44,895 nucleotides of DNA from Ottowia thiooxydans DSM 14619 (GTDB lineage Bacteria; Pseudomonadota; Gammaproteobacteria; Burkholderiales; Burkholderiaceae_C), in contig NZ_AUGX01000039.1 of NCBI RefSeq assembly GCF_000422885.1, positions 1 through 44,895 on the forward strand, given 5' to 3'. The position numbers and the translations under genes were made by a program. Below, in pieces: positions 1 to 44,895 of the stretch (position 1 is the first letter of the stretch; every line of letters begins with the position of its first letter). The notes under the pieces were generated by a model that worked only from the letters and a program-made list of their open reading frames with translations, was not told the origin of the DNA and did not search any database.

Positions 1-326
1 GCGTGCACCGTGCTCACCGCGGGCACAGCCAGACCAAGATCGCTCAATCGAGTGGCCAACTTGCGAGCACCCCATGCAGGGTGCTGTTCACGCAACTGGC
101 ACACCTGCTGCTCAAACTCGGCTGAGCTGCGCTTTGGAGAGTGCATGGGCCTTCGACTCAAGTCGCTCAGAGGCTGCTCGCGGCGAGAGCGCTCAAGCCA
201 TTTGTAGCCCGTGGTGGGACTGATTCCGAGACCGCGACACAGCGCCCGGATGTTGGTGCCGTCGTGCTGCGCTAGTGCAACGAATTCTTCGCGTAGTGAC
301 ATTGCGGACTTCTCCTGCCATGGCAT
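1..326 (-). CDS. IS481-type transposase, 5' part (runs off window start)
   Basis: Reading the minus strand from an ATG at 326 gives an open frame of about 108 codons that continues past the window edge. It begins MPWQEKSAMSLREEFVALA and continues with a helix-turn-helix in which ALCRGLGISPTTGYKWLERS is the recognition helix region, then SRRPMHSPKRS and HPAWGARKLATRL. This N-terminal layout (HTH followed by a P-rich linker and the HPAWGxRK block) is typical of IS481/IS3-superfamily transposases that cut and paste DNA with a DDE catalytic domain; the DDE part lies outside the window. An internal ATG at 302 is an alternative start. Copies of the terminal-repeat-like word TGTGTCCACCATGTC lie just upstream (365-410), so the element's end is near 410. 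Family assignment is from recognition of the N-terminal motifs only. Confidence 0.8.
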   Translation of the reverse strand, partial: MPWQEKSAMSLREEFVALAQHDGTNIRALCRGLGISPTTGYKWLERSRREQPLSDLSRRPMHSPKRSSAEFEQQVCQLREQHPAWGARKLATRLSDLGLAVPAVSTVH

Positions 327-363
327 CGCTTTGCTCCTATTGGGCTGCTTGATGCTCTAGCTT

Positions 364-412
364 GATGTGTCCACCATGTCTCCGAACATGTGTCCACCAT
401 GTCCCCGGTCTA
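364..412. repeat. Probable terminal repeat region of the IS481-type element
   Basis: The word TGTGTCCACCATGTC occurs twice in tandem, at about 365 and 389, immediately upstream of the transposase start. Ends of this kind (TGT...CCACCATGT) are common in IS481 relatives. The second copy is the outermost, and unrelated repeat sequence begins at about 417, so the element boundary should be near 405-416. The other end is outside the window and no target duplication can be checked. Confidence 0.55.
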
Positions 413-676
413 TACACACGGCCTCAAGGGGTGGGGAGCCTCACTCGGGCCATTGCTGCGCTCGGCCTTCGAGATATTAGTCTTTCCCCTGCCGGGGGAA
501 AAATAAATTAAAACCTTGAAGGGCTGGTCCTAAGCCTGTTAAACGTTTTAACGCGAGGTGGGAAAAACAGATTGGATCGGCTACCGATGGACTGAAAGGT
601 GTACAACGCAGCAAACCACCCAGCCCGCGCCCACACGCCAAAAACAAGGCCCTTAATAGCCTCTTAGAATCCTACA
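413..676. repeat. Intergenic repeat copy A (distal part), upstream of mutL
   Basis: Bases 416-512 closely match 13706-13803: both carry CACGGCCTCAAGGGGTGGGG, then a GGGCCATTGCTGCGCT block, then a hairpin (TTTCCCC-TGCC-GGGGGAAA here) followed by AAATAAAT. Only the distal part of the longer element seen at 13.5-13.8 kb is present, because the IS end lies directly upstream. The rest of the gap (513-676) holds no gene that I can see; the mutL promoter should lie here. Confidence 0.7.
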
Positions 677-2599
677 GTGCAAACATCTAACCAGACCTCC
701 GCCGACCTCCCGCGCCGCGCCATCCGTGAACTGCCCGACGAGCTGATCAGCCAGATTGCGGCTGGTGAAGTGGTTGAACGGCCTGCCTCCGTGGTGCGCG
801 AACTGGTAGACAACGCGCTGGATTCTGGCGCTTCGCACATTAGCGTGCGTCTGGCGGCGGGAGGCGTCCGCCTGATCTCCGTGGAAGACGATGGCACTGG
901 CATCCTGCCCGAAGAGCTACCCATAGCGCTCAAACGCCACGCCACCAGCAAGATCGCCAACCTGATGGAACTGGAATCGGTAGGGACCATGGGTTTTCGC
1001 GGTGAAGCCCTGGCCGCCATCAATTCAATCGCCGAAACCACCCTGCTTTCACGCACTGGCCAGCAACCCAACGCCTATTTCCTCGATGGCCGCACTGGCG
1101 AGCTAAGACCAGGTGCGCGGGGCGTCGGCACCACGGTGGAAGTGAAGGAGCTGTTTTTCAGCGTGCCGGCGCGGCGGAAGTTCCTCAAGACCGATGCCAC
1201 CGAACTGGCTCATTGCCTGGAAGCGGTGCGCCGCCACGCTCTGGCGCGGCCGGACGTGGCTTTCACTATCTGGCACGACGGCAAACTCATCGAACAATGG
1301 CGTAGCCACCCAGGCCCTGAGGGGCTTGCGCAGCGTCTGGGCGACGTATTGGGTGAGGATTTCCTGGCGGGTTCGGTGCCGGTGGACTACCAATCTGGTT
1401 CCGTGCGTGTGACCGGGCGCGCTGGTGTGCCTGATATCTCGCGGTCCCGGGGGGATCAGCAGTTTGCTTACGTCAATGGCCGGTTCGTGCGAGACAAGGT
1501 CATCACGCACGCTGCGCGCAGCGCCTACGAAGATGTTCTGCATGGTCAGCGTCAACCCGTGTATGCGCTCTACATCAGCGTGGAACCCACGCGAGTAGAC
1601 GTCAATGTGCACCCCACGAAAATCGAGGTGCGCTTCAGGGACAGCCGAGAAGTGCACCAGGCCGTTCGCCATGCCGTGGAAAACGCTTTGGCCGCACCAC
1701 GTGCGGGCCAGGTATCAGCCGCTGCGAACGCCCTCCCCGAATCTTTGCCACTGGCACCAGCCGCTCAGACTACAAGCTGGCAAGCCACCCCGCCAGAACC
1801 ACCTCCCTCCAGCTACTTCAAGGCATTTCAGCAGATCTTTCCGAGGCAAGCTTCGATGGATCTGAGCGCCAGCCGCCATGCCGTGGAGGAGCTGAAGGCG
1901 CTGTGGGCGCCGGCGCCCAGCAACGACGCAGCTGCCCCATCGCTTGAAAGCCCCAGTGCAGCCCATCAAGCGCCGCCCGGCCAAACACCAAGCCAGCCGC
2001 ACAATGAACCACAGGACTGGCCCCTGGGCCGCGCCGTCGCTCAATTGCACGGGATCTACATCCTGGCGGAAAACCAATCGGGGCTGATCGTGGTGGATAT
2101 GCATGCGGCACACGAACGCATCGTCTACGAACGCTTGAAACTTCAGCTAGACGGCGCCCGGATCGCCAGCCAACCACTGCTCATTCCCGCCACCTTCGCC
2201 GCCACGCCGCATGAGGTGGCCACCGCAGAAGCTTGTGCTGAGGTGTTGGGGCGGCTTGGACTGGATATCGCGCCGTTCTCACTCAAAACCTTGGCGGTAC
2301 GCGCAGTGCCCACCACTTTGGCCTCAGGCGATGCCGTGGAACTGGCGCGCAGCGTTCTCGCTGAGCTGGCTCAACACGACGCCAGCACCGTGGTCGAGAG
2401 AGCCCAGCATGAGTTGCTAGGCACCATGGCCTGCCACGGCGCGGTCCGCGCCAATAGGCGGCTGACCCATGAAGAGATGAATGCCTTGCTGCGGCAGATG
2501 GAAGCCACGGAGCGCTCAGACCAATGCAACCACGGCCGCCCCACCTGGCGCCAACTCACGCTGCGCGAGCTCGACGGGTTATTCATGCGCGGACGCTAA
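677..2599 (+). CDS. mutL: DNA mismatch repair protein MutL
   Basis: MutL couples mismatch recognition by MutS to strand removal. The 640-residue protein has the N-terminal GHKL ATPase with all its motifs: catalytic Glu42 and Asn46 in RELVDNALDSGA, DDGTGI at 71-76, TSKI at 90-93 and GFRGEAL at 106-112. A long Pro/Ala/Ser/Gln-rich linker (about 345-450) leads to the C-terminal dimerisation domain. That domain carries the endonuclease motif DMHAAHERIVYE (about 474, the DQHA-x2-E-x4-E pattern with Met for Gln), ACHGAVRA (about 585) and CNHGRPT (from 617). It is therefore the nicking type expected in bacteria without MutH, unlike that of E. coli. Translation starts with GTG at 677; no strong ribosome site precedes it. 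The MFS gene begins 3 bases after its stop, and miaA overlaps that gene, so the three look co-transcribed. Confidence 0.97.
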   Translation: MQTSNQTSADLPRRAIRELPDELISQIAAGEVVERPASVVRELVDNALDSGASHISVRLAAGGVRLISVEDDGTGILPEELPIALKRHATSKIANLMELESVGTMGFRGEALAAINSIAETTLLSRTGQQPNAYFLDGRTGELRPGARGVGTTVEVKELFFSVPARRKFLKTDATELAHCLEAVRRHALARPDVAFTIWHDGKLIEQWRSHPGPEGLAQRLGDVLGEDFLAGSVPVDYQSGSVRVTGRAGVPDISRSRGDQQFAYVNGRFVRDKVITHAARSAYEDVLHGQRQPVYALYISVEPTRVDVNVHPTKIEVRFRDSREVHQAVRHAVENALAAPRAGQVSAAANALPESLPLAPAAQTTSWQATPPEPPPSSYFKAFQQIFPRQASMDLSASRHAVEELKALWAPAPSNDAAAPSLESPSAAHQAPPGQTPSQPHNEPQDWPLGRAVAQLHGIYILAENQSGLIVVDMHAAHERIVYERLKLQLDGARIASQPLLIPATFAATPHEVATAEACAEVLGRLGLDIAPFSLKTLAVRAVPTTLASGDAVELARSVLAELAQHDASTVVERAQHELLGTMACHGAVRANRRLTHEEMNALLRQMEATERSDQCNHGRPTWRQLTLRELDGLFMRGR

Positions 2600-2602
2600 G
2601 CG

Positions 2603-3799
2603 TTGAATCCACCGGCTGTCATCGTCCTGCTGCTGGCGCTGCTGCTTGGCATACAGCCGGTAACGACGGATGTTTACCTGCCCGCCCTCCCCTCCATTCA
2701 GGATTCGTTTGCCGCCTCCATGGCGCAGATTCAGCTGACCTTCTCAGGCTTGCTGCTTGCCTTTGGGGTTTCGCAGATGGTCTGGGGGCCGCTCTCCGAT
2801 CGTATTGGCCGTCGACCCGTGCTGCTCTGGGGAATGGCGCTATATACCTTGGCGTCAGTCGGCGCCATGCTGGCGCCCGCCATGGGTTGGTTGATTGCTT
2901 GGCGCGTCTTGCAAGGCGCAGCCATGGGTGCTGCTGTCATGTGCGCACGCGCTATCGTGCGAGACGTGTACCGGCCGCTGGAAGGAGCCCGGGTCATGTC
3001 CAAGGGACTTTCGGGCTTGGGCATCATTGCCGTTTTGGCAGCACCCCTCGGCAGCCTGATGACAGAGCTTGTGGGCTGGCGTGCAGCAATGGCCGTGCCG
3101 GCACTATTCGGCGCGGGCACATTGGCCCTGGTGGCATTGAGATTCGACGAGACCCTGGCTGTAAGAAACCCTGCAGCGCTGAATCCAGGCACATTGCTGC
3201 GCTCATGGGGTTTGATCGCGCGCCACCCCACTTTCAACACCTATAGCCTGCTGTCAACGGCCTCTTACGCGGCTCTGTTTACGTTTTTGGCCTCGTCATC
3301 GTTCGTTCTACTGCGGATACTTGGCGTTTCAAAAACCGGCTATGGGGCCATCATGGCTGTCTTGTCAGCGCTCTACATCGTGGGCACCATCATCTGCAGG
3401 CGCCTGCTTGCACGGTGGGGTGTTCGGCGTGCTGTGGCGCTAGCTGGTGGAATTACGTTCACAGCCGGATTGCTCCACTGCGCGCTGACATTTTTTGGTT
3501 GGGGTGAATCCTGGTATGGCGCTTGGGCCTTGGTAATCCCGCAGGGTCTTTTCATGCTGGCGCATGGCGTACACCAGCCGTGCGCACAGAGCGGCGCGGT
3601 GGGGCCTTTTCCCAGTATGGCCGGGGCCGCCTCAGCCTTGAACGGATTTTTCATGATGGCGGTGGCCTTCCCGATAGGCCTCTGGATTGGCCAAGCCATG
3701 GACGGCACTCCGCGCCCCATGGCCTACGGCATTGCATTCTGGTGCGGAGTAATTGCCCTCACGGCATGGACATGGGTACAAAAATATGGAGAACGCTAG
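2603..3799 (+). CDS. Bcr/CflA-family MFS drug exporter
   Basis: A 398-residue, 12-helix major facilitator protein of the drug:H+ antiporter (Bcr/CflA) type. It opens with a hydrophobic helix followed by [12 protein letters not shown], the signature of Bcr/CflA transporters, and carries the MFS motif [17 protein letters not shown] at 62-77 in the loop between helices 2 and 3. It is expected to expel drugs or metabolites across the inner membrane; the substrate cannot be read from sequence. The start is TTG at 2603, three bases after the mutL stop, suggesting translational coupling. Its 3' end overlaps the miaA start by 14 bases. The place between mutL and miaA, which are adjacent in many bacteria, suggests that the transporter was inserted into an old operon. 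Confidence 0.9.
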
Positions 3800-4724
3800 A
3801 GTCATCGGCCTCGCGGGTCCTACCGCCAGCGGCAAAAGTGCTCTCTCGCTAGAGCTGGCCAGCCACTTACCCATCGAGATCATCAGCGTTGATTCGGCGC
3901 TGGTCTATGAAGGCATGGATATTGGCACCGCAAAACCCACGCCAGCCGAACGCGCAGTCGTGCCGCACCACTTGATCGACATCCGTGACCCGCTCGATAC
4001 CTACAACGCCGCGGAGTTCGTACGCGATGCGCGGCGTCTTATCGGTGAAATAAACGCACGCGGAAAAGTCGCGCTGCTGGTGGGCGGCACCATGCTGTAC
4101 TTCAAGGCGCTGACGGAAGGCCTGAATGACCTGCCACCGGCTGACTCCCAAGTGCGCGCCGCGCTGGAAGCGGAGGCTCTCGCACAAGGCTGGCCAGCAC
4201 TGCATGCCGAACTCGAACGCGTAGATCCGGTCACGGCCAGCCGCCTGCCCGCAGGAGACACTCAGCGCATTCAGCGTGCTCTGGAGGTATGGCGCATCAC
4301 CGGAAAACCACTTTCCAGCTTCCACACACAGAAGAACAAAGAAAGCCCCCTGGAAACCGGCCTGGCTTTTCCGCTTTTTTCCCTGGAGCCCACGGACCGC
4401 CCATGGCTGCACGCGCGCATCGAACAGCGCTTTGACGCCATGCTCGCAGCAGGTTTCATGGACGAAGTCGCAAGCTTGCGCGCCCGAGGCGATCTTTCGC
4501 CGGAGTTGCCCTCCATGCGCTGCGTGGGATACCGGCAGGCATGGGAAGCGCTGGATACAGGCGAGCCTCTTGCACAAATGCGCGAACGCGGCATAGCCGC
4601 CACCCGTCAACTAGCCAAACGACAAATCACGTGGTTGCGCGGCATGTCCGATCGCAAGGTCTTGAACATCACCGGCCAGGAAAACAGCCGCTCGCTTGCG
4701 CTTCGCTTGCTTGGTTTGCTGTAG
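3786..4724 (+). CDS. miaA: tRNA dimethylallyltransferase MiaA
   Basis: MiaA transfers the dimethylallyl group of DMAPP to N6 of A37 in tRNAs that read codons starting with U. The protein (312 residues from the ATG at 3786, usual family length) has the P-loop GPTASGKS at 11-18, the catalytic segment [18 protein letters not shown] at 35-52 with Asp36 as general base, [18 protein letters not shown] in the prenyl donor site, and the C-terminal [11 protein letters not shown] and [13 protein letters not shown] tRNA-binding blocks. The frame is open 11 codons further upstream (ATG at 3753), but that would overlap the MFS gene by 47 bases and the protein homology begins at [12 protein letters not shown]; the 3786 start overlaps by only 14. 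It is the last gene of the mutL-MFS-miaA unit. Confidence 0.96.
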
Positions 4725-4952
4725 AAACGAATCGCGTGCTTAGGCGACAATAAACATTTAGCGTCGGGCCTCGACCGCACAGCGTTTCCCGCTCTTCATA
4801 TAAGCCATGTCGTCCACCCTGTACCCCATGCTCAGTGTGGCCTTTCAGGCCACACGCGCGGCTGACGCCAAGCTCCAGACCTCTCGGCAGGCTGAACAAG
4901 CCTGCTCGGCACCTCCATTCAGCGCCGCCAAAGAACTGGCGTCCTCCGGCCC

Positions 4953-7223
4953 ATGAACATGGCCGCCATCCTGCGCTGGTTCGATCCTGCCCATTGGCCC
5001 AACCGTGGTCGCGCAGCAATGCGCACCCTGCTCAGCTACTACGTGCTCAACGGAGCAATGTGCGCGTTCGGGCTATTTCTGATTTCCACGGTGGTGCATG
5101 CGCTGTTTGGCGAAGCTGCTGCTGCGGCAGCCGTCGTGGGCGTGATAGCGACCATTCCGCCAGACATGGCGGCGCCACTTCGAGGCAAGGCCACACACAT
5201 GGCCATAGCGCCGCTGATCGGTCTGCCACTGTTTCTAGCTGTGCAGTTGTTGCGCGCGCACCCGGTGGAACTCGGTTTGCTTTTGGTTCCAGCCACGTTC
5301 ATGAGCTTTCTCGGCATGGCCTGGGGCAAGCGCGGCGCCCCGGTGGCCATTGCCGTGATGTTTTCCGTGGTCTTTTCGATGTCCACACCCGCCTCGGCCA
5401 ATCTGGCTGAAGCCCTACAGCGCACCGGATTTTTTGCCTTGGGCGCTGCTCTGTATGTGCTGTATTCAGTTTTATCTAATACGCTGTGCAACGCTCGCTA
5501 CCGTGCCCAACTCATCGCCGACTTGCTGCTGACCATGGCCGCGCTCATGCGCGCCCAAGCTAACCGCTTCGCCCCCAAATCGGCTGACTCCGCACCACTA
5601 CCCGAAGGTGGAGAGCTCAGCGAACTCCTGCGCCGCCAAGCCGCACTCGCCGATCAATTGCAGAACACGCGAGACATCGTGCTCGAATCGCCGCGCACAC
5701 CGCGCCGCCAACGCTTGGCAGGCATGTTGCTGGCAATGCTGGAAATGCGCGATCAGTTGGTGGCCAGCGAGCTTGATCTAGACCAAGTGCGTGAAGACGC
5801 GGGACACCACGCGGTGTTGCACGACGTGCGACAGATGCTTCAGCAAATGGCGCAAGATCTGGCGCAATTGGCCGATGCCCTGCTCACCGGCCGCATGCCC
5901 GCCCTGCCTGCCGACCATGGAGCTCGTCTGGCGGCCTTGCGTCTCGATGAGCAAGCAGACACGGCGGACCATACCGACACAGAGCCTGGAACTCCGCCGA
6001 ACACGGGGCGCGCCGGCCTGGTGCGGGGCCTCGCCTACCGCCTTACGCACCTGAATGATGGCGTACAAGAATTGGGAGCACTCGCGCGTGGTGAGGCCAA
6101 GCCCGATCTCACCTTGGTGCGCAACAACTGGCGCCTTTTCGTCAGCCCTACGGATTGGTCGTGGCGGCCATTCTTAAGTCTCTGGGCGTGGCGAGCGCCT
6201 GCATTGCGCCACGCCATCCGCGCTGCGCTGGCGATTGGCACGGGCTACACCATCGCCGCCTTGCTGCCTTGGGGATCGCACGAGTACTGGGTACTCCTCA
6301 CCATCGTGGTGGTGCTGCGCGGTAGCCTGGCGCAAACACTGGAGCGCCGTGATGCTCGCGTGGCAGGTACGGTGCTCGGCAGCTTGCTTGCTGTGGGCTT
6401 GCTCGTCATGCACCCGCCTTCGTTCGTGCTGCTACTTTCCGTGACCGTGGCGCAGGGCGTGGCGCACGGGTTCGCCATGCGGCGCTACCTGATCACCGCG
6501 GTGGCCGCATCCGTGCTGGGACTGGTTCAGGCACACCTGCTTTTTGCAGGAACCAGCCCCACCTTCGCTTTCATCGAACGCGTGGGCGATACGCTGCTGG
6601 GCGCAGGGCTTGCCTGGGCTTTCTGCTATGTGCTGCCTTCCTGGGAACGAGGCCAACTGGCCAGCCTGGTTCGCCGCAACCTCACGGCGCAGGCGCAGCA
6701 CGTGCGCATGGCGCTGGGCGTGTCCGCCCTGCACGACATCGACACCCAGCCCGAGCTGGCTTGGCGCCTGGCACGGCGTGAAGCCTACGACAGCCTCTCA
6801 GCGCTGGTGCTAGCCACTGAACGCTCGCTGGCGGAGCCTCGCGCGGTACGGCCACCCATCGCGTTGCTGGAGCATATGCAAGCGCATGGGTATCAATTGT
6901 TGGCACAGTTAAGCGCGGCTAAATCCATGCTGCTTTTGCGCCGAGATCAATTGCGCCTGGACGAAATAGAGATACCGCTCATGCATGCCGCCAGCCGCAT
7001 CGAGCAAATTCTCACAGGCGAAGCCGGTAGCTCGACGCCTATGCCACCAAGCCTGGCGGCCAACATGCCCACCTCCATCGAGGCTCTGCCGGACCCCTTC
7101 GAGAACGACATCAGCCCCTGGCTGATACGCCGCCTTGAATTAGCCATGGATCTGGCCAGAAAGATGCGCAGCGATGCCGATCAGGCACTGGAACAACTGA
7201 CCTCCTCCAAAGCGCGGTCATAG
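4953..7223 (+). CDS. FUSC-family inner-membrane exporter (YccS/AaeB type)
   Basis: A 756-residue membrane protein with the duplicated layout of the FUSC/aromatic-acid exporter family. A first block of hydrophobic helices spans roughly residues 20-180 (LLSYYVLNGAMCAFGLFLIS onward), followed by a large hydrophilic, coiled-coil-prone cytoplasmic region (about 190-390). A second helix block (about 420-560) contains LLPWGSHEYWVLLTIVVVLR and the RRDARVAGTVLGS motif typical of this family, and a cytoplasmic tail follows. Relatives export aromatic carboxylates or aid envelope stress tolerance; the substrate here is unknown. It starts 228 bases after miaA with an ATG at 4953 (a second ATG at 4959 is possible). 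No periplasmic adaptor (AaeA type) gene is adjacent. Confidence 0.85.
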   Translation: MNMAAILRWFDPAHWPNRGRAAMRTLLSYYVLNGAMCAFGLFLISTVVHALFGEAAAAAAVVGVIATIPPDMAAPLRGKATHMAIAPLIGLPLFLAVQLLRAHPVELGLLLVPATFMSFLGMAWGKRGAPVAIAVMFSVVFSMSTPASANLAEALQRTGFFALGAALYVLYSVLSNTLCNARYRAQLIADLLLTMAALMRAQANRFAPKSADSAPLPEGGELSELLRRQAALADQLQNTRDIVLESPRTPRRQRLAGMLLAMLEMRDQLVASELDLDQVREDAGHHAVLHDVRQMLQQMAQDLAQLADALLTGRMPALPADHGARLAALRLDEQADTADHTDTEPGTPPNTGRAGLVRGLAYRLTHLNDGVQELGALARGEAKPDLTLVRNNWRLFVSPTDWSWRPFLSLWAWRAPALRHAIRAALAIGTGYTIAALLPWGSHEYWVLLTIVVVLRGSLAQTLERRDARVAGTVLGSLLAVGLLVMHPPSFVLLLSVTVAQGVAHGFAMRRYLITAVAASVLGLVQAHLLFAGTSPTFAFIERVGDTLLGAGLAWAFCYVLPSWERGQLASLVRRNLTAQAQHVRMALGVSALHDIDTQPELAWRLARREAYDSLSALVLATERSLAEPRAVRPPIALLEHMQAHGYQLLAQLSAAKSMLLLRRDQLRLDEIEIPLMHAASRIEQILTGEAGSSTPMPPSLAANMPTSIEALPDPFENDISPWLIRRLELAMDLARKMRSDADQALEQLTSSKARS

Positions 7224-7281
7224 CCACTAGCCTGATACGCCCCGCGTTAGCCCTATTCACTACTTTTTGGCCAAGAAAGGG

Positions 7282-7304
7282 CGAAGCGCCACGCAAGCGC
7301 TTCG
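7282..7304. terminator. Hairpin after the FUSC gene, possible terminator
   Basis: CGAAGCGC (7282-7289) and GCGCTTCG (7297-7304) form a perfect 8-bp stem with a 7-base loop, 59 bases after the FUSC stop codon. There is no run of T after it, so if it terminates transcription it is not a classical intrinsic terminator. Confidence 0.35.
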
Positions 7305-7341
7305 ATGCCAGGACATCAGAGTTCGTGGTTCGTCGTCATTT

Positions 7342-7380
7342 ACAGCTCTCATCGACATGAAAACAATAAATGAGAGCTGT
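7342..7380. repeat. Perfect 11-bp inverted repeat upstream of the MetR-like gene
   Basis: ACAGCTCTCAT (7342-7352) is exactly mirrored by ATGAGAGCTGT (7370-7380), with a 17-base A-rich spacer. It lies 94 bases before the regulator start. It could be a regulator binding site or a hairpin in the leader; no T tract follows, so a terminator is less likely. Confidence 0.6.
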
Positions 7381-7395
7381 CGCAGGCAAGGCACG

Positions 7396-7420
7396 GCAAT
7401 GCAATGCAATGCAATGCAAT
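7396..7420. repeat. Pentanucleotide tandem repeat GCAAT x5
   Basis: Five exact copies of GCAAT followed by GCATGACG lie 53 bases upstream of the MetR-like start, in the probable promoter or leader. Short tandem repeats can vary in copy number by slippage and alter promoter spacing; whether this one does is unknown. Confidence 0.8.
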
Positions 7421-7473
7421 GCATGACGTAATATTGCCTTTACCAAAACATCAATGAATTTCACTCATTCATC

Positions 7474-8385
7474 ATGCTGGAACGTATTCACTTGGCCGTT
7501 GTGCAAGAAGTCGAGAAACAGGGTTCTCTAACCGCGGCGGCTGAGGTTTTGCACGTCACGCAATCCGCGCTCAGCCACAGCATGAAGAAGCTGGAGCAGT
7601 ATCTGGGCACAGACATCTGGCTTCGCGAAGGCCGCAGCCTGCGGCTCACACAGGCCGGGCAATACCTGCTCGCTGTGGCCAACCGAGTGCTACCGCAACT
7701 GAGCTTGGCCGAAGAACGGCTGGGGCAGTTTGCCCAGGGTGAGCGCGGCAGCCTTCGCATTGGCATGGAGTGCCACCCCTGCTATCAATGGCTGCTCAAA
7801 GTGGTCTCCCCCTACCTGGCGGCCTGGCCCGATGTAGATGTAGACGTCAAACAGAAATTCCAGTTCGGTGGCATCGGCGCCCTCTTCGGTTACGAGATCG
7901 ACCTGCTGGTCACCCCAGACCCACTATTCAAACCTGGGCTGAAGTTCGAACCTGTTTTCGACTACGAACAAGTCTTGGTCGTGGCAAAAAACCATCCGCT
8001 AGCCACTGCAGCGCACGTGAAGCCACAGCAACTCACCAAAGAAATCCTGATCACCTACCCGGTAGATATTGAGCGACTGGACATCTATAACCAATTTCTG
8101 CTCCCGGCGGGCGTTACGCCAAAGCGGCATAAAACCATAGAAACCACGGACATCATGCTGCAGATGGTGGCCAGCGGCCGAGGCGTGGCCGCCCTGCCAC
8201 GGTGGCTGGTGGAAGAGTACGCAGAGAAGCTAGAAATCGTCCCCGTCAAGCTTGGCCCCAAGGGTATCGCCAAACAGATTTTTCTGGGTACGCGCGAGGC
8301 CGACAGCGCCATTGACTATGTGCGGGCGTTTGTGGAACTGGCACGCCTGCCTGCCCCGCTCGCCTCCCAAGGAATTGCTTCATAA
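7474..8385 (+). CDS. metR: LysR-family regulator, MetR-like
   Basis: A 303-residue LysR-type transcription factor. Residues 1-60 form the winged helix-turn-helix (GSLTAAAEVLHVTQSALSHS, then LEQYLGTDIWLREGRSLRLT), and residues 90-300 the co-inducer domain. Similarity extends over the full length of MetR, the homocysteine-responsive activator of methionine synthesis: LRIGMECHPCYQWL, FDYEQVLVVAKNHPL, ITYPV and GVAALPRWLVEEY sit at the same places as in the E. coli protein. MetR usually lies divergent to metE; here the gene upstream is the FUSC exporter on the same strand and no methionine gene is in the window, so its target is elsewhere or it has been relocated. The start ATG at 7474 follows the tandem repeat and inverted repeat described separately. 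Confidence 0.8.
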   Translation: MLERIHLAVVQEVEKQGSLTAAAEVLHVTQSALSHSMKKLEQYLGTDIWLREGRSLRLTQAGQYLLAVANRVLPQLSLAEERLGQFAQGERGSLRIGMECHPCYQWLLKVVSPYLAAWPDVDVDVKQKFQFGGIGALFGYEIDLLVTPDPLFKPGLKFEPVFDYEQVLVVAKNHPLATAAHVKPQQLTKEILITYPVDIERLDIYNQFLLPAGVTPKRHKTIETTDIMLQMVASGRGVAALPRWLVEEYAEKLEIVPVKLGPKGIAKQIFLGTREADSAIDYVRAFVELARLPAPLASQGIAS

Positions 8386-8541
8386 ACCTGCCGGCAACGC
8401 GTTCCGCCCCTATCACTGATACGCCAAACGCGTCGCACCATCATCTGATTCATCCATCCAGCGCCTAAGAGCCTGGGGTGGGAAGTTCCCGTTTGAAAAC
8501 GCGAGGCAATTGCTCGGGTGGATCATTTTTCTTTCCATTTT

Positions 8542-8551
8542 TTGTATACAA
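8542..8551. promoter_or_regulatory. Likely FCD/GntR operator (TTGTATACAA)
   Basis: TTGTATACAA is a perfect 10-base palindrome, 21 bases before the regulator start codon, and is followed by a further half-like ATATACT. FadR-subfamily GntR proteins commonly bind TNGTNNNACNA palindromes of this shape, so this is probably the autoregulatory site of the regulator at 8573, and perhaps that of the whole operon. No binding data. Confidence 0.55.
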
Positions 8552-8572
8552 GCATATACTTTGACGCACAAA

Positions 8573-9238
8573 ATGCCGATCTCAAAACACAACACCCAGG
8601 CTCATGCGGCCTACCAACAGATCAAGCAGCGCATCCTGGCCGGGAGCTTGACGGGCCAGGATCGACTGCGAGAAGTGGAAGTCGCAGAACTGCTTGGAAT
8701 TGGCCGCACCCCTGTCCGGGAATCGCTTAAGCGCCTGGAAGAGGAAGGCCTGTTAACGCACGAGCCCCGCCGTGGCTTGGTCGTCACCAGCCTGGGCCAG
8801 CAAGCCGTCGCTGAGCTCTATGCCATGCGTGAAGTGCTGGAAGGCGCTGCAGCCGGGTTCGCTGCGCGCCATGCCACATCGGCAGAGATTGCCAACATGG
8901 AGGCCATACTGGACGAGTACGGCCCCACCTGTGATCCAGTCGCATTGAATCTGGAATTCCATGAAGCGATCTACCGTGCTGCTCACAACCGCCACTTGAT
9001 CCGCTCTCTCCAGTCGATCACTGACACGACCTATCTGCTCGGGCGCAGCACCCTCGCGTCACGCGAGAGGGCCGATATAGCGCACCTGGAGCACCACGAC
9101 ATTCTCAAGGCCATCAAGGCCGGCGACGCTGACCGCGCAGGAGAGGCCGCGCGAGATCACATCCGCAAGGCTTTGCTGGAACGCCTGAAATTGCTTCGCC
9201 AACGCCAACGCGAGGCAGAAACCACAGAGAAGGTGTGA
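8573..9238 (+). CDS. GntR/FCD-family regulator of the TTT-dehydrogenase-amidohydrolase cluster
   Basis: A 221-residue regulator. The N-terminal GntR winged helix is seen in AYQQIKQRILAGSLTGQDRL, VAELLGIGRTPVRESLKRLE and GLLTHEPRRGLVV. The C-terminal alpha-helical FCD ligand domain carries the metal-binding pattern (the Asp of LDEYGPTCDPVALN, FHEAIYRAAHN, and the later His of LEHHDILKAI and DHIRKAL). The longer frame from 8510 encodes a hydrophobic, unlikely leader overlapping the operator; the ATG at 8573 fits the family. Such regulators respond to small organic acids and usually repress the operon they head. Here the next four genes are on the same strand and encode two TTT receptors, a dehydrogenase and an amidohydrolase. 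Confidence 0.9.
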   Translation: MPISKHNTQAHAAYQQIKQRILAGSLTGQDRLREVEVAELLGIGRTPVRESLKRLEEEGLLTHEPRRGLVVTSLGQQAVAELYAMREVLEGAAAGFAARHATSAEIANMEAILDEYGPTCDPVALNLEFHEAIYRAAHNRHLIRSLQSITDTTYLLGRSTLASRERADIAHLEHHDILKAIKAGDADRAGEAARDHIRKALLERLKLLRQRQREAETTEKV

Positions 9239-9319
9239 ACGAATCCCTCATGCCCGCCGGACTCATTCAAAACCTCTGAATTCATTTCCCGCCATCCAAA
9301 CAACACCGGAGACAACACC

Positions 9320-10312
9320 ATGAACCCTTTGCCTCAAGCGGCGCGCCGCCGCATTCTCGCTTTAGCCGCGCTAGCTGCCTTTGCCATGCCTTGTGGCTCT
9401 GCCCTCGCGCAAGCAGCTTTTCCGCAGCGGCCGATCACGTTGATCGTTCCCTTCGCAGCGGGAGGTGGAACAGACAGCATCGCGCGAGACATCGCCAAGG
9501 TCATGTCTGAAAAACTGGGGCAACCAGTCATCGTGGACAACCGCGGGGGTGGCGGAGGATCCCTGGGCGCAAACATGGTCGCGAAGGCGAAAGCAGACGG
9601 CTACACACTGCTCTTTGCTACCTCCACTTTTGCCACCAATGCCGCCGCAGAACCCAAGCTGCCGTACAACGCCAGCAAGGATTTCGCACCGGTAGCGATG
9701 ATCGGTCGAGGCCCCCTGCTGGCAGTAGCGTCTCCTCAGTTGGGAGTCAAGTCATTGGCAGATGTACGCCGCGTTGCGGCCACCCGCAGCGACGGCTTGA
9801 ACTATTGCTCAGCTGGAGTGGGGAGCATCAATCACCTCTCGGGTGAAATGTTCCGACAACGATCGGGGTTGGCACTCACGCATGTAGCCTACAAAGGTAG
9901 CGGCCCCGCGACGCTGGATCTACTCGCTGGCCGTATCGACTTATTCTTTGCCACAGTTCCAACCATCTTGCAGCATGTCCGTGATGGCAAAGTTCAGACC
10001 TTGGCCGTCACCAGCGCCAAGCGCTCGCCACTGTTTCCAGACCTGCCGACCATGGCCGAAGCTGGCATTTCTGGTTTCGACATCACCACCTGGTGGGGCG
10101 TGCTAGCACCCGCAGACACGCCTGCAGCCGTCGTAGACGTATTGAACCGGGCCGTCAACACGGCCGCCGCGGAAGAGCCTGTCAAAGGACGGCTCCTGCA
10201 CGAAGGCGCAGATCCCGTACGCCTCACACCGGCTGAATTCCGAACCACCCTGGACAACGAACTGGCGCTGTGGAAGCGCGTGGTTCAGGGCTCGAACATG
10301 CAGCTCAAGTAA
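9320..10312 (+). CDS. TTT/Bug-family periplasmic receptor 1
   Basis: A 330-residue periplasmic binding protein of the tripartite tricarboxylate transporter receptor family (TctC/Bug). The N-terminus is a Sec signal peptide (RRR, hydrophobic core, cleavage near ALAQA). The mature part has the family landmarks FPQRPITLIVPFAAGGGTD (ligand carboxylate-binding loop), VIVDNRGGGGGSLGA, DGYTLLFATS, YKGSGPATLDLLAGRIDL and FPDLPTMAEAG. Members bind di- or tricarboxylates, aromatic acids or nicotinate-like compounds. No TctA or TctB membrane gene is in the window, as is common for Bug proteins in Burkholderiales. It is 81 bases after the regulator, with CGGAGA as ribosome site. Confidence 0.93.
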   Translation: MNPLPQAARRRILALAALAAFAMPCGSALAQAAFPQRPITLIVPFAAGGGTDSIARDIAKVMSEKLGQPVIVDNRGGGGGSLGANMVAKAKADGYTLLFATSTFATNAAAEPKLPYNASKDFAPVAMIGRGPLLAVASPQLGVKSLADVRRVAATRSDGLNYCSAGVGSINHLSGEMFRQRSGLALTHVAYKGSGPATLDLLAGRIDLFFATVPTILQHVRDGKVQTLAVTSAKRSPLFPDLPTMAEAGISGFDITTWWGVLAPADTPAAVVDVLNRAVNTAAAEEPVKGRLLHEGADPVRLTPAEFRTTLDNELALWKRVVQGSNMQLK

Positions 10313-10364
10313 CCCGCCTGCTTTTTCCCACTCTCCTCTGAATAAACCATTGCGCGACTACACC

Positions 10365-11387
10365 ATGCAAAAAGACATTCTTTCAACTTCCTTGAATCAT
10401 GACGCGGACGGCATCGCACGCCGCAGCTTCCTTGGCTTGAGCGCCGCTTTGGCGATGGGCGTTCCGCATAGTGCATTCGCGCAGGCTGACTACCCCAGCA
10501 AATCGGTCACAACCATCGTTCCCTACGCTCCGGGCGGCCAGGGTGACGTATTCGCCCGCCTGTTAGGCGACCGGCTGACCCGGGTTCTGAAACACCCCTT
10601 CATCGTGGACAACCGCCCAGGCGCCAGCGGTGCACTCGGCGCGCGTCTGGTTGCGAAAGCCAAAGGCGACGGCTACACCCTGCTGCTCGGTCAGACGGGT
10701 GAAATCGCAGTCAACGGATCGGTCATGAAAAACCCGGGCTATGACGCGCTCAAGGAGCTGAAGCCCGTCGCGCTCGTAGGCGATGCACCACTGGTCCTGA
10801 TCGCACCGGCAAATGCTCCATACAACACGATCCAGGAATTGGTGCAATTCGCTCGCAGCAAAGCCGGTGGCGTTTCCTATGGCTCATCAGGCACCGCCAC
10901 GCCCGGTCATCTGGCGGCGGCAGCGCTGGCACTCGGCACCAAGACCGAGATGATCCACATTCCCTACAAAGGTGCGGGCCAGGCCATGACAGACGTCATC
11001 GGGGGCCAGGTCAACTTCTTCTTCCCAAGCGCATCTGCCGCCATGCCCCACATCAAGAACGGCAAGGTGAAGGCACTCGCAGTGTCGGGGCCAAAGCGTG
11101 TTGCTGCTCTGCCAAATGTGCCAACTGTCGCCGAAACGGTCATACCAGGCTTTAGCTTCAGCCTGTGGGGTGGCTATTTCGCCCCCGCCGAAACCCCTGA
11201 TGCCGTCGTGCAATTGCTCAATCGCGAAATCAACAAGCTTCTGAGCGAGCCCGAGTTGCGTGCGCGGTTCGAAGCTGACAGCAGCGCCATTGAACCCATG
11301 TCTCCTGCTCAGTTCGCAAGCTACGTGGCTAACGAAACCAAGAAATACGAAGGCTTGGTCAAATCCACCGGCATTCAAGCTGATTGA
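10365..11387 (+). CDS. TTT/Bug-family periplasmic receptor 2
   Basis: A second receptor of the TctC/Bug family, 340 residues from the ATG at 10365 (a TTG five codons upstream is also in frame). Its leader ARRSFLGLSAALAMG looks like a twin-arginine signal rather than a plain Sec one, followed by a cleavage site near AFAQA. The mature protein shows YPSKSVTTIVPYAPGGQGDV, FIVDNRPGASGALGA, DGYTLLLGQTGEI, HIPYKGAGQAMTDVIGGQ and LPNVPTVAE. It is clearly divergent from receptor 1, so the tandem pair is not a recent duplication and probably binds different ligands. It sits 52 bases after receptor 1 and 54 bases before the dehydrogenase, in the same orientation. Confidence 0.92.
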   Translation: MQKDILSTSLNHDADGIARRSFLGLSAALAMGVPHSAFAQADYPSKSVTTIVPYAPGGQGDVFARLLGDRLTRVLKHPFIVDNRPGASGALGARLVAKAKGDGYTLLLGQTGEIAVNGSVMKNPGYDALKELKPVALVGDAPLVLIAPANAPYNTIQELVQFARSKAGGVSYGSSGTATPGHLAAAALALGTKTEMIHIPYKGAGQAMTDVIGGQVNFFFPSASAAMPHIKNGKVKALAVSGPKRVAALPNVPTVAETVIPGFSFSLWGGYFAPAETPDAVVQLLNREINKLLSEPELRARFEADSSAIEPMSPAQFASYVANETKKYEGLVKSTGIQAD

Positions 11388-11441
11388 TAGCTCCGCCTCC
11401 GCGCACACCGTTTTCGCAGTCTGTTTTAAAGAAAAATCCAT

Positions 11442-12503
11442 ATGAAAATCGTCGTACTCCCCGGTGATGGCATCGGTCCGGAAACCATGGCCGTCGCGGT
11501 CGCCGTGCTCGAAGCAGCGTCCCAGCGCTTCGGACTTGGCTTAGCGCTTGAACACGATATTGCCGGCCATGAAAGCTTGCAAAAACACGGCGCCACCGTC
11601 ACGCAGGCACTTTTAGCCAAGGTCAAAGCGGCTGACGGTTTGATGCTGGGCCCCATGGCCACCTACGACTTCAAGGATGAGGCCAAGGGTGAGATCAACC
11701 CATCCAAGTTCTTCCGCAAGGAGTTGGATCTCTACGCCAACATCCGGCCCGCACGCACCTATCCTGGTGTACCAACCGTCGTTCAACCGTTCGATCTAAC
11801 CGTGGTCCGCGAGAACACTGAAGGCTTCTACGCCGACCGCAATATTGCGTCTGGCAATAGCGAAATGCTGATCACTCCCGATGTCGTTGTATCGCTGCGC
11901 CGCATTACACGTTCCTGCTGCGAGCGCATTGCACGATCTGCTTTCGAATTGGCCATGGTTCGCCGCAAACACGTGAGCATCGTGCACAAAGCCAATGTCT
12001 TGAAAATCGGCGATGGCATGTTCATCGAAGAGTGCCACAAGATCGCACGCGAGTTTCCTGAAGTGCAAGTGGATGATTTCATTGTGGATGCCATGATGGC
12101 CCACGTGGTGCGGGCACCTCAGCGTTTTGACGTGATAGTGACCACCAATATGTTCGGCGACATCCTCTCCGACCTGACCGCAGAGCTCTCCGGTAGCCTG
12201 GGCCTGGGTGGTTCTGTCAACGCAGGCCTAGACCATGCCATGGGACAGGCTGCACACGGCTCGGCACCGGACATTGCCGGCCAGAACATTGCCAACCCGT
12301 TCTCTCTGATCCTTTCGGCATCGCAATTGCTGGGCTGGTATGGTCAGCGCAAGAACCTTCCGGCCTTCCAAGCCGCCGCGGCAGCCATTGATGCCGCCGC
12401 AGAGGCTGCCGTGGCAGCCAGCGAAGCCACTCGTGACGTGGGTGGAAAACTCGGCACAGCCGAGATTGGCCAAGCTTTTGTGCGCCGCCTGCTGGCGGCC
12501 TGA
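11442..12503 (+). CDS. Isocitrate/isopropylmalate dehydrogenase family protein
   Basis: A 353-residue NAD(P)- and metal-dependent beta-decarboxylating dehydrogenase, related to isopropylmalate, tartrate and homoisocitrate dehydrogenases. It has GDGIGPETM at the N-terminus, VVRENTEGFYADR (substrate loop), the catalytic Lys in VHKANVLKIGDGMF, the metal-binding Asp residues in DDFIVDAMMAHVV and NMFGDILSDLTAEL, and the cofactor loop HGSAPDIAGQNIANP. The family oxidises a 2-hydroxy acid with a 3-carboxylate and releases CO2. Leucine genes are absent here, so it is not expected to be LeuB; a catabolic substrate imported by the adjacent receptors is more likely. Its stop is 6 bases before the amidohydrolase start. 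Confidence 0.88.
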   Translation: MKIVVLPGDGIGPETMAVAVAVLEAASQRFGLGLALEHDIAGHESLQKHGATVTQALLAKVKAADGLMLGPMATYDFKDEAKGEINPSKFFRKELDLYANIRPARTYPGVPTVVQPFDLTVVRENTEGFYADRNIASGNSEMLITPDVVVSLRRITRSCCERIARSAFELAMVRRKHVSIVHKANVLKIGDGMFIEECHKIAREFPEVQVDDFIVDAMMAHVVRAPQRFDVIVTTNMFGDILSDLTAELSGSLGLGGSVNAGLDHAMGQAAHGSAPDIAGQNIANPFSLILSASQLLGWYGQRKNLPAFQAAAAAIDAAAEAAVAASEATRDVGGKLGTAEIGQAFVRRLLAA

Positions 12504-12509
12504 AGCGCG

Positions 12510-13382
12510 GTGACACCCCCTGTGATGCTCCCGCCAGGCGCTTGCGACTGTCACACCCACGTGGTGGGCGATACCGCTCACTACCCCATGGAGGCCGATC
12601 GCCACTACACGCCAGCGGCCGCTCCGCACGGAGTACTCCTGGCGCATCTGGCAGCGCAAGGCCTGGAACGTGTGGTGATTGTTCAGCCCAGCTTCTACGG
12701 CACTGACAACCGCTGCATGCTGGACAGCCTGGCAAGATTGGAAGGCCAAGGCCGTGGTGTTGCGGTGGTGGCACCTGACGTGGAACAGGCCACGCTCCGC
12801 CAATTGCACGCTGCGGGCGTGCGGGGCCTGCGGATCAATGTAGAGAGTTTTGGCGTCCGCGATCCAGTGGCTGTGGCCAATGCCCTTCGTGCATTGGCCG
12901 AGCGCATTGCAGAACTGAATTGGCATATCCAGATCTACGCGGCCATGGAAACCACCGCAGCCGTGGCGGAACACCTGGACCGCCTTCCGGTTCCGGTGGT
13001 GCTGGACCATTTTGCAATGGTGCCCTCCTCTACGCCTTTTGATGACGCACCCGCTCGCGCCCTGCTCACCTTGCTGGCCGGAGGCAACGCGTATGTGAAG
13101 CTATCTGCAAGCTACCGCGTGCACGAAAACGACGACGCGCGTAGCGCAGCATCCGTGGCTGCTTGGGCTCAGGCCTTTTTAGCTGCAGCGCCACACAAAG
13201 TCCTGTGGGGCAGCGATTGGCCACACACCAATCGCGAGCCAGGAAAAGGCCCTTTGGAAGTCAGCCGCTACCGGAGCCTGCCTTCGGGGAAGTTGCTAAC
13301 CGAAATCGAAGCTTGGTTTCCCACTGCGGCTATTCGTCAGCAGGTACTGGTAGAGAATGCGACACGGCTTTACGACTTTTAG
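12510..13382 (+). CDS. LigI-like amidohydrolase (COG3618, lactone hydrolase/isomerase type)
   Basis: A 290-residue TIM-barrel amidohydrolase. The N-terminal GACDCHTHVVGD gives the HxH motif of strand 1, followed by DRHYTPAAAP and the conserved VIVQPSFYGTDN. The C-terminal LWGSDWPHTN supplies the catalytic Asp. This arrangement matches 2-pyrone-4,6-dicarboxylate lactonase (LigI) and D-galactarolactone isomerase, which act on cyclic esters of polycarboxylic acids, often without a metal. Translation probably starts at GTG 12510, six bases after the dehydrogenase stop; ATG 12525 is an alternative. It closes the cluster that begins at 8573. A lactone-opening step together with oxidative decarboxylation suggests catabolism of a hydroxy-polycarboxylate, but the substrate is not known. 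Confidence 0.85.
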   Translation: MTPPVMLPPGACDCHTHVVGDTAHYPMEADRHYTPAAAPHGVLLAHLAAQGLERVVIVQPSFYGTDNRCMLDSLARLEGQGRGVAVVAPDVEQATLRQLHAAGVRGLRINVESFGVRDPVAVANALRALAERIAELNWHIQIYAAMETTAAVAEHLDRLPVPVVLDHFAMVPSSTPFDDAPARALLTLLAGGNAYVKLSASYRVHENDDARSAASVAAWAQAFLAAAPHKVLWGSDWPHTNREPGKGPLEVSRYRSLPSGKLLTEIEAWFPTAAIRQQVLVENATRLYDF

Positions 13383-13805
13383 GAACCATGCCTTTCAAGG
13401 TCCTTTTTTTGCAGCTGTTTTTACTCCGCCTACAAAATACACCGGCGTTTTTACTGACATCTTCCTCTGTAGAAAGGCGGGCGTTTTTACTCCCTCTCCC
13501 TCTGGGAGAGGGCGGGGGTGAGGGCAAGCGGCGGTTGATTGAGCGCTGCGGTTGTAAATTTCCTTCTGCTCTTCTCTTGAGGTCGGAGGCCGGGATGTGC
13601 GCCCGGCTGCGCACATACTATTTTTTTAGTCGCCACCGGATGGCCGGCCCAAAAATAGTATGCACAAAAAAGGCGACCCCAAGTCCGTGTCCCTGCGGTG
13701 CTCGGCACGGCCTCAAGGGGTGGGGAGCCTGATTCGGGCCATTGCTGCGCTTGGCCCTCGTGTATTTAGTCTTTCCCTGTCGGGAAAGATAAATCCAAGG
13801 CTTTG
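13383..13805. repeat. Intergenic repeat element, full copy B
   Basis: No gene is seen in this stretch. It starts with three GTTTTTACT words (13417, 13447, 13483), then a 9-bp hairpin CCCTCTCCC-TCT-GGGAGAGGG (13492-13512). Next come GAGGGCAAGCGGCGGTTGAT, a CTTCTGCTCTTCTCTTGAGG block and a 12-bp inverted repeat CATACTATTTTT (13614-13625) / AAAAATAGTATG (13651-13662). It ends with the module also found at 416-512. The proximal half recurs at 13905-14085 and the distal half at 416-512, so this is the most complete of three copies. Confidence 0.75.
13492..13512. terminator. Strong hairpin after the amidohydrolase operon
   Basis: CCCTCTCCC (13492-13500) and GGGAGAGGG (13504-13512) form a perfect 9-bp GC-rich stem with a 3-base loop, 110 bases after the operon's last stop. 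It belongs to a hairpin family widely repeated in proteobacterial genomes. It may stop transcription, though it lacks a T tract. Confidence 0.45.
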
Positions 13806-13904
13806 ACCGAGCCGGCCTCTGGTAACACGTTCACGATCCGCGCAGGCTCATATATTCGCCTCAGCATGAAGAATCAGCGCGTTATCAAGGTTCTTGGGTA
13901 GGGC

Positions 13905-14085
13905 GGGGGGCGGCCGGCTGAGGCGTGAGGCAAGCGGCGGTTGATTTTTTGATAGCGCTTGATAGTTACCTTCTGCTCTTCTCTTGAGGTTGGAGACTGG
14001 GATTGCGCCCGGCTACGCCGCCACCCTTTTTGGTTTCGCCCCAGGATGGCCAGCCTAAGACGAGTACGAACAAAAAAGGCACTAC
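13905..14085. repeat. Intergenic repeat copy C (proximal part)
   Basis: Bases 13925-14080 repeat the order seen at 13515-13680: GAGGCAAGCGGCGGTTGATT, then a diverged spacer, CTTCTGCTCTTCTCTTGAGG, a CGCCCGGCT block, GGATGGCC and finally ACAAAAAAGGC. The middle parts have drifted. The distal CACGGCCTCAAGGGG module is missing here. Bases 14086-14193 show nothing further. Confidence 0.7.
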
Positions 14086-14193
14086 AGGACATAGTGCCGA
14101 TTTAGGTCTAGGTGGATTCACTTTTAACGCGCATGATGCATGATGCTATGGCAGGCGCCCTCGCCTCTCGACCCAATGAAATGAAAGGCCTTC

Positions 14194-14406
14194 ATGGCTC
14201 ATGTGCTTTCTTCCCGCGCTCGGGCAGACGCGCTTCGCGTCGAACTACCTCATGTTGCCGACTTGTTGCAGCATCGCCGCGCAGGGGAAATCGACGAGAC
14301 GCTCATCGACGACATGGTCTCGTTATTCTGGCTTGAATGGTCAGGGGGGTCTCTTCAGTTAACCACGGTCGGTACGAACATCTGTCGTCAGCAACTTCCC
14401 AAATAG
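14194..14406 (+). CDS. Small hypothetical protein (70 aa)
   Basis: A 70-codon frame starting at ATG 14194 with AAAGG about eight bases upstream. The product is compact and soluble: an Arg/Ala-rich helix (SSRARADALRVELPHVADLL), an acidic helix (EIDETLIDDMVSLFW) and a C-terminal strand-like part (GGSLQLTTVGTNICRQQ). The sensible amino-acid composition and ribosome site favour a real gene, and the LTTVGxNIC ending resembles small winged-helix-like proteins, but I do not recognise the family. It lies between the repeat desert and the convergent MarR-GNAT gene. Confidence 0.55.
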   Translation: MAHVLSSRARADALRVELPHVADLLQHRRAGEIDETLIDDMVSLFWLEWSGGSLQLTTVGTNICRQQLPK

Positions 14407-14485
14407 CGTAAGGGCGCCACAGGCGGTTGCCCCCGGGTAGCCAAGCTTGGCCGGCGCTTGCACCGGCGACAAACGCACGCTGGCG

Positions 14486-15442
14486 TCAAGCCGGCCTGTG
14501 AACGCGTGCGAATTGCTGCTCCGTCACGGTGCTGCCCCATTGCGCTCCCTGCTCTTCATTCATCAGTCGGAAGCCGAACGACTCATAGAGCTTTCTGGCA
14601 GCATCCAAGCCCTTGAATGTCCAGAGATGAGTTTCTGAAAATCCACGGATATCGCAAAACGCCATGGCTTCCGCCATCAGGATCCGTCCGACTCCACTGC
14701 CGCGGCAGCCGTCGTCCAGGACAAACCAACGCAAATGCGCTTTGTTGTCCCCTAAATCCTGACCGTCGATGGCAAGCGAGCCGACTATTCGACCGTTGAG
14801 CAGAGCCGTCCAGACCCGATTGCAGGGCTCATGCAGGCGCCCCGCAAACTCCGCGACCCCCGACGCGACCTTACTCTCGAAAAATTGCCCAAACCCAAAA
14901 TGGGTGGAATAGAAGGCTGCGTGCATTTCTGCAATTCGCCCCACCAGACCAGAACGATACCCTGTGGTAATTGTGATGAGACTTTGCTCCTGCTCAGCGC
15001 TTCCCAGACGATGTGCTTTTAGAGCCCCAGCGTACGCCGCAAGCCCCTGTGCAACGGCTTGTTGCTGCGAGCGATTGAGGTTCCCAAATGCATTGCGCAC
15101 CTGCAATTGGCCGAAAGCGTGAATTTGCGCCACGGTGGTGCGCCCTTTCTCGGTCAAGCGCAAAAGCTTGATGCGGCCATCATTGCTGACCGCCTCCTCC
15201 CGCAACTCTCCTGCAGCTACCAGCTTCGCCAGCATTCGACTGACACTGGATTTCTCCAGTCCCAGAAGTTGTACCAACTGGGCGGAAGTCATGTCTTCCC
15301 GGGCATCGATCTCAAGCAAGGCATGCACGGCTGATGCGGAGTAACCGGTTGAAGCGAGTGTCGGGTTCATAAACCCAAGCTCTCTCACCATCATGCGGGA
15401 AGCGGCTCGGATCGAATCTATTTCAGCAATGTTCGTGGTCAT
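14486..15442 (-). CDS. MarR-type regulator fused to a GNAT acetyltransferase
   Basis: A 318-residue two-domain protein. The first 145 residues form a MarR winged helix: GYSASAVHALLEIDAR, MTSAQLVQLLGLEKSSVSRM (recognition helix), AAGELREEAVSNDGRIKLLR (wing) and LTEKGRTTVAQ. The second half is a GNAT domain with LRWFVLDDGCRGSGVGRIL as the acetyl-CoA-binding motif A and HLWTFKGLDAARKLYESFGF as motif B. The fusion is a known architecture, but its physiological substrate is generally unknown. The start is placed at the ATG 15442; the open frame extends 12 codons upstream to 15478, into the operator-like dyad. The gene diverges from the radical SAM operon. Confidence 0.9.
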   Translation of the reverse strand: MTTNIAEIDSIRAASRMMVRELGFMNPTLASTGYSASAVHALLEIDAREDMTSAQLVQLLGLEKSSVSRMLAKLVAAGELREEAVSNDGRIKLLRLTEKGRTTVAQIHAFGQLQVRNAFGNLNRSQQQAVAQGLAAYAGALKAHRLGSAEQEQSLITITTGYRSGLVGRIAEMHAAFYSTHFGFGQFFESKVASGVAEFAGRLHEPCNRVWTALLNGRIVGSLAIDGQDLGDNKAHLRWFVLDDGCRGSGVGRILMAEAMAFCDIRGFSETHLWTFKGLDAARKLYESFGFRLMNEEQGAQWGSTVTEQQFARVHRPA

Positions 15443-15466
15443 TTCAGGTCTCACCAAACGCAGAAA

Positions 15467-15502
15467 GTTGCATCGCACAACAATATAGTTGTATTATGCA
15501 AC
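15467..15502. promoter_or_regulatory. Concentric dyad, probable MarR operator
   Basis: Two nested inverted repeats share one centre (15484.5): outer GTTGCAT (15467-15473) / ATGCAAC (15496-15502) and inner ACAAC (15477-15481) / GTTGT (15488-15492). It lies 25-60 bases before the MarR-GNAT start codon, the usual place for an autoregulatory MarR site. Binding is inferred. Confidence 0.6.
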
Positions 15503-15597
15503 AAAAATCCTCTAACAATGATGACCACGCTCTAGTGGAGAGGGATCAAAGACGCCTCGTTGTACTGCTACTAGGCAAAACGCACCCCTTTGTCATA

Positions 15598-15617
15598 TAC
15601 TGTTTTTTTATACAGTT
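15598..15617 (+). promoter_or_regulatory. LexA (SOS) box upstream of the radical SAM/DUF4130 operon
   Basis: TACTGTTTTTTTATACAGTT contains CTGT-N8-ACAG exactly (15600-15615), with the AT-rich centre and flanking TA of the proteobacterial LexA consensus. It lies 82 bases before the start codon of the radical SAM gene, in a position suited to repression. Seen directly; LexA binding is inferred. Confidence 0.8.
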
Positions 15618-15699
15618 TTTGTGCGTTCCAACGCTAACTGAGTATCCGCACAACACTCCAACACCTGCGGGCGCCAGTTACCCCGTCTAGGCATAAAAA

Positions 15700-17022
15700 A
15701 TGACCACAGGAACGCTGCGCAAACTGATCATCCTGGCAGATGCCGCCAAGTACGACGCTTCATGTGCCTCCAGCGGTGGCGAAAAGAGAAACTCACGTGA
15801 TCAGCAGGGCATTGGTTCCAGTGGCGGAAGCGGCATCTGCCACAGTTACGCTCCAGACGGACGCTGTATATCTCTCCTGAAGATTCTGCTGACTAACTGG
15901 TGTACGTATGACTGCTTGTACTGTGTCAACCGTGAGTCCAGCAACGTAGAGCGTGCGCGCTTTACGGTAGATGAGGTGGTTCAACTCACCCTGGATTTCT
16001 ACAAGCGCAACGTCATTGAAGGCCTGTTCCTGAGCTCGGGAATCATCCAATCGCCTGACTACACCATGGAGCAACTCATCGAGGTAGCCAGGCGTTTGCG
16101 CGAGGAGCACCACTTTCGCGGATACATCCATCTGAAGACCATTCCAGACGCCAGCCCCGATCTCATCGCGCGCGCGGGGCTCCACGCAGACCGCTTAAGC
16201 ATCAACATCGAACTGCCCTCACAAGCGGCACTGCATGAGTTGGCACCTGAGAAGAATGCAGAGGCCATTACGCGGTCCATGGCCCGCATACGCCAGAGGC
16301 TGGATGAAACCAAAGAGCACGCTCTGCAGGCTCGCCGCGCACGCGCGATGCCAGGCGCGAATGCCGCAACACCTCGCGCTCCCAGATTCTCTCCGGCGGG
16401 CCAAACCACTCAAATGATTGTGGGCGCAGACGCTTCGGATGACCGTGCCATCCTGCGCACCAGCGTATCTCTGTATCAAGACTACAAACTCAGGCGCGTC
16501 TACTACAGCGCTTTCAGCCCAATCCCTCATGCCAGTGCGTCGTTGCCCAGCGCAGCAGCGCCGCTGATGCGCGAGCACAGGCTCTACCAGGCTGATTGGC
16601 TCATGCGCTTTTACGGCTACGAGGAGCAAGAACTTGTGACTCAGGCCGGCATGTTGTCGCTGCAGGTCGATCCCAAAATGGCATGGGCACTGGCCCATCC
16701 AGATTGGTTTCCGGTAGACCTCAATTGCGCCTCGCGCGAGGTGCTCCTGCGGGTACCCGGTTTGGGCGTTCGGTCGGTCAGCCGATTGCTACAAGCACGG
16801 CGCATGCGGCGGATCAGGAAAGCGGACATCCAGCAACTGGGAGTACCAAGTGAACGGGTGTTGGCTTTCGTGCAGTTACCAGATCACCAACCCGCCGATG
16901 ATGCGGCTGCCCGTCTGCTGCGGCAGGTACCGGCCCGGGCAGCACGGACTTCAAGCCGTATTGAAACATCGTCCCAAGGTGAACTTTTCGACCCTGCCGA
17001 GACGACCGAGGCCACCGTCTAA
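15700..17022 (+). CDS. Putative DNA modification/repair radical SAM protein
   Basis: A 440-residue radical SAM enzyme of the group normally paired with a DUF4130/uracil-DNA-glycosylase-like partner. The iron-sulfur motif is C68-x3-C72-x2-C75 (WCTYDCLYCVNRES), and additional conserved Cys (22, 47, 56) lie before it in KYDASCASSGG, GICHSYAPDG and RCISLLK. GLFLSSGIIQSPDYTMEQL and GYIHLKTIPDASP form the SAM barrel. The C-terminus has a helix-hairpin-helix DNA-binding unit (VDLNCASREVLLRVPGLGVR, then ADIQQLGV). DNA modification or repair has been proposed for the family; the reaction is unknown. Its start follows the LexA box, and the DUF4130 gene begins 8 bases after its stop, so the two are one operon. 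Confidence 0.9.
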   Translation: MTTGTLRKLIILADAAKYDASCASSGGEKRNSRDQQGIGSSGGSGICHSYAPDGRCISLLKILLTNWCTYDCLYCVNRESSNVERARFTVDEVVQLTLDFYKRNVIEGLFLSSGIIQSPDYTMEQLIEVARRLREEHHFRGYIHLKTIPDASPDLIARAGLHADRLSINIELPSQAALHELAPEKNAEAITRSMARIRQRLDETKEHALQARRARAMPGANAATPRAPRFSPAGQTTQMIVGADASDDRAILRTSVSLYQDYKLRRVYYSAFSPIPHASASLPSAAAPLMREHRLYQADWLMRFYGYEEQELVTQAGMLSLQVDPKMAWALAHPDWFPVDLNCASREVLLRVPGLGVRSVSRLLQARRMRRIRKADIQQLGVPSERVLAFVQLPDHQPADDAAARLLRQVPARAARTSSRIETSSQGELFDPAETTEATV

Positions 17023-17030
17023 ACCTTGAC

Positions 17031-17879
17031 ATGGTCACGCTCCACCTGAAACAGCCGGACGATCCCGATGAATTTTTGCGGGTGCTTAAGCACGCGCTTA
17101 CGCTCAAATTGGACCCATCCGATGTCATTTGGGACGATGGACAGGCGCAGGCCAGTCTATTGGATGATGGAGCGGCTTCACCCCTGACTTCCGAAGTTGA
17201 CGGTGCGCAAATCCTGCTTCCGCGAGGCTTTCTCACTCTGGTGCGCTCGTCCGCCTTGCATGACGATCCAGATCGCTATGTCTTGATGCACACCGCCGCG
17301 GTGAATATCTTGCGCGATCGAAGCGCTTGGTCTGATGCGCTTAATCCCGTCCGCCTGCGCCTGGAACGAATGGCCCGGGAGGTCCATCGGGAGATACACA
17401 AAATGCACGCCTTCGTTCGCTTCCGGGTGGTGAAAGATGAAGCGGGTGAGTGCCACGTGGCCTGGTTTGAACCGGCGCACCACATCGTTCGTGCAGCCAC
17501 CCCGTTTTTCGTCGATCGTTTTGCCGCCATGCGCTGGTCCATCCTCACACCGCGCGGCTGTGTGCAGTGGGACCGACATTCCCTAATTCACGGCCCGGCA
17601 GCTTCGCCTGCTGAAGCACCTCAAGCTGATGATGGCGAAGCACTATGGCTGGCGTACTACCGCAGCATATTCAATCCTGCCCGCATCAAAATGAACATGA
17701 TGCGACGAGAAATGCCGGTGCGGTTTTGGAAAAATCTTCCCGAAGCGACGCAGGTGACCTCCATGCTTCAGGCGGCTGGCGAGCGAGAGTTCCGGATGCG
17801 TCATGTCACGGATGGTCCGCGCCACAGAAAAGCTGCAAGAGCGAGCAGTCCTCTGCCACCGGTTGAGAGAAAACCATAG
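17031..17879 (+). CDS. DUF4130/TIGR03915-type putative DNA repair protein
   Basis: A 282-residue protein that begins 8 bases after the radical SAM gene. Landmarks are the central HTAAVNILRDRS, MAREVHREIHKMHAFVRFRV, WFEPAHHIVRAATPFFVDRFA and MRWSILTPRGCVQWD, followed by LWLAYYRSIFNPARIKMNMM and REMPVRFWKNLPEA. These belong to the DUF4130 family that accompanies the radical SAM protein. In some bacteria the domain is fused to a UdgX-like uracil-DNA glycosylase; here no glycosylase domain follows, and the last 40 residues are a basic tail. It most likely acts with its neighbour in a DNA-damage response; activity is unproven. Confidence 0.85.
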   Translation: MVTLHLKQPDDPDEFLRVLKHALTLKLDPSDVIWDDGQAQASLLDDGAASPLTSEVDGAQILLPRGFLTLVRSSALHDDPDRYVLMHTAAVNILRDRSAWSDALNPVRLRLERMAREVHREIHKMHAFVRFRVVKDEAGECHVAWFEPAHHIVRAATPFFVDRFAAMRWSILTPRGCVQWDRHSLIHGPAASPAEAPQADDGEALWLAYYRSIFNPARIKMNMMRREMPVRFWKNLPEATQVTSMLQAAGEREFRMRHVTDGPRHRKAARASSPLPPVERKP

Positions 17880-17893
17880 AACGTCATGTCTCT

Positions 17894-19048
17894 TCAACGC
17901 CGTTTCACAGGCGACAAGAGCGCTGGAGTCACTTGCGACAAGCTGCGGATTCCGCACAGAACCATGGCCATCGCAAGCTCGGTTCTTAGCAGATGAAGGA
18001 TATGAGCGACACCAGTAGAGCCCGCGACAGCCAGCCCATGAAAAATTGGGCGGCCGACCATCACGGCTTGCGCTCCGAGAGCCAAGGCCTTGAGCACATC
18101 AGTCCCTCGCCGGATGCCGCCATCCATCAAGATGGGTACACGGCCGCCTACCGCTTCTGCAATATAGGGTAGGGCTTCGATGGTCGCAGGAGTGGCATCA
18201 AGCACCCTCCCCCCATGGTTCGACACGATGATCCCTTGTGCACCCGCATCAAGTGCTGACTGCACATCCAGAGGATGCAAGATGCCTTTGGCTATGAAGG
18301 GTAGCTTCGTTTGATTGGCGAGCCAAGCAAAATCGTCCCACGTGGGCGCGTTGCGCACCAACGAACTCTCAAAGAACGAATCAGAAATTCCCAACACAGC
18401 CTGAGGTTCTGATGGGTAAGGGGCCAGATTCTCTGCCCTGACGTGAGGGGGAATTCTGAAGCCGTGGCGCTGCTGTGCATTGCGCATACCTTCCACGGGG
18501 GCATCCACCGTGACGACGATGGCCTGGTATCCCGATTGTTCGGCTCGGCGGACGAGATCAAGCGTGACATCGCGTCTTCGCTGAATGTACAGTTGGAACC
18601 ACAACGGCGTCTGGGCGGCAGCGGCGATCGACTCCATCGACAGGCTGGAAAGCGTGCTGACAACCATGCATGACTGCAAGGCGGTGGCGGCCGTTACTGT
18701 GGCCAACTCACCGTCTGGATGAGCCAGCTGATGGTAGGCGGTGGGTGCTATGAAAATCGGGTGCGGGAAAGTCTGGCCCAACAGCGTGGTGCTCATGTCA
18801 CCCCCAGAAGCATTGCGCATGGCACGCGGCCAGAGCGCAAGCCTTTCCATCTCCTGCAAATTGCGCTCGTGCGTAATCCCATCCGCCGCCGCGCCATCCA
18901 GATAGGCCCAGATGGAGGGGTCCAGCAATTGCTTTGCTGGTGCCTCGTAGTCACCTACGGATGCGATGGCCGACAAGTCGAGCACGGGATTGGGATTGGG
19001 ATTGGGAATCTTCGGAGCCTGCACGGGTGGGAGTGTTTGATGCGGCAT
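17894..19048 (-). CDS. FMN-dependent alpha-hydroxy-acid oxidase/dehydrogenase
   Basis: A protein of about 384 residues of the L-lactate oxidase/glycolate oxidase/mandelate dehydrogenase family, which oxidises 2-hydroxy acids to 2-oxo acids on FMN in a TIM barrel. It shows IWAYLDGAAADGIT near the N-terminus, PIFIAPTAYHQLAHPDGE, WFQLYIQRRRD, VTVDAPVEG, the catalytic His in SNHGGRVLDATPA, and DGGIRRGTDVLKALALGAQA. The ATG at 19048 has AAGGTG upstream; a GTG at 19090 would lengthen it by 14 residues and overlap the hydroxylase gene by 16 bases. An Asn-Pro run (PNPNPNP) near the N-terminus comes from a hexamer repeat. It is the last gene of a minus-strand unit with the PiuC-like and TonB-receptor genes, an odd partner for iron uptake. 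Confidence 0.88.
   Translation of the reverse strand: MPHQTLPPVQAPKIPNPNPNPVLDLSAIASVGDYEAPAKQLLDPSIWAYLDGAAADGITHERNLQEMERLALWPRAMRNASGGDMSTTLLGQTFPHPIFIAPTAYHQLAHPDGELATVTAATALQSCMVVSTLSSLSMESIAAAAQTPLWFQLYIQRRRDVTLDLVRRAEQSGYQAIVVTVDAPVEGMRNAQQRHGFRIPPHVRAENLAPYPSEPQAVLGISDSFFESSLVRNAPTWDDFAWLANQTKLPFIAKGILHPLDVQSALDAGAQGIIVSNHGGRVLDATPATIEALPYIAEAVGGRVPILMDGGIRRGTDVLKALALGAQAVMVGRPIFHGLAVAGSTGVAHILHLLRTELAMAMVLCGIRSLSQVTPALLSPVKRR
18987..19011. repeat. Hexamer tandem repeat GGATTG inside the oxidase gene
   Basis: About four near-exact copies of GGATTG encode the Asn-Pro run near the oxidase N-terminus. Each unit is six bases, so copy-number change would keep the frame. Confidence 0.7.
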
Positions 19049-19074
19049 ATCCAGGAACACCTTGTTATCAGACG

Positions 19075-19755
19075 CTAGCTGTCTGCCCACTGGCGCATCA
19101 AGTTATGGTAAACGCCGGTCAGTTGCCCCACTTCCTGCCCATTTTCAGCGCGGTGAGCCAAGGCCTGAATGGCATTGTCCAACTCGAACAGCATGGAGCG
19201 CCGGGCATCGTCTCTCACCATGCTTTCGGTCCAGAAAAACGATGCCAAGCGCCTGCCCCGTGTAACGGGCGTGACGCGGTGCAGGCTGCTTCCTGGGTAC
19301 ACCACAGCATGGCCTGCTGGCAACTTGACCTGCTTAACGCCGTAGGTGTCGCTCACCACAAGTTCGCCGCCTTCGTAATCTGCAGGCTCATTGAGGAAAA
19401 CCGTGGTGGAGATGTCCGTGCGAATACGCTCACCAGAAACGGCGTCGATCCTGATGGAATTGTCAACGTGCAGGCCATATTCACCGCCACCCTGATAGCG
19501 GTTGAACATGGGGGAAAAAATCTTTCTCGGCAGCGCGAAAGAGATGAAACGAGGGTTGCAAGACAGAGCGCCAAGAATGCGCTCACCCAGCTGGATCGCC
19601 AGTGGGTCGGTCGCCCGCAACTGTTCATTGCTCTTTTGCTGGATTGCAGCGTACCCAGCGGTTTCCCGTCCGTCTTGCCATGAGGCTGTTTCCAGTTTCG
19701 ACCGGATGTCCGCCAAGTCCGCATGGCTCAGCACATCGGGTATGACAAGCATCAT
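19075..19755 (-). CDS. piuC: PiuC-type Fe(II)/2-oxoglutarate hydroxylase
   Basis: A 226-residue PKHD-type dioxygenase (E. coli YbiX/PiuC length). The double-stranded beta-helix carries the iron triad His-x-Asp in YGLHVDNSI and the distal His in GSSLHRVTPVTRGRR, with Arg of the latter binding 2-oxoglutarate. ISTTVFLNEPADYEGGELVV is typical of the family. PiuC genes generally sit next to catecholate siderophore receptors of the Fiu/PiuA type and are iron-repressed, as here. The ATG at 19755 has CAGGGCAAGG upstream; the frame extends to 19872 but would overlap the receptor's 3' end. Its stop is 26 bases before the oxidase's ATG. Confidence 0.9.
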   Translation of the reverse strand: MMLVIPDVLSHADLADIRSKLETASWQDGRETAGYAAIQQKSNEQLRATDPLAIQLGERILGALSCNPRFISFALPRKIFSPMFNRYQGGGEYGLHVDNSIRIDAVSGERIRTDISTTVFLNEPADYEGGELVVSDTYGVKQVKLPAGHAVVYPGSSLHRVTPVTRGRRLASFFWTESMVRDDARRSMLFELDNAIQALAHRAENGQEVGQLTGVYHNLMRQWADS

Positions 19756-19849
19756 GGCCTTGCCCTGTGTTTGCAGTCTGAAGAAAATCTCGCAGGAAAT
19801 CCCCGCCGAGACAAGCTGATGGCCGGCCTCAAAAGGCCGGTCGCGCATC

Positions 19850-22090
19850 TTAGTCGAAGCGATAAGTGGCATTCAGCATATAGGAACGACCTGGGCCCAT
19901 GTTGGCGAAGATCCCCACGTGAGAAGCATCGTAGACCGCCTTGTTTCCTATGTTATTGACGTTGAACTGCACAGAGAACTGCTTGTTGAACTGATAGCGA
20001 ACCATGGCATCGTATGTGGTGTGGCTGGGCAGAACATAACGGTTCACGTCATCCACAAATCGACTACCAACATGGTTAATACCGCCGCCGACGGTGAGCT
20101 GCGGTGTGATGGCAAAAGTGCTCCAGACATTGAAGCTCTGCTTGGCAATGAACTTCATCTGCTTGCCATCGAAAACGTTGTTTCCGCTGCGATAGCGAGT
20201 CACCTTCGGATCCAGATAGGTGGCCCCAGCCCAGATGTTCCACTGAGGAGTAATGGCGCCAGAGACACCCAACTCCAGCCCGCGAACCCTGTTATTTCCG
20301 GCGAGAGTCACATCGCCAGTCACAGGATCAGACGTTCTTGCGTTGGTCTTGCGAGTTTCAAAAATAGCGGCTGTGAGCGAGAGTCGATGGTCCAGAACAT
20401 CCCACTTCGTACCCAATTCCCAGCTCCTGCTTTTCTCAGGACCCAAATCTCTGATGGCTGCACCACCCGCCGGACCATCTGCTCCACCAGCTTGTCCCAA
20501 GTTTTCACCTGAAGGGTTGGAAGAGGTTCCAAACGAAACATACACAGCGCCGTTCGGCATGGGCTTGTACACAGCACCGAGCTGGTAATTCCACATGCCA
20601 TCTGTCCGTTGGTCTGTCGTATTGTTGACCTTGAATTTGTCGTAACGCAAACCGGCGTTCAGCGAGACCTTGGGCGTAAGCTCCATGGTGTCCATCAAGT
20701 AAACCGATTGGGTCTTGATGTGGCCATCAGTTGTACGATCGCCATAGACCAAATTGTAGGTATATGCCTTGTTGGGATTTGGCGAGTGCAGGGAGTCGTG
20801 ATCTCGGCCGGGCCCTCCTGTCATGGATTTCGAATAAACAGTTTCCTTGCTGAATTCGATCCCCGCAATGTAGCTGTGCTTGATCGAGCCAGTCTGAAAT
20901 TTTCCGTAGAGGTCAGTCTGGTTGATGAGGCTCTCGGAGGAGCGCCAGCGAGCCCGGTCGTCCCGGCGGAATTGCGCGCCCGCGCCTTCAGTGGAGCACG
21001 GCGCACCCGATGTCGCCGTGCAGTTGTCAAAAGATGGGCGCGTCATCAAGTAGTGGTTCAGCGTATCCGTATAGCGCGTGATATTGCGCAACTTGAATGC
21101 GTCAGAAAAATCGTGTTCCACCTTCGCTGTGGCGGTGTTGAACACATTCTTTCGAAAGTCGACGTTGTGCCTGCCGTAGAAGAGGTTGCGCGCAACATCT
21201 GGCGGCGTGACGCGATCGGGCCTGGCTGCATTGCTGAAGGGAACCCCCAAGTCAGGCATATCGTTGTTCTCGATATGGGAGTAGGACAGCGTGAGTCGCG
21301 TGGGTTTGCCCAAACCAAACGCGACCGATGGCGCGATGCCCCATCGATCCACCTTGACACCATCGCGACCTGGCACTTCACCACCCATTTTCATGAGGTT
21401 GAGGCGGACTGCGCCAGAATCAGAGAATGGAAGGTTTGCATCCGCGGTGGTGCGCCATTGCCCAGCGTTGCCAAAGCCGCCACTCACGTCAACAAAGCGC
21501 TGCAGCTTGGGAGACTTGGTTTCCAGGTTAATGCTGCCGCCAGTGCCTCCCCTGCCGGTGTAGGCAGAGCTGGGGCCCTTTAGTACCTCCACGGACTCCA
21601 GATTGAAGGTCTCGTGTGAACCACGAGCGTAGTCGCGCACGCCGTCGATGAAGATGTCCGTGCTGGCCTCGTAGCCCCTGATGAACGGGCGGTCACCAGT
21701 GGGGGTTCCTCCTTCGCCAGATCCCAAGGTAATCCCTGGCGTAGTTCGCAGTACATCCTGAAGGGATGTATTCCCCCGGTCTTTGATCAACTCGTCCGTG
21801 ATGATGGTGATCGATCTGGAGGTATCTAGCAGGGGTGCAGTGAACTTGGGGCTGCTGGCGGTGGCTGGCGCCTGATACGTACTCTCTACCGGCGCAGTGA
21901 CTGTGACCTCACCCAAGGTTTGAGCAGCCTGTTGGCTGCTGCTTTGGGCGTGCGCAGTGGACATCGCCACAGCGCCTCCCAGAACCGCGGCACCCAGCAA
22001 GGCCGGACGACGAAATGCCGCCTGGAAATTTTCCAGAGGCAGCAAGGGGGATGCCGGTTCTGCACCCTGAGGGGAATCGTTGCGTGACAT
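19850..22090 (-). CDS. TonB-dependent siderophore receptor (Fiu/PiuA type)
   Basis: A 746-residue outer-membrane receptor. After a basic start comes a late hydrophobic signal (ALLGAAVLGGAVAMSTAHAQ), a TonB-box-like LGEVTVTAP, and the plug domain with SRSITIITDELIKDRGNTSL, VLRTTPGITLGSGEGG and VLKGPSSAYTGRGGTGGSIN. The 22-strand barrel ends in the canonical aromatic terminus (YMLNATYRFD). VLKGPSSAYTGRGGTGG and the piuC neighbour favour a catecholate-type Fiu/PiuA receptor. The ATG at 22090 is preceded by AAGGAAAC; an upstream ATG in frame (22141) lacks such a site. It faces away from a two-component system, the arrangement of known siderophore-sensing pairs, so that pair may control it. Confidence 0.93.
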   Translation of the reverse strand: MSRNDSPQGAEPASPLLPLENFQAAFRRPALLGAAVLGGAVAMSTAHAQSSSQQAAQTLGEVTVTAPVESTYQAPATASSPKFTAPLLDTSRSITIITDELIKDRGNTSLQDVLRTTPGITLGSGEGGTPTGDRPFIRGYEASTDIFIDGVRDYARGSHETFNLESVEVLKGPSSAYTGRGGTGGSINLETKSPKLQRFVDVSGGFGNAGQWRTTADANLPFSDSGAVRLNLMKMGGEVPGRDGVKVDRWGIAPSVAFGLGKPTRLTLSYSHIENNDMPDLGVPFSNAARPDRVTPPDVARNLFYGRHNVDFRKNVFNTATAKVEHDFSDAFKLRNITRYTDTLNHYLMTRPSFDNCTATSGAPCSTEGAGAQFRRDDRARWRSSESLINQTDLYGKFQTGSIKHSYIAGIEFSKETVYSKSMTGGPGRDHDSLHSPNPNKAYTYNLVYGDRTTDGHIKTQSVYLMDTMELTPKVSLNAGLRYDKFKVNNTTDQRTDGMWNYQLGAVYKPMPNGAVYVSFGTSSNPSGENLGQAGGADGPAGGAAIRDLGPEKSRSWELGTKWDVLDHRLSLTAAIFETRKTNARTSDPVTGDVTLAGNNRVRGLELGVSGAITPQWNIWAGATYLDPKVTRYRSGNNVFDGKQMKFIAKQSFNVWSTFAITPQLTVGGGINHVGSRFVDDVNRYVLPSHTTYDAMVRYQFNKQFSVQFNVNNIGNKAVYDASHVGIFANMGPGRSYMLNATYRFD

Positions 22091-22503
22091 TAAGTTTCCT
22101 TGAAGATCAAACTGAAAAATCCTGAGCGCAAGCTGTGCCAAGGCTTGGGCATGGAACGAGCGCTCTGCGCCAGAACCACTCTTGGCAGAAGGCTCAATAA
22201 AAAGGAGCCATTGCGGTGCGATGGGCCAACGAGACGCACCTTGCTAGGTTCTTCGCAGCATCGCGACGGGCTCGTGGCTCGTCCCCGCCAACTGGGGCGT
22301 TCTCTGTTGCGCAGACCTCAAGCAAATTGAATAAAACACTGAAAATTTGCCCACTCAAATGCGAATGCGATTAATTTCTATTTGCAGTGTAGGATTGGCG
22401 CCGTGAAATTTTCATCAAATCGATCGAGTGCGTGTTGTTACCGCGCATCGACGCAACAAGCAGTTTTTGAGAGGAACTCAGGCCCGAGCTCCGTCTTGCC
22501 AAC
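22091..22503. promoter_or_regulatory. Divergent promoter region with an imperfect Fur-like AT-rich dyad
   Basis: No gene is seen in this 413-base gap between the receptor and the response regulator. At 22356-22384 CAAAT and ATTTG bracket the AT-rich stretch GCGAATGCGATTAATTTC, loosely like the repeated hexamers of a Fur box, but the match is weak. Promoters of both directions should lie here. Confidence 0.3.
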
Positions 22504-23226
22504 ATGAACAGTGAAGCCCAACCTATTCCCTATAGCGTCCTGATCGTGGAGGACGAACTTGCCATCGCGGAAAACCTATTGACCGCGCTGGAGGGCGAAG
22601 GCCTGATGGCAGAAATTGCAGGCAACGCTACTGCAGCCCTTGCACGCTTGAACGCTGAGTCGTGTGATCTCGTCATCCTCGATATCGGTCTACCCGGTAT
22701 GGATGGATACCGCCTGCTGCAACACATGCGGGAAAGCTTGCGTCTTGCGACGCCTGTTCTCATCGTCTCTGCGCGCTCTACGCTGGAAGACAAGCTGCTG
22801 GGTTTCAATGTGGGCGCAGACGACTTCATCACAAAGCCATTCGCGCTGGAAGAGCTGGTGGTGCGTGTAAAAGCGCTGATTCGTCGAACAAAAAATCTCT
22901 CGGACAAGGCCTACCACCTTGAACATGGGCCACTGCGCTACCTCATTGCGCACCAGGAGCTAACGATCAACGGCAAGGCTGTCCAGCTCGCGCATAAAAG
23001 CCTTCAGATCTTGCAGATGCTCATGCTCCATACCGGACGTGTGGTCACTCGTCAGCGCTTGGAAGATTACCTTTGGCAAGGTGAACCGCCCTCCTCCGAG
23101 GCATTGCGCAGCCAGATCCATCTGCTGAGAAGAGGCCTGCTCGAACATGGTTTCGAAGGCATCGAAACCGTTCATGGCAGGGGCTGGAAGCTGGTGGCAC
23201 CTTCGCTGCTGGGCGTGACTGAATGA
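22504..23226 (+). CDS. OmpR-family response regulator
   Basis: A 240-residue regulator with an N-terminal receiver domain (acidic pair Glu16-Asp17, phospho-acceptor Asp60 in LVILDIGLPGMDGYRLL, Ser89 and Lys111 in FITKPF) and a C-terminal winged-helix DNA-binding domain (KSLQILQMLMLHTGRVVTRQ, LRSQIHLLRRGL, IETVHGRGWKL). Its stop overlaps the kinase start by 4 bases (ATGA), which shows that the two are co-translated. The divergent neighbour is the TonB-dependent receptor, a likely target. Confidence 0.94.
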   Translation: MNSEAQPIPYSVLIVEDELAIAENLLTALEGEGLMAEIAGNATAALARLNAESCDLVILDIGLPGMDGYRLLQHMRESLRLATPVLIVSARSTLEDKLLGFNVGADDFITKPFALEELVVRVKALIRRTKNLSDKAYHLEHGPLRYLIAHQELTINGKAVQLAHKSLQILQMLMLHTGRVVTRQRLEDYLWQGEPPSSEALRSQIHLLRRGLLEHGFEGIETVHGRGWKLVAPSLLGVTE

Positions 23227-24557
23227 GGCGCAACCGGTCCCTGGGCTGGCGCATTGCCTGGACACTGACCGCGCTCATCAACCTGGCCGTTGTACTGGCT
23301 GCGTTAGCCTCCTATCAGATCTACCACCACATGCGAGAGCGCATGATCGATGACTTCATCGTCACTGAATCTGAGCGCCTCACCAAGCGAATCAACGAGA
23401 CGCAAGAGCGCTGGCAACAGGCTTTTGAGCACGACATTGGCCCGTCCATGTTCGCATGGGTGGAAACGCCGTCGTTGTTTGCGCTAAGCATGCCGGAGGA
23501 GCTGCGTGGTCTTGAATTCGGGATTCATTACCTCCCCAGAGAACGCAGTGTGTGGCATGTATCCGTGACAGAGATGATGGATGGAAAACTGTACGTGATG
23601 TATGACAGTCTTTTGGTGGAGCAACAGTCCCGCATTTTCGCGTTCGCCTTGATGGCGATCGTGCTGGTTTTTTCCATTCTGGCGTTTCTGATCAGCGTCA
23701 GAATTTCTCATTGGCTGATCGCACCTCTGAATGTGTTGGTGGAGCGCCTGACTCGCTGGGCACCAAGTGGCGCGCAAACCGCAACATCGCCGTCAAATGA
23801 ACTCGACCGCTTGATGGATGCCTTCAACAGGGTACTTGATCAGGTGGATGCCGCCATCACGGACCAACGGCAGTTTTCTGCCAACTTGCAACATGAGATC
23901 AGAACTCCCCTGGCCATCATTCGGAGCGATGCCGAACTTCTGCTGAGATCCCACCCTGCTGCTCCCACGCGCGAATCCACCAGGTTGCAGCGGATCATGG
24001 GCGCAGTGGATGAAATCAAGGAATCCCTGGAAAGCACCTACAGCCTTTCCAACGCGTACAACGGAGGCCATGAATCTGTTCAGCTGCATGCGTGTGTGCA
24101 GGACGTGGGGGAAGGGCTGCGCATGGAAGCCAGCCAAACCCGTCTTGACATCGAGAACAAAGTCCAATCCGAGCACGTTGAATATCTGAACAGGTACGCG
24201 CTACTGACTGTGATGCGCAACATCGTCCGCAATGCGATCAAGCACGCAGCGCCAGCCACACTGGAAGTCCGGTCCATCCCTCATGGCCTGGTCTTCACGG
24301 ACACCGGTCCAGGGATAAGCGAAACAGAGCTGCCCTATATTTTCGACCGATACGCCAGCAGGCGCCGCGTTGACGCAAGACCTATGGCTTCAGGCGCAGA
24401 TGATCGCTCAGACCCTACAGAGCGAACAGGCCTCGGACTTGCCATTGCGATACGAGTTTGTACGCTGCAATCCTGGGAGATCAAGGCAGAGTCGCCGGTC
24501 GAGCTGGGAAGGGGTGCCAGGTTCACGCTGCTATTTAAATCAGAGACGAGTCACTGA
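23223..24557 (+). CDS. Sensor histidine kinase
   Basis: A 444-residue membrane kinase. Helices at about 12-31 and 139-158 bracket a periplasmic sensor of about 107 residues. Then come a HAMP-like linker, the dimerisation helix with the phospho-His (His224 in NLQHEIRTPLAIIRSDAELL), the N box (NIVRNAIKHA, 333 onward), the G1 box DTGPGI (360-365) and GLGLAIAIRVC. It phosphorylates the preceding response regulator. The periplasmic part has no domain I recognise; given the adjacent siderophore receptor, a ferric-siderophore or iron-related signal is plausible (PfeS-like), but this is inference. The gene ends 16 bases before the convergent gudD stop, so transcripts probably overlap. Confidence 0.93.
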   Translation: MRRNRSLGWRIAWTLTALINLAVVLAALASYQIYHHMRERMIDDFIVTESERLTKRINETQERWQQAFEHDIGPSMFAWVETPSLFALSMPEELRGLEFGIHYLPRERSVWHVSVTEMMDGKLYVMYDSLLVEQQSRIFAFALMAIVLVFSILAFLISVRISHWLIAPLNVLVERLTRWAPSGAQTATSPSNELDRLMDAFNRVLDQVDAAITDQRQFSANLQHEIRTPLAIIRSDAELLLRSHPAAPTRESTRLQRIMGAVDEIKESLESTYSLSNAYNGGHESVQLHACVQDVGEGLRMEASQTRLDIENKVQSEHVEYLNRYALLTVMRNIVRNAIKHAAPATLEVRSIPHGLVFTDTGPGISETELPYIFDRYASRRRVDARPMASGADDRSDPTERTGLGLAIAIRVCTLQSWEIKAESPVELGRGARFTLLFKSETSH

Positions 24558-24573
24558 CCCACCTTCGGGTTGA

Positions 24574-25914
24574 TCAGCGCACCATGCAGGGTCGCTTGGG
24601 ATCAAAGCTCCAGCCCGGGATCAGGTACTGCATGGCCATCGCATCGTCGCGCGAGCCCAACCCGTGCTGCTGGTAGAGCTGGTGGGCACGTTCCACGGCG
24701 TCCATGTCGAGCTCGATGCCGAGTCCCGGCTTCTTCGGGACCTCCACGAAGCCGCCACGGATGGTCAGCGGATCTTTGGTGAGGTACTGCCCGTCCTGCC
24801 AGATCCAGTGCGTGTCGATCGCCGTGACCTTGCCCGGCGCCGCCGCGGCGACGTGGGTGAACATCGCAAGCGAGACATCGAAATGGTTGTTCGAGTGCGA
24901 ACCCCAGGTCAGGCCCCAGTCGCGGCAAGTCTGCGCCACACGCACCGAACCCGAGAGAGTCCAAAAATGTGGATCGGCCAGTGGGATATCAACCGACTGC
25001 AGCGCAAGCGCGTGCACCATCTGCCGCCAGTCGGTGGCCACCATATTGGTCGCCGTAGCCAGGCCAGTGGCGCGGCGGAACTCTGCCATCACCTCTCGGC
25101 CGGAGAAACCGGCCTCGGCCCCGCACGGGTCTTCCGCATAGGCCAACACATGCCGCATATCGCGCATGAGGCGGATCGCATCCTTTAGCAGCCAGCCGCC
25201 ATTGGGATCGAGCGTGACGCGCGCCTCTGGAAACCGCCGATGCAACGCCGTGACTGCCTCGACTTCTGCCTCTCCTGCAAGCACGCCCCCCTTGAGCTTG
25301 AAGTCGTTGAAGCCGTAGCGCGCATACGCGGCTTCGGCCTGGCGCACGATGGCCGCAGGGTCCATGGCGGTCATGTGGCGGACGCGGGCCCAGTCGGTAT
25401 CCGCACCCTCCTCGTCCTGGGCTTTCACATAGGGTAGGTCCGTCTTGGTGGCATCGCCTACAAAGAACAGGTAGCCCAACATTTCCACGCGCTCGCGCTG
25501 CTGACCTTCTCCGAGCAGCGCGGCCAGAGGTACGCCAAGGTGCTGGCCCAGCAGGTCTAGCAACGCCGACTCAAGCGCAGCCTGGGCATGGACCGCCACA
25601 CGCTGATCGAACGTTTGCATTCCCCGATCACCCGCATCGCGCCCTTCAAAGGCACGTCCGGTCGATTGCAGCATGGCGTTCCACCGCCCTACCGGCTGGC
25701 CGATCATGTGCGCGGCAGCATCTTCCAGTGTCTTGCGGATCGCCTCACCGCCCGGCACTTCGCCCAAGCCTGTACGGCCCGCGTTGTCACTGAGAATGAG
25801 GATGTTGCGTGTAAAGAACGGCGCATGTGCGCCGCTCAAGTTCATGAGCATGCCGTCACGGCCGGCGACGGGAATGACGCGCAAGGCGGTGATCACAGGG
25901 GTGTCACGGGTCAT
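24574..25914 (-). CDS. gudD: Glucarate dehydratase
   Basis: GudD removes water from D-glucarate (and L-idarate) to give 5-dehydro-4-deoxy-D-glucarate. The 446-residue protein has the length and nearly the sequence layout of the E. coli enzyme: [44 protein letters not shown]. The enolase-superfamily active site is complete: the KLK pair at 206-208, metal ligands Asp236, Glu261 and Asn290, Asp314, and catalytic His340 in [11 protein letters not shown]. The ATG at 25914 is preferred over a TTG two codons upstream. The gene lies 124 bases after kdgD, the next enzyme of the pathway, on the same strand. Confidence 0.96.
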
Positions 25915-26038
25915 GAACAAGCTGCCAAATCAAACGAGAGGAGCGGCAAAACAAAAAGGCTGCCGAACGGCTTGCGAGCCTGTTCAAAGTCTCTGGGCAA
26001 TGGAGCCGCGAGGAGACCTTGAGCAGGCGCTCGGGGTA

Positions 26039-26950
26039 CTACTGCGGCCCGAGGGTAGCGATCAGCGCTTCAAGTTCCGCGTACTCATCTGGCTTCAAGT
26101 CCGTCAGGGGCGGCCTCACCGGGCCCGCGTCGTGGCCGACGATTTTCGCACCCGCCTTGACGATGCTCACCGCATAACCATGCCCCTTGTTGCGGATCGT
26201 GAGATAGGGCATGAAGAAATCGCGCAGCAGGCGGTGCTGCGTGGCCATGTCATCCGTACGCACGGCCTCATAGAACTGCATCGCCGTCTTGGGAATGAAG
26301 TTGAACACTGCAGACGAATACACCGGAGTGCCCAAGGCCTTGTAGGCTGCCGCATAGACTTCAGCCGTAGGCAAGCCGCCCAGGTAAGCAAAGCGATCGC
26401 CCATTTTCATGTAGACCGAGCTCATGAGCTCAATGTCGCCAATACCGTCCTTGAAGCCCACCAGGTTGGGGTTGCGTTCGGCCAGTTTGGCCAGCGTGTC
26501 GGGATAGAGGCGGCTTTGTGCGCGGTTGTAGACGATGACGCCGAACTTCACGCTCTTGCAGATCGCCTCCACATGCGCTGCGATGCCTTCCTGGCCGGCT
26601 TCGGTGAGGTAATGAGGCAACAGGAGAACGCCATGTGCGCCCGCGCGCTCCGCCGCCTGTGCACATTCGATTGCAAAGCGGGTCGGGCCGCCTGCACCCG
26701 CAATGATGGGCACCTTGCCGCGACATACGTCGACAGCAGTCTTGATGATGCCTGGGTATTCGCCGGCCGTGAGCGAAAAGAACTCCCCCGTACCACCTGC
26801 CGCGAACAGCGCGGTGGCGCCATAAGGTGCAAGCCATTCGAGGCGTTTCGCGTAGCCCTTGGCGTCGAAGTCGCCATTGGCATCGAAGTCAGTCAGAGGG
26901 AAGGACAGCAGGCCGCTGCTCATGATGGACTTGAGTTCTTGGGGGTTCAT
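26039..26950 (-). CDS. kdgD: 5-dehydro-4-deoxyglucarate dehydratase
   Basis: A 303-residue enzyme of the DapA/NAL superfamily that dehydrates and decarboxylates 5-dehydro-4-deoxyglucarate to alpha-ketoglutarate semialdehyde. Seen are [32 protein letters not shown] (substrate carboxylate site), catalytic Tyr141 in VIVYNRAQ and the Schiff-base Lys167 in VGFKDGIGD. It receives the product of the glucarate and galactarate dehydratases here. This is the route used by Pseudomonas, Acinetobacter and Burkholderiales, in contrast to the aldolase route of E. coli. The next enzyme, the semialdehyde dehydrogenase, is not in the window. The promoter carries a perfect inverted repeat (27034-27063). Confidence 0.95.
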
Positions 26951-27033
26951 GGTCGCAAGGAGTTGGAAGAGGTTGTTGGAAATTCGGTGGTTAGCGCTGC
27001 CGCATCACGATGGTGGTGGATACTTGATACGAA

Positions 27034-27063
27034 TTTAAGTTGTTAGTCATCGTACAACTTAAA
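27034..27063. promoter_or_regulatory. Perfect 10-bp inverted repeat in front of kdgD-gudD, probable operator
   Basis: TTTAAGTTGT (27034-27043) is exactly mirrored by ACAACTTAAA (27054-27063) with a 10-base spacer. It lies 84 bases before the kdgD start and just past the end of the FCD-regulator gene. The inner TTGT...ACAA halves resemble FadR-family sites, so the adjacent regulator is the natural candidate. Binding is inferred; it could also act as a weak terminator for the regulator gene. Confidence 0.55.
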
Positions 27064-27143
27064 TGGGCATTATGCGTCCTCGTATTAACCCTGAGAGCCG
27101 GCTCCAAGAGCCAAGTTGGCGCTAGTCCGCGCCGCGGCCCCTG

Positions 27144-27983
27144 TTACTGCGTCGCCCCGGACAGGGCCGCCGCTTGGGCGCGGCGCAGGCGCTCACGGCT
27201 GTTGGTCAGGTGAAGGCGCATGGCAGCTCGCGCGGCATCAGGGTCGTTCCGGGCAATGGCCTCGTAGATTTCCTCATGCTCTCGACTCACACGACGCAGG
27301 TAAACCGATGGATCCTCCTGCGCCAAACGCGGCGAATTCACACGCGAGCGCGGAATCAACGCCGCCCCCAGATGCCCCATGATGTCGGCAAAGTGCCGAT
27401 TGCCTGTAGCCTGGGCGATCAACTGATGGAAGCGAAAATCGTGCGAGACAGTCTCCCCCTGCCCGACCACCCCAGCCTCAAAGGCATCGAGCGCCGCGCG
27501 CATGGCAGCTAATTCAGCCTCACTACGGCGCTGAGCAGCCAGACCGGCTGATTCGGTTTCCAGGCTGATGCGCAATTCCAGCACCGCCAACACCTCCGAA
27601 GCATTGGCCAGGTCAGCCGGCTCCAGGCGAATCCCCACCACGGGCTCAAGCCTCTCCAGCACAAAGGTGCCAATGCCGTGGTGCGTTTCGACCCGGCCAG
27701 CCGCCTGCAAACGCGACAGCGCTTCGCGCACCACCGTTCGGCTCACGCCGTGAGCCTGCATGAATTCAGACTCAGTAGACAGCTTGTCACCAGGCTTCAG
27801 ATAACCGGCGTCAATGCGGCGCGCGATATCGTCAACCACCGCATGGGCGAGGCCACGCGCGCGCTTGCGAAGCGGCGGCGCCGGAGGCAGGGACGCCGCC
27901 GCCACCGGCAACGCCGAAGCGGCCGCCGATCCCGGGAGGGATGCGGGATTATCCTGAGTCTCGTTGATTGACACGGTTGGCAT
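27144..27983 (-). CDS. GntR/FCD-family regulator of the glucarate/galactarate genes
   Basis: A 279-residue FadR-subfamily regulator. After a low-complexity Ala/Pro/Arg-rich leader of about 45 residues comes the winged helix (VVDDIARRIDAGYLKPGDKL, FMQAHGVSRTVVREALSRLQ, GRVETHHGIGTFVLE) and the helical FCD domain with its metal-binding pattern (LELRISLE, DFRFHQLIAQATGNRHFADI, HEEIYEAIARNDPDAARAAM, HLTNSRERL). The ATG at 27983 is chosen; a TTG at 28019 is also in frame. It sits between the two diverging enzyme operons of the pathway and probably represses both, with an aldarate or its product as inducer. The long leader is unusual for the family. Confidence 0.9.
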   Translation of the reverse strand: MPTVSINETQDNPASLPGSAAASALPVAAASLPPAPPLRKRARGLAHAVVDDIARRIDAGYLKPGDKLSTESEFMQAHGVSRTVVREALSRLQAAGRVETHHGIGTFVLERLEPVVGIRLEPADLANASEVLAVLELRISLETESAGLAAQRRSEAELAAMRAALDAFEAGVVGQGETVSHDFRFHQLIAQATGNRHFADIMGHLGAALIPRSRVNSPRLAQEDPSVYLRRVSREHEEIYEAIARNDPDAARAAMRLHLTNSRERLRRAQAAALSGATQ

Positions 27984-28007
27984 GCTCTGATGATAATCGC
28001 CTCCACA

Positions 28008-28017
28008 GTCATATGAC
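28008..28017. promoter_or_regulatory. GTCATATGAC palindrome and GACAAC repeats in the divergent promoter
   Basis: Between the regulator and the divergent dehydratase lie the perfect 10-base palindrome GTCATATGAC and, directly after, two TGACAAC words in tandem (about 28014-28027). The place between two diverging genes suits an operator for the FCD regulator. Inferred only. Confidence 0.4.
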
Positions 28018-28086
28018 AACTGACAACATATTCATGCTGACAAAACTTTCTCGGCCGGAGCGCCCAATACACAAGCACGCCCAGAC

Positions 28087-29388
28087 ATGACTTCGCACGC
28101 CATCCGTCACGTCCGCGTCACGCCAATAGCGTTCCGTGACCCACCGCTGCTCAATGCCGCCGGTATCCACGAACCCTGGGCACTGCGCGCCATCATTGAG
28201 ATCGAAACCACGTCGGGCCTCGTCGGGATCAACGAAACCTACGGCGACTTGTCCATGCTGAAGGCACTGGCCAAAGCGGTTCCGGCACTGGATGGTCTCT
28301 CGCCCTGGGCTTTATCAGAGATGGAAGCGCGCGTGGCTGCGCTCGTGAGGCCACCTGAGGCTGCGTCGGAGTTCCTTGGCTCGCACATCTCCCTGGCGCC
28401 GGGCACACATGTGTCCAAGACCGTTGCCAAAGTAGTAAGCGCCTTCGAAGTTGCCATGATGGACCTACAAGGCCAACTTGCAAATGCGCCTGTGGTCGAC
28501 CTGCTCGGCGGTGCCGCGCGAGACCGCGTACCCTTTTCGGCTTACCTCTTCTACAAGTACGCTACCCATATTGATGCCCCCTCTTCGTCTGGATATCCGG
28601 CTGATCCGTGGGGCGAAGCTTTGACTTCTGCACAGTTGGTGGATCAGGCGCAGCGCATGATCGACGCCTATGGCTTCAAGAGCATCAAGCTCAAGGCCGG
28701 CGCGCTTGCGCCGGACGATGAAGCCGATCACCTTCTCGCACTGGCGAAAGCATTTCCTGGCACGCCCCTGCGCATTGACCCCAACGCCAATTGGACTGTG
28801 GAAACCAGCCTGCGCATTGTCGAAAAATTGCGCGGCGTACTCGAGTACTACGAAGACCCTGCTCCTGGCCTCGAAGGCATGGCCGCCGTGGCACGCGCCT
28901 GCGACGTACCGCTCGCCACCAATATGGTGGTAACAGACTTCGCCGAGTTCAGACGCAATGCCGACATGGGATGCCCAGTAAAGATCGTGCTGTCAGACCA
29001 CCACTACTGGGGCGGCCTGCGTGCAACGCAGCGGCTATCTACCTTGTGCAGCACCTTCGATCTGGGCCTGTCGATGCACAGCAACTCGCACCTGGGGGTG
29101 AGCCTTGTCGCCATGACCCACCTCTGCGCGAGCGTGCCCCTGCTCACCTATGCCTGCGACACCCACTACCCCTGGCAGGACGAGGAGGTGATCGAGGGCG
29201 GGCGTCTCGCCTTCGACGAGGGCAGCCTGCGCGTGCCTACGGGCCCGGGCCTGGGCGTGACGCTGGATCGCGAAGCCCTGGCGCGCCTGCACGATAACTA
29301 CCTTTCGTGTGGCATCCGCGCACGTGATGATCTGGGCCAGATGAAGAAGTACGACCCCACGTTCACCGGCGAGCAGCCACGCTACTGA
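28087..29388 (+). CDS. Second glucarate-dehydratase-like enolase-superfamily protein
   Basis: A 433-residue member of the glucarate dehydratase subgroup (GudX/GudD-like), clearly diverged from the gudD of this window. The active-site set is intact: Lys201 and Lys203 in IKLKAG, Asp231 in RIDPNANW, Glu256 in YYEDPAPG, Asn279 in ATNMVVTDF, Asp304 in [10 protein letters not shown] and His331 in [11 protein letters not shown]. It should therefore be an active acid-sugar dehydratase; the stereoisomer it uses is unknown, and the N-terminal substrate loop ([14 protein letters not shown]) differs from the NLSGAHAP loop of GudD. It heads the plus-strand operon with garD and a TTT receptor. Confidence 0.88.
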
Positions 29389-29398
29389 CCACTTCACG

Positions 29399-30952
29399 AT
29401 GAAACCGCTTCGAATCGTCATGGACCCGCGCGACAACGTCGCGATCGTCGCCAACGAGGGTGGCCTCGCCGCCGGCACGGTGTTCGACGACGGCCTCGCG
29501 CTCGTCGACAAGATTCCTCAGGCTCACAAGGTCGCGCTGCGACCGATTGCGGCGGGTGAGGCCGTGCAGCGCTACGGCGTGACGATTGGCTACGCAGTCG
29601 CCGACATCAGGGCCGGCGCCTGGGTACACGAGCGCCTCCTGCGCATGCCAGAGGCACGCTCCCTGGAAGGCCTGCCCATGGCCACCGTGACGCCACCGAC
29701 AATGGCACCGCTTGCAGGCCACACCTTCGAAGGCTTTCGCAATGCAGACGGTTCGGTAGGCACGCGCAACATTCTCGCCATCACGCAGACCGTGCAATGC
29801 GTGGCTGGCGTCACCGACTTCGCAGTCAAGCGCATCAAGGCTGAACTGTTACCACGTTACCCGCACGTGGACGACGTGGTCGCACTAGAACACAGCTACG
29901 GCTGCGGCGTGGCAATAGACGCGCCGGACGCGGTGATCCCGATCCGCACACTGCGCAACATCAGCCTGAATCCGAACTTCGGCGGCGAGGTGATGGTGGT
30001 GAGCCTGGGCTGCGAGAAGCTGCAACCTGAACGCCTGTTGCCTCCAGGCACGATTGCGCTGGTGGACGAACGCACGAAGGAAGAAACCCCACTTGATGTG
30101 GTTTGCCTGCAGGACGATGCCCACGTGGGCTTCATGTCCATGGTCGAGTCCATCCTTCGCCAGGCTGAGGTTCACCTCGCACGCCTCAACGCCCGCCGCC
30201 GCGAAACCGTGCCTGCGAGCGAGCTTGTAGTCGGTGTGCAGTGCGGCGGCAGCGACGCCTTCAGCGGCGTGACTGCCAACCCGGCCGTCGGCTTCTGCAC
30301 AGACCTTCTCGTACGTGCCGGCGCGACCGTCATGTTCAGCGAAGTCACTGAAGTACGCGATGGCATAGACCAGCTCACCTCGCGGGCGACCACACCAGAG
30401 GTGGCGCAAGCCATGATCCGTGAGATGGCCTGGTACGACGCCTACCTGGACCGTGGCCGCGTAGACCGAAGCGCCAACACCACGCCTGGCAACAAGAAAG
30501 GCGGCCTCTCCAATATCGTCGAGAAGGCGATGGGCTCGATCGTGAAATCGGGCACGGCGCCGATCTCGGGCGTAGTGCGCCCCGGAGAGAAAGCCAGCCA
30601 GCGCGGCCTTCTCTACGCCGCCACGCCTGCGAGCGACTTCATCTGCGGCACGCTGCAGCTGGCCGCTGGAATGAACCTGCATGTATTTACCACCGGCCGC
30701 GGCACGCCCTACGGTCTTGCCGAAGTGCCGGTGATCAAAGTCGCCACGCGTACCGAACTCGCTCGGCGCTGGCACGACCTGATGGACCTGAACGCAGGCC
30801 GCATCGCCGATGGCGAGGCCACGATCGAGGAAATGGGCTGGGAGTTGTTCCAGCTGATGCTCGATGTGGCCAGTGGCCGTCAAAAAACCTGGGCCGAGCG
30901 ATGGAAGCTCGCCAACGCACTGGTGCTCTTCAACCCAGCTCCGGTGACCTGA
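29399..30952 (+). CDS. garD: Galactarate dehydratase
   Basis: GarD dehydrates galactarate (mucate) to 5-dehydro-4-deoxy-D-glucarate. The 517-residue protein has the length of the E. coli enzyme (about 523) and the UxaA/GarD fold: an N-terminal SAF domain (residues 1-90), then [73 protein letters not shown] and the C-terminal [20 protein letters not shown]. The conserved Cys residues of the metal site (SYGCG, LGCEK, QCGGSD) are present. It starts 10 bases after the enolase gene and shares its operon, so both substrates feed the same KdgD step encoded on the opposite strand. Confidence 0.95.
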
Positions 30953-30984
30953 CCGATTTCACACCACAACGAAGGAGACATCAT

Positions 30985-31965
30985 ATGCAACGCAGAACCG
31001 CACTTCAGGCCCTGGCGGCCAGCCTCGTAGCCACTGGCCCGACCGCTTTCGCACAAGGCGCCTGGCCTACCGGCAAAGCCATCACCTACCTTGTACCCTT
31101 CCCTCCCGGAGGCAACACCGACACGCTCGCACGCCTGATTGCACAGCCCCTGTCGGCTGCACTGGCCACGCCAGTCGTCATCGACAACAAGGGCGGTGCA
31201 GGCGGTAGTGTGGGATCAGCCATCGCCTCGCGCGCGCCGGCGGACGGCTATACGATCTTGGGCGGCACGATCAGTTCGCACTCGATCAACGGCAGCCTCT
31301 ACAGCACGCCCATTGGTTACGACATGGTGAAATCATTCTCACCCGTCGCGATGTTGGGTGTGAGCCCATTGGTGCTGGTGGTGCCTGCGTCCAGCCCATC
31401 GCGTACGCTTGACGATGTACTCAAAGCCAGCCGCGTCAAAAACGGCGGACTCACTTCCGGCTCCCCTGGCATTGGTACCTCGCCACACATGGCGCTGGAG
31501 CTTCTGGCCAGCCAGTCGGGTGTGAAGTTCACCCACGCCCCCTACAAGGGTTCGGGCCCGGCCGTTCAGGACCTGGTAGGTGGGCAGATCGACATGATGT
31601 TCGACACCAGCCTGGTGGTGGGTCCACACATCCAGAGCGGCCGACTGCGCCCCATCGCCATCACTGGCAGCCAGCGCGTTCCAGGCTTCCCCGATGTTCC
31701 AACCATCAGCGAAAGCGGACAAAAAGGCTTCGACATGGTCTCCTGGCAGGCGATGTTCGTACCGGCCGGCACACCGCAGCCCATCATTGACCGCCTGCAT
31801 GCCGAGGTGATGAAGGTGCTCGCGCTCCCCGAGATTCAAGCCCGGCTCAAGGGCTTCGGAATGGAGCCCTCCTCCATGACGCCTTCTCAGCTGGCCGCTT
31901 ATCAGAAGGTGGAAGTCGAAAAATGGGCCAAGGTGATCAAGCAAGCCGGCATCAAGGCTGAATAG
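30985..31965 (+). CDS. TTT/Bug-family periplasmic receptor 3 (aldarate cluster)
   Basis: A 326-residue TctC/Bug receptor with a strong ribosome site (GAAGGAGA) before the ATG at 30985; the open frame extends 28 codons upstream into garD but is not likely used. A Sec signal peptide (MQRRTALQALAASLVATGPT, cleavage near AFAQG) precedes WPTGKAITYLVPFPPGGNTD, VVIDNKGGAGGSVGSA, DGYTILGGTISSHSI, APYKGSGPAVQDLVGG and FPDVPTISESG. Placed last in the enolase-garD operon, it may bind glucarate or galactarate, a ligand class known for TTT or TRAP systems in relatives. No membrane partner gene is present. Confidence 0.92.
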   Translation: MQRRTALQALAASLVATGPTAFAQGAWPTGKAITYLVPFPPGGNTDTLARLIAQPLSAALATPVVIDNKGGAGGSVGSAIASRAPADGYTILGGTISSHSINGSLYSTPIGYDMVKSFSPVAMLGVSPLVLVVPASSPSRTLDDVLKASRVKNGGLTSGSPGIGTSPHMALELLASQSGVKFTHAPYKGSGPAVQDLVGGQIDMMFDTSLVVGPHIQSGRLRPIAITGSQRVPGFPDVPTISESGQKGFDMVSWQAMFVPAGTPQPIIDRLHAEVMKVLALPEIQARLKGFGMEPSSMTPSQLAAYQKVEVEKWAKVIKQAGIKAE

Positions 31966-32101
31966 GGCACGGCGGCGCAGGTCTCCAGCCGATCAACGGT
32001 GGGGCCCTGTCCGCCCTGACGGTCGGGCCTAAATGCGATAGCTGAGCGAGCCCCCTGGCAAGGCTACCCTAAGGACGGCCTTTACAGACTCGCGAACTAG
32101 C

Positions 32102-33556
32102 TCAAAGAATGTGCTTCCATTTCGCACGCACCTTATCCTGCAGTTCCTTGCTGGCTTCGGCCACTTCAGGAAATTCGTTGATGAAGTCGAATGGACGGCA
32201 AGCGTCAATGATGGCCTTCGAATTGAAGGGCGCCTTATAGGGAAGAGCGATAGACATGGGGTCGTTTTTGGAGCCCATGCCTCGTCTGGTGATGTCAATA
32301 TCCATCTCGGGATCGGACCGCGTAGCGACCGCCCACATCACCTCCTGCATATTGGAGGGATCGATGTCCTCGTCCACAACCACCGAGTAACGCGACATAT
32401 AGGCACCCACGCCGCACTGGCTAAGAATGTGCCCAGCCTGGCGAGCATGGCCGGCGTAGCGCTGCTTGATCGACACCACGTTGAACATGCGCGCGCCCCC
32501 AATTTCATGCGCCCACACCGCTTGCACATCAGGCACACCAGCGGCGATCAACGAATCCATCAGCAAGGCTGATCGCATCACCGCTTTGGAATACGAGTAG
32601 TCATTAGGCGGCTTGGCAGGCGGGCTGCCCATGATGATGGGGTTGTTGCGGAAATAGACACGCTCCACAGTGACGACCGGTGCAGTCGCAGGCTTTCCAG
32701 GGTAGTAGCCATGGAACTCGCCGAACGGACCTTCAATGCGCTCGTCCCCAGGGTAGGCCCAGCCTTCCAGAACAATCTCAGCGTGGCTGGGGATGGGCAG
32801 ATCCGTCAATTGGCCGTGCACTACAGACACAGGCTGCTTCAGAATCGCACCGATGTAGTTGTACTCGCACATGCCAAAAGGCACTTCGATACCGGAGATC
32901 AGGTAACCAAGCGGGTCGCAGCCAATGACGATAGCGACGGGGAACGGCTTGCCCGCCTTCATGTATTTATCGTACTGGATGGCGCCGTGCTTGCCCGGAA
33001 TCATGTCAAGGCCGACATGGTTTTTGTCATGGACCATCACACGATAGGTGCCCACGTTGACCCAGTCAGAATCCAGGTCCTTGGTCACGACCATACAGCC
33101 GGTACCAATGTACCTGCCACCATCTTTCTCATGCCACAACGGAGATGGAAACGCCAGCACATCGACGGACTCCTTCTCCTGAATGTTTTCAAAGACCGGC
33201 CCCGTAGCTACTGCGACCGGGGGATAGTCTGCCGCCAAGCCTTGCCATTGTTTGGGCTTGCCCCGCAGCGATTGCGTCAGACCGGCATTTGTGGTCTCAA
33301 TCGGCAAGCGCAGGATCGAGGACAGACGCGCGGGGCTACTGGTGCTGCAGGTCATGACCCGGTGTCCCTTGGGGTAGCCCGGGATGTCGTCAAACAAGAG
33401 CGCGTTCGGCAAGTCTTTCTTGACATTCAGCTCACTGATAGCGCCGATTTCCAAGTCCCATTCGGCACCTGAAACCTCAGTCAGTTCACCCAACTTTTTG
33501 GTGTCTTCTATCCATGTCCGCAGATCCAGCGGATGACCAGTCAATGGTTTGCTCAT
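32102..33556 (-). CDS. UbiD-family decarboxylase
   Basis: A 484-residue prenylated-FMN-dependent (de)carboxylase. It has the N-terminal LRTWIEDTKKLGELTEV, the prFMN/metal-binding blocks TGPVFENIQEKESVDVLAFP and RYIGTGCMVVTKDLDSDWVN with VGTYRVMVHDKNHVGLD, then PIPSHAEIVLEGWAYPGDER and GPFGEFHGYYPG, which supply the Glu-Arg-Glu acid/base set. UbiD relatives act on aromatic, heteroaromatic (furan-, pyrrole-, pyridine-type) or alpha,beta-unsaturated acids. A dedicated UbiX gene lies two genes upstream, and a TTT receptor lies between, so this enzyme most likely decarboxylates the acid that is imported. It is not expected to be ubiquinone-pathway UbiD, because no ubi genes are near and the length and context differ. 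Confidence 0.93.
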   Translation of the reverse strand: MSKPLTGHPLDLRTWIEDTKKLGELTEVSGAEWDLEIGAISELNVKKDLPNALLFDDIPGYPKGHRVMTCSTSSPARLSSILRLPIETTNAGLTQSLRGKPKQWQGLAADYPPVAVATGPVFENIQEKESVDVLAFPSPLWHEKDGGRYIGTGCMVVTKDLDSDWVNVGTYRVMVHDKNHVGLDMIPGKHGAIQYDKYMKAGKPFPVAIVIGCDPLGYLISGIEVPFGMCEYNYIGAILKQPVSVVHGQLTDLPIPSHAEIVLEGWAYPGDERIEGPFGEFHGYYPGKPATAPVVTVERVYFRNNPIIMGSPPAKPPNDYSYSKAVMRSALLMDSLIAAGVPDVQAVWAHEIGGARMFNVVSIKQRYAGHARQAGHILSQCGVGAYMSRYSVVVDEDIDPSNMQEVMWAVATRSDPEMDIDITRRGMGSKNDPMSIALPYKAPFNSKAIIDACRPFDFINEFPEVAEASKELQDKVRAKWKHIL

Positions 33557-33616
33557 ACTTAACTCTCAGAAAAAATGGAAGTGTTTGGGGTGATACCAAC
33601 TTGCTGTCAAGAATAA

Positions 33617-33815
33617 AAACCGGTTCACGCTGAGCTTGCCCTGTCCTGGCGTTCTACGGGTTCTATCAAACAGCAAATGTCATTTGAGCCAAAAACCACC
33701 GTTCGGGCTGAGCTTGTCGAAGCCTTGCGCAACGCTTTGACCCTTCGACAAGCACACGACAGGCCTAGCTCAGCGCGAACGGTGTTTAGCGATTGAACGC
33801 AATTCGGTCTGAGCC
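33617..33815. repeat. REP-like composite intergenic repeat (copy 1)
   Basis: This gap between ubiD and receptor 4 holds no gene. It contains several copies of a GTTCGGGCTGAGCTTGTCGA-type word in both orientations. Bases 33698-33736 match 36673-36711 in direct orientation (38 of 39 identical), and 33769-33813 match the reverse complement of 36601-36645 (38 of 45). Words of this kind are widespread intergenic repeats in Burkholderiales. Confidence 0.8.
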
Positions 33816-33856
33816 ATCCCATGAAAGTGCGTTCAGAAGATTAGGGCGTGTTCGCA

Positions 33857-34849
33857 CTAATCTTCAATTTTGAAATCCATGGCCTTGATCAGACGGCTCC
33901 ACCGGCCCATCTCCTCCTGCATGTACTTTTCAGGATCGGCCACAACCAGCATCTCGGCACCTGCTTGCTGAACGTTTGCGGCAAACGCCGCATCGCCAGC
34001 GACTTTTCTCGTCACGCCCCGCAAGGTCTCCAGCACGGGCTTGGGTAAGTTTGCAGGAGCGAAGAGTGCATTGAACACCACGACTTTCATGTCAGGCATA
34101 CCGCTTTCAACGGCTGTCGGAATATCAGGTGCAGACTTCAGGCGCGTTGGGCTGTTAACCGCCAGAATACGAATTCGACCAGAGCGGTGATGGCCCAGAA
34201 CCGCTGAAGACATGATGGGCGTGGCCAACTGCAAATGGCCGGCAATCACATCTGCCATGGCCGGACCACCGCCTCTGTACGCTACATGCGTGATTTGCAG
34301 CTTTCCGTTGAGATATTTGAAAAGTTCGCCTGTCAGGTTGGTGATGGTGCCGGCACCGGCTGAGCCGTAAGACAGCTTGTCCGGCTGGCTGCGTGCCAAG
34401 GCAGCCAGCTCCTGAAGATTTTTAGCCGGCACGGAGGGGTGAACGAGCACACAGGTGGGGTTGGCACTAACCGGGCCGACCATCACGAAATCTTTCAGAC
34501 CATCGTATTGCGGCTTGGCCGAAGCCAGCGGATTAACGATCTGCGTCGTGGTGGTTCCCAGCAGCAGGTTGTAGCCATCTGGCTTGGATCGCGCGACTTC
34601 ACTGGCACCAATCACTCCGCCAGCCCCCGCCTTGTTGTCGATGATGAAGTTAAACCCGGAGAGAGGCGCGGCGGCCTTGGCCCAGTAACGGGCCATCACG
34701 TCGCCATCTCCGCCAGGCGCGAAGGGCACCACAATCCGGATGGCACGGTCAGGGTAGCTCGTTTGGGCGTTGGCCTGAAAGCCTAAGCCGGCGGCCGGAA
34801 TGCTGGCTACGCCCATCACAAAATCACGTCGAGAGATGGTTCTCTTCAT
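33857..34849 (-). CDS. TTT/Bug-family periplasmic receptor 4 (UbiD/UbiX cluster)
   Basis: A 330-residue TctC/Bug receptor. The leader MKRTISRRDFVMGVASIPAA has the SRRDF twin-arginine motif, suggesting Tat export. The mature protein shows YPDRAIRIVVPFAPGGDGDV, FIIDNKAGAGGVIGA, DGYNLLLGTTTTQIV, HVAYRGGGPAMADVIAGH and APDIPTAVESG. The ATG at 34849 has GGAGAAAG upstream; in-frame starts up to 34876 are less likely. It sits between ubiX and ubiD on the same strand, so it probably captures the carboxylate that UbiD processes. Confidence 0.92.
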   Translation of the reverse strand: MKRTISRRDFVMGVASIPAAGLGFQANAQTSYPDRAIRIVVPFAPGGDGDVMARYWAKAAAPLSGFNFIIDNKAGAGGVIGASEVARSKPDGYNLLLGTTTTQIVNPLASAKPQYDGLKDFVMVGPVSANPTCVLVHPSVPAKNLQELAALARSQPDKLSYGSAGAGTITNLTGELFKYLNGKLQITHVAYRGGGPAMADVIAGHLQLATPIMSSAVLGHHRSGRIRILAVNSPTRLKSAPDIPTAVESGMPDMKVVVFNALFAPANLPKPVLETLRGVTRKVAGDAAFAANVQQAGAEMLVVADPEKYMQEEMGRWSRLIKAMDFKIED

Positions 34850-34956
34850 CTGTACTTTCTCCATGTCCGCTATCAACAGAAAATCAAGTCAAAGACTTCA
34901 ATCCACATCCGGCGGAATGAAGATTTCGCTGGCGCGCGCAAAAGGCAGTGCGTTGC

Positions 34957-35544
34957 TCATGGCTTGCCCATGCCGTTCCACCGGCGCACCAAATCGGTGT
35001 CTATATCGAAAAGATCCAGACACCGACCCACGGTGTGATTGACCATGTCATCAATGGAGCGCGGCCTCACGTACATCGCAGGCACGGGGGGCATGATCAC
35101 TGCGCCGTTTTCGCTGGCTTGAAGCATGGCTTTGAGATGACCGTGGTGCAGAGGGGTTTCACGCACCATCAGGACAAGCCGGCGGCGCTCTTTCAACACC
35201 ACATCGGCCGCACGCGTCAGCAGGCCTGTGGTGTTGCCGTAAGCAATCTCGGAAAGTGAGCGAATGGAACATGGAGCCACAACCATGCCCATCGTCTTGT
35301 AGGACCCCGAAGAAATGGTGGCACCGACGTTCTTGGCGTGATGAACCTCGAAGGCCAGACTCTCGACCTCTTTCACCGACATATCGACCTCTGCGGCAAT
35401 GGTCAACTTCGCGGAGTCGCTCATCACCAAGTGAGTCTGGATGTCCGATCCCTGAAGTACCTGCAAAAGGCGCACGCCAAAAATGGCACCTGAAGCACCA
35501 CTAATGCCGACGATAAGGCGCCTGGGACTGGGACTGTTGGACAT
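34957..35544 (-). CDS. UbiX-family flavin prenyltransferase
   Basis: A 195-residue FMN-binding protein that attaches a dimethylallyl group to reduced FMN, making the cofactor needed by UbiD enzymes. It has the N-terminal GISGASGAIFGVRLLQVL phosphate loop, SSGSYKTMGMVVAPCSIRSL and GLLTRAADVVLKERRRLVLM with RETPLHHGHLKAMLQASENG, all standard for UbiX/Pad1. The start is set at the ATG 35544; 35553 is an alternative. It is next to the LysR gene and in line with receptor 4 and ubiD. A second UbiX copy dedicated to a catabolic UbiD is a common arrangement in aromatic-acid clusters. Confidence 0.93.
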   Translation of the reverse strand: MSNSPSPRRLIVGISGASGAIFGVRLLQVLQGSDIQTHLVMSDSAKLTIAAEVDMSVKEVESLAFEVHHAKNVGATISSGSYKTMGMVVAPCSIRSLSEIAYGNTTGLLTRAADVVLKERRRLVLMVRETPLHHGHLKAMLQASENGAVIMPPVPAMYVRPRSIDDMVNHTVGRCLDLFDIDTDLVRRWNGMGKP

Positions 35545-35611
35545 GGGGGTCACCGAAAAACTTCACTCGAAATGGTATAGACCGATTGTGAGCAAAGTAG
35601 GACGAATATGA

Positions 35612-35625
35612 CCAACGAGTAATTT
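35612..35625. promoter_or_regulatory. Shared 14-base word CCAACGAGTAATTT upstream of ubiX
   Basis: CCAACGAGTAATTT lies 68 bases upstream of the ubiX start, in the gap to the LysR gene. The identical word, inverted, lies at 39350-39363 in the promoter of the hydrolase/Mo-hydroxylase operon. Exact sharing of 14 bases in two promoters of one gene neighbourhood suggests a common regulator, most simply the adjacent LysR protein. Confidence 0.55.
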
Positions 35626-35628
35626 CGC

Positions 35629-36579
35629 TCAGTCCCATGAAAATGGCTCATGAAGCCCTGGGCCAGCCACGATGGGGGTGGTTGGCACAGTCTGTGCAAA
35701 GTGCGCCAACAACCAGCGTTTGAATTTCTGCACTTTGGGCAGTGCGGATCGTTCAGGCCTGCTCAGCACATGGTAGCCAGCGGGCGAACGGTAGCGGAAC
35801 GTGAAAGGTTCAACGAGCCGCCCGCTTTCCAGATCCTTGCCCACCAGCATGGAACGCCCAATGCCGACGCCCAAGCCTTCAATGATGGCGTTCATGGCGA
35901 ACGCCAATGTTCCGCAATGAACCTCGCTCGCAAAGGTGTCCACCTCGGAATTGGACTCACGCAACCATACGGTCCAATCGTCGGTGATGATGGGCGATGC
36001 AGTACGCACGATGGGATAGTGCCGCAGATCATCGGGAATACGCAGCGGGGGACCTGACGAAAACAGCGCTGGCGTGCACACCGGGAAGATATCTTCATCG
36101 GCGATCTTCTGTGCATCGAAATCCGGCCAGTCGTCTATTCCGTGCCAAATCGCGACATCGAAGTCGCATTGCTCCAGCCGGTCTGTTGGCGCCAGTGGCA
36201 TCAGTCGCAGTTCGATGTTCGGGTTCATGGCCAGAAACTCCGGCAATGCAGGCGTCAGGCACTTCGCGGAGAACGCAAAGAGGCACGCAATCGTGAGCCG
36301 GTTGTCGTGCACCGAGGACACGCTCTCCGTGGCCGCTGCGATCTGGGCGATCGCCGGGCGCACGCACTCCAAATAGATCCGTCCCTCGTTCGTGAGCTTA
36401 GTCACGTTCTGCTTGCGGGTGAACAACTGAATGCCCAGCAGGCTCTCTAACTCCTTGATCCGGTGGCTGATCGCGGTCTGAGTGATGTTCAGTTCTGATG
36501 CACCCCGGGTGAAACTCTGGTGACGCGCAATCGCCTCCAGGGCGAGCAACGCGTTAAGCGGGGGCATGGGTCTTCGCAT
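35629..36579 (-). CDS. LysR-family regulator (GcvA-like)
   Basis: A 316-residue LysR-type factor. The DNA-binding domain is at 5-64 (PPLNALLALEAIARHQSFTR, ASELNITQTAISHRIKELES, LGIQLFTRKQNVTKLTNEGR), and the type-2 periplasmic-binding-fold sensor spans about 95-300 (LTIACLFAFSAKCLTPALPE, DFDVAIWHG, GLGVGIGRSMLV). PPLNALLALEAIARHQSFT is typical of the GcvA/AmpR subgroup. It is the first of four same-strand genes (LysR, ubiX, receptor 4, ubiD) and the nearest regulator of the divergent hydroxylase operon, so it probably senses the imported acid or an intermediate. Confidence 0.92.
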   Translation of the reverse strand: MRRPMPPLNALLALEAIARHQSFTRGASELNITQTAISHRIKELESLLGIQLFTRKQNVTKLTNEGRIYLECVRPAIAQIAAATESVSSVHDNRLTIACLFAFSAKCLTPALPEFLAMNPNIELRLMPLAPTDRLEQCDFDVAIWHGIDDWPDFDAQKIADEDIFPVCTPALFSSGPPLRIPDDLRHYPIVRTASPIITDDWTVWLRESNSEVDTFASEVHCGTLAFAMNAIIEGLGVGIGRSMLVGKDLESGRLVEPFTFRYRSPAGYHVLSRPERSALPKVQKFKRWLLAHFAQTVPTTPIVAGPGLHEPFSWD

Positions 36580-36888
36580 CGGGATTGTCGGTGGGCGCCT
36601 TTCAGACTGAATTGCGTTTAATCAATAAACACCGTTCAGGCTGAGGTTCTATGGTTTTGATCAACTATTAAAACCGTTCGGGCTGAACTTGTCGAAGCCT
36701 TGCGCAACGCTTCGACAACCTCAGCGCGAACGGATCTTTCCAGCAAATCCGTAAGATTCAGGCGCACTGGTTTTGGGGAATGTCTCTTTAAGTCGCATTG
36801 TCAGGCCGAGCAGCCTGAATGGTCACAAGGGATGACCCGACCTATTGCAAGTTTCGTCTGTTCTACGCCGCCCCAGGAGGGCGCCCGC
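36580..36888. repeat. REP-like composite intergenic repeat (copy 2)
   Basis: No gene is seen in this 309-base gap between LysR and ridA. Bases 36601-36645 are an inverted copy of 33769-33813, and 36673-36711 a direct copy of 33698-33736. GAGGTTCTATGGTTTT at 36643-36658 also occurs at 44621-44636 beside the IS110-type gene. An inner inverted pair TTGTCGAAGC / GCTTCGACAA (36689-36718) forms a hairpin. Bases 36740-36888 show nothing further. Confidence 0.8.
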
Positions 36889-37314
36889 TCAAAGAGCTGC
36901 AACCGCTTCGATCTCCAGGCTGCACCCGTAGTGCAGGGTTGGAACGGGCACCACTGCACGCGCAGGCCGCGTGGCCCCTATCCACTCAGCATAAATCGCG
37001 TTAAAGCCCGGCCATAAGCCTATGTCCGTGATGTAAACGCGAACCTGCACTATCTTTTCGATCGAGCTGCCTCCCCCGTGTACCGCGCGGGCCACATTGG
37101 CCAGAACCTGGCGGGCTTGGACCTCGAAGGGCGCATCGCTCAAGACTTTGCCATCTGGCGCCACAGGGAGTTGCCCCGAAACAAACAGCAGTCCGCCCGC
37201 GCTCGCCACGTGGCTATAGTGCCCGCCCGGGGGAGCCATGCCCTCGGGGGTCGTCATGGTCCAAAATGGTGCAGATTCCATCAATGTCTCCAGATTCCGT
37301 GCGTTGTCGTTCAT
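36889..37314 (-). CDS. RidA/YjgF-family protein, possible enamine/imine deaminase
   Basis: A 141-residue RidA-family protein, which forms trimers and hydrolyses reactive enamines or imines; catabolic members include 2-aminomuconate deaminase and aminoacrylate deaminase (RutC). Seen are YSHVASAGGLLFVSGQLPVA, the helix ARQVLANVARAVHGGGSSIE, VQVRVYITDI and the catalytic Arg119 in TRPARAVVPV, with the closing SLEIEAVAAL. It starts 6 bases after the solute-binding-like gene, with its ribosome site (GAAGG) inside the gap. In this cluster it could deaminate an enamine formed after opening of an N-heterocyclic ring. Confidence 0.88.
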   Translation of the reverse strand: MNDNARNLETLMESAPFWTMTTPEGMAPPGGHYSHVASAGGLLFVSGQLPVAPDGKVLSDAPFEVQARQVLANVARAVHGGGSSIEKIVQVRVYITDIGLWPGFNAIYAEWIGATRPARAVVPVPTLHYGCSLEIEAVAAL

Positions 37315-37320
37315 ACCTTC

Positions 37321-38100
37321 TCAGGCGACTGGAGGCGCTACCCGCGCGCCCACAATGCCGTTGCGTTTGAGGGATCGTGCCACGAACCCGTCTGCCTTCA
37401 TGTCTTCAACAAACTCGTGCACCACCGCAACGACAGCGTCGCTTCGCCCAGCGGGAACACCAATCGCCTGCTGAATGGTCATGAAGTCCCCCGGCAGCAT
37501 TCGGAGGCCTGGAAAACGCAAACCATCCGCCTCTAACTGCTGGCGAACACCAGCGGCCACATCGGCATTGGTACGCAGGAATTCGTCAACGACCGTCGGG
37601 GAAGTTGGAGCGCGCTCGACGCTGGCATGTTTGAGTTCCCGCGTCAGAAAAAGGTCGTACGCACTGCCTGCCCCCACCACCACGCGCAGGCCCGCTTGAT
37701 CCACGTCATCAATGGATCTCAGCGGAGACGCTTCTCGAACCATATATGCGCCCTGAATCAGTACGTAGGGTGGCGCAAAGCGCAATTGAGCGGCACGTGC
37801 AGGGTCCAGAGCAAAAAAGCCCACGTCCGCCTCCCCTTTCGCAATGGCGTCCACTGACTTCCCCGCGCTGTCAAACACCACCGTCTCCAGCGCCACACCC
37901 AATCGGCCCGCCAGCGCACGCGCGAGATCCACGGACACACCGCGAGGCTCTCCGTGAATGTCAGCCCGACTCGCCAACACCGGATTTCCCAGATTGATCG
38001 ATACACGCAATGCCCCGGTGGGAGCAATCTCTTTGACGAGATCGGGGTTCAATTCAGCTCTGCCTTCATCGGTTGGAACACAGACGACTCTGCCATTCAT
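37321..38100 (-). CDS. Family 3 solute-binding-like protein without a signal peptide
   Basis: A 259-residue protein with the type-2 periplasmic-binding fold of amino-acid ABC receptors (SBP family 3): GALRVSINLGNPVLAS, GVSVDLARALAGRLGVALE, AIAKGEADVGFFALDPARAA, FAPPYVLIQGAYMV, and RVVVGAGSAYDLFLTREL in the second lobe. It lacks a signal peptide: the start ATG overlaps the stop of receptor 5 (ATGA), and the N-terminus MNGRVVCVPTDEGRAELN is hydrophilic. No ABC permease or ATPase gene is near. It may be a cytoplasmic enzyme or sensor built on this fold (as cyclohexadienyl dehydratase is built on it), or the true start was misplaced, but no upstream hydrophobic stretch exists in frame before receptor 5. 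Confidence 0.8.
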   Translation of the reverse strand: MNGRVVCVPTDEGRAELNPDLVKEIAPTGALRVSINLGNPVLASRADIHGEPRGVSVDLARALAGRLGVALETVVFDSAGKSVDAIAKGEADVGFFALDPARAAQLRFAPPYVLIQGAYMVREASPLRSIDDVDQAGLRVVVGAGSAYDLFLTRELKHASVERAPTSPTVVDEFLRTNADVAAGVRQQLEADGLRFPGLRMLPGDFMTIQQAIGVPAGRSDAVVAVVHEFVEDMKADGFVARSLKRNGIVGARVAPPVA

Positions 38101-39092
38101 TCCAATTTGATGTTGACCTTCTTGGCCACATCGCGGTAGCGGGCGACGTCTTTGCGAATACGGTCTGCAAACTCTGCGGACGGCATGCCCCCCACTTCTG
38201 CGCCGGCATCCGCGAAACGCTTCTTGACATCAGGATCTTGCAGCGTCTTGGCAACTTCCGCGTGAAGCTTGGCCATGACATCAGAAGGCACGCCCTTGGG
38301 AGCGAACAACCCAACCCAGTTCGACGCATCAACGTTCTTGACTCCAGCCTCATTGGCGGTCATCCAGGCGTTGTTGTAGGGAGTACGGCGTGCCGTAGTG
38401 AGACCCAGCACCTTGACCCGGCCCGACTGCACATGCGGCATCACAGCCGGCACCGCCACCACGCCCAGGGGAACCTCCCCAGAAGCGACGGCAGCCACCG
38501 CGGGTGCGCCACCTTTGTAGGGCACATGAAGCAACTTGGCTCCGGCTTCCAGGGAAAACCACTCACCAGCGAGATGATTCACACTGCCATTTCCGGGCGA
38601 AGAAAATGCCAGCTTGCCTGGGTCCTTCTTTTCAGCGGCCACCAGTTCCTGGATAGTGTTGTAGGGCTCTTTGGCGTTAGCCACCAGCAGCATGGGGGTA
38701 TCACTGATCATGGTGATCGGCGCGAAGTCCCGGTCCAGGTCATAGGGAACGGAAGGAAAGATCGCGGGGTTAACTGCGAATTCACCAGTGTGAGCCGTCA
38801 GCAGCGTGTAGCCATCTGCAGGCGCCTTGGCGACGTAAGACACGGCGATGAAACCATTGCCGCCTGGCTTGTTGTCCACAATGAAGTTCCACCCCAAACG
38901 CTCAGTCATCTTCTGCGTGAGAATGCGCGCCGTCACATCGACCACACCTCCGGGCGCGAATGGCACCACCACTCGGATCGGGCGGCTCGGAAACGCTTGG
39001 GCAAAAGCCGCACTACTCAGAAGTAGCTGTGAAGCCACCAAGGCTCCCAGCATAAGGGTATTGCGGCGCTTTGAGATCCATCGAGTGGTCAT
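38097..39092 (-). CDS. TTT/Bug-family periplasmic receptor 5
   Basis: A 331-residue TctC/Bug receptor. A Sec-type leader (KRRNTLMLGALVASQLLLSS, cleavage near AFAQA) precedes FPSRPIRVVVPFAPGGVVDV, FIVDNKPGGNGFIAV, DGYTLLTAHTGEFAV, HVPYKGGAPAVAAVASGE and RTPYNNAWMTANEAG. The ATG at 39092 has GCAGGAGAC upstream. It is first in a minus-strand operon with the solute-binding-like gene (4-base overlap) and ridA, and is divergent from the hydrolase/Mo-hydroxylase operon, so it may import the substrate of that enzyme. Confidence 0.92.
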   Translation of the reverse strand: MTTRWISKRRNTLMLGALVASQLLLSSAAFAQAFPSRPIRVVVPFAPGGVVDVTARILTQKMTERLGWNFIVDNKPGGNGFIAVSYVAKAPADGYTLLTAHTGEFAVNPAIFPSVPYDLDRDFAPITMISDTPMLLVANAKEPYNTIQELVAAEKKDPGKLAFSSPGNGSVNHLAGEWFSLEAGAKLLHVPYKGGAPAVAAVASGEVPLGVVAVPAVMPHVQSGRVKVLGLTTARRTPYNNAWMTANEAGVKNVDASNWVGLFAPKGVPSDVMAKLHAEVAKTLQDPDVKKRFADAGAEVGGMPSAEFADRIRKDVARYRDVAKKVNIKLE

Positions 39093-39397
39093 TTAGTCTC
39101 CTGCAGAGTGCGTGTTTATTCCAAAATCCCCGTAATGGTCGAGAACACAGCGCTTGCGGTCAAACGAAAAAATTTGGTGACCGGCATCAATCGAGTTCAT
39201 GCCTTGGCGCAAATGATCAGATCGGGCGACCAGCAACCCTCAACAAACGAACGTAAATCTGGTCCAACGCATCGCCCTTAGCGCCCGCCGCTCACATCAC
39301 GCATCACGCATCACGCATCACGCATGAGTGATTTTGATCACCCACCTGAAAATTACTCGTTGGACCAGAAGGGAGGTCGCTGCGAATAATCCCGTCC
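39093..39397. promoter_or_regulatory. Divergent promoter with a long-spaced 12-bp inverted repeat
   Basis: TCTGGTCCAACG (39258-39269) is exactly mirrored by CGTTGGACCAGA (39358-39369), 88 bases apart, between receptor 5 and the alpha/beta hydrolase. The right-hand arm overlaps the inverted 14-base word shared with the ubiX promoter (39350-39363). Four tandem CATCACG units (39295-39322) lie between the arms. Spaced inverted sites of this kind fit a regulator that bridges two sites. The rest of the gap shows no gene. Confidence 0.6.
39295..39322. repeat. Heptamer tandem repeat CATCACG x4
   Basis: Four exact copies of CATCACG, then CATGAGTG, in the divergent promoter between receptor 5 and the hydrolase gene, between the two arms of the inverted repeat. 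Change in copy number would alter arm spacing. Confidence 0.85.
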
Positions 39398-40222
39398 ATG
39401 AAGCTTACCGGACCCAACACTCAGACGCTGACCTCAAGTGACGGCGTTCCCATTCATTACCGTGTGCATGGGTCCAGCGCGGATCTACCCGTAGTGGCGC
39501 TCATCCACTCCCTCGCCATGGATCACCGATTCTGGGATCCGGTGGCGAAGCTGCTGGAAGGCCAGGCCTGCGTGGTTGCCATCGACGCACGGGGGCACGG
39601 AAAGTCTGGCCGTGGCACCGCCCCACTCACAGCGGCGCGTATGGCTGACGATCTGCTCGATGTGCTGGATGACTTGCAGGTTCCTCAAGCCGTTGTCGGT
39701 GGCGCATCTATGGGAGGGTGCCTGGCTCTGCAGTTTGCGGGCACACACCCAGAGCGCTGCTCCGGCCTGGCGCTGATTGACACCACCGCCTGGTACGGAC
39801 CCACAGCACCCAAAGATTGGGAAGATCGGGCGATGAAGGCCAAGTCTCAAGGCCTGTCTGCGTTGGTCGATTTCCAGAAGACCCGCTGGTTCAGCGAAGC
39901 GTTTTCTCTGCGCGAACCAAGCGTGGTGGACGACAGCATAGCCATCTTCCTGGCCAACGATATCGACGCCTATGTGGCAACCTGCCGCATGATGGGCGCG
40001 TTTGATGGTCGCGGATTCCTCGCCAATATCCACATGCCCACGCGCATCCTGGTCGGTGATGAAGACTATGCCGCACCAGTCGCCATGGCGCAGGTACTGC
40101 ATGAGGGCATCACAGGCTCCCGGCTTGACATCATCCCTGGCGCCCGCCACCTCACGCCGCTGGAAGTGCCACATATCGTGGCCGACACCTTGCGGGCCCT
40201 GTGCCAGGAGAATCAGCAATGA
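39398..40222 (+). CDS. Alpha/beta hydrolase (3-oxoadipate enol-lactonase-like)
   Basis: A 274-residue alpha/beta-hydrolase. The catalytic triad is visible: nucleophile Ser104 in VGGASMGGCLAL, Asp223 in LVGDEDYAAP and His251 in PGARHLTPLEVPH; the oxyanion region is ALIHSLAMDHRFW. PcaD-like enzymes open enol-lactones of ring-cleavage products; meta-cleavage hydrolases and amide hydrolases are related. It is first in the plus-strand operon and its stop overlaps the FAD-subunit start by 4 bases (ATGA), so its reaction should be part of the same pathway as the Mo hydroxylase, for example hydrolysis of a lactone or lactam after ring hydroxylation. Confidence 0.9.
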   Translation: MKLTGPNTQTLTSSDGVPIHYRVHGSSADLPVVALIHSLAMDHRFWDPVAKLLEGQACVVAIDARGHGKSGRGTAPLTAARMADDLLDVLDDLQVPQAVVGGASMGGCLALQFAGTHPERCSGLALIDTTAWYGPTAPKDWEDRAMKAKSQGLSALVDFQKTRWFSEAFSLREPSVVDDSIAIFLANDIDAYVATCRMMGAFDGRGFLANIHMPTRILVGDEDYAAPVAMAQVLHEGITGSRLDIIPGARHLTPLEVPHIVADTLRALCQENQQ

Positions 40223-41088
40223 CCCCATTTGAGTACCTGTTGCCGTACTCGCTTGACGAAGCGCTCAGCTTGCTGGACCCGGAAGACCCCGGCATTCGAC
40301 CGGTCAGTGGCGGGACAGCCATCATGCTCATGATGAAGGCCGGCGTACTCACACCGACCCGCCTGGTCAGCCTGCACAAGATTGGCGAGCAACATTCGGC
40401 TATTCAAACCAATGCCGCAGGCGAGCTCTTGATTGGCGGCATGGCCAGGTTGGCCGACATTGAGCGCCACCCCACGGTGCGTGAAAAATGCCCTTTGCTA
40501 AGCCAGGCGCTTCGTGGCGTGGCAAACCCACGCGTTCGCGCAGTCGCCACCATCGGCGGCAATTTGAGCCACGCTGATCCTCACCTGGACATGCCACCCG
40601 TGCTCTCCGCGCTGAGCGCTCGGGTAGTGATCACTGGCCCCAATGGGGTTCGCACCGTGAATGCAGAAGACTTCTGCACCGGCTACTACGAAACTGTGGT
40701 GAAACGCGACGAGCTTGTCACCCAGATCATCGTGCCGGCGCAAGCTGGACCTGGCGCTTATCTGAAGCTCACCACGCGCGCTGCGCATGACTGGCCCGCA
40801 CTAGGCATCGCATTGGTGCTGAAAGTGGTCGACGGCAAGGTGCAGAGTTCCAACATTTTTACGGGCGCAGCTACCGACCGCCCGACACGGTTGCTTCAAG
40901 CCCAGTCTGTGCTCGAGCAGCAGGGCCTGGCTGAGCCAGCCTTGCGCGCAGCCGGCGAAGCCGCAGTAGCTGAAACGACCTTGATGGAAGACGCCCACGG
41001 CTCCGTCGCCTACAAAAGCCAGTTGCTCAGAATCGCCCTACCCCGGGCTGTAGACAACGCCCTTCGCCACAGCCGGAGCCATGCATGA
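40219..41088 (+). CDS. Molybdenum hydroxylase, FAD-binding subunit (CoxM/CutM type)
   Basis: A 289-residue medium subunit of a xanthine-oxidase-family enzyme. It binds FAD through PVSGGTAIMLMMKAG and ATIGGNLSHADPHLDMPP and has the C-terminal CO-dehydrogenase flavoprotein domain (TRAAHDWPALGIALVLKVVD, FTGAATDRPTRL). It passes electrons from the 2Fe-2S centres to the external acceptor. The true start is ATG 40219, overlapping the hydrolase stop (ATGA); an upstream in-frame start at 40201 is unlikely. It overlaps the large subunit by 4 bases. Order here is M-L-S, all coupled. Confidence 0.92.
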   Translation: MTPFEYLLPYSLDEALSLLDPEDPGIRPVSGGTAIMLMMKAGVLTPTRLVSLHKIGEQHSAIQTNAAGELLIGGMARLADIERHPTVREKCPLLSQALRGVANPRVRAVATIGGNLSHADPHLDMPPVLSALSARVVITGPNGVRTVNAEDFCTGYYETVVKRDELVTQIIVPAQAGPGAYLKLTTRAAHDWPALGIALVLKVVDGKVQSSNIFTGAATDRPTRLLQAQSVLEQQGLAEPALRAAGEAAVAETTLMEDAHGSVAYKSQLLRIALPRAVDNALRHSRSHA

Positions 41089-43400
41089 GCACAGTTACCA
41101 CCCCTGAACGCCAGGTTGGTCGCGCCGTTGATCGCCTGGAGTCCCGCTCCAAGGTCACAGGCGCTGCAGACTACACCCACAACGTCACCCTGCCCCGCAT
41201 GCTGCACGCCAAGGTCGTCCGCAGCACGCAGGCGCACGCGCGCATCCTGTCCATCGATACAGAGGCAGCCCGCGCAGTAGCCGGCGTGTTCAAGGTCATC
41301 ACCGCCCGCGAAGTCATCGAAGTGATTCCAGATCCACACTACGGACCTGCTTTTCACGACCAACCCATCCTGGCTATTGAAAAGGTGCGCCACATTGGTG
41401 AACCTGTAGCTGTAGTGCTGGCCGAAGACGTGCACGTGGCGGAGATGGCCGCAGGCCTGGTGAACGTGGAGTACGAAACACTGCCCGCCGTGTTCGACGA
41501 AGTCCATGCGGCGCACCACACCGACGTTCTGGTGCACGACGTACTCCGCCCCGCAGGCACCTTTCCCGATCTCAAGCACCTGGCCGGCCGCAAGGGAACC
41601 AACGTGGCCCTGGACTACCGCCTGCGGCACGGCGACGTCGACAAAGCATTTGCCGAAGCGGCGCATGTGTTTGACCACACTTTCCGCACGCAGCAGGTCA
41701 TGCACACGCCCATGGAGCCGATGATTTCGATCGCCGAGCTGCAAGACCACGGCATCATCATTCACACGGCGTCTCAAAGCCCTTCATTCGTACGCCTGGA
41801 AATCGCCCGACTGTTAGGCTGGCCTGAGAACCGCGTGCAGGTGAAAACGCGCCTACTTGGCGGCGGTTTCGGCGCCAAGTTGTATATCAAGATCGAGGCG
41901 CTTGCCGTAGCTCTGGCGCTCATCGCTCGCCGCCCCGTGCGTGTAGCCCTCACGATGGAAGAACAGTTCTACACCATCACCAAGCACGCCACTACGTTCC
42001 GCATTCGCAGTGCGGTGGACCAAAGCGGTCACATCACAGGGCGCCACTGCGAGGTGTACTGGAATGGCGGTGCCTACGCAGACATCGGGCCACGAGTCAC
42101 GCAGAAATCCGGCTTTACGGCCGGTGGCCCCTACGACATCGCCAACCTCAGCATCGATTCTTATCAGGTCTACACCAACCTGCCCCCCGCCGGCGCCTTT
42201 CGGGGCTTCGGCATCACGCAGGTGGTGTGGGGTTACGAGTGCCAGGCGGACTTGATCGCACGTCACCTCGGCATGGACCCACTTGAGTTCCGCCGTCTCA
42301 ACCTGCTGGAAAACGGCCGCCCCCATGCCACAGGTACCGTGATGAAAGATGCGGCCCTGCGCATGGTGCTGGACCGCGTGGCCGAGCGCATCGAATGGGA
42401 CAAGCCCTTCGAGCGAGGCCTGGCTACGGTGCGGCGCGGGCGCGGCGTAGGGCTGGGGTTTAAAGCTCTCGTGGCACCCACCACTTCCGTCGCTACGATC
42501 ACGCTTGCGGGCGATGGCAGCTGCACCTTGCTCATCAGCACAGTAGATATGGGACAGGGCTCGGACACGGCCATGGCCATCGTCGCCGCGGACGTGCTGG
42601 GCATTACAGCCGAAAGCATTCGGGTCGTGCATGCGGACACAGACGTCACGCCATACGACATGGCCACACTGGGCTCACGCTCCACCTTCTCCATGGGCAA
42701 CGCCGTCAAACTGGCAGCAGAGAATCTACTAGTGCGGCTACGCAGCCTCGGCGAGGAAGTAGGCATGCCTTACGAAAGCATGGGGATGGCGGCCTATTTG
42801 CTGAAGAAAAAATTCGGCATGCAGGCTGGCACTCTGGTGGGCACCGGGAGCTTCATACCCTCCTACACCTCACCCGATGCCGATGGCCGCTCGCCAGACA
42901 TCACACCCAACTGGATGATTGGCGGCACCGGCGTGGAACTGGAAGTCGACACCGAGACCGGTCACTTTCGCATCCTGCGCATGGAAAACGTGGTTGACTG
43001 CGGTACCCCGCTGAACCCCAAGGTCGTGGAAACACAGATCTCCGGCGCGGCCATCATGCAGCTCGGAATGGTTCATCTGGAAAAAATGGAGTTTGACAGC
43101 GAGGGACAACTGCGCAATGCCTCGTTCTCAGAGTACAAGATTCCCGGCATCCTCGATATTCCGGAGCACTTTGGATGCGATGCCGTGGAGTCCAGGCAGG
43201 CCAGCGGCCCCTATGGTGCGAAGGGCATAGGGGAAAGCGGTTGCTTCGGTGTGGCCTCTGCAGTGGCTGAGGCCATCCACGATGCCGTGGGCGTACGCAT
43301 AACCTCCCTACCCATCACGCCGGAGGCCGTGTTCCGAGCACTAGCCGAACAAGCCGGTCAGCCTTTGGCCGCCAATCCCACCGAGAGAACACAGCCGTGA
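41085..43400 (+). CDS. Molybdenum hydroxylase, molybdopterin-binding large subunit
   Basis: A 771-residue catalytic subunit with molybdopterin cytosine dinucleotide cofactor, hydroxylating a ring carbon with water-derived oxygen. Features are GRAVDRLESRSKVTGAADYT, VRSTQAHARILSID, MHTPMEPM, RLLGGGFGAKLYIKIEALAV, the PPAGAFRGFGITQVVW loop at about 365-380, TVDMGQGSDTAMAIVAADVL and the catalytic Glu in KGIGESGCFGVASAVAEAIH (around 717). The CODH-specific loop AYxCSFR is absent, so it is not carbon-monoxide dehydrogenase; it belongs with the purine, nicotinate, isoquinoline or furoyl-CoA hydroxylases. Its exact substrate cannot be told. Upstream and downstream overlaps (4 bases each) couple it to the other subunits. 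Confidence 0.93.
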   Translation: MSTVTTPERQVGRAVDRLESRSKVTGAADYTHNVTLPRMLHAKVVRSTQAHARILSIDTEAARAVAGVFKVITAREVIEVIPDPHYGPAFHDQPILAIEKVRHIGEPVAVVLAEDVHVAEMAAGLVNVEYETLPAVFDEVHAAHHTDVLVHDVLRPAGTFPDLKHLAGRKGTNVALDYRLRHGDVDKAFAEAAHVFDHTFRTQQVMHTPMEPMISIAELQDHGIIIHTASQSPSFVRLEIARLLGWPENRVQVKTRLLGGGFGAKLYIKIEALAVALALIARRPVRVALTMEEQFYTITKHATTFRIRSAVDQSGHITGRHCEVYWNGGAYADIGPRVTQKSGFTAGGPYDIANLSIDSYQVYTNLPPAGAFRGFGITQVVWGYECQADLIARHLGMDPLEFRRLNLLENGRPHATGTVMKDAALRMVLDRVAERIEWDKPFERGLATVRRGRGVGLGFKALVAPTTSVATITLAGDGSCTLLISTVDMGQGSDTAMAIVAADVLGITAESIRVVHADTDVTPYDMATLGSRSTFSMGNAVKLAAENLLVRLRSLGEEVGMPYESMGMAAYLLKKKFGMQAGTLVGTGSFIPSYTSPDADGRSPDITPNWMIGGTGVELEVDTETGHFRILRMENVVDCGTPLNPKVVETQISGAAIMQLGMVHLEKMEFDSEGQLRNASFSEYKIPGILDIPEHFGCDAVESRQASGPYGAKGIGESGCFGVASAVAEAIHDAVGVRITSLPITPEAVFRALAEQAGQPLAANPTERTQP

Positions 43401-43885
43401 GCACGACAAGCACACTCATTCAATTTCGCCTCAACGGCGAGCCCGTCTCTAGGCAAATCGAGTCTTACAGCACTCTCGTAGAGGTGGTTCGCGGGTGCGG
43501 GCTGAATGGCGCACGCGAAAGCTGCGGCCAGGGGCTCTGCGGTTGCTGCACGGTGGTGGTTGACGGCAAGGCCGTGACAGGCTGCCTGCACCCCGCCATG
43601 CACGTGGATGGCTGCGATGTCGCCACCATAGAAAGCCTGGAACAAGACGGCCAACTCGATCCCGTGCAGCAAGCATTCATTGATGCAGGCGCGTTTCAGT
43701 GCGGCTTTTGCACGCCCGGCTTCATCCTCATGTCCAGGCAATTGCTGGAGCAAAACCCCAATCCCACAGACCACGAGATCCGGCACTACCTGGCCGGCAA
43801 TCTGTGCCGCTGCGGGGCCTATCCAGAAATCGTCAAGGCCGTGAAGCTGGCTGGCGAGCGAATCCGCGCGGCCAGCCGCCCCTAA
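43397..43885 (+). CDS. Molybdenum hydroxylase, 2Fe-2S small subunit
   Basis: A 162-residue iron-sulfur subunit with two 2Fe-2S clusters: the plant-ferredoxin-like CGQGLCGCCTVVVDG with a further Cys in VTGCLHP, and the all-helical C-terminal cluster CGFCTPGFILMSRQLL / LAGNLCRCGAYPEIVKAV. It relays electrons from the molybdenum site to FAD. Translation starts with GTG at 43397, overlapping the large-subunit stop (GTGA). Length and motifs are standard for CoxS/CutS proteins. Confidence 0.94.
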   Translation: MSTTSTLIQFRLNGEPVSRQIESYSTLVEVVRGCGLNGARESCGQGLCGCCTVVVDGKAVTGCLHPAMHVDGCDVATIESLEQDGQLDPVQQAFIDAGAFQCGFCTPGFILMSRQLLEQNPNPTDHEIRHYLAGNLCRCGAYPEIVKAVKLAGERIRAASRP

Positions 43886-43899
43886 GAAAGAAAAATATC

Positions 43900-44568
43900 A
43901 TGGAAATCCAAGGCGAACGACTCCTTGCCGTGCCACGTGCAGATGTATGGCGCGCACTTAACGATCCAGCCGTACTCCAGCGGTGTGTGCCCGGCTGTGA
44001 TGCCTTCGAAGCAGATGGCGAAGATAAGTACCGTGTCGCGATGCAGGCGACTGTCGGCCCCGTACGCGCTCGTTTCACCGGCAAACTACTGATCAGCGAT
44101 GTCGTGCCGCTCACCTCTTACGCATTGAACTTTGAAGGATCGGGCGGTGTCGCCGGGTTCGGCAAGGGCACAGCCAACGTGTTCCTGGAAGATGCGGAGG
44201 AAGGGACCCGCTTGCGCTACAACGCACAAGCACAAGTCGGCGGACGTTTGGCTCAGGTAGGTGCCCGCTTGATCGACGGCGTGACGAAGCGAATGGCTGA
44301 TGATTTTTTTACGCGGTTCACTAACGAACTTACTGCTCCAACGGTTGGGGAATCAGCACAAACAGGAAGCGTCAGCGAAAAAAAATCAAGGACCACTCCA
44401 ACCACCGCTGTACAAGCCACCTCCATCACTCACGGGGACAGGCCAGAACAACAAGCAGCCTCTTCGCCTCAGAGCAACCATATCGCGGTGCTCGCTGCAG
44501 CGGTATCAGCAACAGCAGCGGCCGTCGCGGTCCTCGCGGCGCTGTTCGTCATACGATTCACCGCTTAG
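43900..44568 (+). CDS. CoxG-like SRPBCC protein with C-terminal membrane anchor
   Basis: A 222-residue protein. Residues 1-145 form a CoxG-type SRPBCC domain (AVPRADVWRALNDPAVLQRC, VGPVRARFTGKLLISD, GGVAGFGKGTANVFLEDAEE, RYNAQAQVGGRLAQVGARLI). A low-complexity Thr/Ser/Gln linker follows, then a single transmembrane helix (AVLAAAVSATAAAVAVLAAL). In carbon-monoxide-oxidising bacteria CoxG anchors the Mo enzyme to the membrane; the same role is likely here. The ATG at 43900 is preceded by AAGAAAG; an upstream frame into the small-subunit gene is a shadow. It is the last gene of the operon. The maturation genes usually associated (CoxDEF or XdhC type) are not in the window. Confidence 0.9.
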   Translation: MEIQGERLLAVPRADVWRALNDPAVLQRCVPGCDAFEADGEDKYRVAMQATVGPVRARFTGKLLISDVVPLTSYALNFEGSGGVAGFGKGTANVFLEDAEEGTRLRYNAQAQVGGRLAQVGARLIDGVTKRMADDFFTRFTNELTAPTVGESAQTGSVSEKKSRTTPTTAVQATSITHGDRPEQQAASSPQSNHIAVLAAAVSATAAAVAVLAALFVIRFTA

Positions 44569-44594
44569 AAACCAGCCCGTATTGAGGCTTTCGT

Positions 44595-44642
44595 AACGCA
44601 TGACGGAACCCATTCGGGTTGAGGTTCTATGGTTTTCGTCAA
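44595..44642. repeat. REP-like repeat fragment at the IS110-type element's end
   Basis: GAGGTTCTATGGTTTT (44621-44636), preceded by CCATTCGGGTT, matches 36629-36664 (ACCGTTCAGGCTGAGGTTCTATGG...). The transposase stop codon (44639-44641) lies within the matched stretch, so the repeat and the element end touch or overlap. Confidence 0.6.
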
Positions 44643-44895
44643 GTTTTTACAGCAACGATGGAGGCGTCGAAGTTGCTTTTTTGCTTGAACAGTGAGAATG
44701 CCACGCGCAGGAGTTTTCGGGCGAGCACGATCAGGGCAGCGGTTGTGCTCAACCCTTTCTCGCGCTGAGCATGATAGAACCCATTCCAGGTCTTGGTGCG
44801 AGCTGCCGACATCGCAGCAGCGTACAGAAGGCGTCGGATCTCCGGCCAGCCTCTCTTGGACAGACGCCGTTGGCCCGTTTTATTGCCTGAGTCGT
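44639..44895 (-). CDS. IS110-type transposase, C-terminal part (runs off window end)
   Basis: The minus strand is open from the window edge to a TGA at 44639-44641, about 85 codons. The translation includes SGNKTGQRRLSKRGWPEIRR, LLYAAAMSAARTKTWNGFYH and KGLSTTAALIVLARKLLRVA, the highly conserved C-terminal Tnp_20 region of IS110/IS116/IS902 transposases (catalytic Ser of the SG...RLSKRG area). These elements encode a DEDD enzyme with a bridge-RNA-guided mode of target choice. The N-terminal DEDD half and the start are beyond the window. Symmetric duplications are not expected in this family. Confidence 0.88.
   Translation of the reverse strand, partial: DSGNKTGQRRLSKRGWPEIRRLLYAAAMSAARTKTWNGFYHAQREKGLSTTAALIVLARKLLRVAFSLFKQKSNFDASIVAVKT

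Follow-up and report, generated by a model that had tools for sequence, protein, structure and literature searches.

A candidate (hetero)aromatic acid catabolic cluster joining a UbiD/UbiX decarboxylase pair to a molybdenum hydroxylase module in Ottowia thiooxydans

The window examined here is a stretch of 44,895 nucleotides from Ottowia thiooxydans DSM 14619, and its positions 32102-44568 encode the 12 proteins listed in Table 1. An earlier note, made from the sequence letters, had named UbiD, UbiX, LysR and RidA proteins, two TTT receptors, an SBP-like protein, a hydrolase, a three-subunit Mo hydroxylase and CoxG at this locus. All are present with clear family matches, and their order and orientation are as described. 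The same note held that 4-base overlaps link most genes of each operon, which is true of only four of the nine junctions within three blocks (hydrolase/FAD, FAD/Mo, Mo/2Fe2S and TctC/SBP-like). The FAD subunit, for instance, begins with an ATG at 40219 that shares 4 bases with the hydrolase stop. Overlaps are absent from the remaining junctions, including the entire ubi block, where the gaps measure 75, 80 and 300 bases; those between the SBP-like and RidA genes and between the 2Fe2S and CoxG genes are 6 and 14 bases, respectively. The CoxG gene most likely begins at the ATG at 43900; the longer open reading frame that opens at 43699 lies partly within the 2Fe2S gene. When five intergenic stretches, including the divergent one at 39093-39397, were scanned for strict T-N11-A dyads, no LysR box was revealed.

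Table 1. Genes and intergenic region of the cluster, with the evidence for each assignment
Feature	Position	Strand	Evidence
UbiD-family prFMN decarboxylase, clade motif PPNDYSY	32102..33556	-	Pfam UbiD N/Rift/C; TIGR00148 above cut-off
TctC-type receptor A, start codon uncertain	33857..34876	-	Pfam TctC 185 bits
UbiX flavin prenyltransferase	34957..35553	-	NCBIfam PRK06029.1 and TIGR00421 above cut-off
LysR regulator	35629..36579	-	Pfam HTH_1 and LysR_substrate
RidA-type enamine/imine deaminase, module-specific subgroup (LH[HYF]G)	36889..37314	-	Pfam
SBP_bac_3-fold protein without recognisable signal peptide	37321..38100	-	Pfam SBP_bac_3
TctC-type receptor B, the system's conserved receptor	38097..39092	-	Pfam TctC 221 bits
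Divergent intergenic region between receptor and hydroxylase operons	39093..39397		sequence
PcaD-like alpha/beta hydrolase, proposed lactam/lactone hydrolase	39398..40222	+	TIGR02427 197 bits, cut-off 256
Mo hydroxylase FAD subunit	40219..41088	+	Pfam FAD_binding_5, CO_deh_flav_C
Molybdopterin large subunit	41085..43400	+	Pfam Ald_Xan_dh_C, MoCoBD_1, MoCoBD_2
[2Fe-2S] subunit	43397..43885	+	Pfam Fer2_2
CoxG/SRPBCC protein, hydrophobic C-terminal tail	43900..44568	+	Pfam COXG 105 bits; tail from translation

All catalytic residues that were checked are intact. The UbiD protein, whose best PDB match is 7pda, has the features of its family, and the active-site residues R172, E275 and E280 are found in all 81 aligned rows. 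Position 320 is Tyr in 79 of these rows, the window's own included, and Phe in the other two. UbiX is expected to make the prFMN needed by UbiD. Relatives of UbiX (59% identity) lie about 3 kb or less from UbiD in three other loci (L016, L021 and L095), and one such relative is about 19 kb away from UbiD in locus L096 of P. caribensis.

A C-terminal Glu serves as an active-site residue of Mo hydroxylases, and it corresponds to Glu717 in the GIGESG motif of the large subunit, which is present in 60 of 60 rows. Six of the seven 2Fe2S cluster cysteines occur in all 66 rows, and the seventh, Cys50, occurs in 61 of them and in the window. Together with the Mo domains and the FAD subunit, these residues identify a three-subunit Mo hydroxylase of the xanthine dehydrogenase family. 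Two further relatives of the Mo subunit (30-32%) are encoded on other contigs of the same genome. CO dehydrogenase was rejected on NCBIfam scores far below the cut-offs. 4-Hydroxybenzoyl-CoA reductases carry an extra [4Fe-4S] insertion in their FAD subunit; the 295-residue FAD subunit matches a 321-position model in two pieces, the better of which ends at residue 123, and may therefore lack the insertion.

The hydrolase retains the catalytic triad Ser104, Asp223 and His251 in 14 of 14 rows, and its score below the TIGR02427 cut-off argues against a 3-oxoadipate enol-lactonase PcaD proper. RidA enamine/imine deaminases rely on an active-site Arg and Tyr, and the equivalent Arg119 and Tyr33 are found in 19 of 19 rows, 17 of which also carry the LH[HYF]G motif. 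The TIGR00004 score is 91 bits, under the cut-off of 106. Glu136 is replaced by Gln in 16 and by Asp in two of the 18 aligned relatives, and thus the reaction of this RidA is uncertain.

Relatives of the locus were collected through a scan of genome contigs seeded with UbiD, from which the best 80 of 90 relatives (69-87% identity) were kept. Gene calls in these loci were codon-based; longest-ORF calls in GC-rich loci gave antisense frames. A Mo-hydroxylase subunit (Mo or 2Fe2S, at least 45% identity) lies near UbiD in 64 of these best 80 loci, and in 35 of the 38 that have both flanks of at least 9 kb, compared with none of 11 control loci carrying paralogous UbiD genes. In 42 of the 80, UbiD is immediately preceded by the 2Fe2S gene. 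The three full-flank loci that yielded no Mo match are L022, where other module genes are present, L038 and L083. Because the association recurs across other genera and phyla, with records from beta- and alphaproteobacteria, acidobacteria and Bacillota, it is more than chance. Since the scan was seeded with UbiD, ascertainment through UbiD affects these counts as well as deep branches in the Mo trees.

The expectation that the two halves would be conserved together therefore holds for most UbiD loci, but the Mo half also occurs without UbiD. Searches seeded with the Mo subunit drew on 399 genomes of the family, 398 of the phylum and 369 of the class; these samples overlap in part, the genome studied here is in each of them, and no more than two candidates were scored for any one genome. 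At the stricter threshold of 1e-190, only the organism's own genome was matched in the class sample. The hydrolase-Mo core (Mo 66-81%) was found in this way in four other genomes. This UbiD is missing from all four, which hold the three nearest Mo relatives detected (81, 80 and 72%) and a fourth (66%), and no UbiD above 33% identity was detected in the three UbiD-less genomes or in G1027. Among plasmid records with a Mo subunit of at least 54% identity, three of four lack a UbiD of at least 60%, judged on the plasmid records alone. The halves are thus separable, and UbiD with UbiX looks like a linked but optional entry step. A LysR relative (73%) lies inside the UbiD-less module of locus L133, and a RidA was seen in only two of the four UbiD-less genome stretches. 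In the fetched flanks of the beta-MAG loci no RidA was seen, and the hydrolase matches, which come from three loci, reach just 22-27%; the module can thus be incomplete.

The accessory enzymes are distributed unevenly. A hydrolase relative occurs in 12 of the 80 UbiD loci and RidA in 14, and 11 of the 12 hydrolase loci also contain RidA. A relative of the PF04199 cyclase is found in seven of the 80, all of them Bacillota, and never shares a locus with the PcaD-like hydrolase, as if the two enzymes replace each other, although the split also tracks phyla. In L068 and L093, UbiD is found beside hydantoinase A/B. A VanA-type oxygenase near two loci was dismissed, its similarity being limited to 33% across part of the protein.

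The two TTT receptors reported by the earlier note are both present, but only receptor B is conserved with the system. Its relatives (at least 45%) occur in 34 of the 80 UbiD loci, in every case within 400 bp of UbiD, and relatives of 63-75% are found in L132-L134, the one in L133 being partial. For receptor A, the best matches across the 80 loci reach 25-41%. The cluster carries TTT receptors alone, and the genome's four TctA genes are located on contigs C2, C3 (two) and C22, the window being C32. The SBP-like protein and its relatives of 50-66% identity in L018, L021, L132, L133 and L134 have no signal peptide recognisable by eye, and this protein is therefore probably cytoplasmic. Its closest PDB chains are cyclohexadienyl dehydratases, an activity that was rejected for it, as the position that we take to be the catalytic Glu is aligned with a Gln. 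MFS carriers in the relatives are nearest to an aromatic-acid symporter family, with scores below its cut-off.

Given these gene identities and their recurrence, we consider there to be about an even chance that the locus is one catabolic cluster of two parts, a Mo-hydroxylase core and a UbiD/UbiX entry, that breaks down a (hetero)aromatic acid. The core would comprise LysR, RidA, the presumably cytosolic SBP-like protein, receptor B, the hydrolase, the FAD, Mo and 2Fe2S subunits, and CoxG. Receptor B, acting with TTT membrane proteins encoded elsewhere, might take up the acid, from which UbiD with prFMN from UbiX would remove CO2. The Mo hydroxylase would then place a water-derived oxygen on the ring carbon beside the heteroatom, creating a lactam or lactone for the PcaD-like hydrolase to open, and RidA could convert the resulting enamine to a keto or aldehyde acid plus ammonia. 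We infer the order of steps, the ring nitrogen and the nature of a substrate that the sequence does not fix. The whole course would run without any oxygenase. The earlier observation that a ring-cleavage oxygenase is missing was upheld, as Pfam searches of the 12 proteins found neither an oxygenase nor a PLP enzyme, so the ring itself would have to supply any enamine on which RidA acts.

The closest parallel is the hmf pathway for 2-furoate and 2,5-furandicarboxylate of Cupriavidus basilensis HMF14, which combines UbiD/UbiX decarboxylation, a three-subunit Mo hydroxylase and hydrolytic ring opening, with no lactonase assigned there (PMC6604932, PMC6678421). A cluster on Geobacillus kaustophilus pHTA426 is called hmf-like here from its gene content. 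The logic is shared, together with a CoxG gene and a product that enters central metabolism, and the UbiX and 2Fe2S proteins are 54% and 42% identical to those of the window. In contrast, the Mo, FAD and UbiD proteins are only 28, 29 and 33% identical, indicating that the specific proteins are non-orthologous, and CoA ligase and crotonase-type HmfE domains are absent from the 12 proteins of 32102-44568, which include RidA and a dedicated hydrolase instead. Membership in the hmf group was rejected because the Mo subunit falls outside the furoyl-CoA dehydrogenase clade in trees and because UbiD carries Tyr320 rather than His.

That residue also bears on UbiD specificity. The specificity His of HmfF-type 2,5-furandicarboxylate decarboxylases is H297, and HudA/PA0254 is a UbiD-family pyrrole-2-carboxylate decarboxylase with Asn318 as its key residue (PMC7976604). 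The G. kaustophilus sequence has the His, whereas the window has Tyr320 at this site and again opposite Asn318, for which reason a HudA-type decarboxylase was rejected; HudA also scores only 176-178 bits against the window UbiD, compared to 333 bits for 7pda. We know of no Mo partner of HudA. The Tyr suggests that this clade differs in specificity from both HmfF and HudA.

Other systems resemble parts of the cluster. The Rut pathway degrades pyrimidines with a RidA-like RutC and a hydrolase, RutD, a pairing of a RidA relative and an alpha/beta hydrolase that is also present in the window. However, the hydrolase here gives 197 bits with PcaD but 67 bits with RutD, falling short of both cut-offs, RidA reaches 54 bits against the RutC cut-off of 169, and no RutA-like domain was present in the window proteins scanned. 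A module on Ancylobacter polymorphus plasmid pA has RidA, LysR, hydrolase, SRPBCC, FAD, Mo (65%), 2Fe2S and MFS genes, but it is uncharacterised, and no UbiD, SBP-like protein or TctC is annotated in the fetched stretch, where annotation is incomplete.

The earlier note had set the locus apart from the hmf route by its lack of a CoA ligase. The distinction stands on sequence, but this argument for it is weak because sister clusters carry an AMP-binding ligase-like gene, found in 14 of the 80 UbiD loci, in L096 and in the UbiD-less L132. A 4HBT thioesterase-like gene likewise occurs in eight of the 80 and in L096 and L132, a hint that CoA esters are used in those sister loci. Such genes would suit a CoA-ester pathway parallel to hmf, in which UbiD first removes a second carboxyl group and a ligase, acyl-CoA ring hydroxylation, lactone opening and a thioesterase follow. 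The GMC oxidoreductase and aldehyde dehydrogenase of L132 would fit an upper route from an alcohol or aldehyde, and a GMC relative (51%) adjoins UbiD in L038. This alternative nevertheless appears improbable for the window. Its 12 proteins include no ligase, the L017 sister ligase had no match in the organism's own genome at E <= 1e-60 (a search run without a positive control), and neither of two sister ligase types was matched in those beta-MAG and Bacillota loci that were fetched. Moreover, RidA would have no role on a furan, the Mo subunit is distant from the hmf-type one, and the L132 GMC protein matches HMF oxidase less well (245 bits) than it does other members of the GMC family (405 and 377 bits).

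The cluster could instead be two neighbouring systems, with the Mo hydroxylase, hydrolase and RidA acting on one compound and UbiD, UbiX and receptor A inserted beside them for another. This explanation is unlikely but has several clues in its favor: in the tree, the window Mo subunit is nested among those of three same-family loci that have no UbiD and whose genomes, like G1027, lack any UbiD above the identity given above; the ubi block with its wide gaps is a unit of its own; and UbiD occurs without Mo in the stretch examined in L083 and, beside hydantoinase A/B, in L068 and L093. Even so, nearly all full-flank loci, across phyla, place a UbiD relative and a Mo hydroxylase together, the Mo subunits cluster together in trees with the UbiD-less ones inside, and receptor B, part of the Mo module here, is beside UbiD in 34 loci. 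A pyridine-type substrate, which would overlap with the single-cluster reading, is also rather unlikely. Many Mo hydroxylases act on pyridine compounds, isonicotinate degradation via citrazinate is a precedent for hydrolytic opening of a dihydroxypyridine (as its imide tautomer), which the Mo enzyme might produce here, and an Alicycliphilus plasmid Mo subunit (60%) lies beside tcuAB (tricarballylate/cis-aconitate) and near a second Mo hydroxylase. Chemical reasoning, on the other hand, holds that a pyridone lactam resists hydrolysis, and no amidase and just a single Mo hydroxylase are encoded in 32102-44568, the Mo relatives elsewhere in the genome being distant. Least probable is a role of the Mo enzyme in oxidising an aldehyde to the acid that UbiD would then decarboxylate. 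The family does include aldehyde oxidoreductases, and the 2Fe2S-UbiD adjacency suits consecutive steps, but the hydrolase and RidA would be left unexplained and the module also exists without UbiD.

Within the single-cluster reading, a five-membered ring of the pyrrole type is what three such enzymes could finish unaided. A tentative and rather doubtful version is an oxygenase-free and CoA-free route for a pyrrole-type carboxylate, with decarboxylation by UbiD, formation of a pyrrolinone by the Mo hydroxylase, lactam opening and deamination by RidA. Its product would be succinate semialdehyde, or 2-oxoglutarate if the carboxyl group stays on the ring, and in Bacillota the unrelated PF04199 enzyme might open the lactam in place of the hydrolase. 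If true, this route would parallel the hmf furan pathway for a nitrogen ring, and its decarboxylase would be a modular entry step.

The claim that no described pathway has this set of genes agrees with PubMed Central titles and abstract openings, which in their partial coverage held no match and offered no described function for this recurrent but patchily distributed module. Were its role confirmed, a function could be assigned to a UbiD clade marked by a distinctive active-site signature, a clade of Mo hydroxylases and a RidA subgroup. Should the proposed chemistry prove right, the cluster would represent a water-based opening of heteroaromatic rings that bears on the turnover of nitrogen heterocycles, and it would be a source of enzymes for mild decarboxylation and hydroxylation.

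All genes named in the earlier note were found in the stretch under study. On the minus strand lie the ubi block (LysR, UbiX, TctC, UbiD) and a receptor block (TctC, SBP-like protein, RidA), and the hydrolase-FAD-Mo-2Fe2S-CoxG operon is divergent from both. The 4-base overlaps claimed for most junctions occur at only four of nine (hydrolase/FAD, FAD/Mo, Mo/2Fe2S, and TctC/SBP-like), and the intergenic gaps of the ubi block are 75, 80, and 300 bases.

Coordinates of the cluster and of related loci
Feature	Record	Coordinates	Strand	Reading
Cluster under study	window	32102-44568
TctC receptor A	window	33857-34876	minus
TctC receptor B	window	38097-39092	minus
CoxG start	window	43900		probable
GntR regulator, enolase-superfamily enzyme, galactarate/altronate dehydratase-like enzyme, and TctC receptor, adjacent to the cluster	window	27144-31965		probably a sugar-acid cluster
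GntR, two TctC receptors, isocitrate/isopropylmalate-dehydrogenase-like enzyme, and amidohydrolase, in a single row	window	8573-13382		probably another orphan-receptor catabolic cluster
Another host UbiD-family gene near TctC-like and TctA genes (L106)	G000:C22	50000-66000		separate UbiD/TTT locus
Molybdopterin biosynthesis genes just downstream of the UbiD/Mo cluster	Halalkalibacter oceani (L040)	14248-16692		as though cofactor supply moved with the cluster

A scan of genome contigs with UbiD as the query yielded 90 relatives, and the analysis used the best 80 of them, with 69-87% identity. A Mo or 2Fe2S subunit of at least 45% identity is present in 64 of these best 80 of 90 loci, including four (L025, L062, L063, and L094) counted by the 2Fe2S match alone, and in 42 of the 80 the 2Fe2S gene precedes UbiD by at most 400 bp. 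When both flanks extend at least 9 kb, the proportion is 35 of 38. A Mo match is missing from 16 loci, three of which (L022, L073, and L095) have other module genes, and no Mo or 2Fe2S match was found in 11 paralogous UbiD loci (34-37% identity, stretches of 7-19 kb). The association extends across betaproteobacterial, alphaproteobacterial, acidobacterial, and Bacillota records. The UbiD/Mo pair is carried by eight MAG records titled Bordetella parapertussis (L029, L035, L036, L049, L050, L064, L072, and L075), whose species labels look doubtful.

The Mo subunit is rare in whole-genome samples, which partly overlap: it was detected in three of 398 other genomes of the family and one of 397 others of the phylum (E <= 1e-150), and in none of 368 others of the class at 1e-190. 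These four matches (L132-L135; 81, 80, 72, and 66% identity) share the hydrolase and the FAD, Mo, and 2Fe2S subunits. Receptor B with the SBP-like protein is found in three of the four, as is a CoxG relative, and RidA in two within the stretch covered. No UbiD above 33% identity was found in any of the four genomes. Among plasmids, four records have a Mo subunit of at least 54% identity, and only that of P. caribensis also has a UbiD of at least 60%. In the Mo tree the window falls inside the set of UbiD-less loci L132-L134, and the deeper sampled branches, which were themselves reached through UbiD, are UbiD-linked; the UbiD label requires at least four changes. UbiD was likely lost in some lineages or regained in that of the window. 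Thus, the UbiD-Mo coupling is strong but one-sided. Co-conservation of the two halves, the check proposed in the earlier note, is seen from the UbiD loci and not in the four genomes carrying the Mo core without UbiD. A distant version of the module is present on Rhodococcus erythropolis BG43 plasmid pRLCBG43 (L102; SRPBCC-FAD-Mo-FeS-hydrolase-LysR; Mo 41% and hydrolase 43% identity), with no UbiD or RidA annotated within the stretch covered.

Relatives of receptor B (at least 45% identity) occur in 34 of the 80 loci, all within 400 bp of UbiD; for receptor A, which adjoins UbiD in the window, the matches are of 25-41%. The four TctA membrane genes of the genome are all on other contigs. Read by eye, the SBP-like protein and five relatives have no recognizable signal peptide. 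Its nearest PDB chains are cyclohexadienyl dehydratases (E about 1e-10), and their putative catalytic Glu is not kept in the window protein.

Putative catalytic residues are well conserved. UbiD R172, E275, and E280 are kept in all 81 aligned rows, which cover the window, L096 from P. caribensis, and 79 of the 80 loci (L095 was excluded for low coverage). Glu717 of the Mo GIGESG motif is kept in 60 of 60, and hydrolase Ser104, Asp223, and His251 in 14 of 14. Among the seven cysteines checked in the 2Fe2S subunit, six are invariant across 66 rows, and the remaining one is present in 61 of them.

The nearest described logic is that of the hmf furan pathway (PMC6604932, PMC6678421). A Geobacillus plasmid version, recognized by gene content, served as the reference, and identities to the window are 28% (Mo), 29% (FAD), 33% (UbiD), 42% (2Fe2S), and 54% (UbiX). 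The tree places the two Mo subunits at a great distance from each other, on long branches. Furthermore, a specificity-linked UbiD residue is His in HmfF and Asn in the pyrrole-2-carboxylate decarboxylase HudA, according to PMC7976604, whereas it is Tyr in 79 and Phe in two of the 81 rows of the window's clade. Membership in hmf was rejected because of the low Mo, FAD, and UbiD identities, the distant Mo subunit, and Tyr/Phe in place of His; judged by sequence, the cluster appears to resemble hmf in outline only. No paper describing this gene set was among the matches listed in PubMed Central open papers.

Lineages differ in their accessory genes. An AMP-binding ligase-like gene (14 of 80) is present in addition in the loci of Paraburkholderia and Pigmentiphaga, where a 4HBT protein (8 of 80) is often encoded as well; in Halalkalibacter, Aneurinibacillus, and Alteribacillus loci, the extra proteins are an RraA-like one and XdhC. 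In Bacillota loci, a PF04199 cyclase relative (Pfam match made on L086 and L040) replaces the PcaD-like hydrolase, with 7 versus 12 of the 80 loci and zero overlap. This alternation of unrelated hydrolases, a pattern that also tracks phyla, is the best hint that the ring is opened by hydrolysis.

In L068 and L093 (about 3.5-14 kb), a same-clade UbiD lies directly behind hydantoinase A/B, with no Mo within the stretch covered. Close by is another UbiD gene, whose longer product (about 550 aa) also has counterparts in Halalkalibacter (L040, L046) and P. caribensis (L096). The arrangement may represent an additional UbiD system or a pathway with two decarboxylases. A GMC-type oxidoreductase (51% identity between L038 and L132) adjoins UbiD in the former and the Mo module in the latter, possibly as an alcohol/aldehyde upper route. 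On Alicycliphilus denitrificans plasmid pDP3 (L099), two Mo hydroxylases flank a branched-chain-type ABC transporter beside tcuAB, which resembles a route leading to cis-aconitate, possibly from isonicotinate.

RidA is present in 11 of the 12 hydrolase-bearing UbiD loci (best 80 of 90). Its Arg119 and Tyr33 are kept in 19 of 19 rows, and Glu136 of the window is replaced by Gln in 16 and Asp in two; two extra sequences have Glu (L133) and Gln (L134). An LH[HYF]G motif is shared by the window protein, 16 of 18 aligned relatives, and L133; it is absent from two Alicyclobacillus sequences, and the site reads LHHD in L134 and LP in the two PDB relatives with alignments shown. The RidA proteins with this motif form a module-specific subgroup. 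Because none of the 12 proteins of the cluster is a PLP enzyme, the simplest enamine source for RidA would be a ring-opened nitrogen heterocycle.

We give an even chance to a pathway in which a heteroaromatic acid would be decarboxylated, hydroxylated by the Mo enzyme, opened by hydrolysis, and finally deaminated. In our judgment the ring somewhat more probably than that contains nitrogen, and a five-membered ring is a tentative proposal that we rate below even. A pyridine rival overlaps with this best explanation, and so the likelihoods assigned add up to more than one. On chemical reasoning, a pyrrole route would lead to succinate semialdehyde or 2-oxoglutarate.
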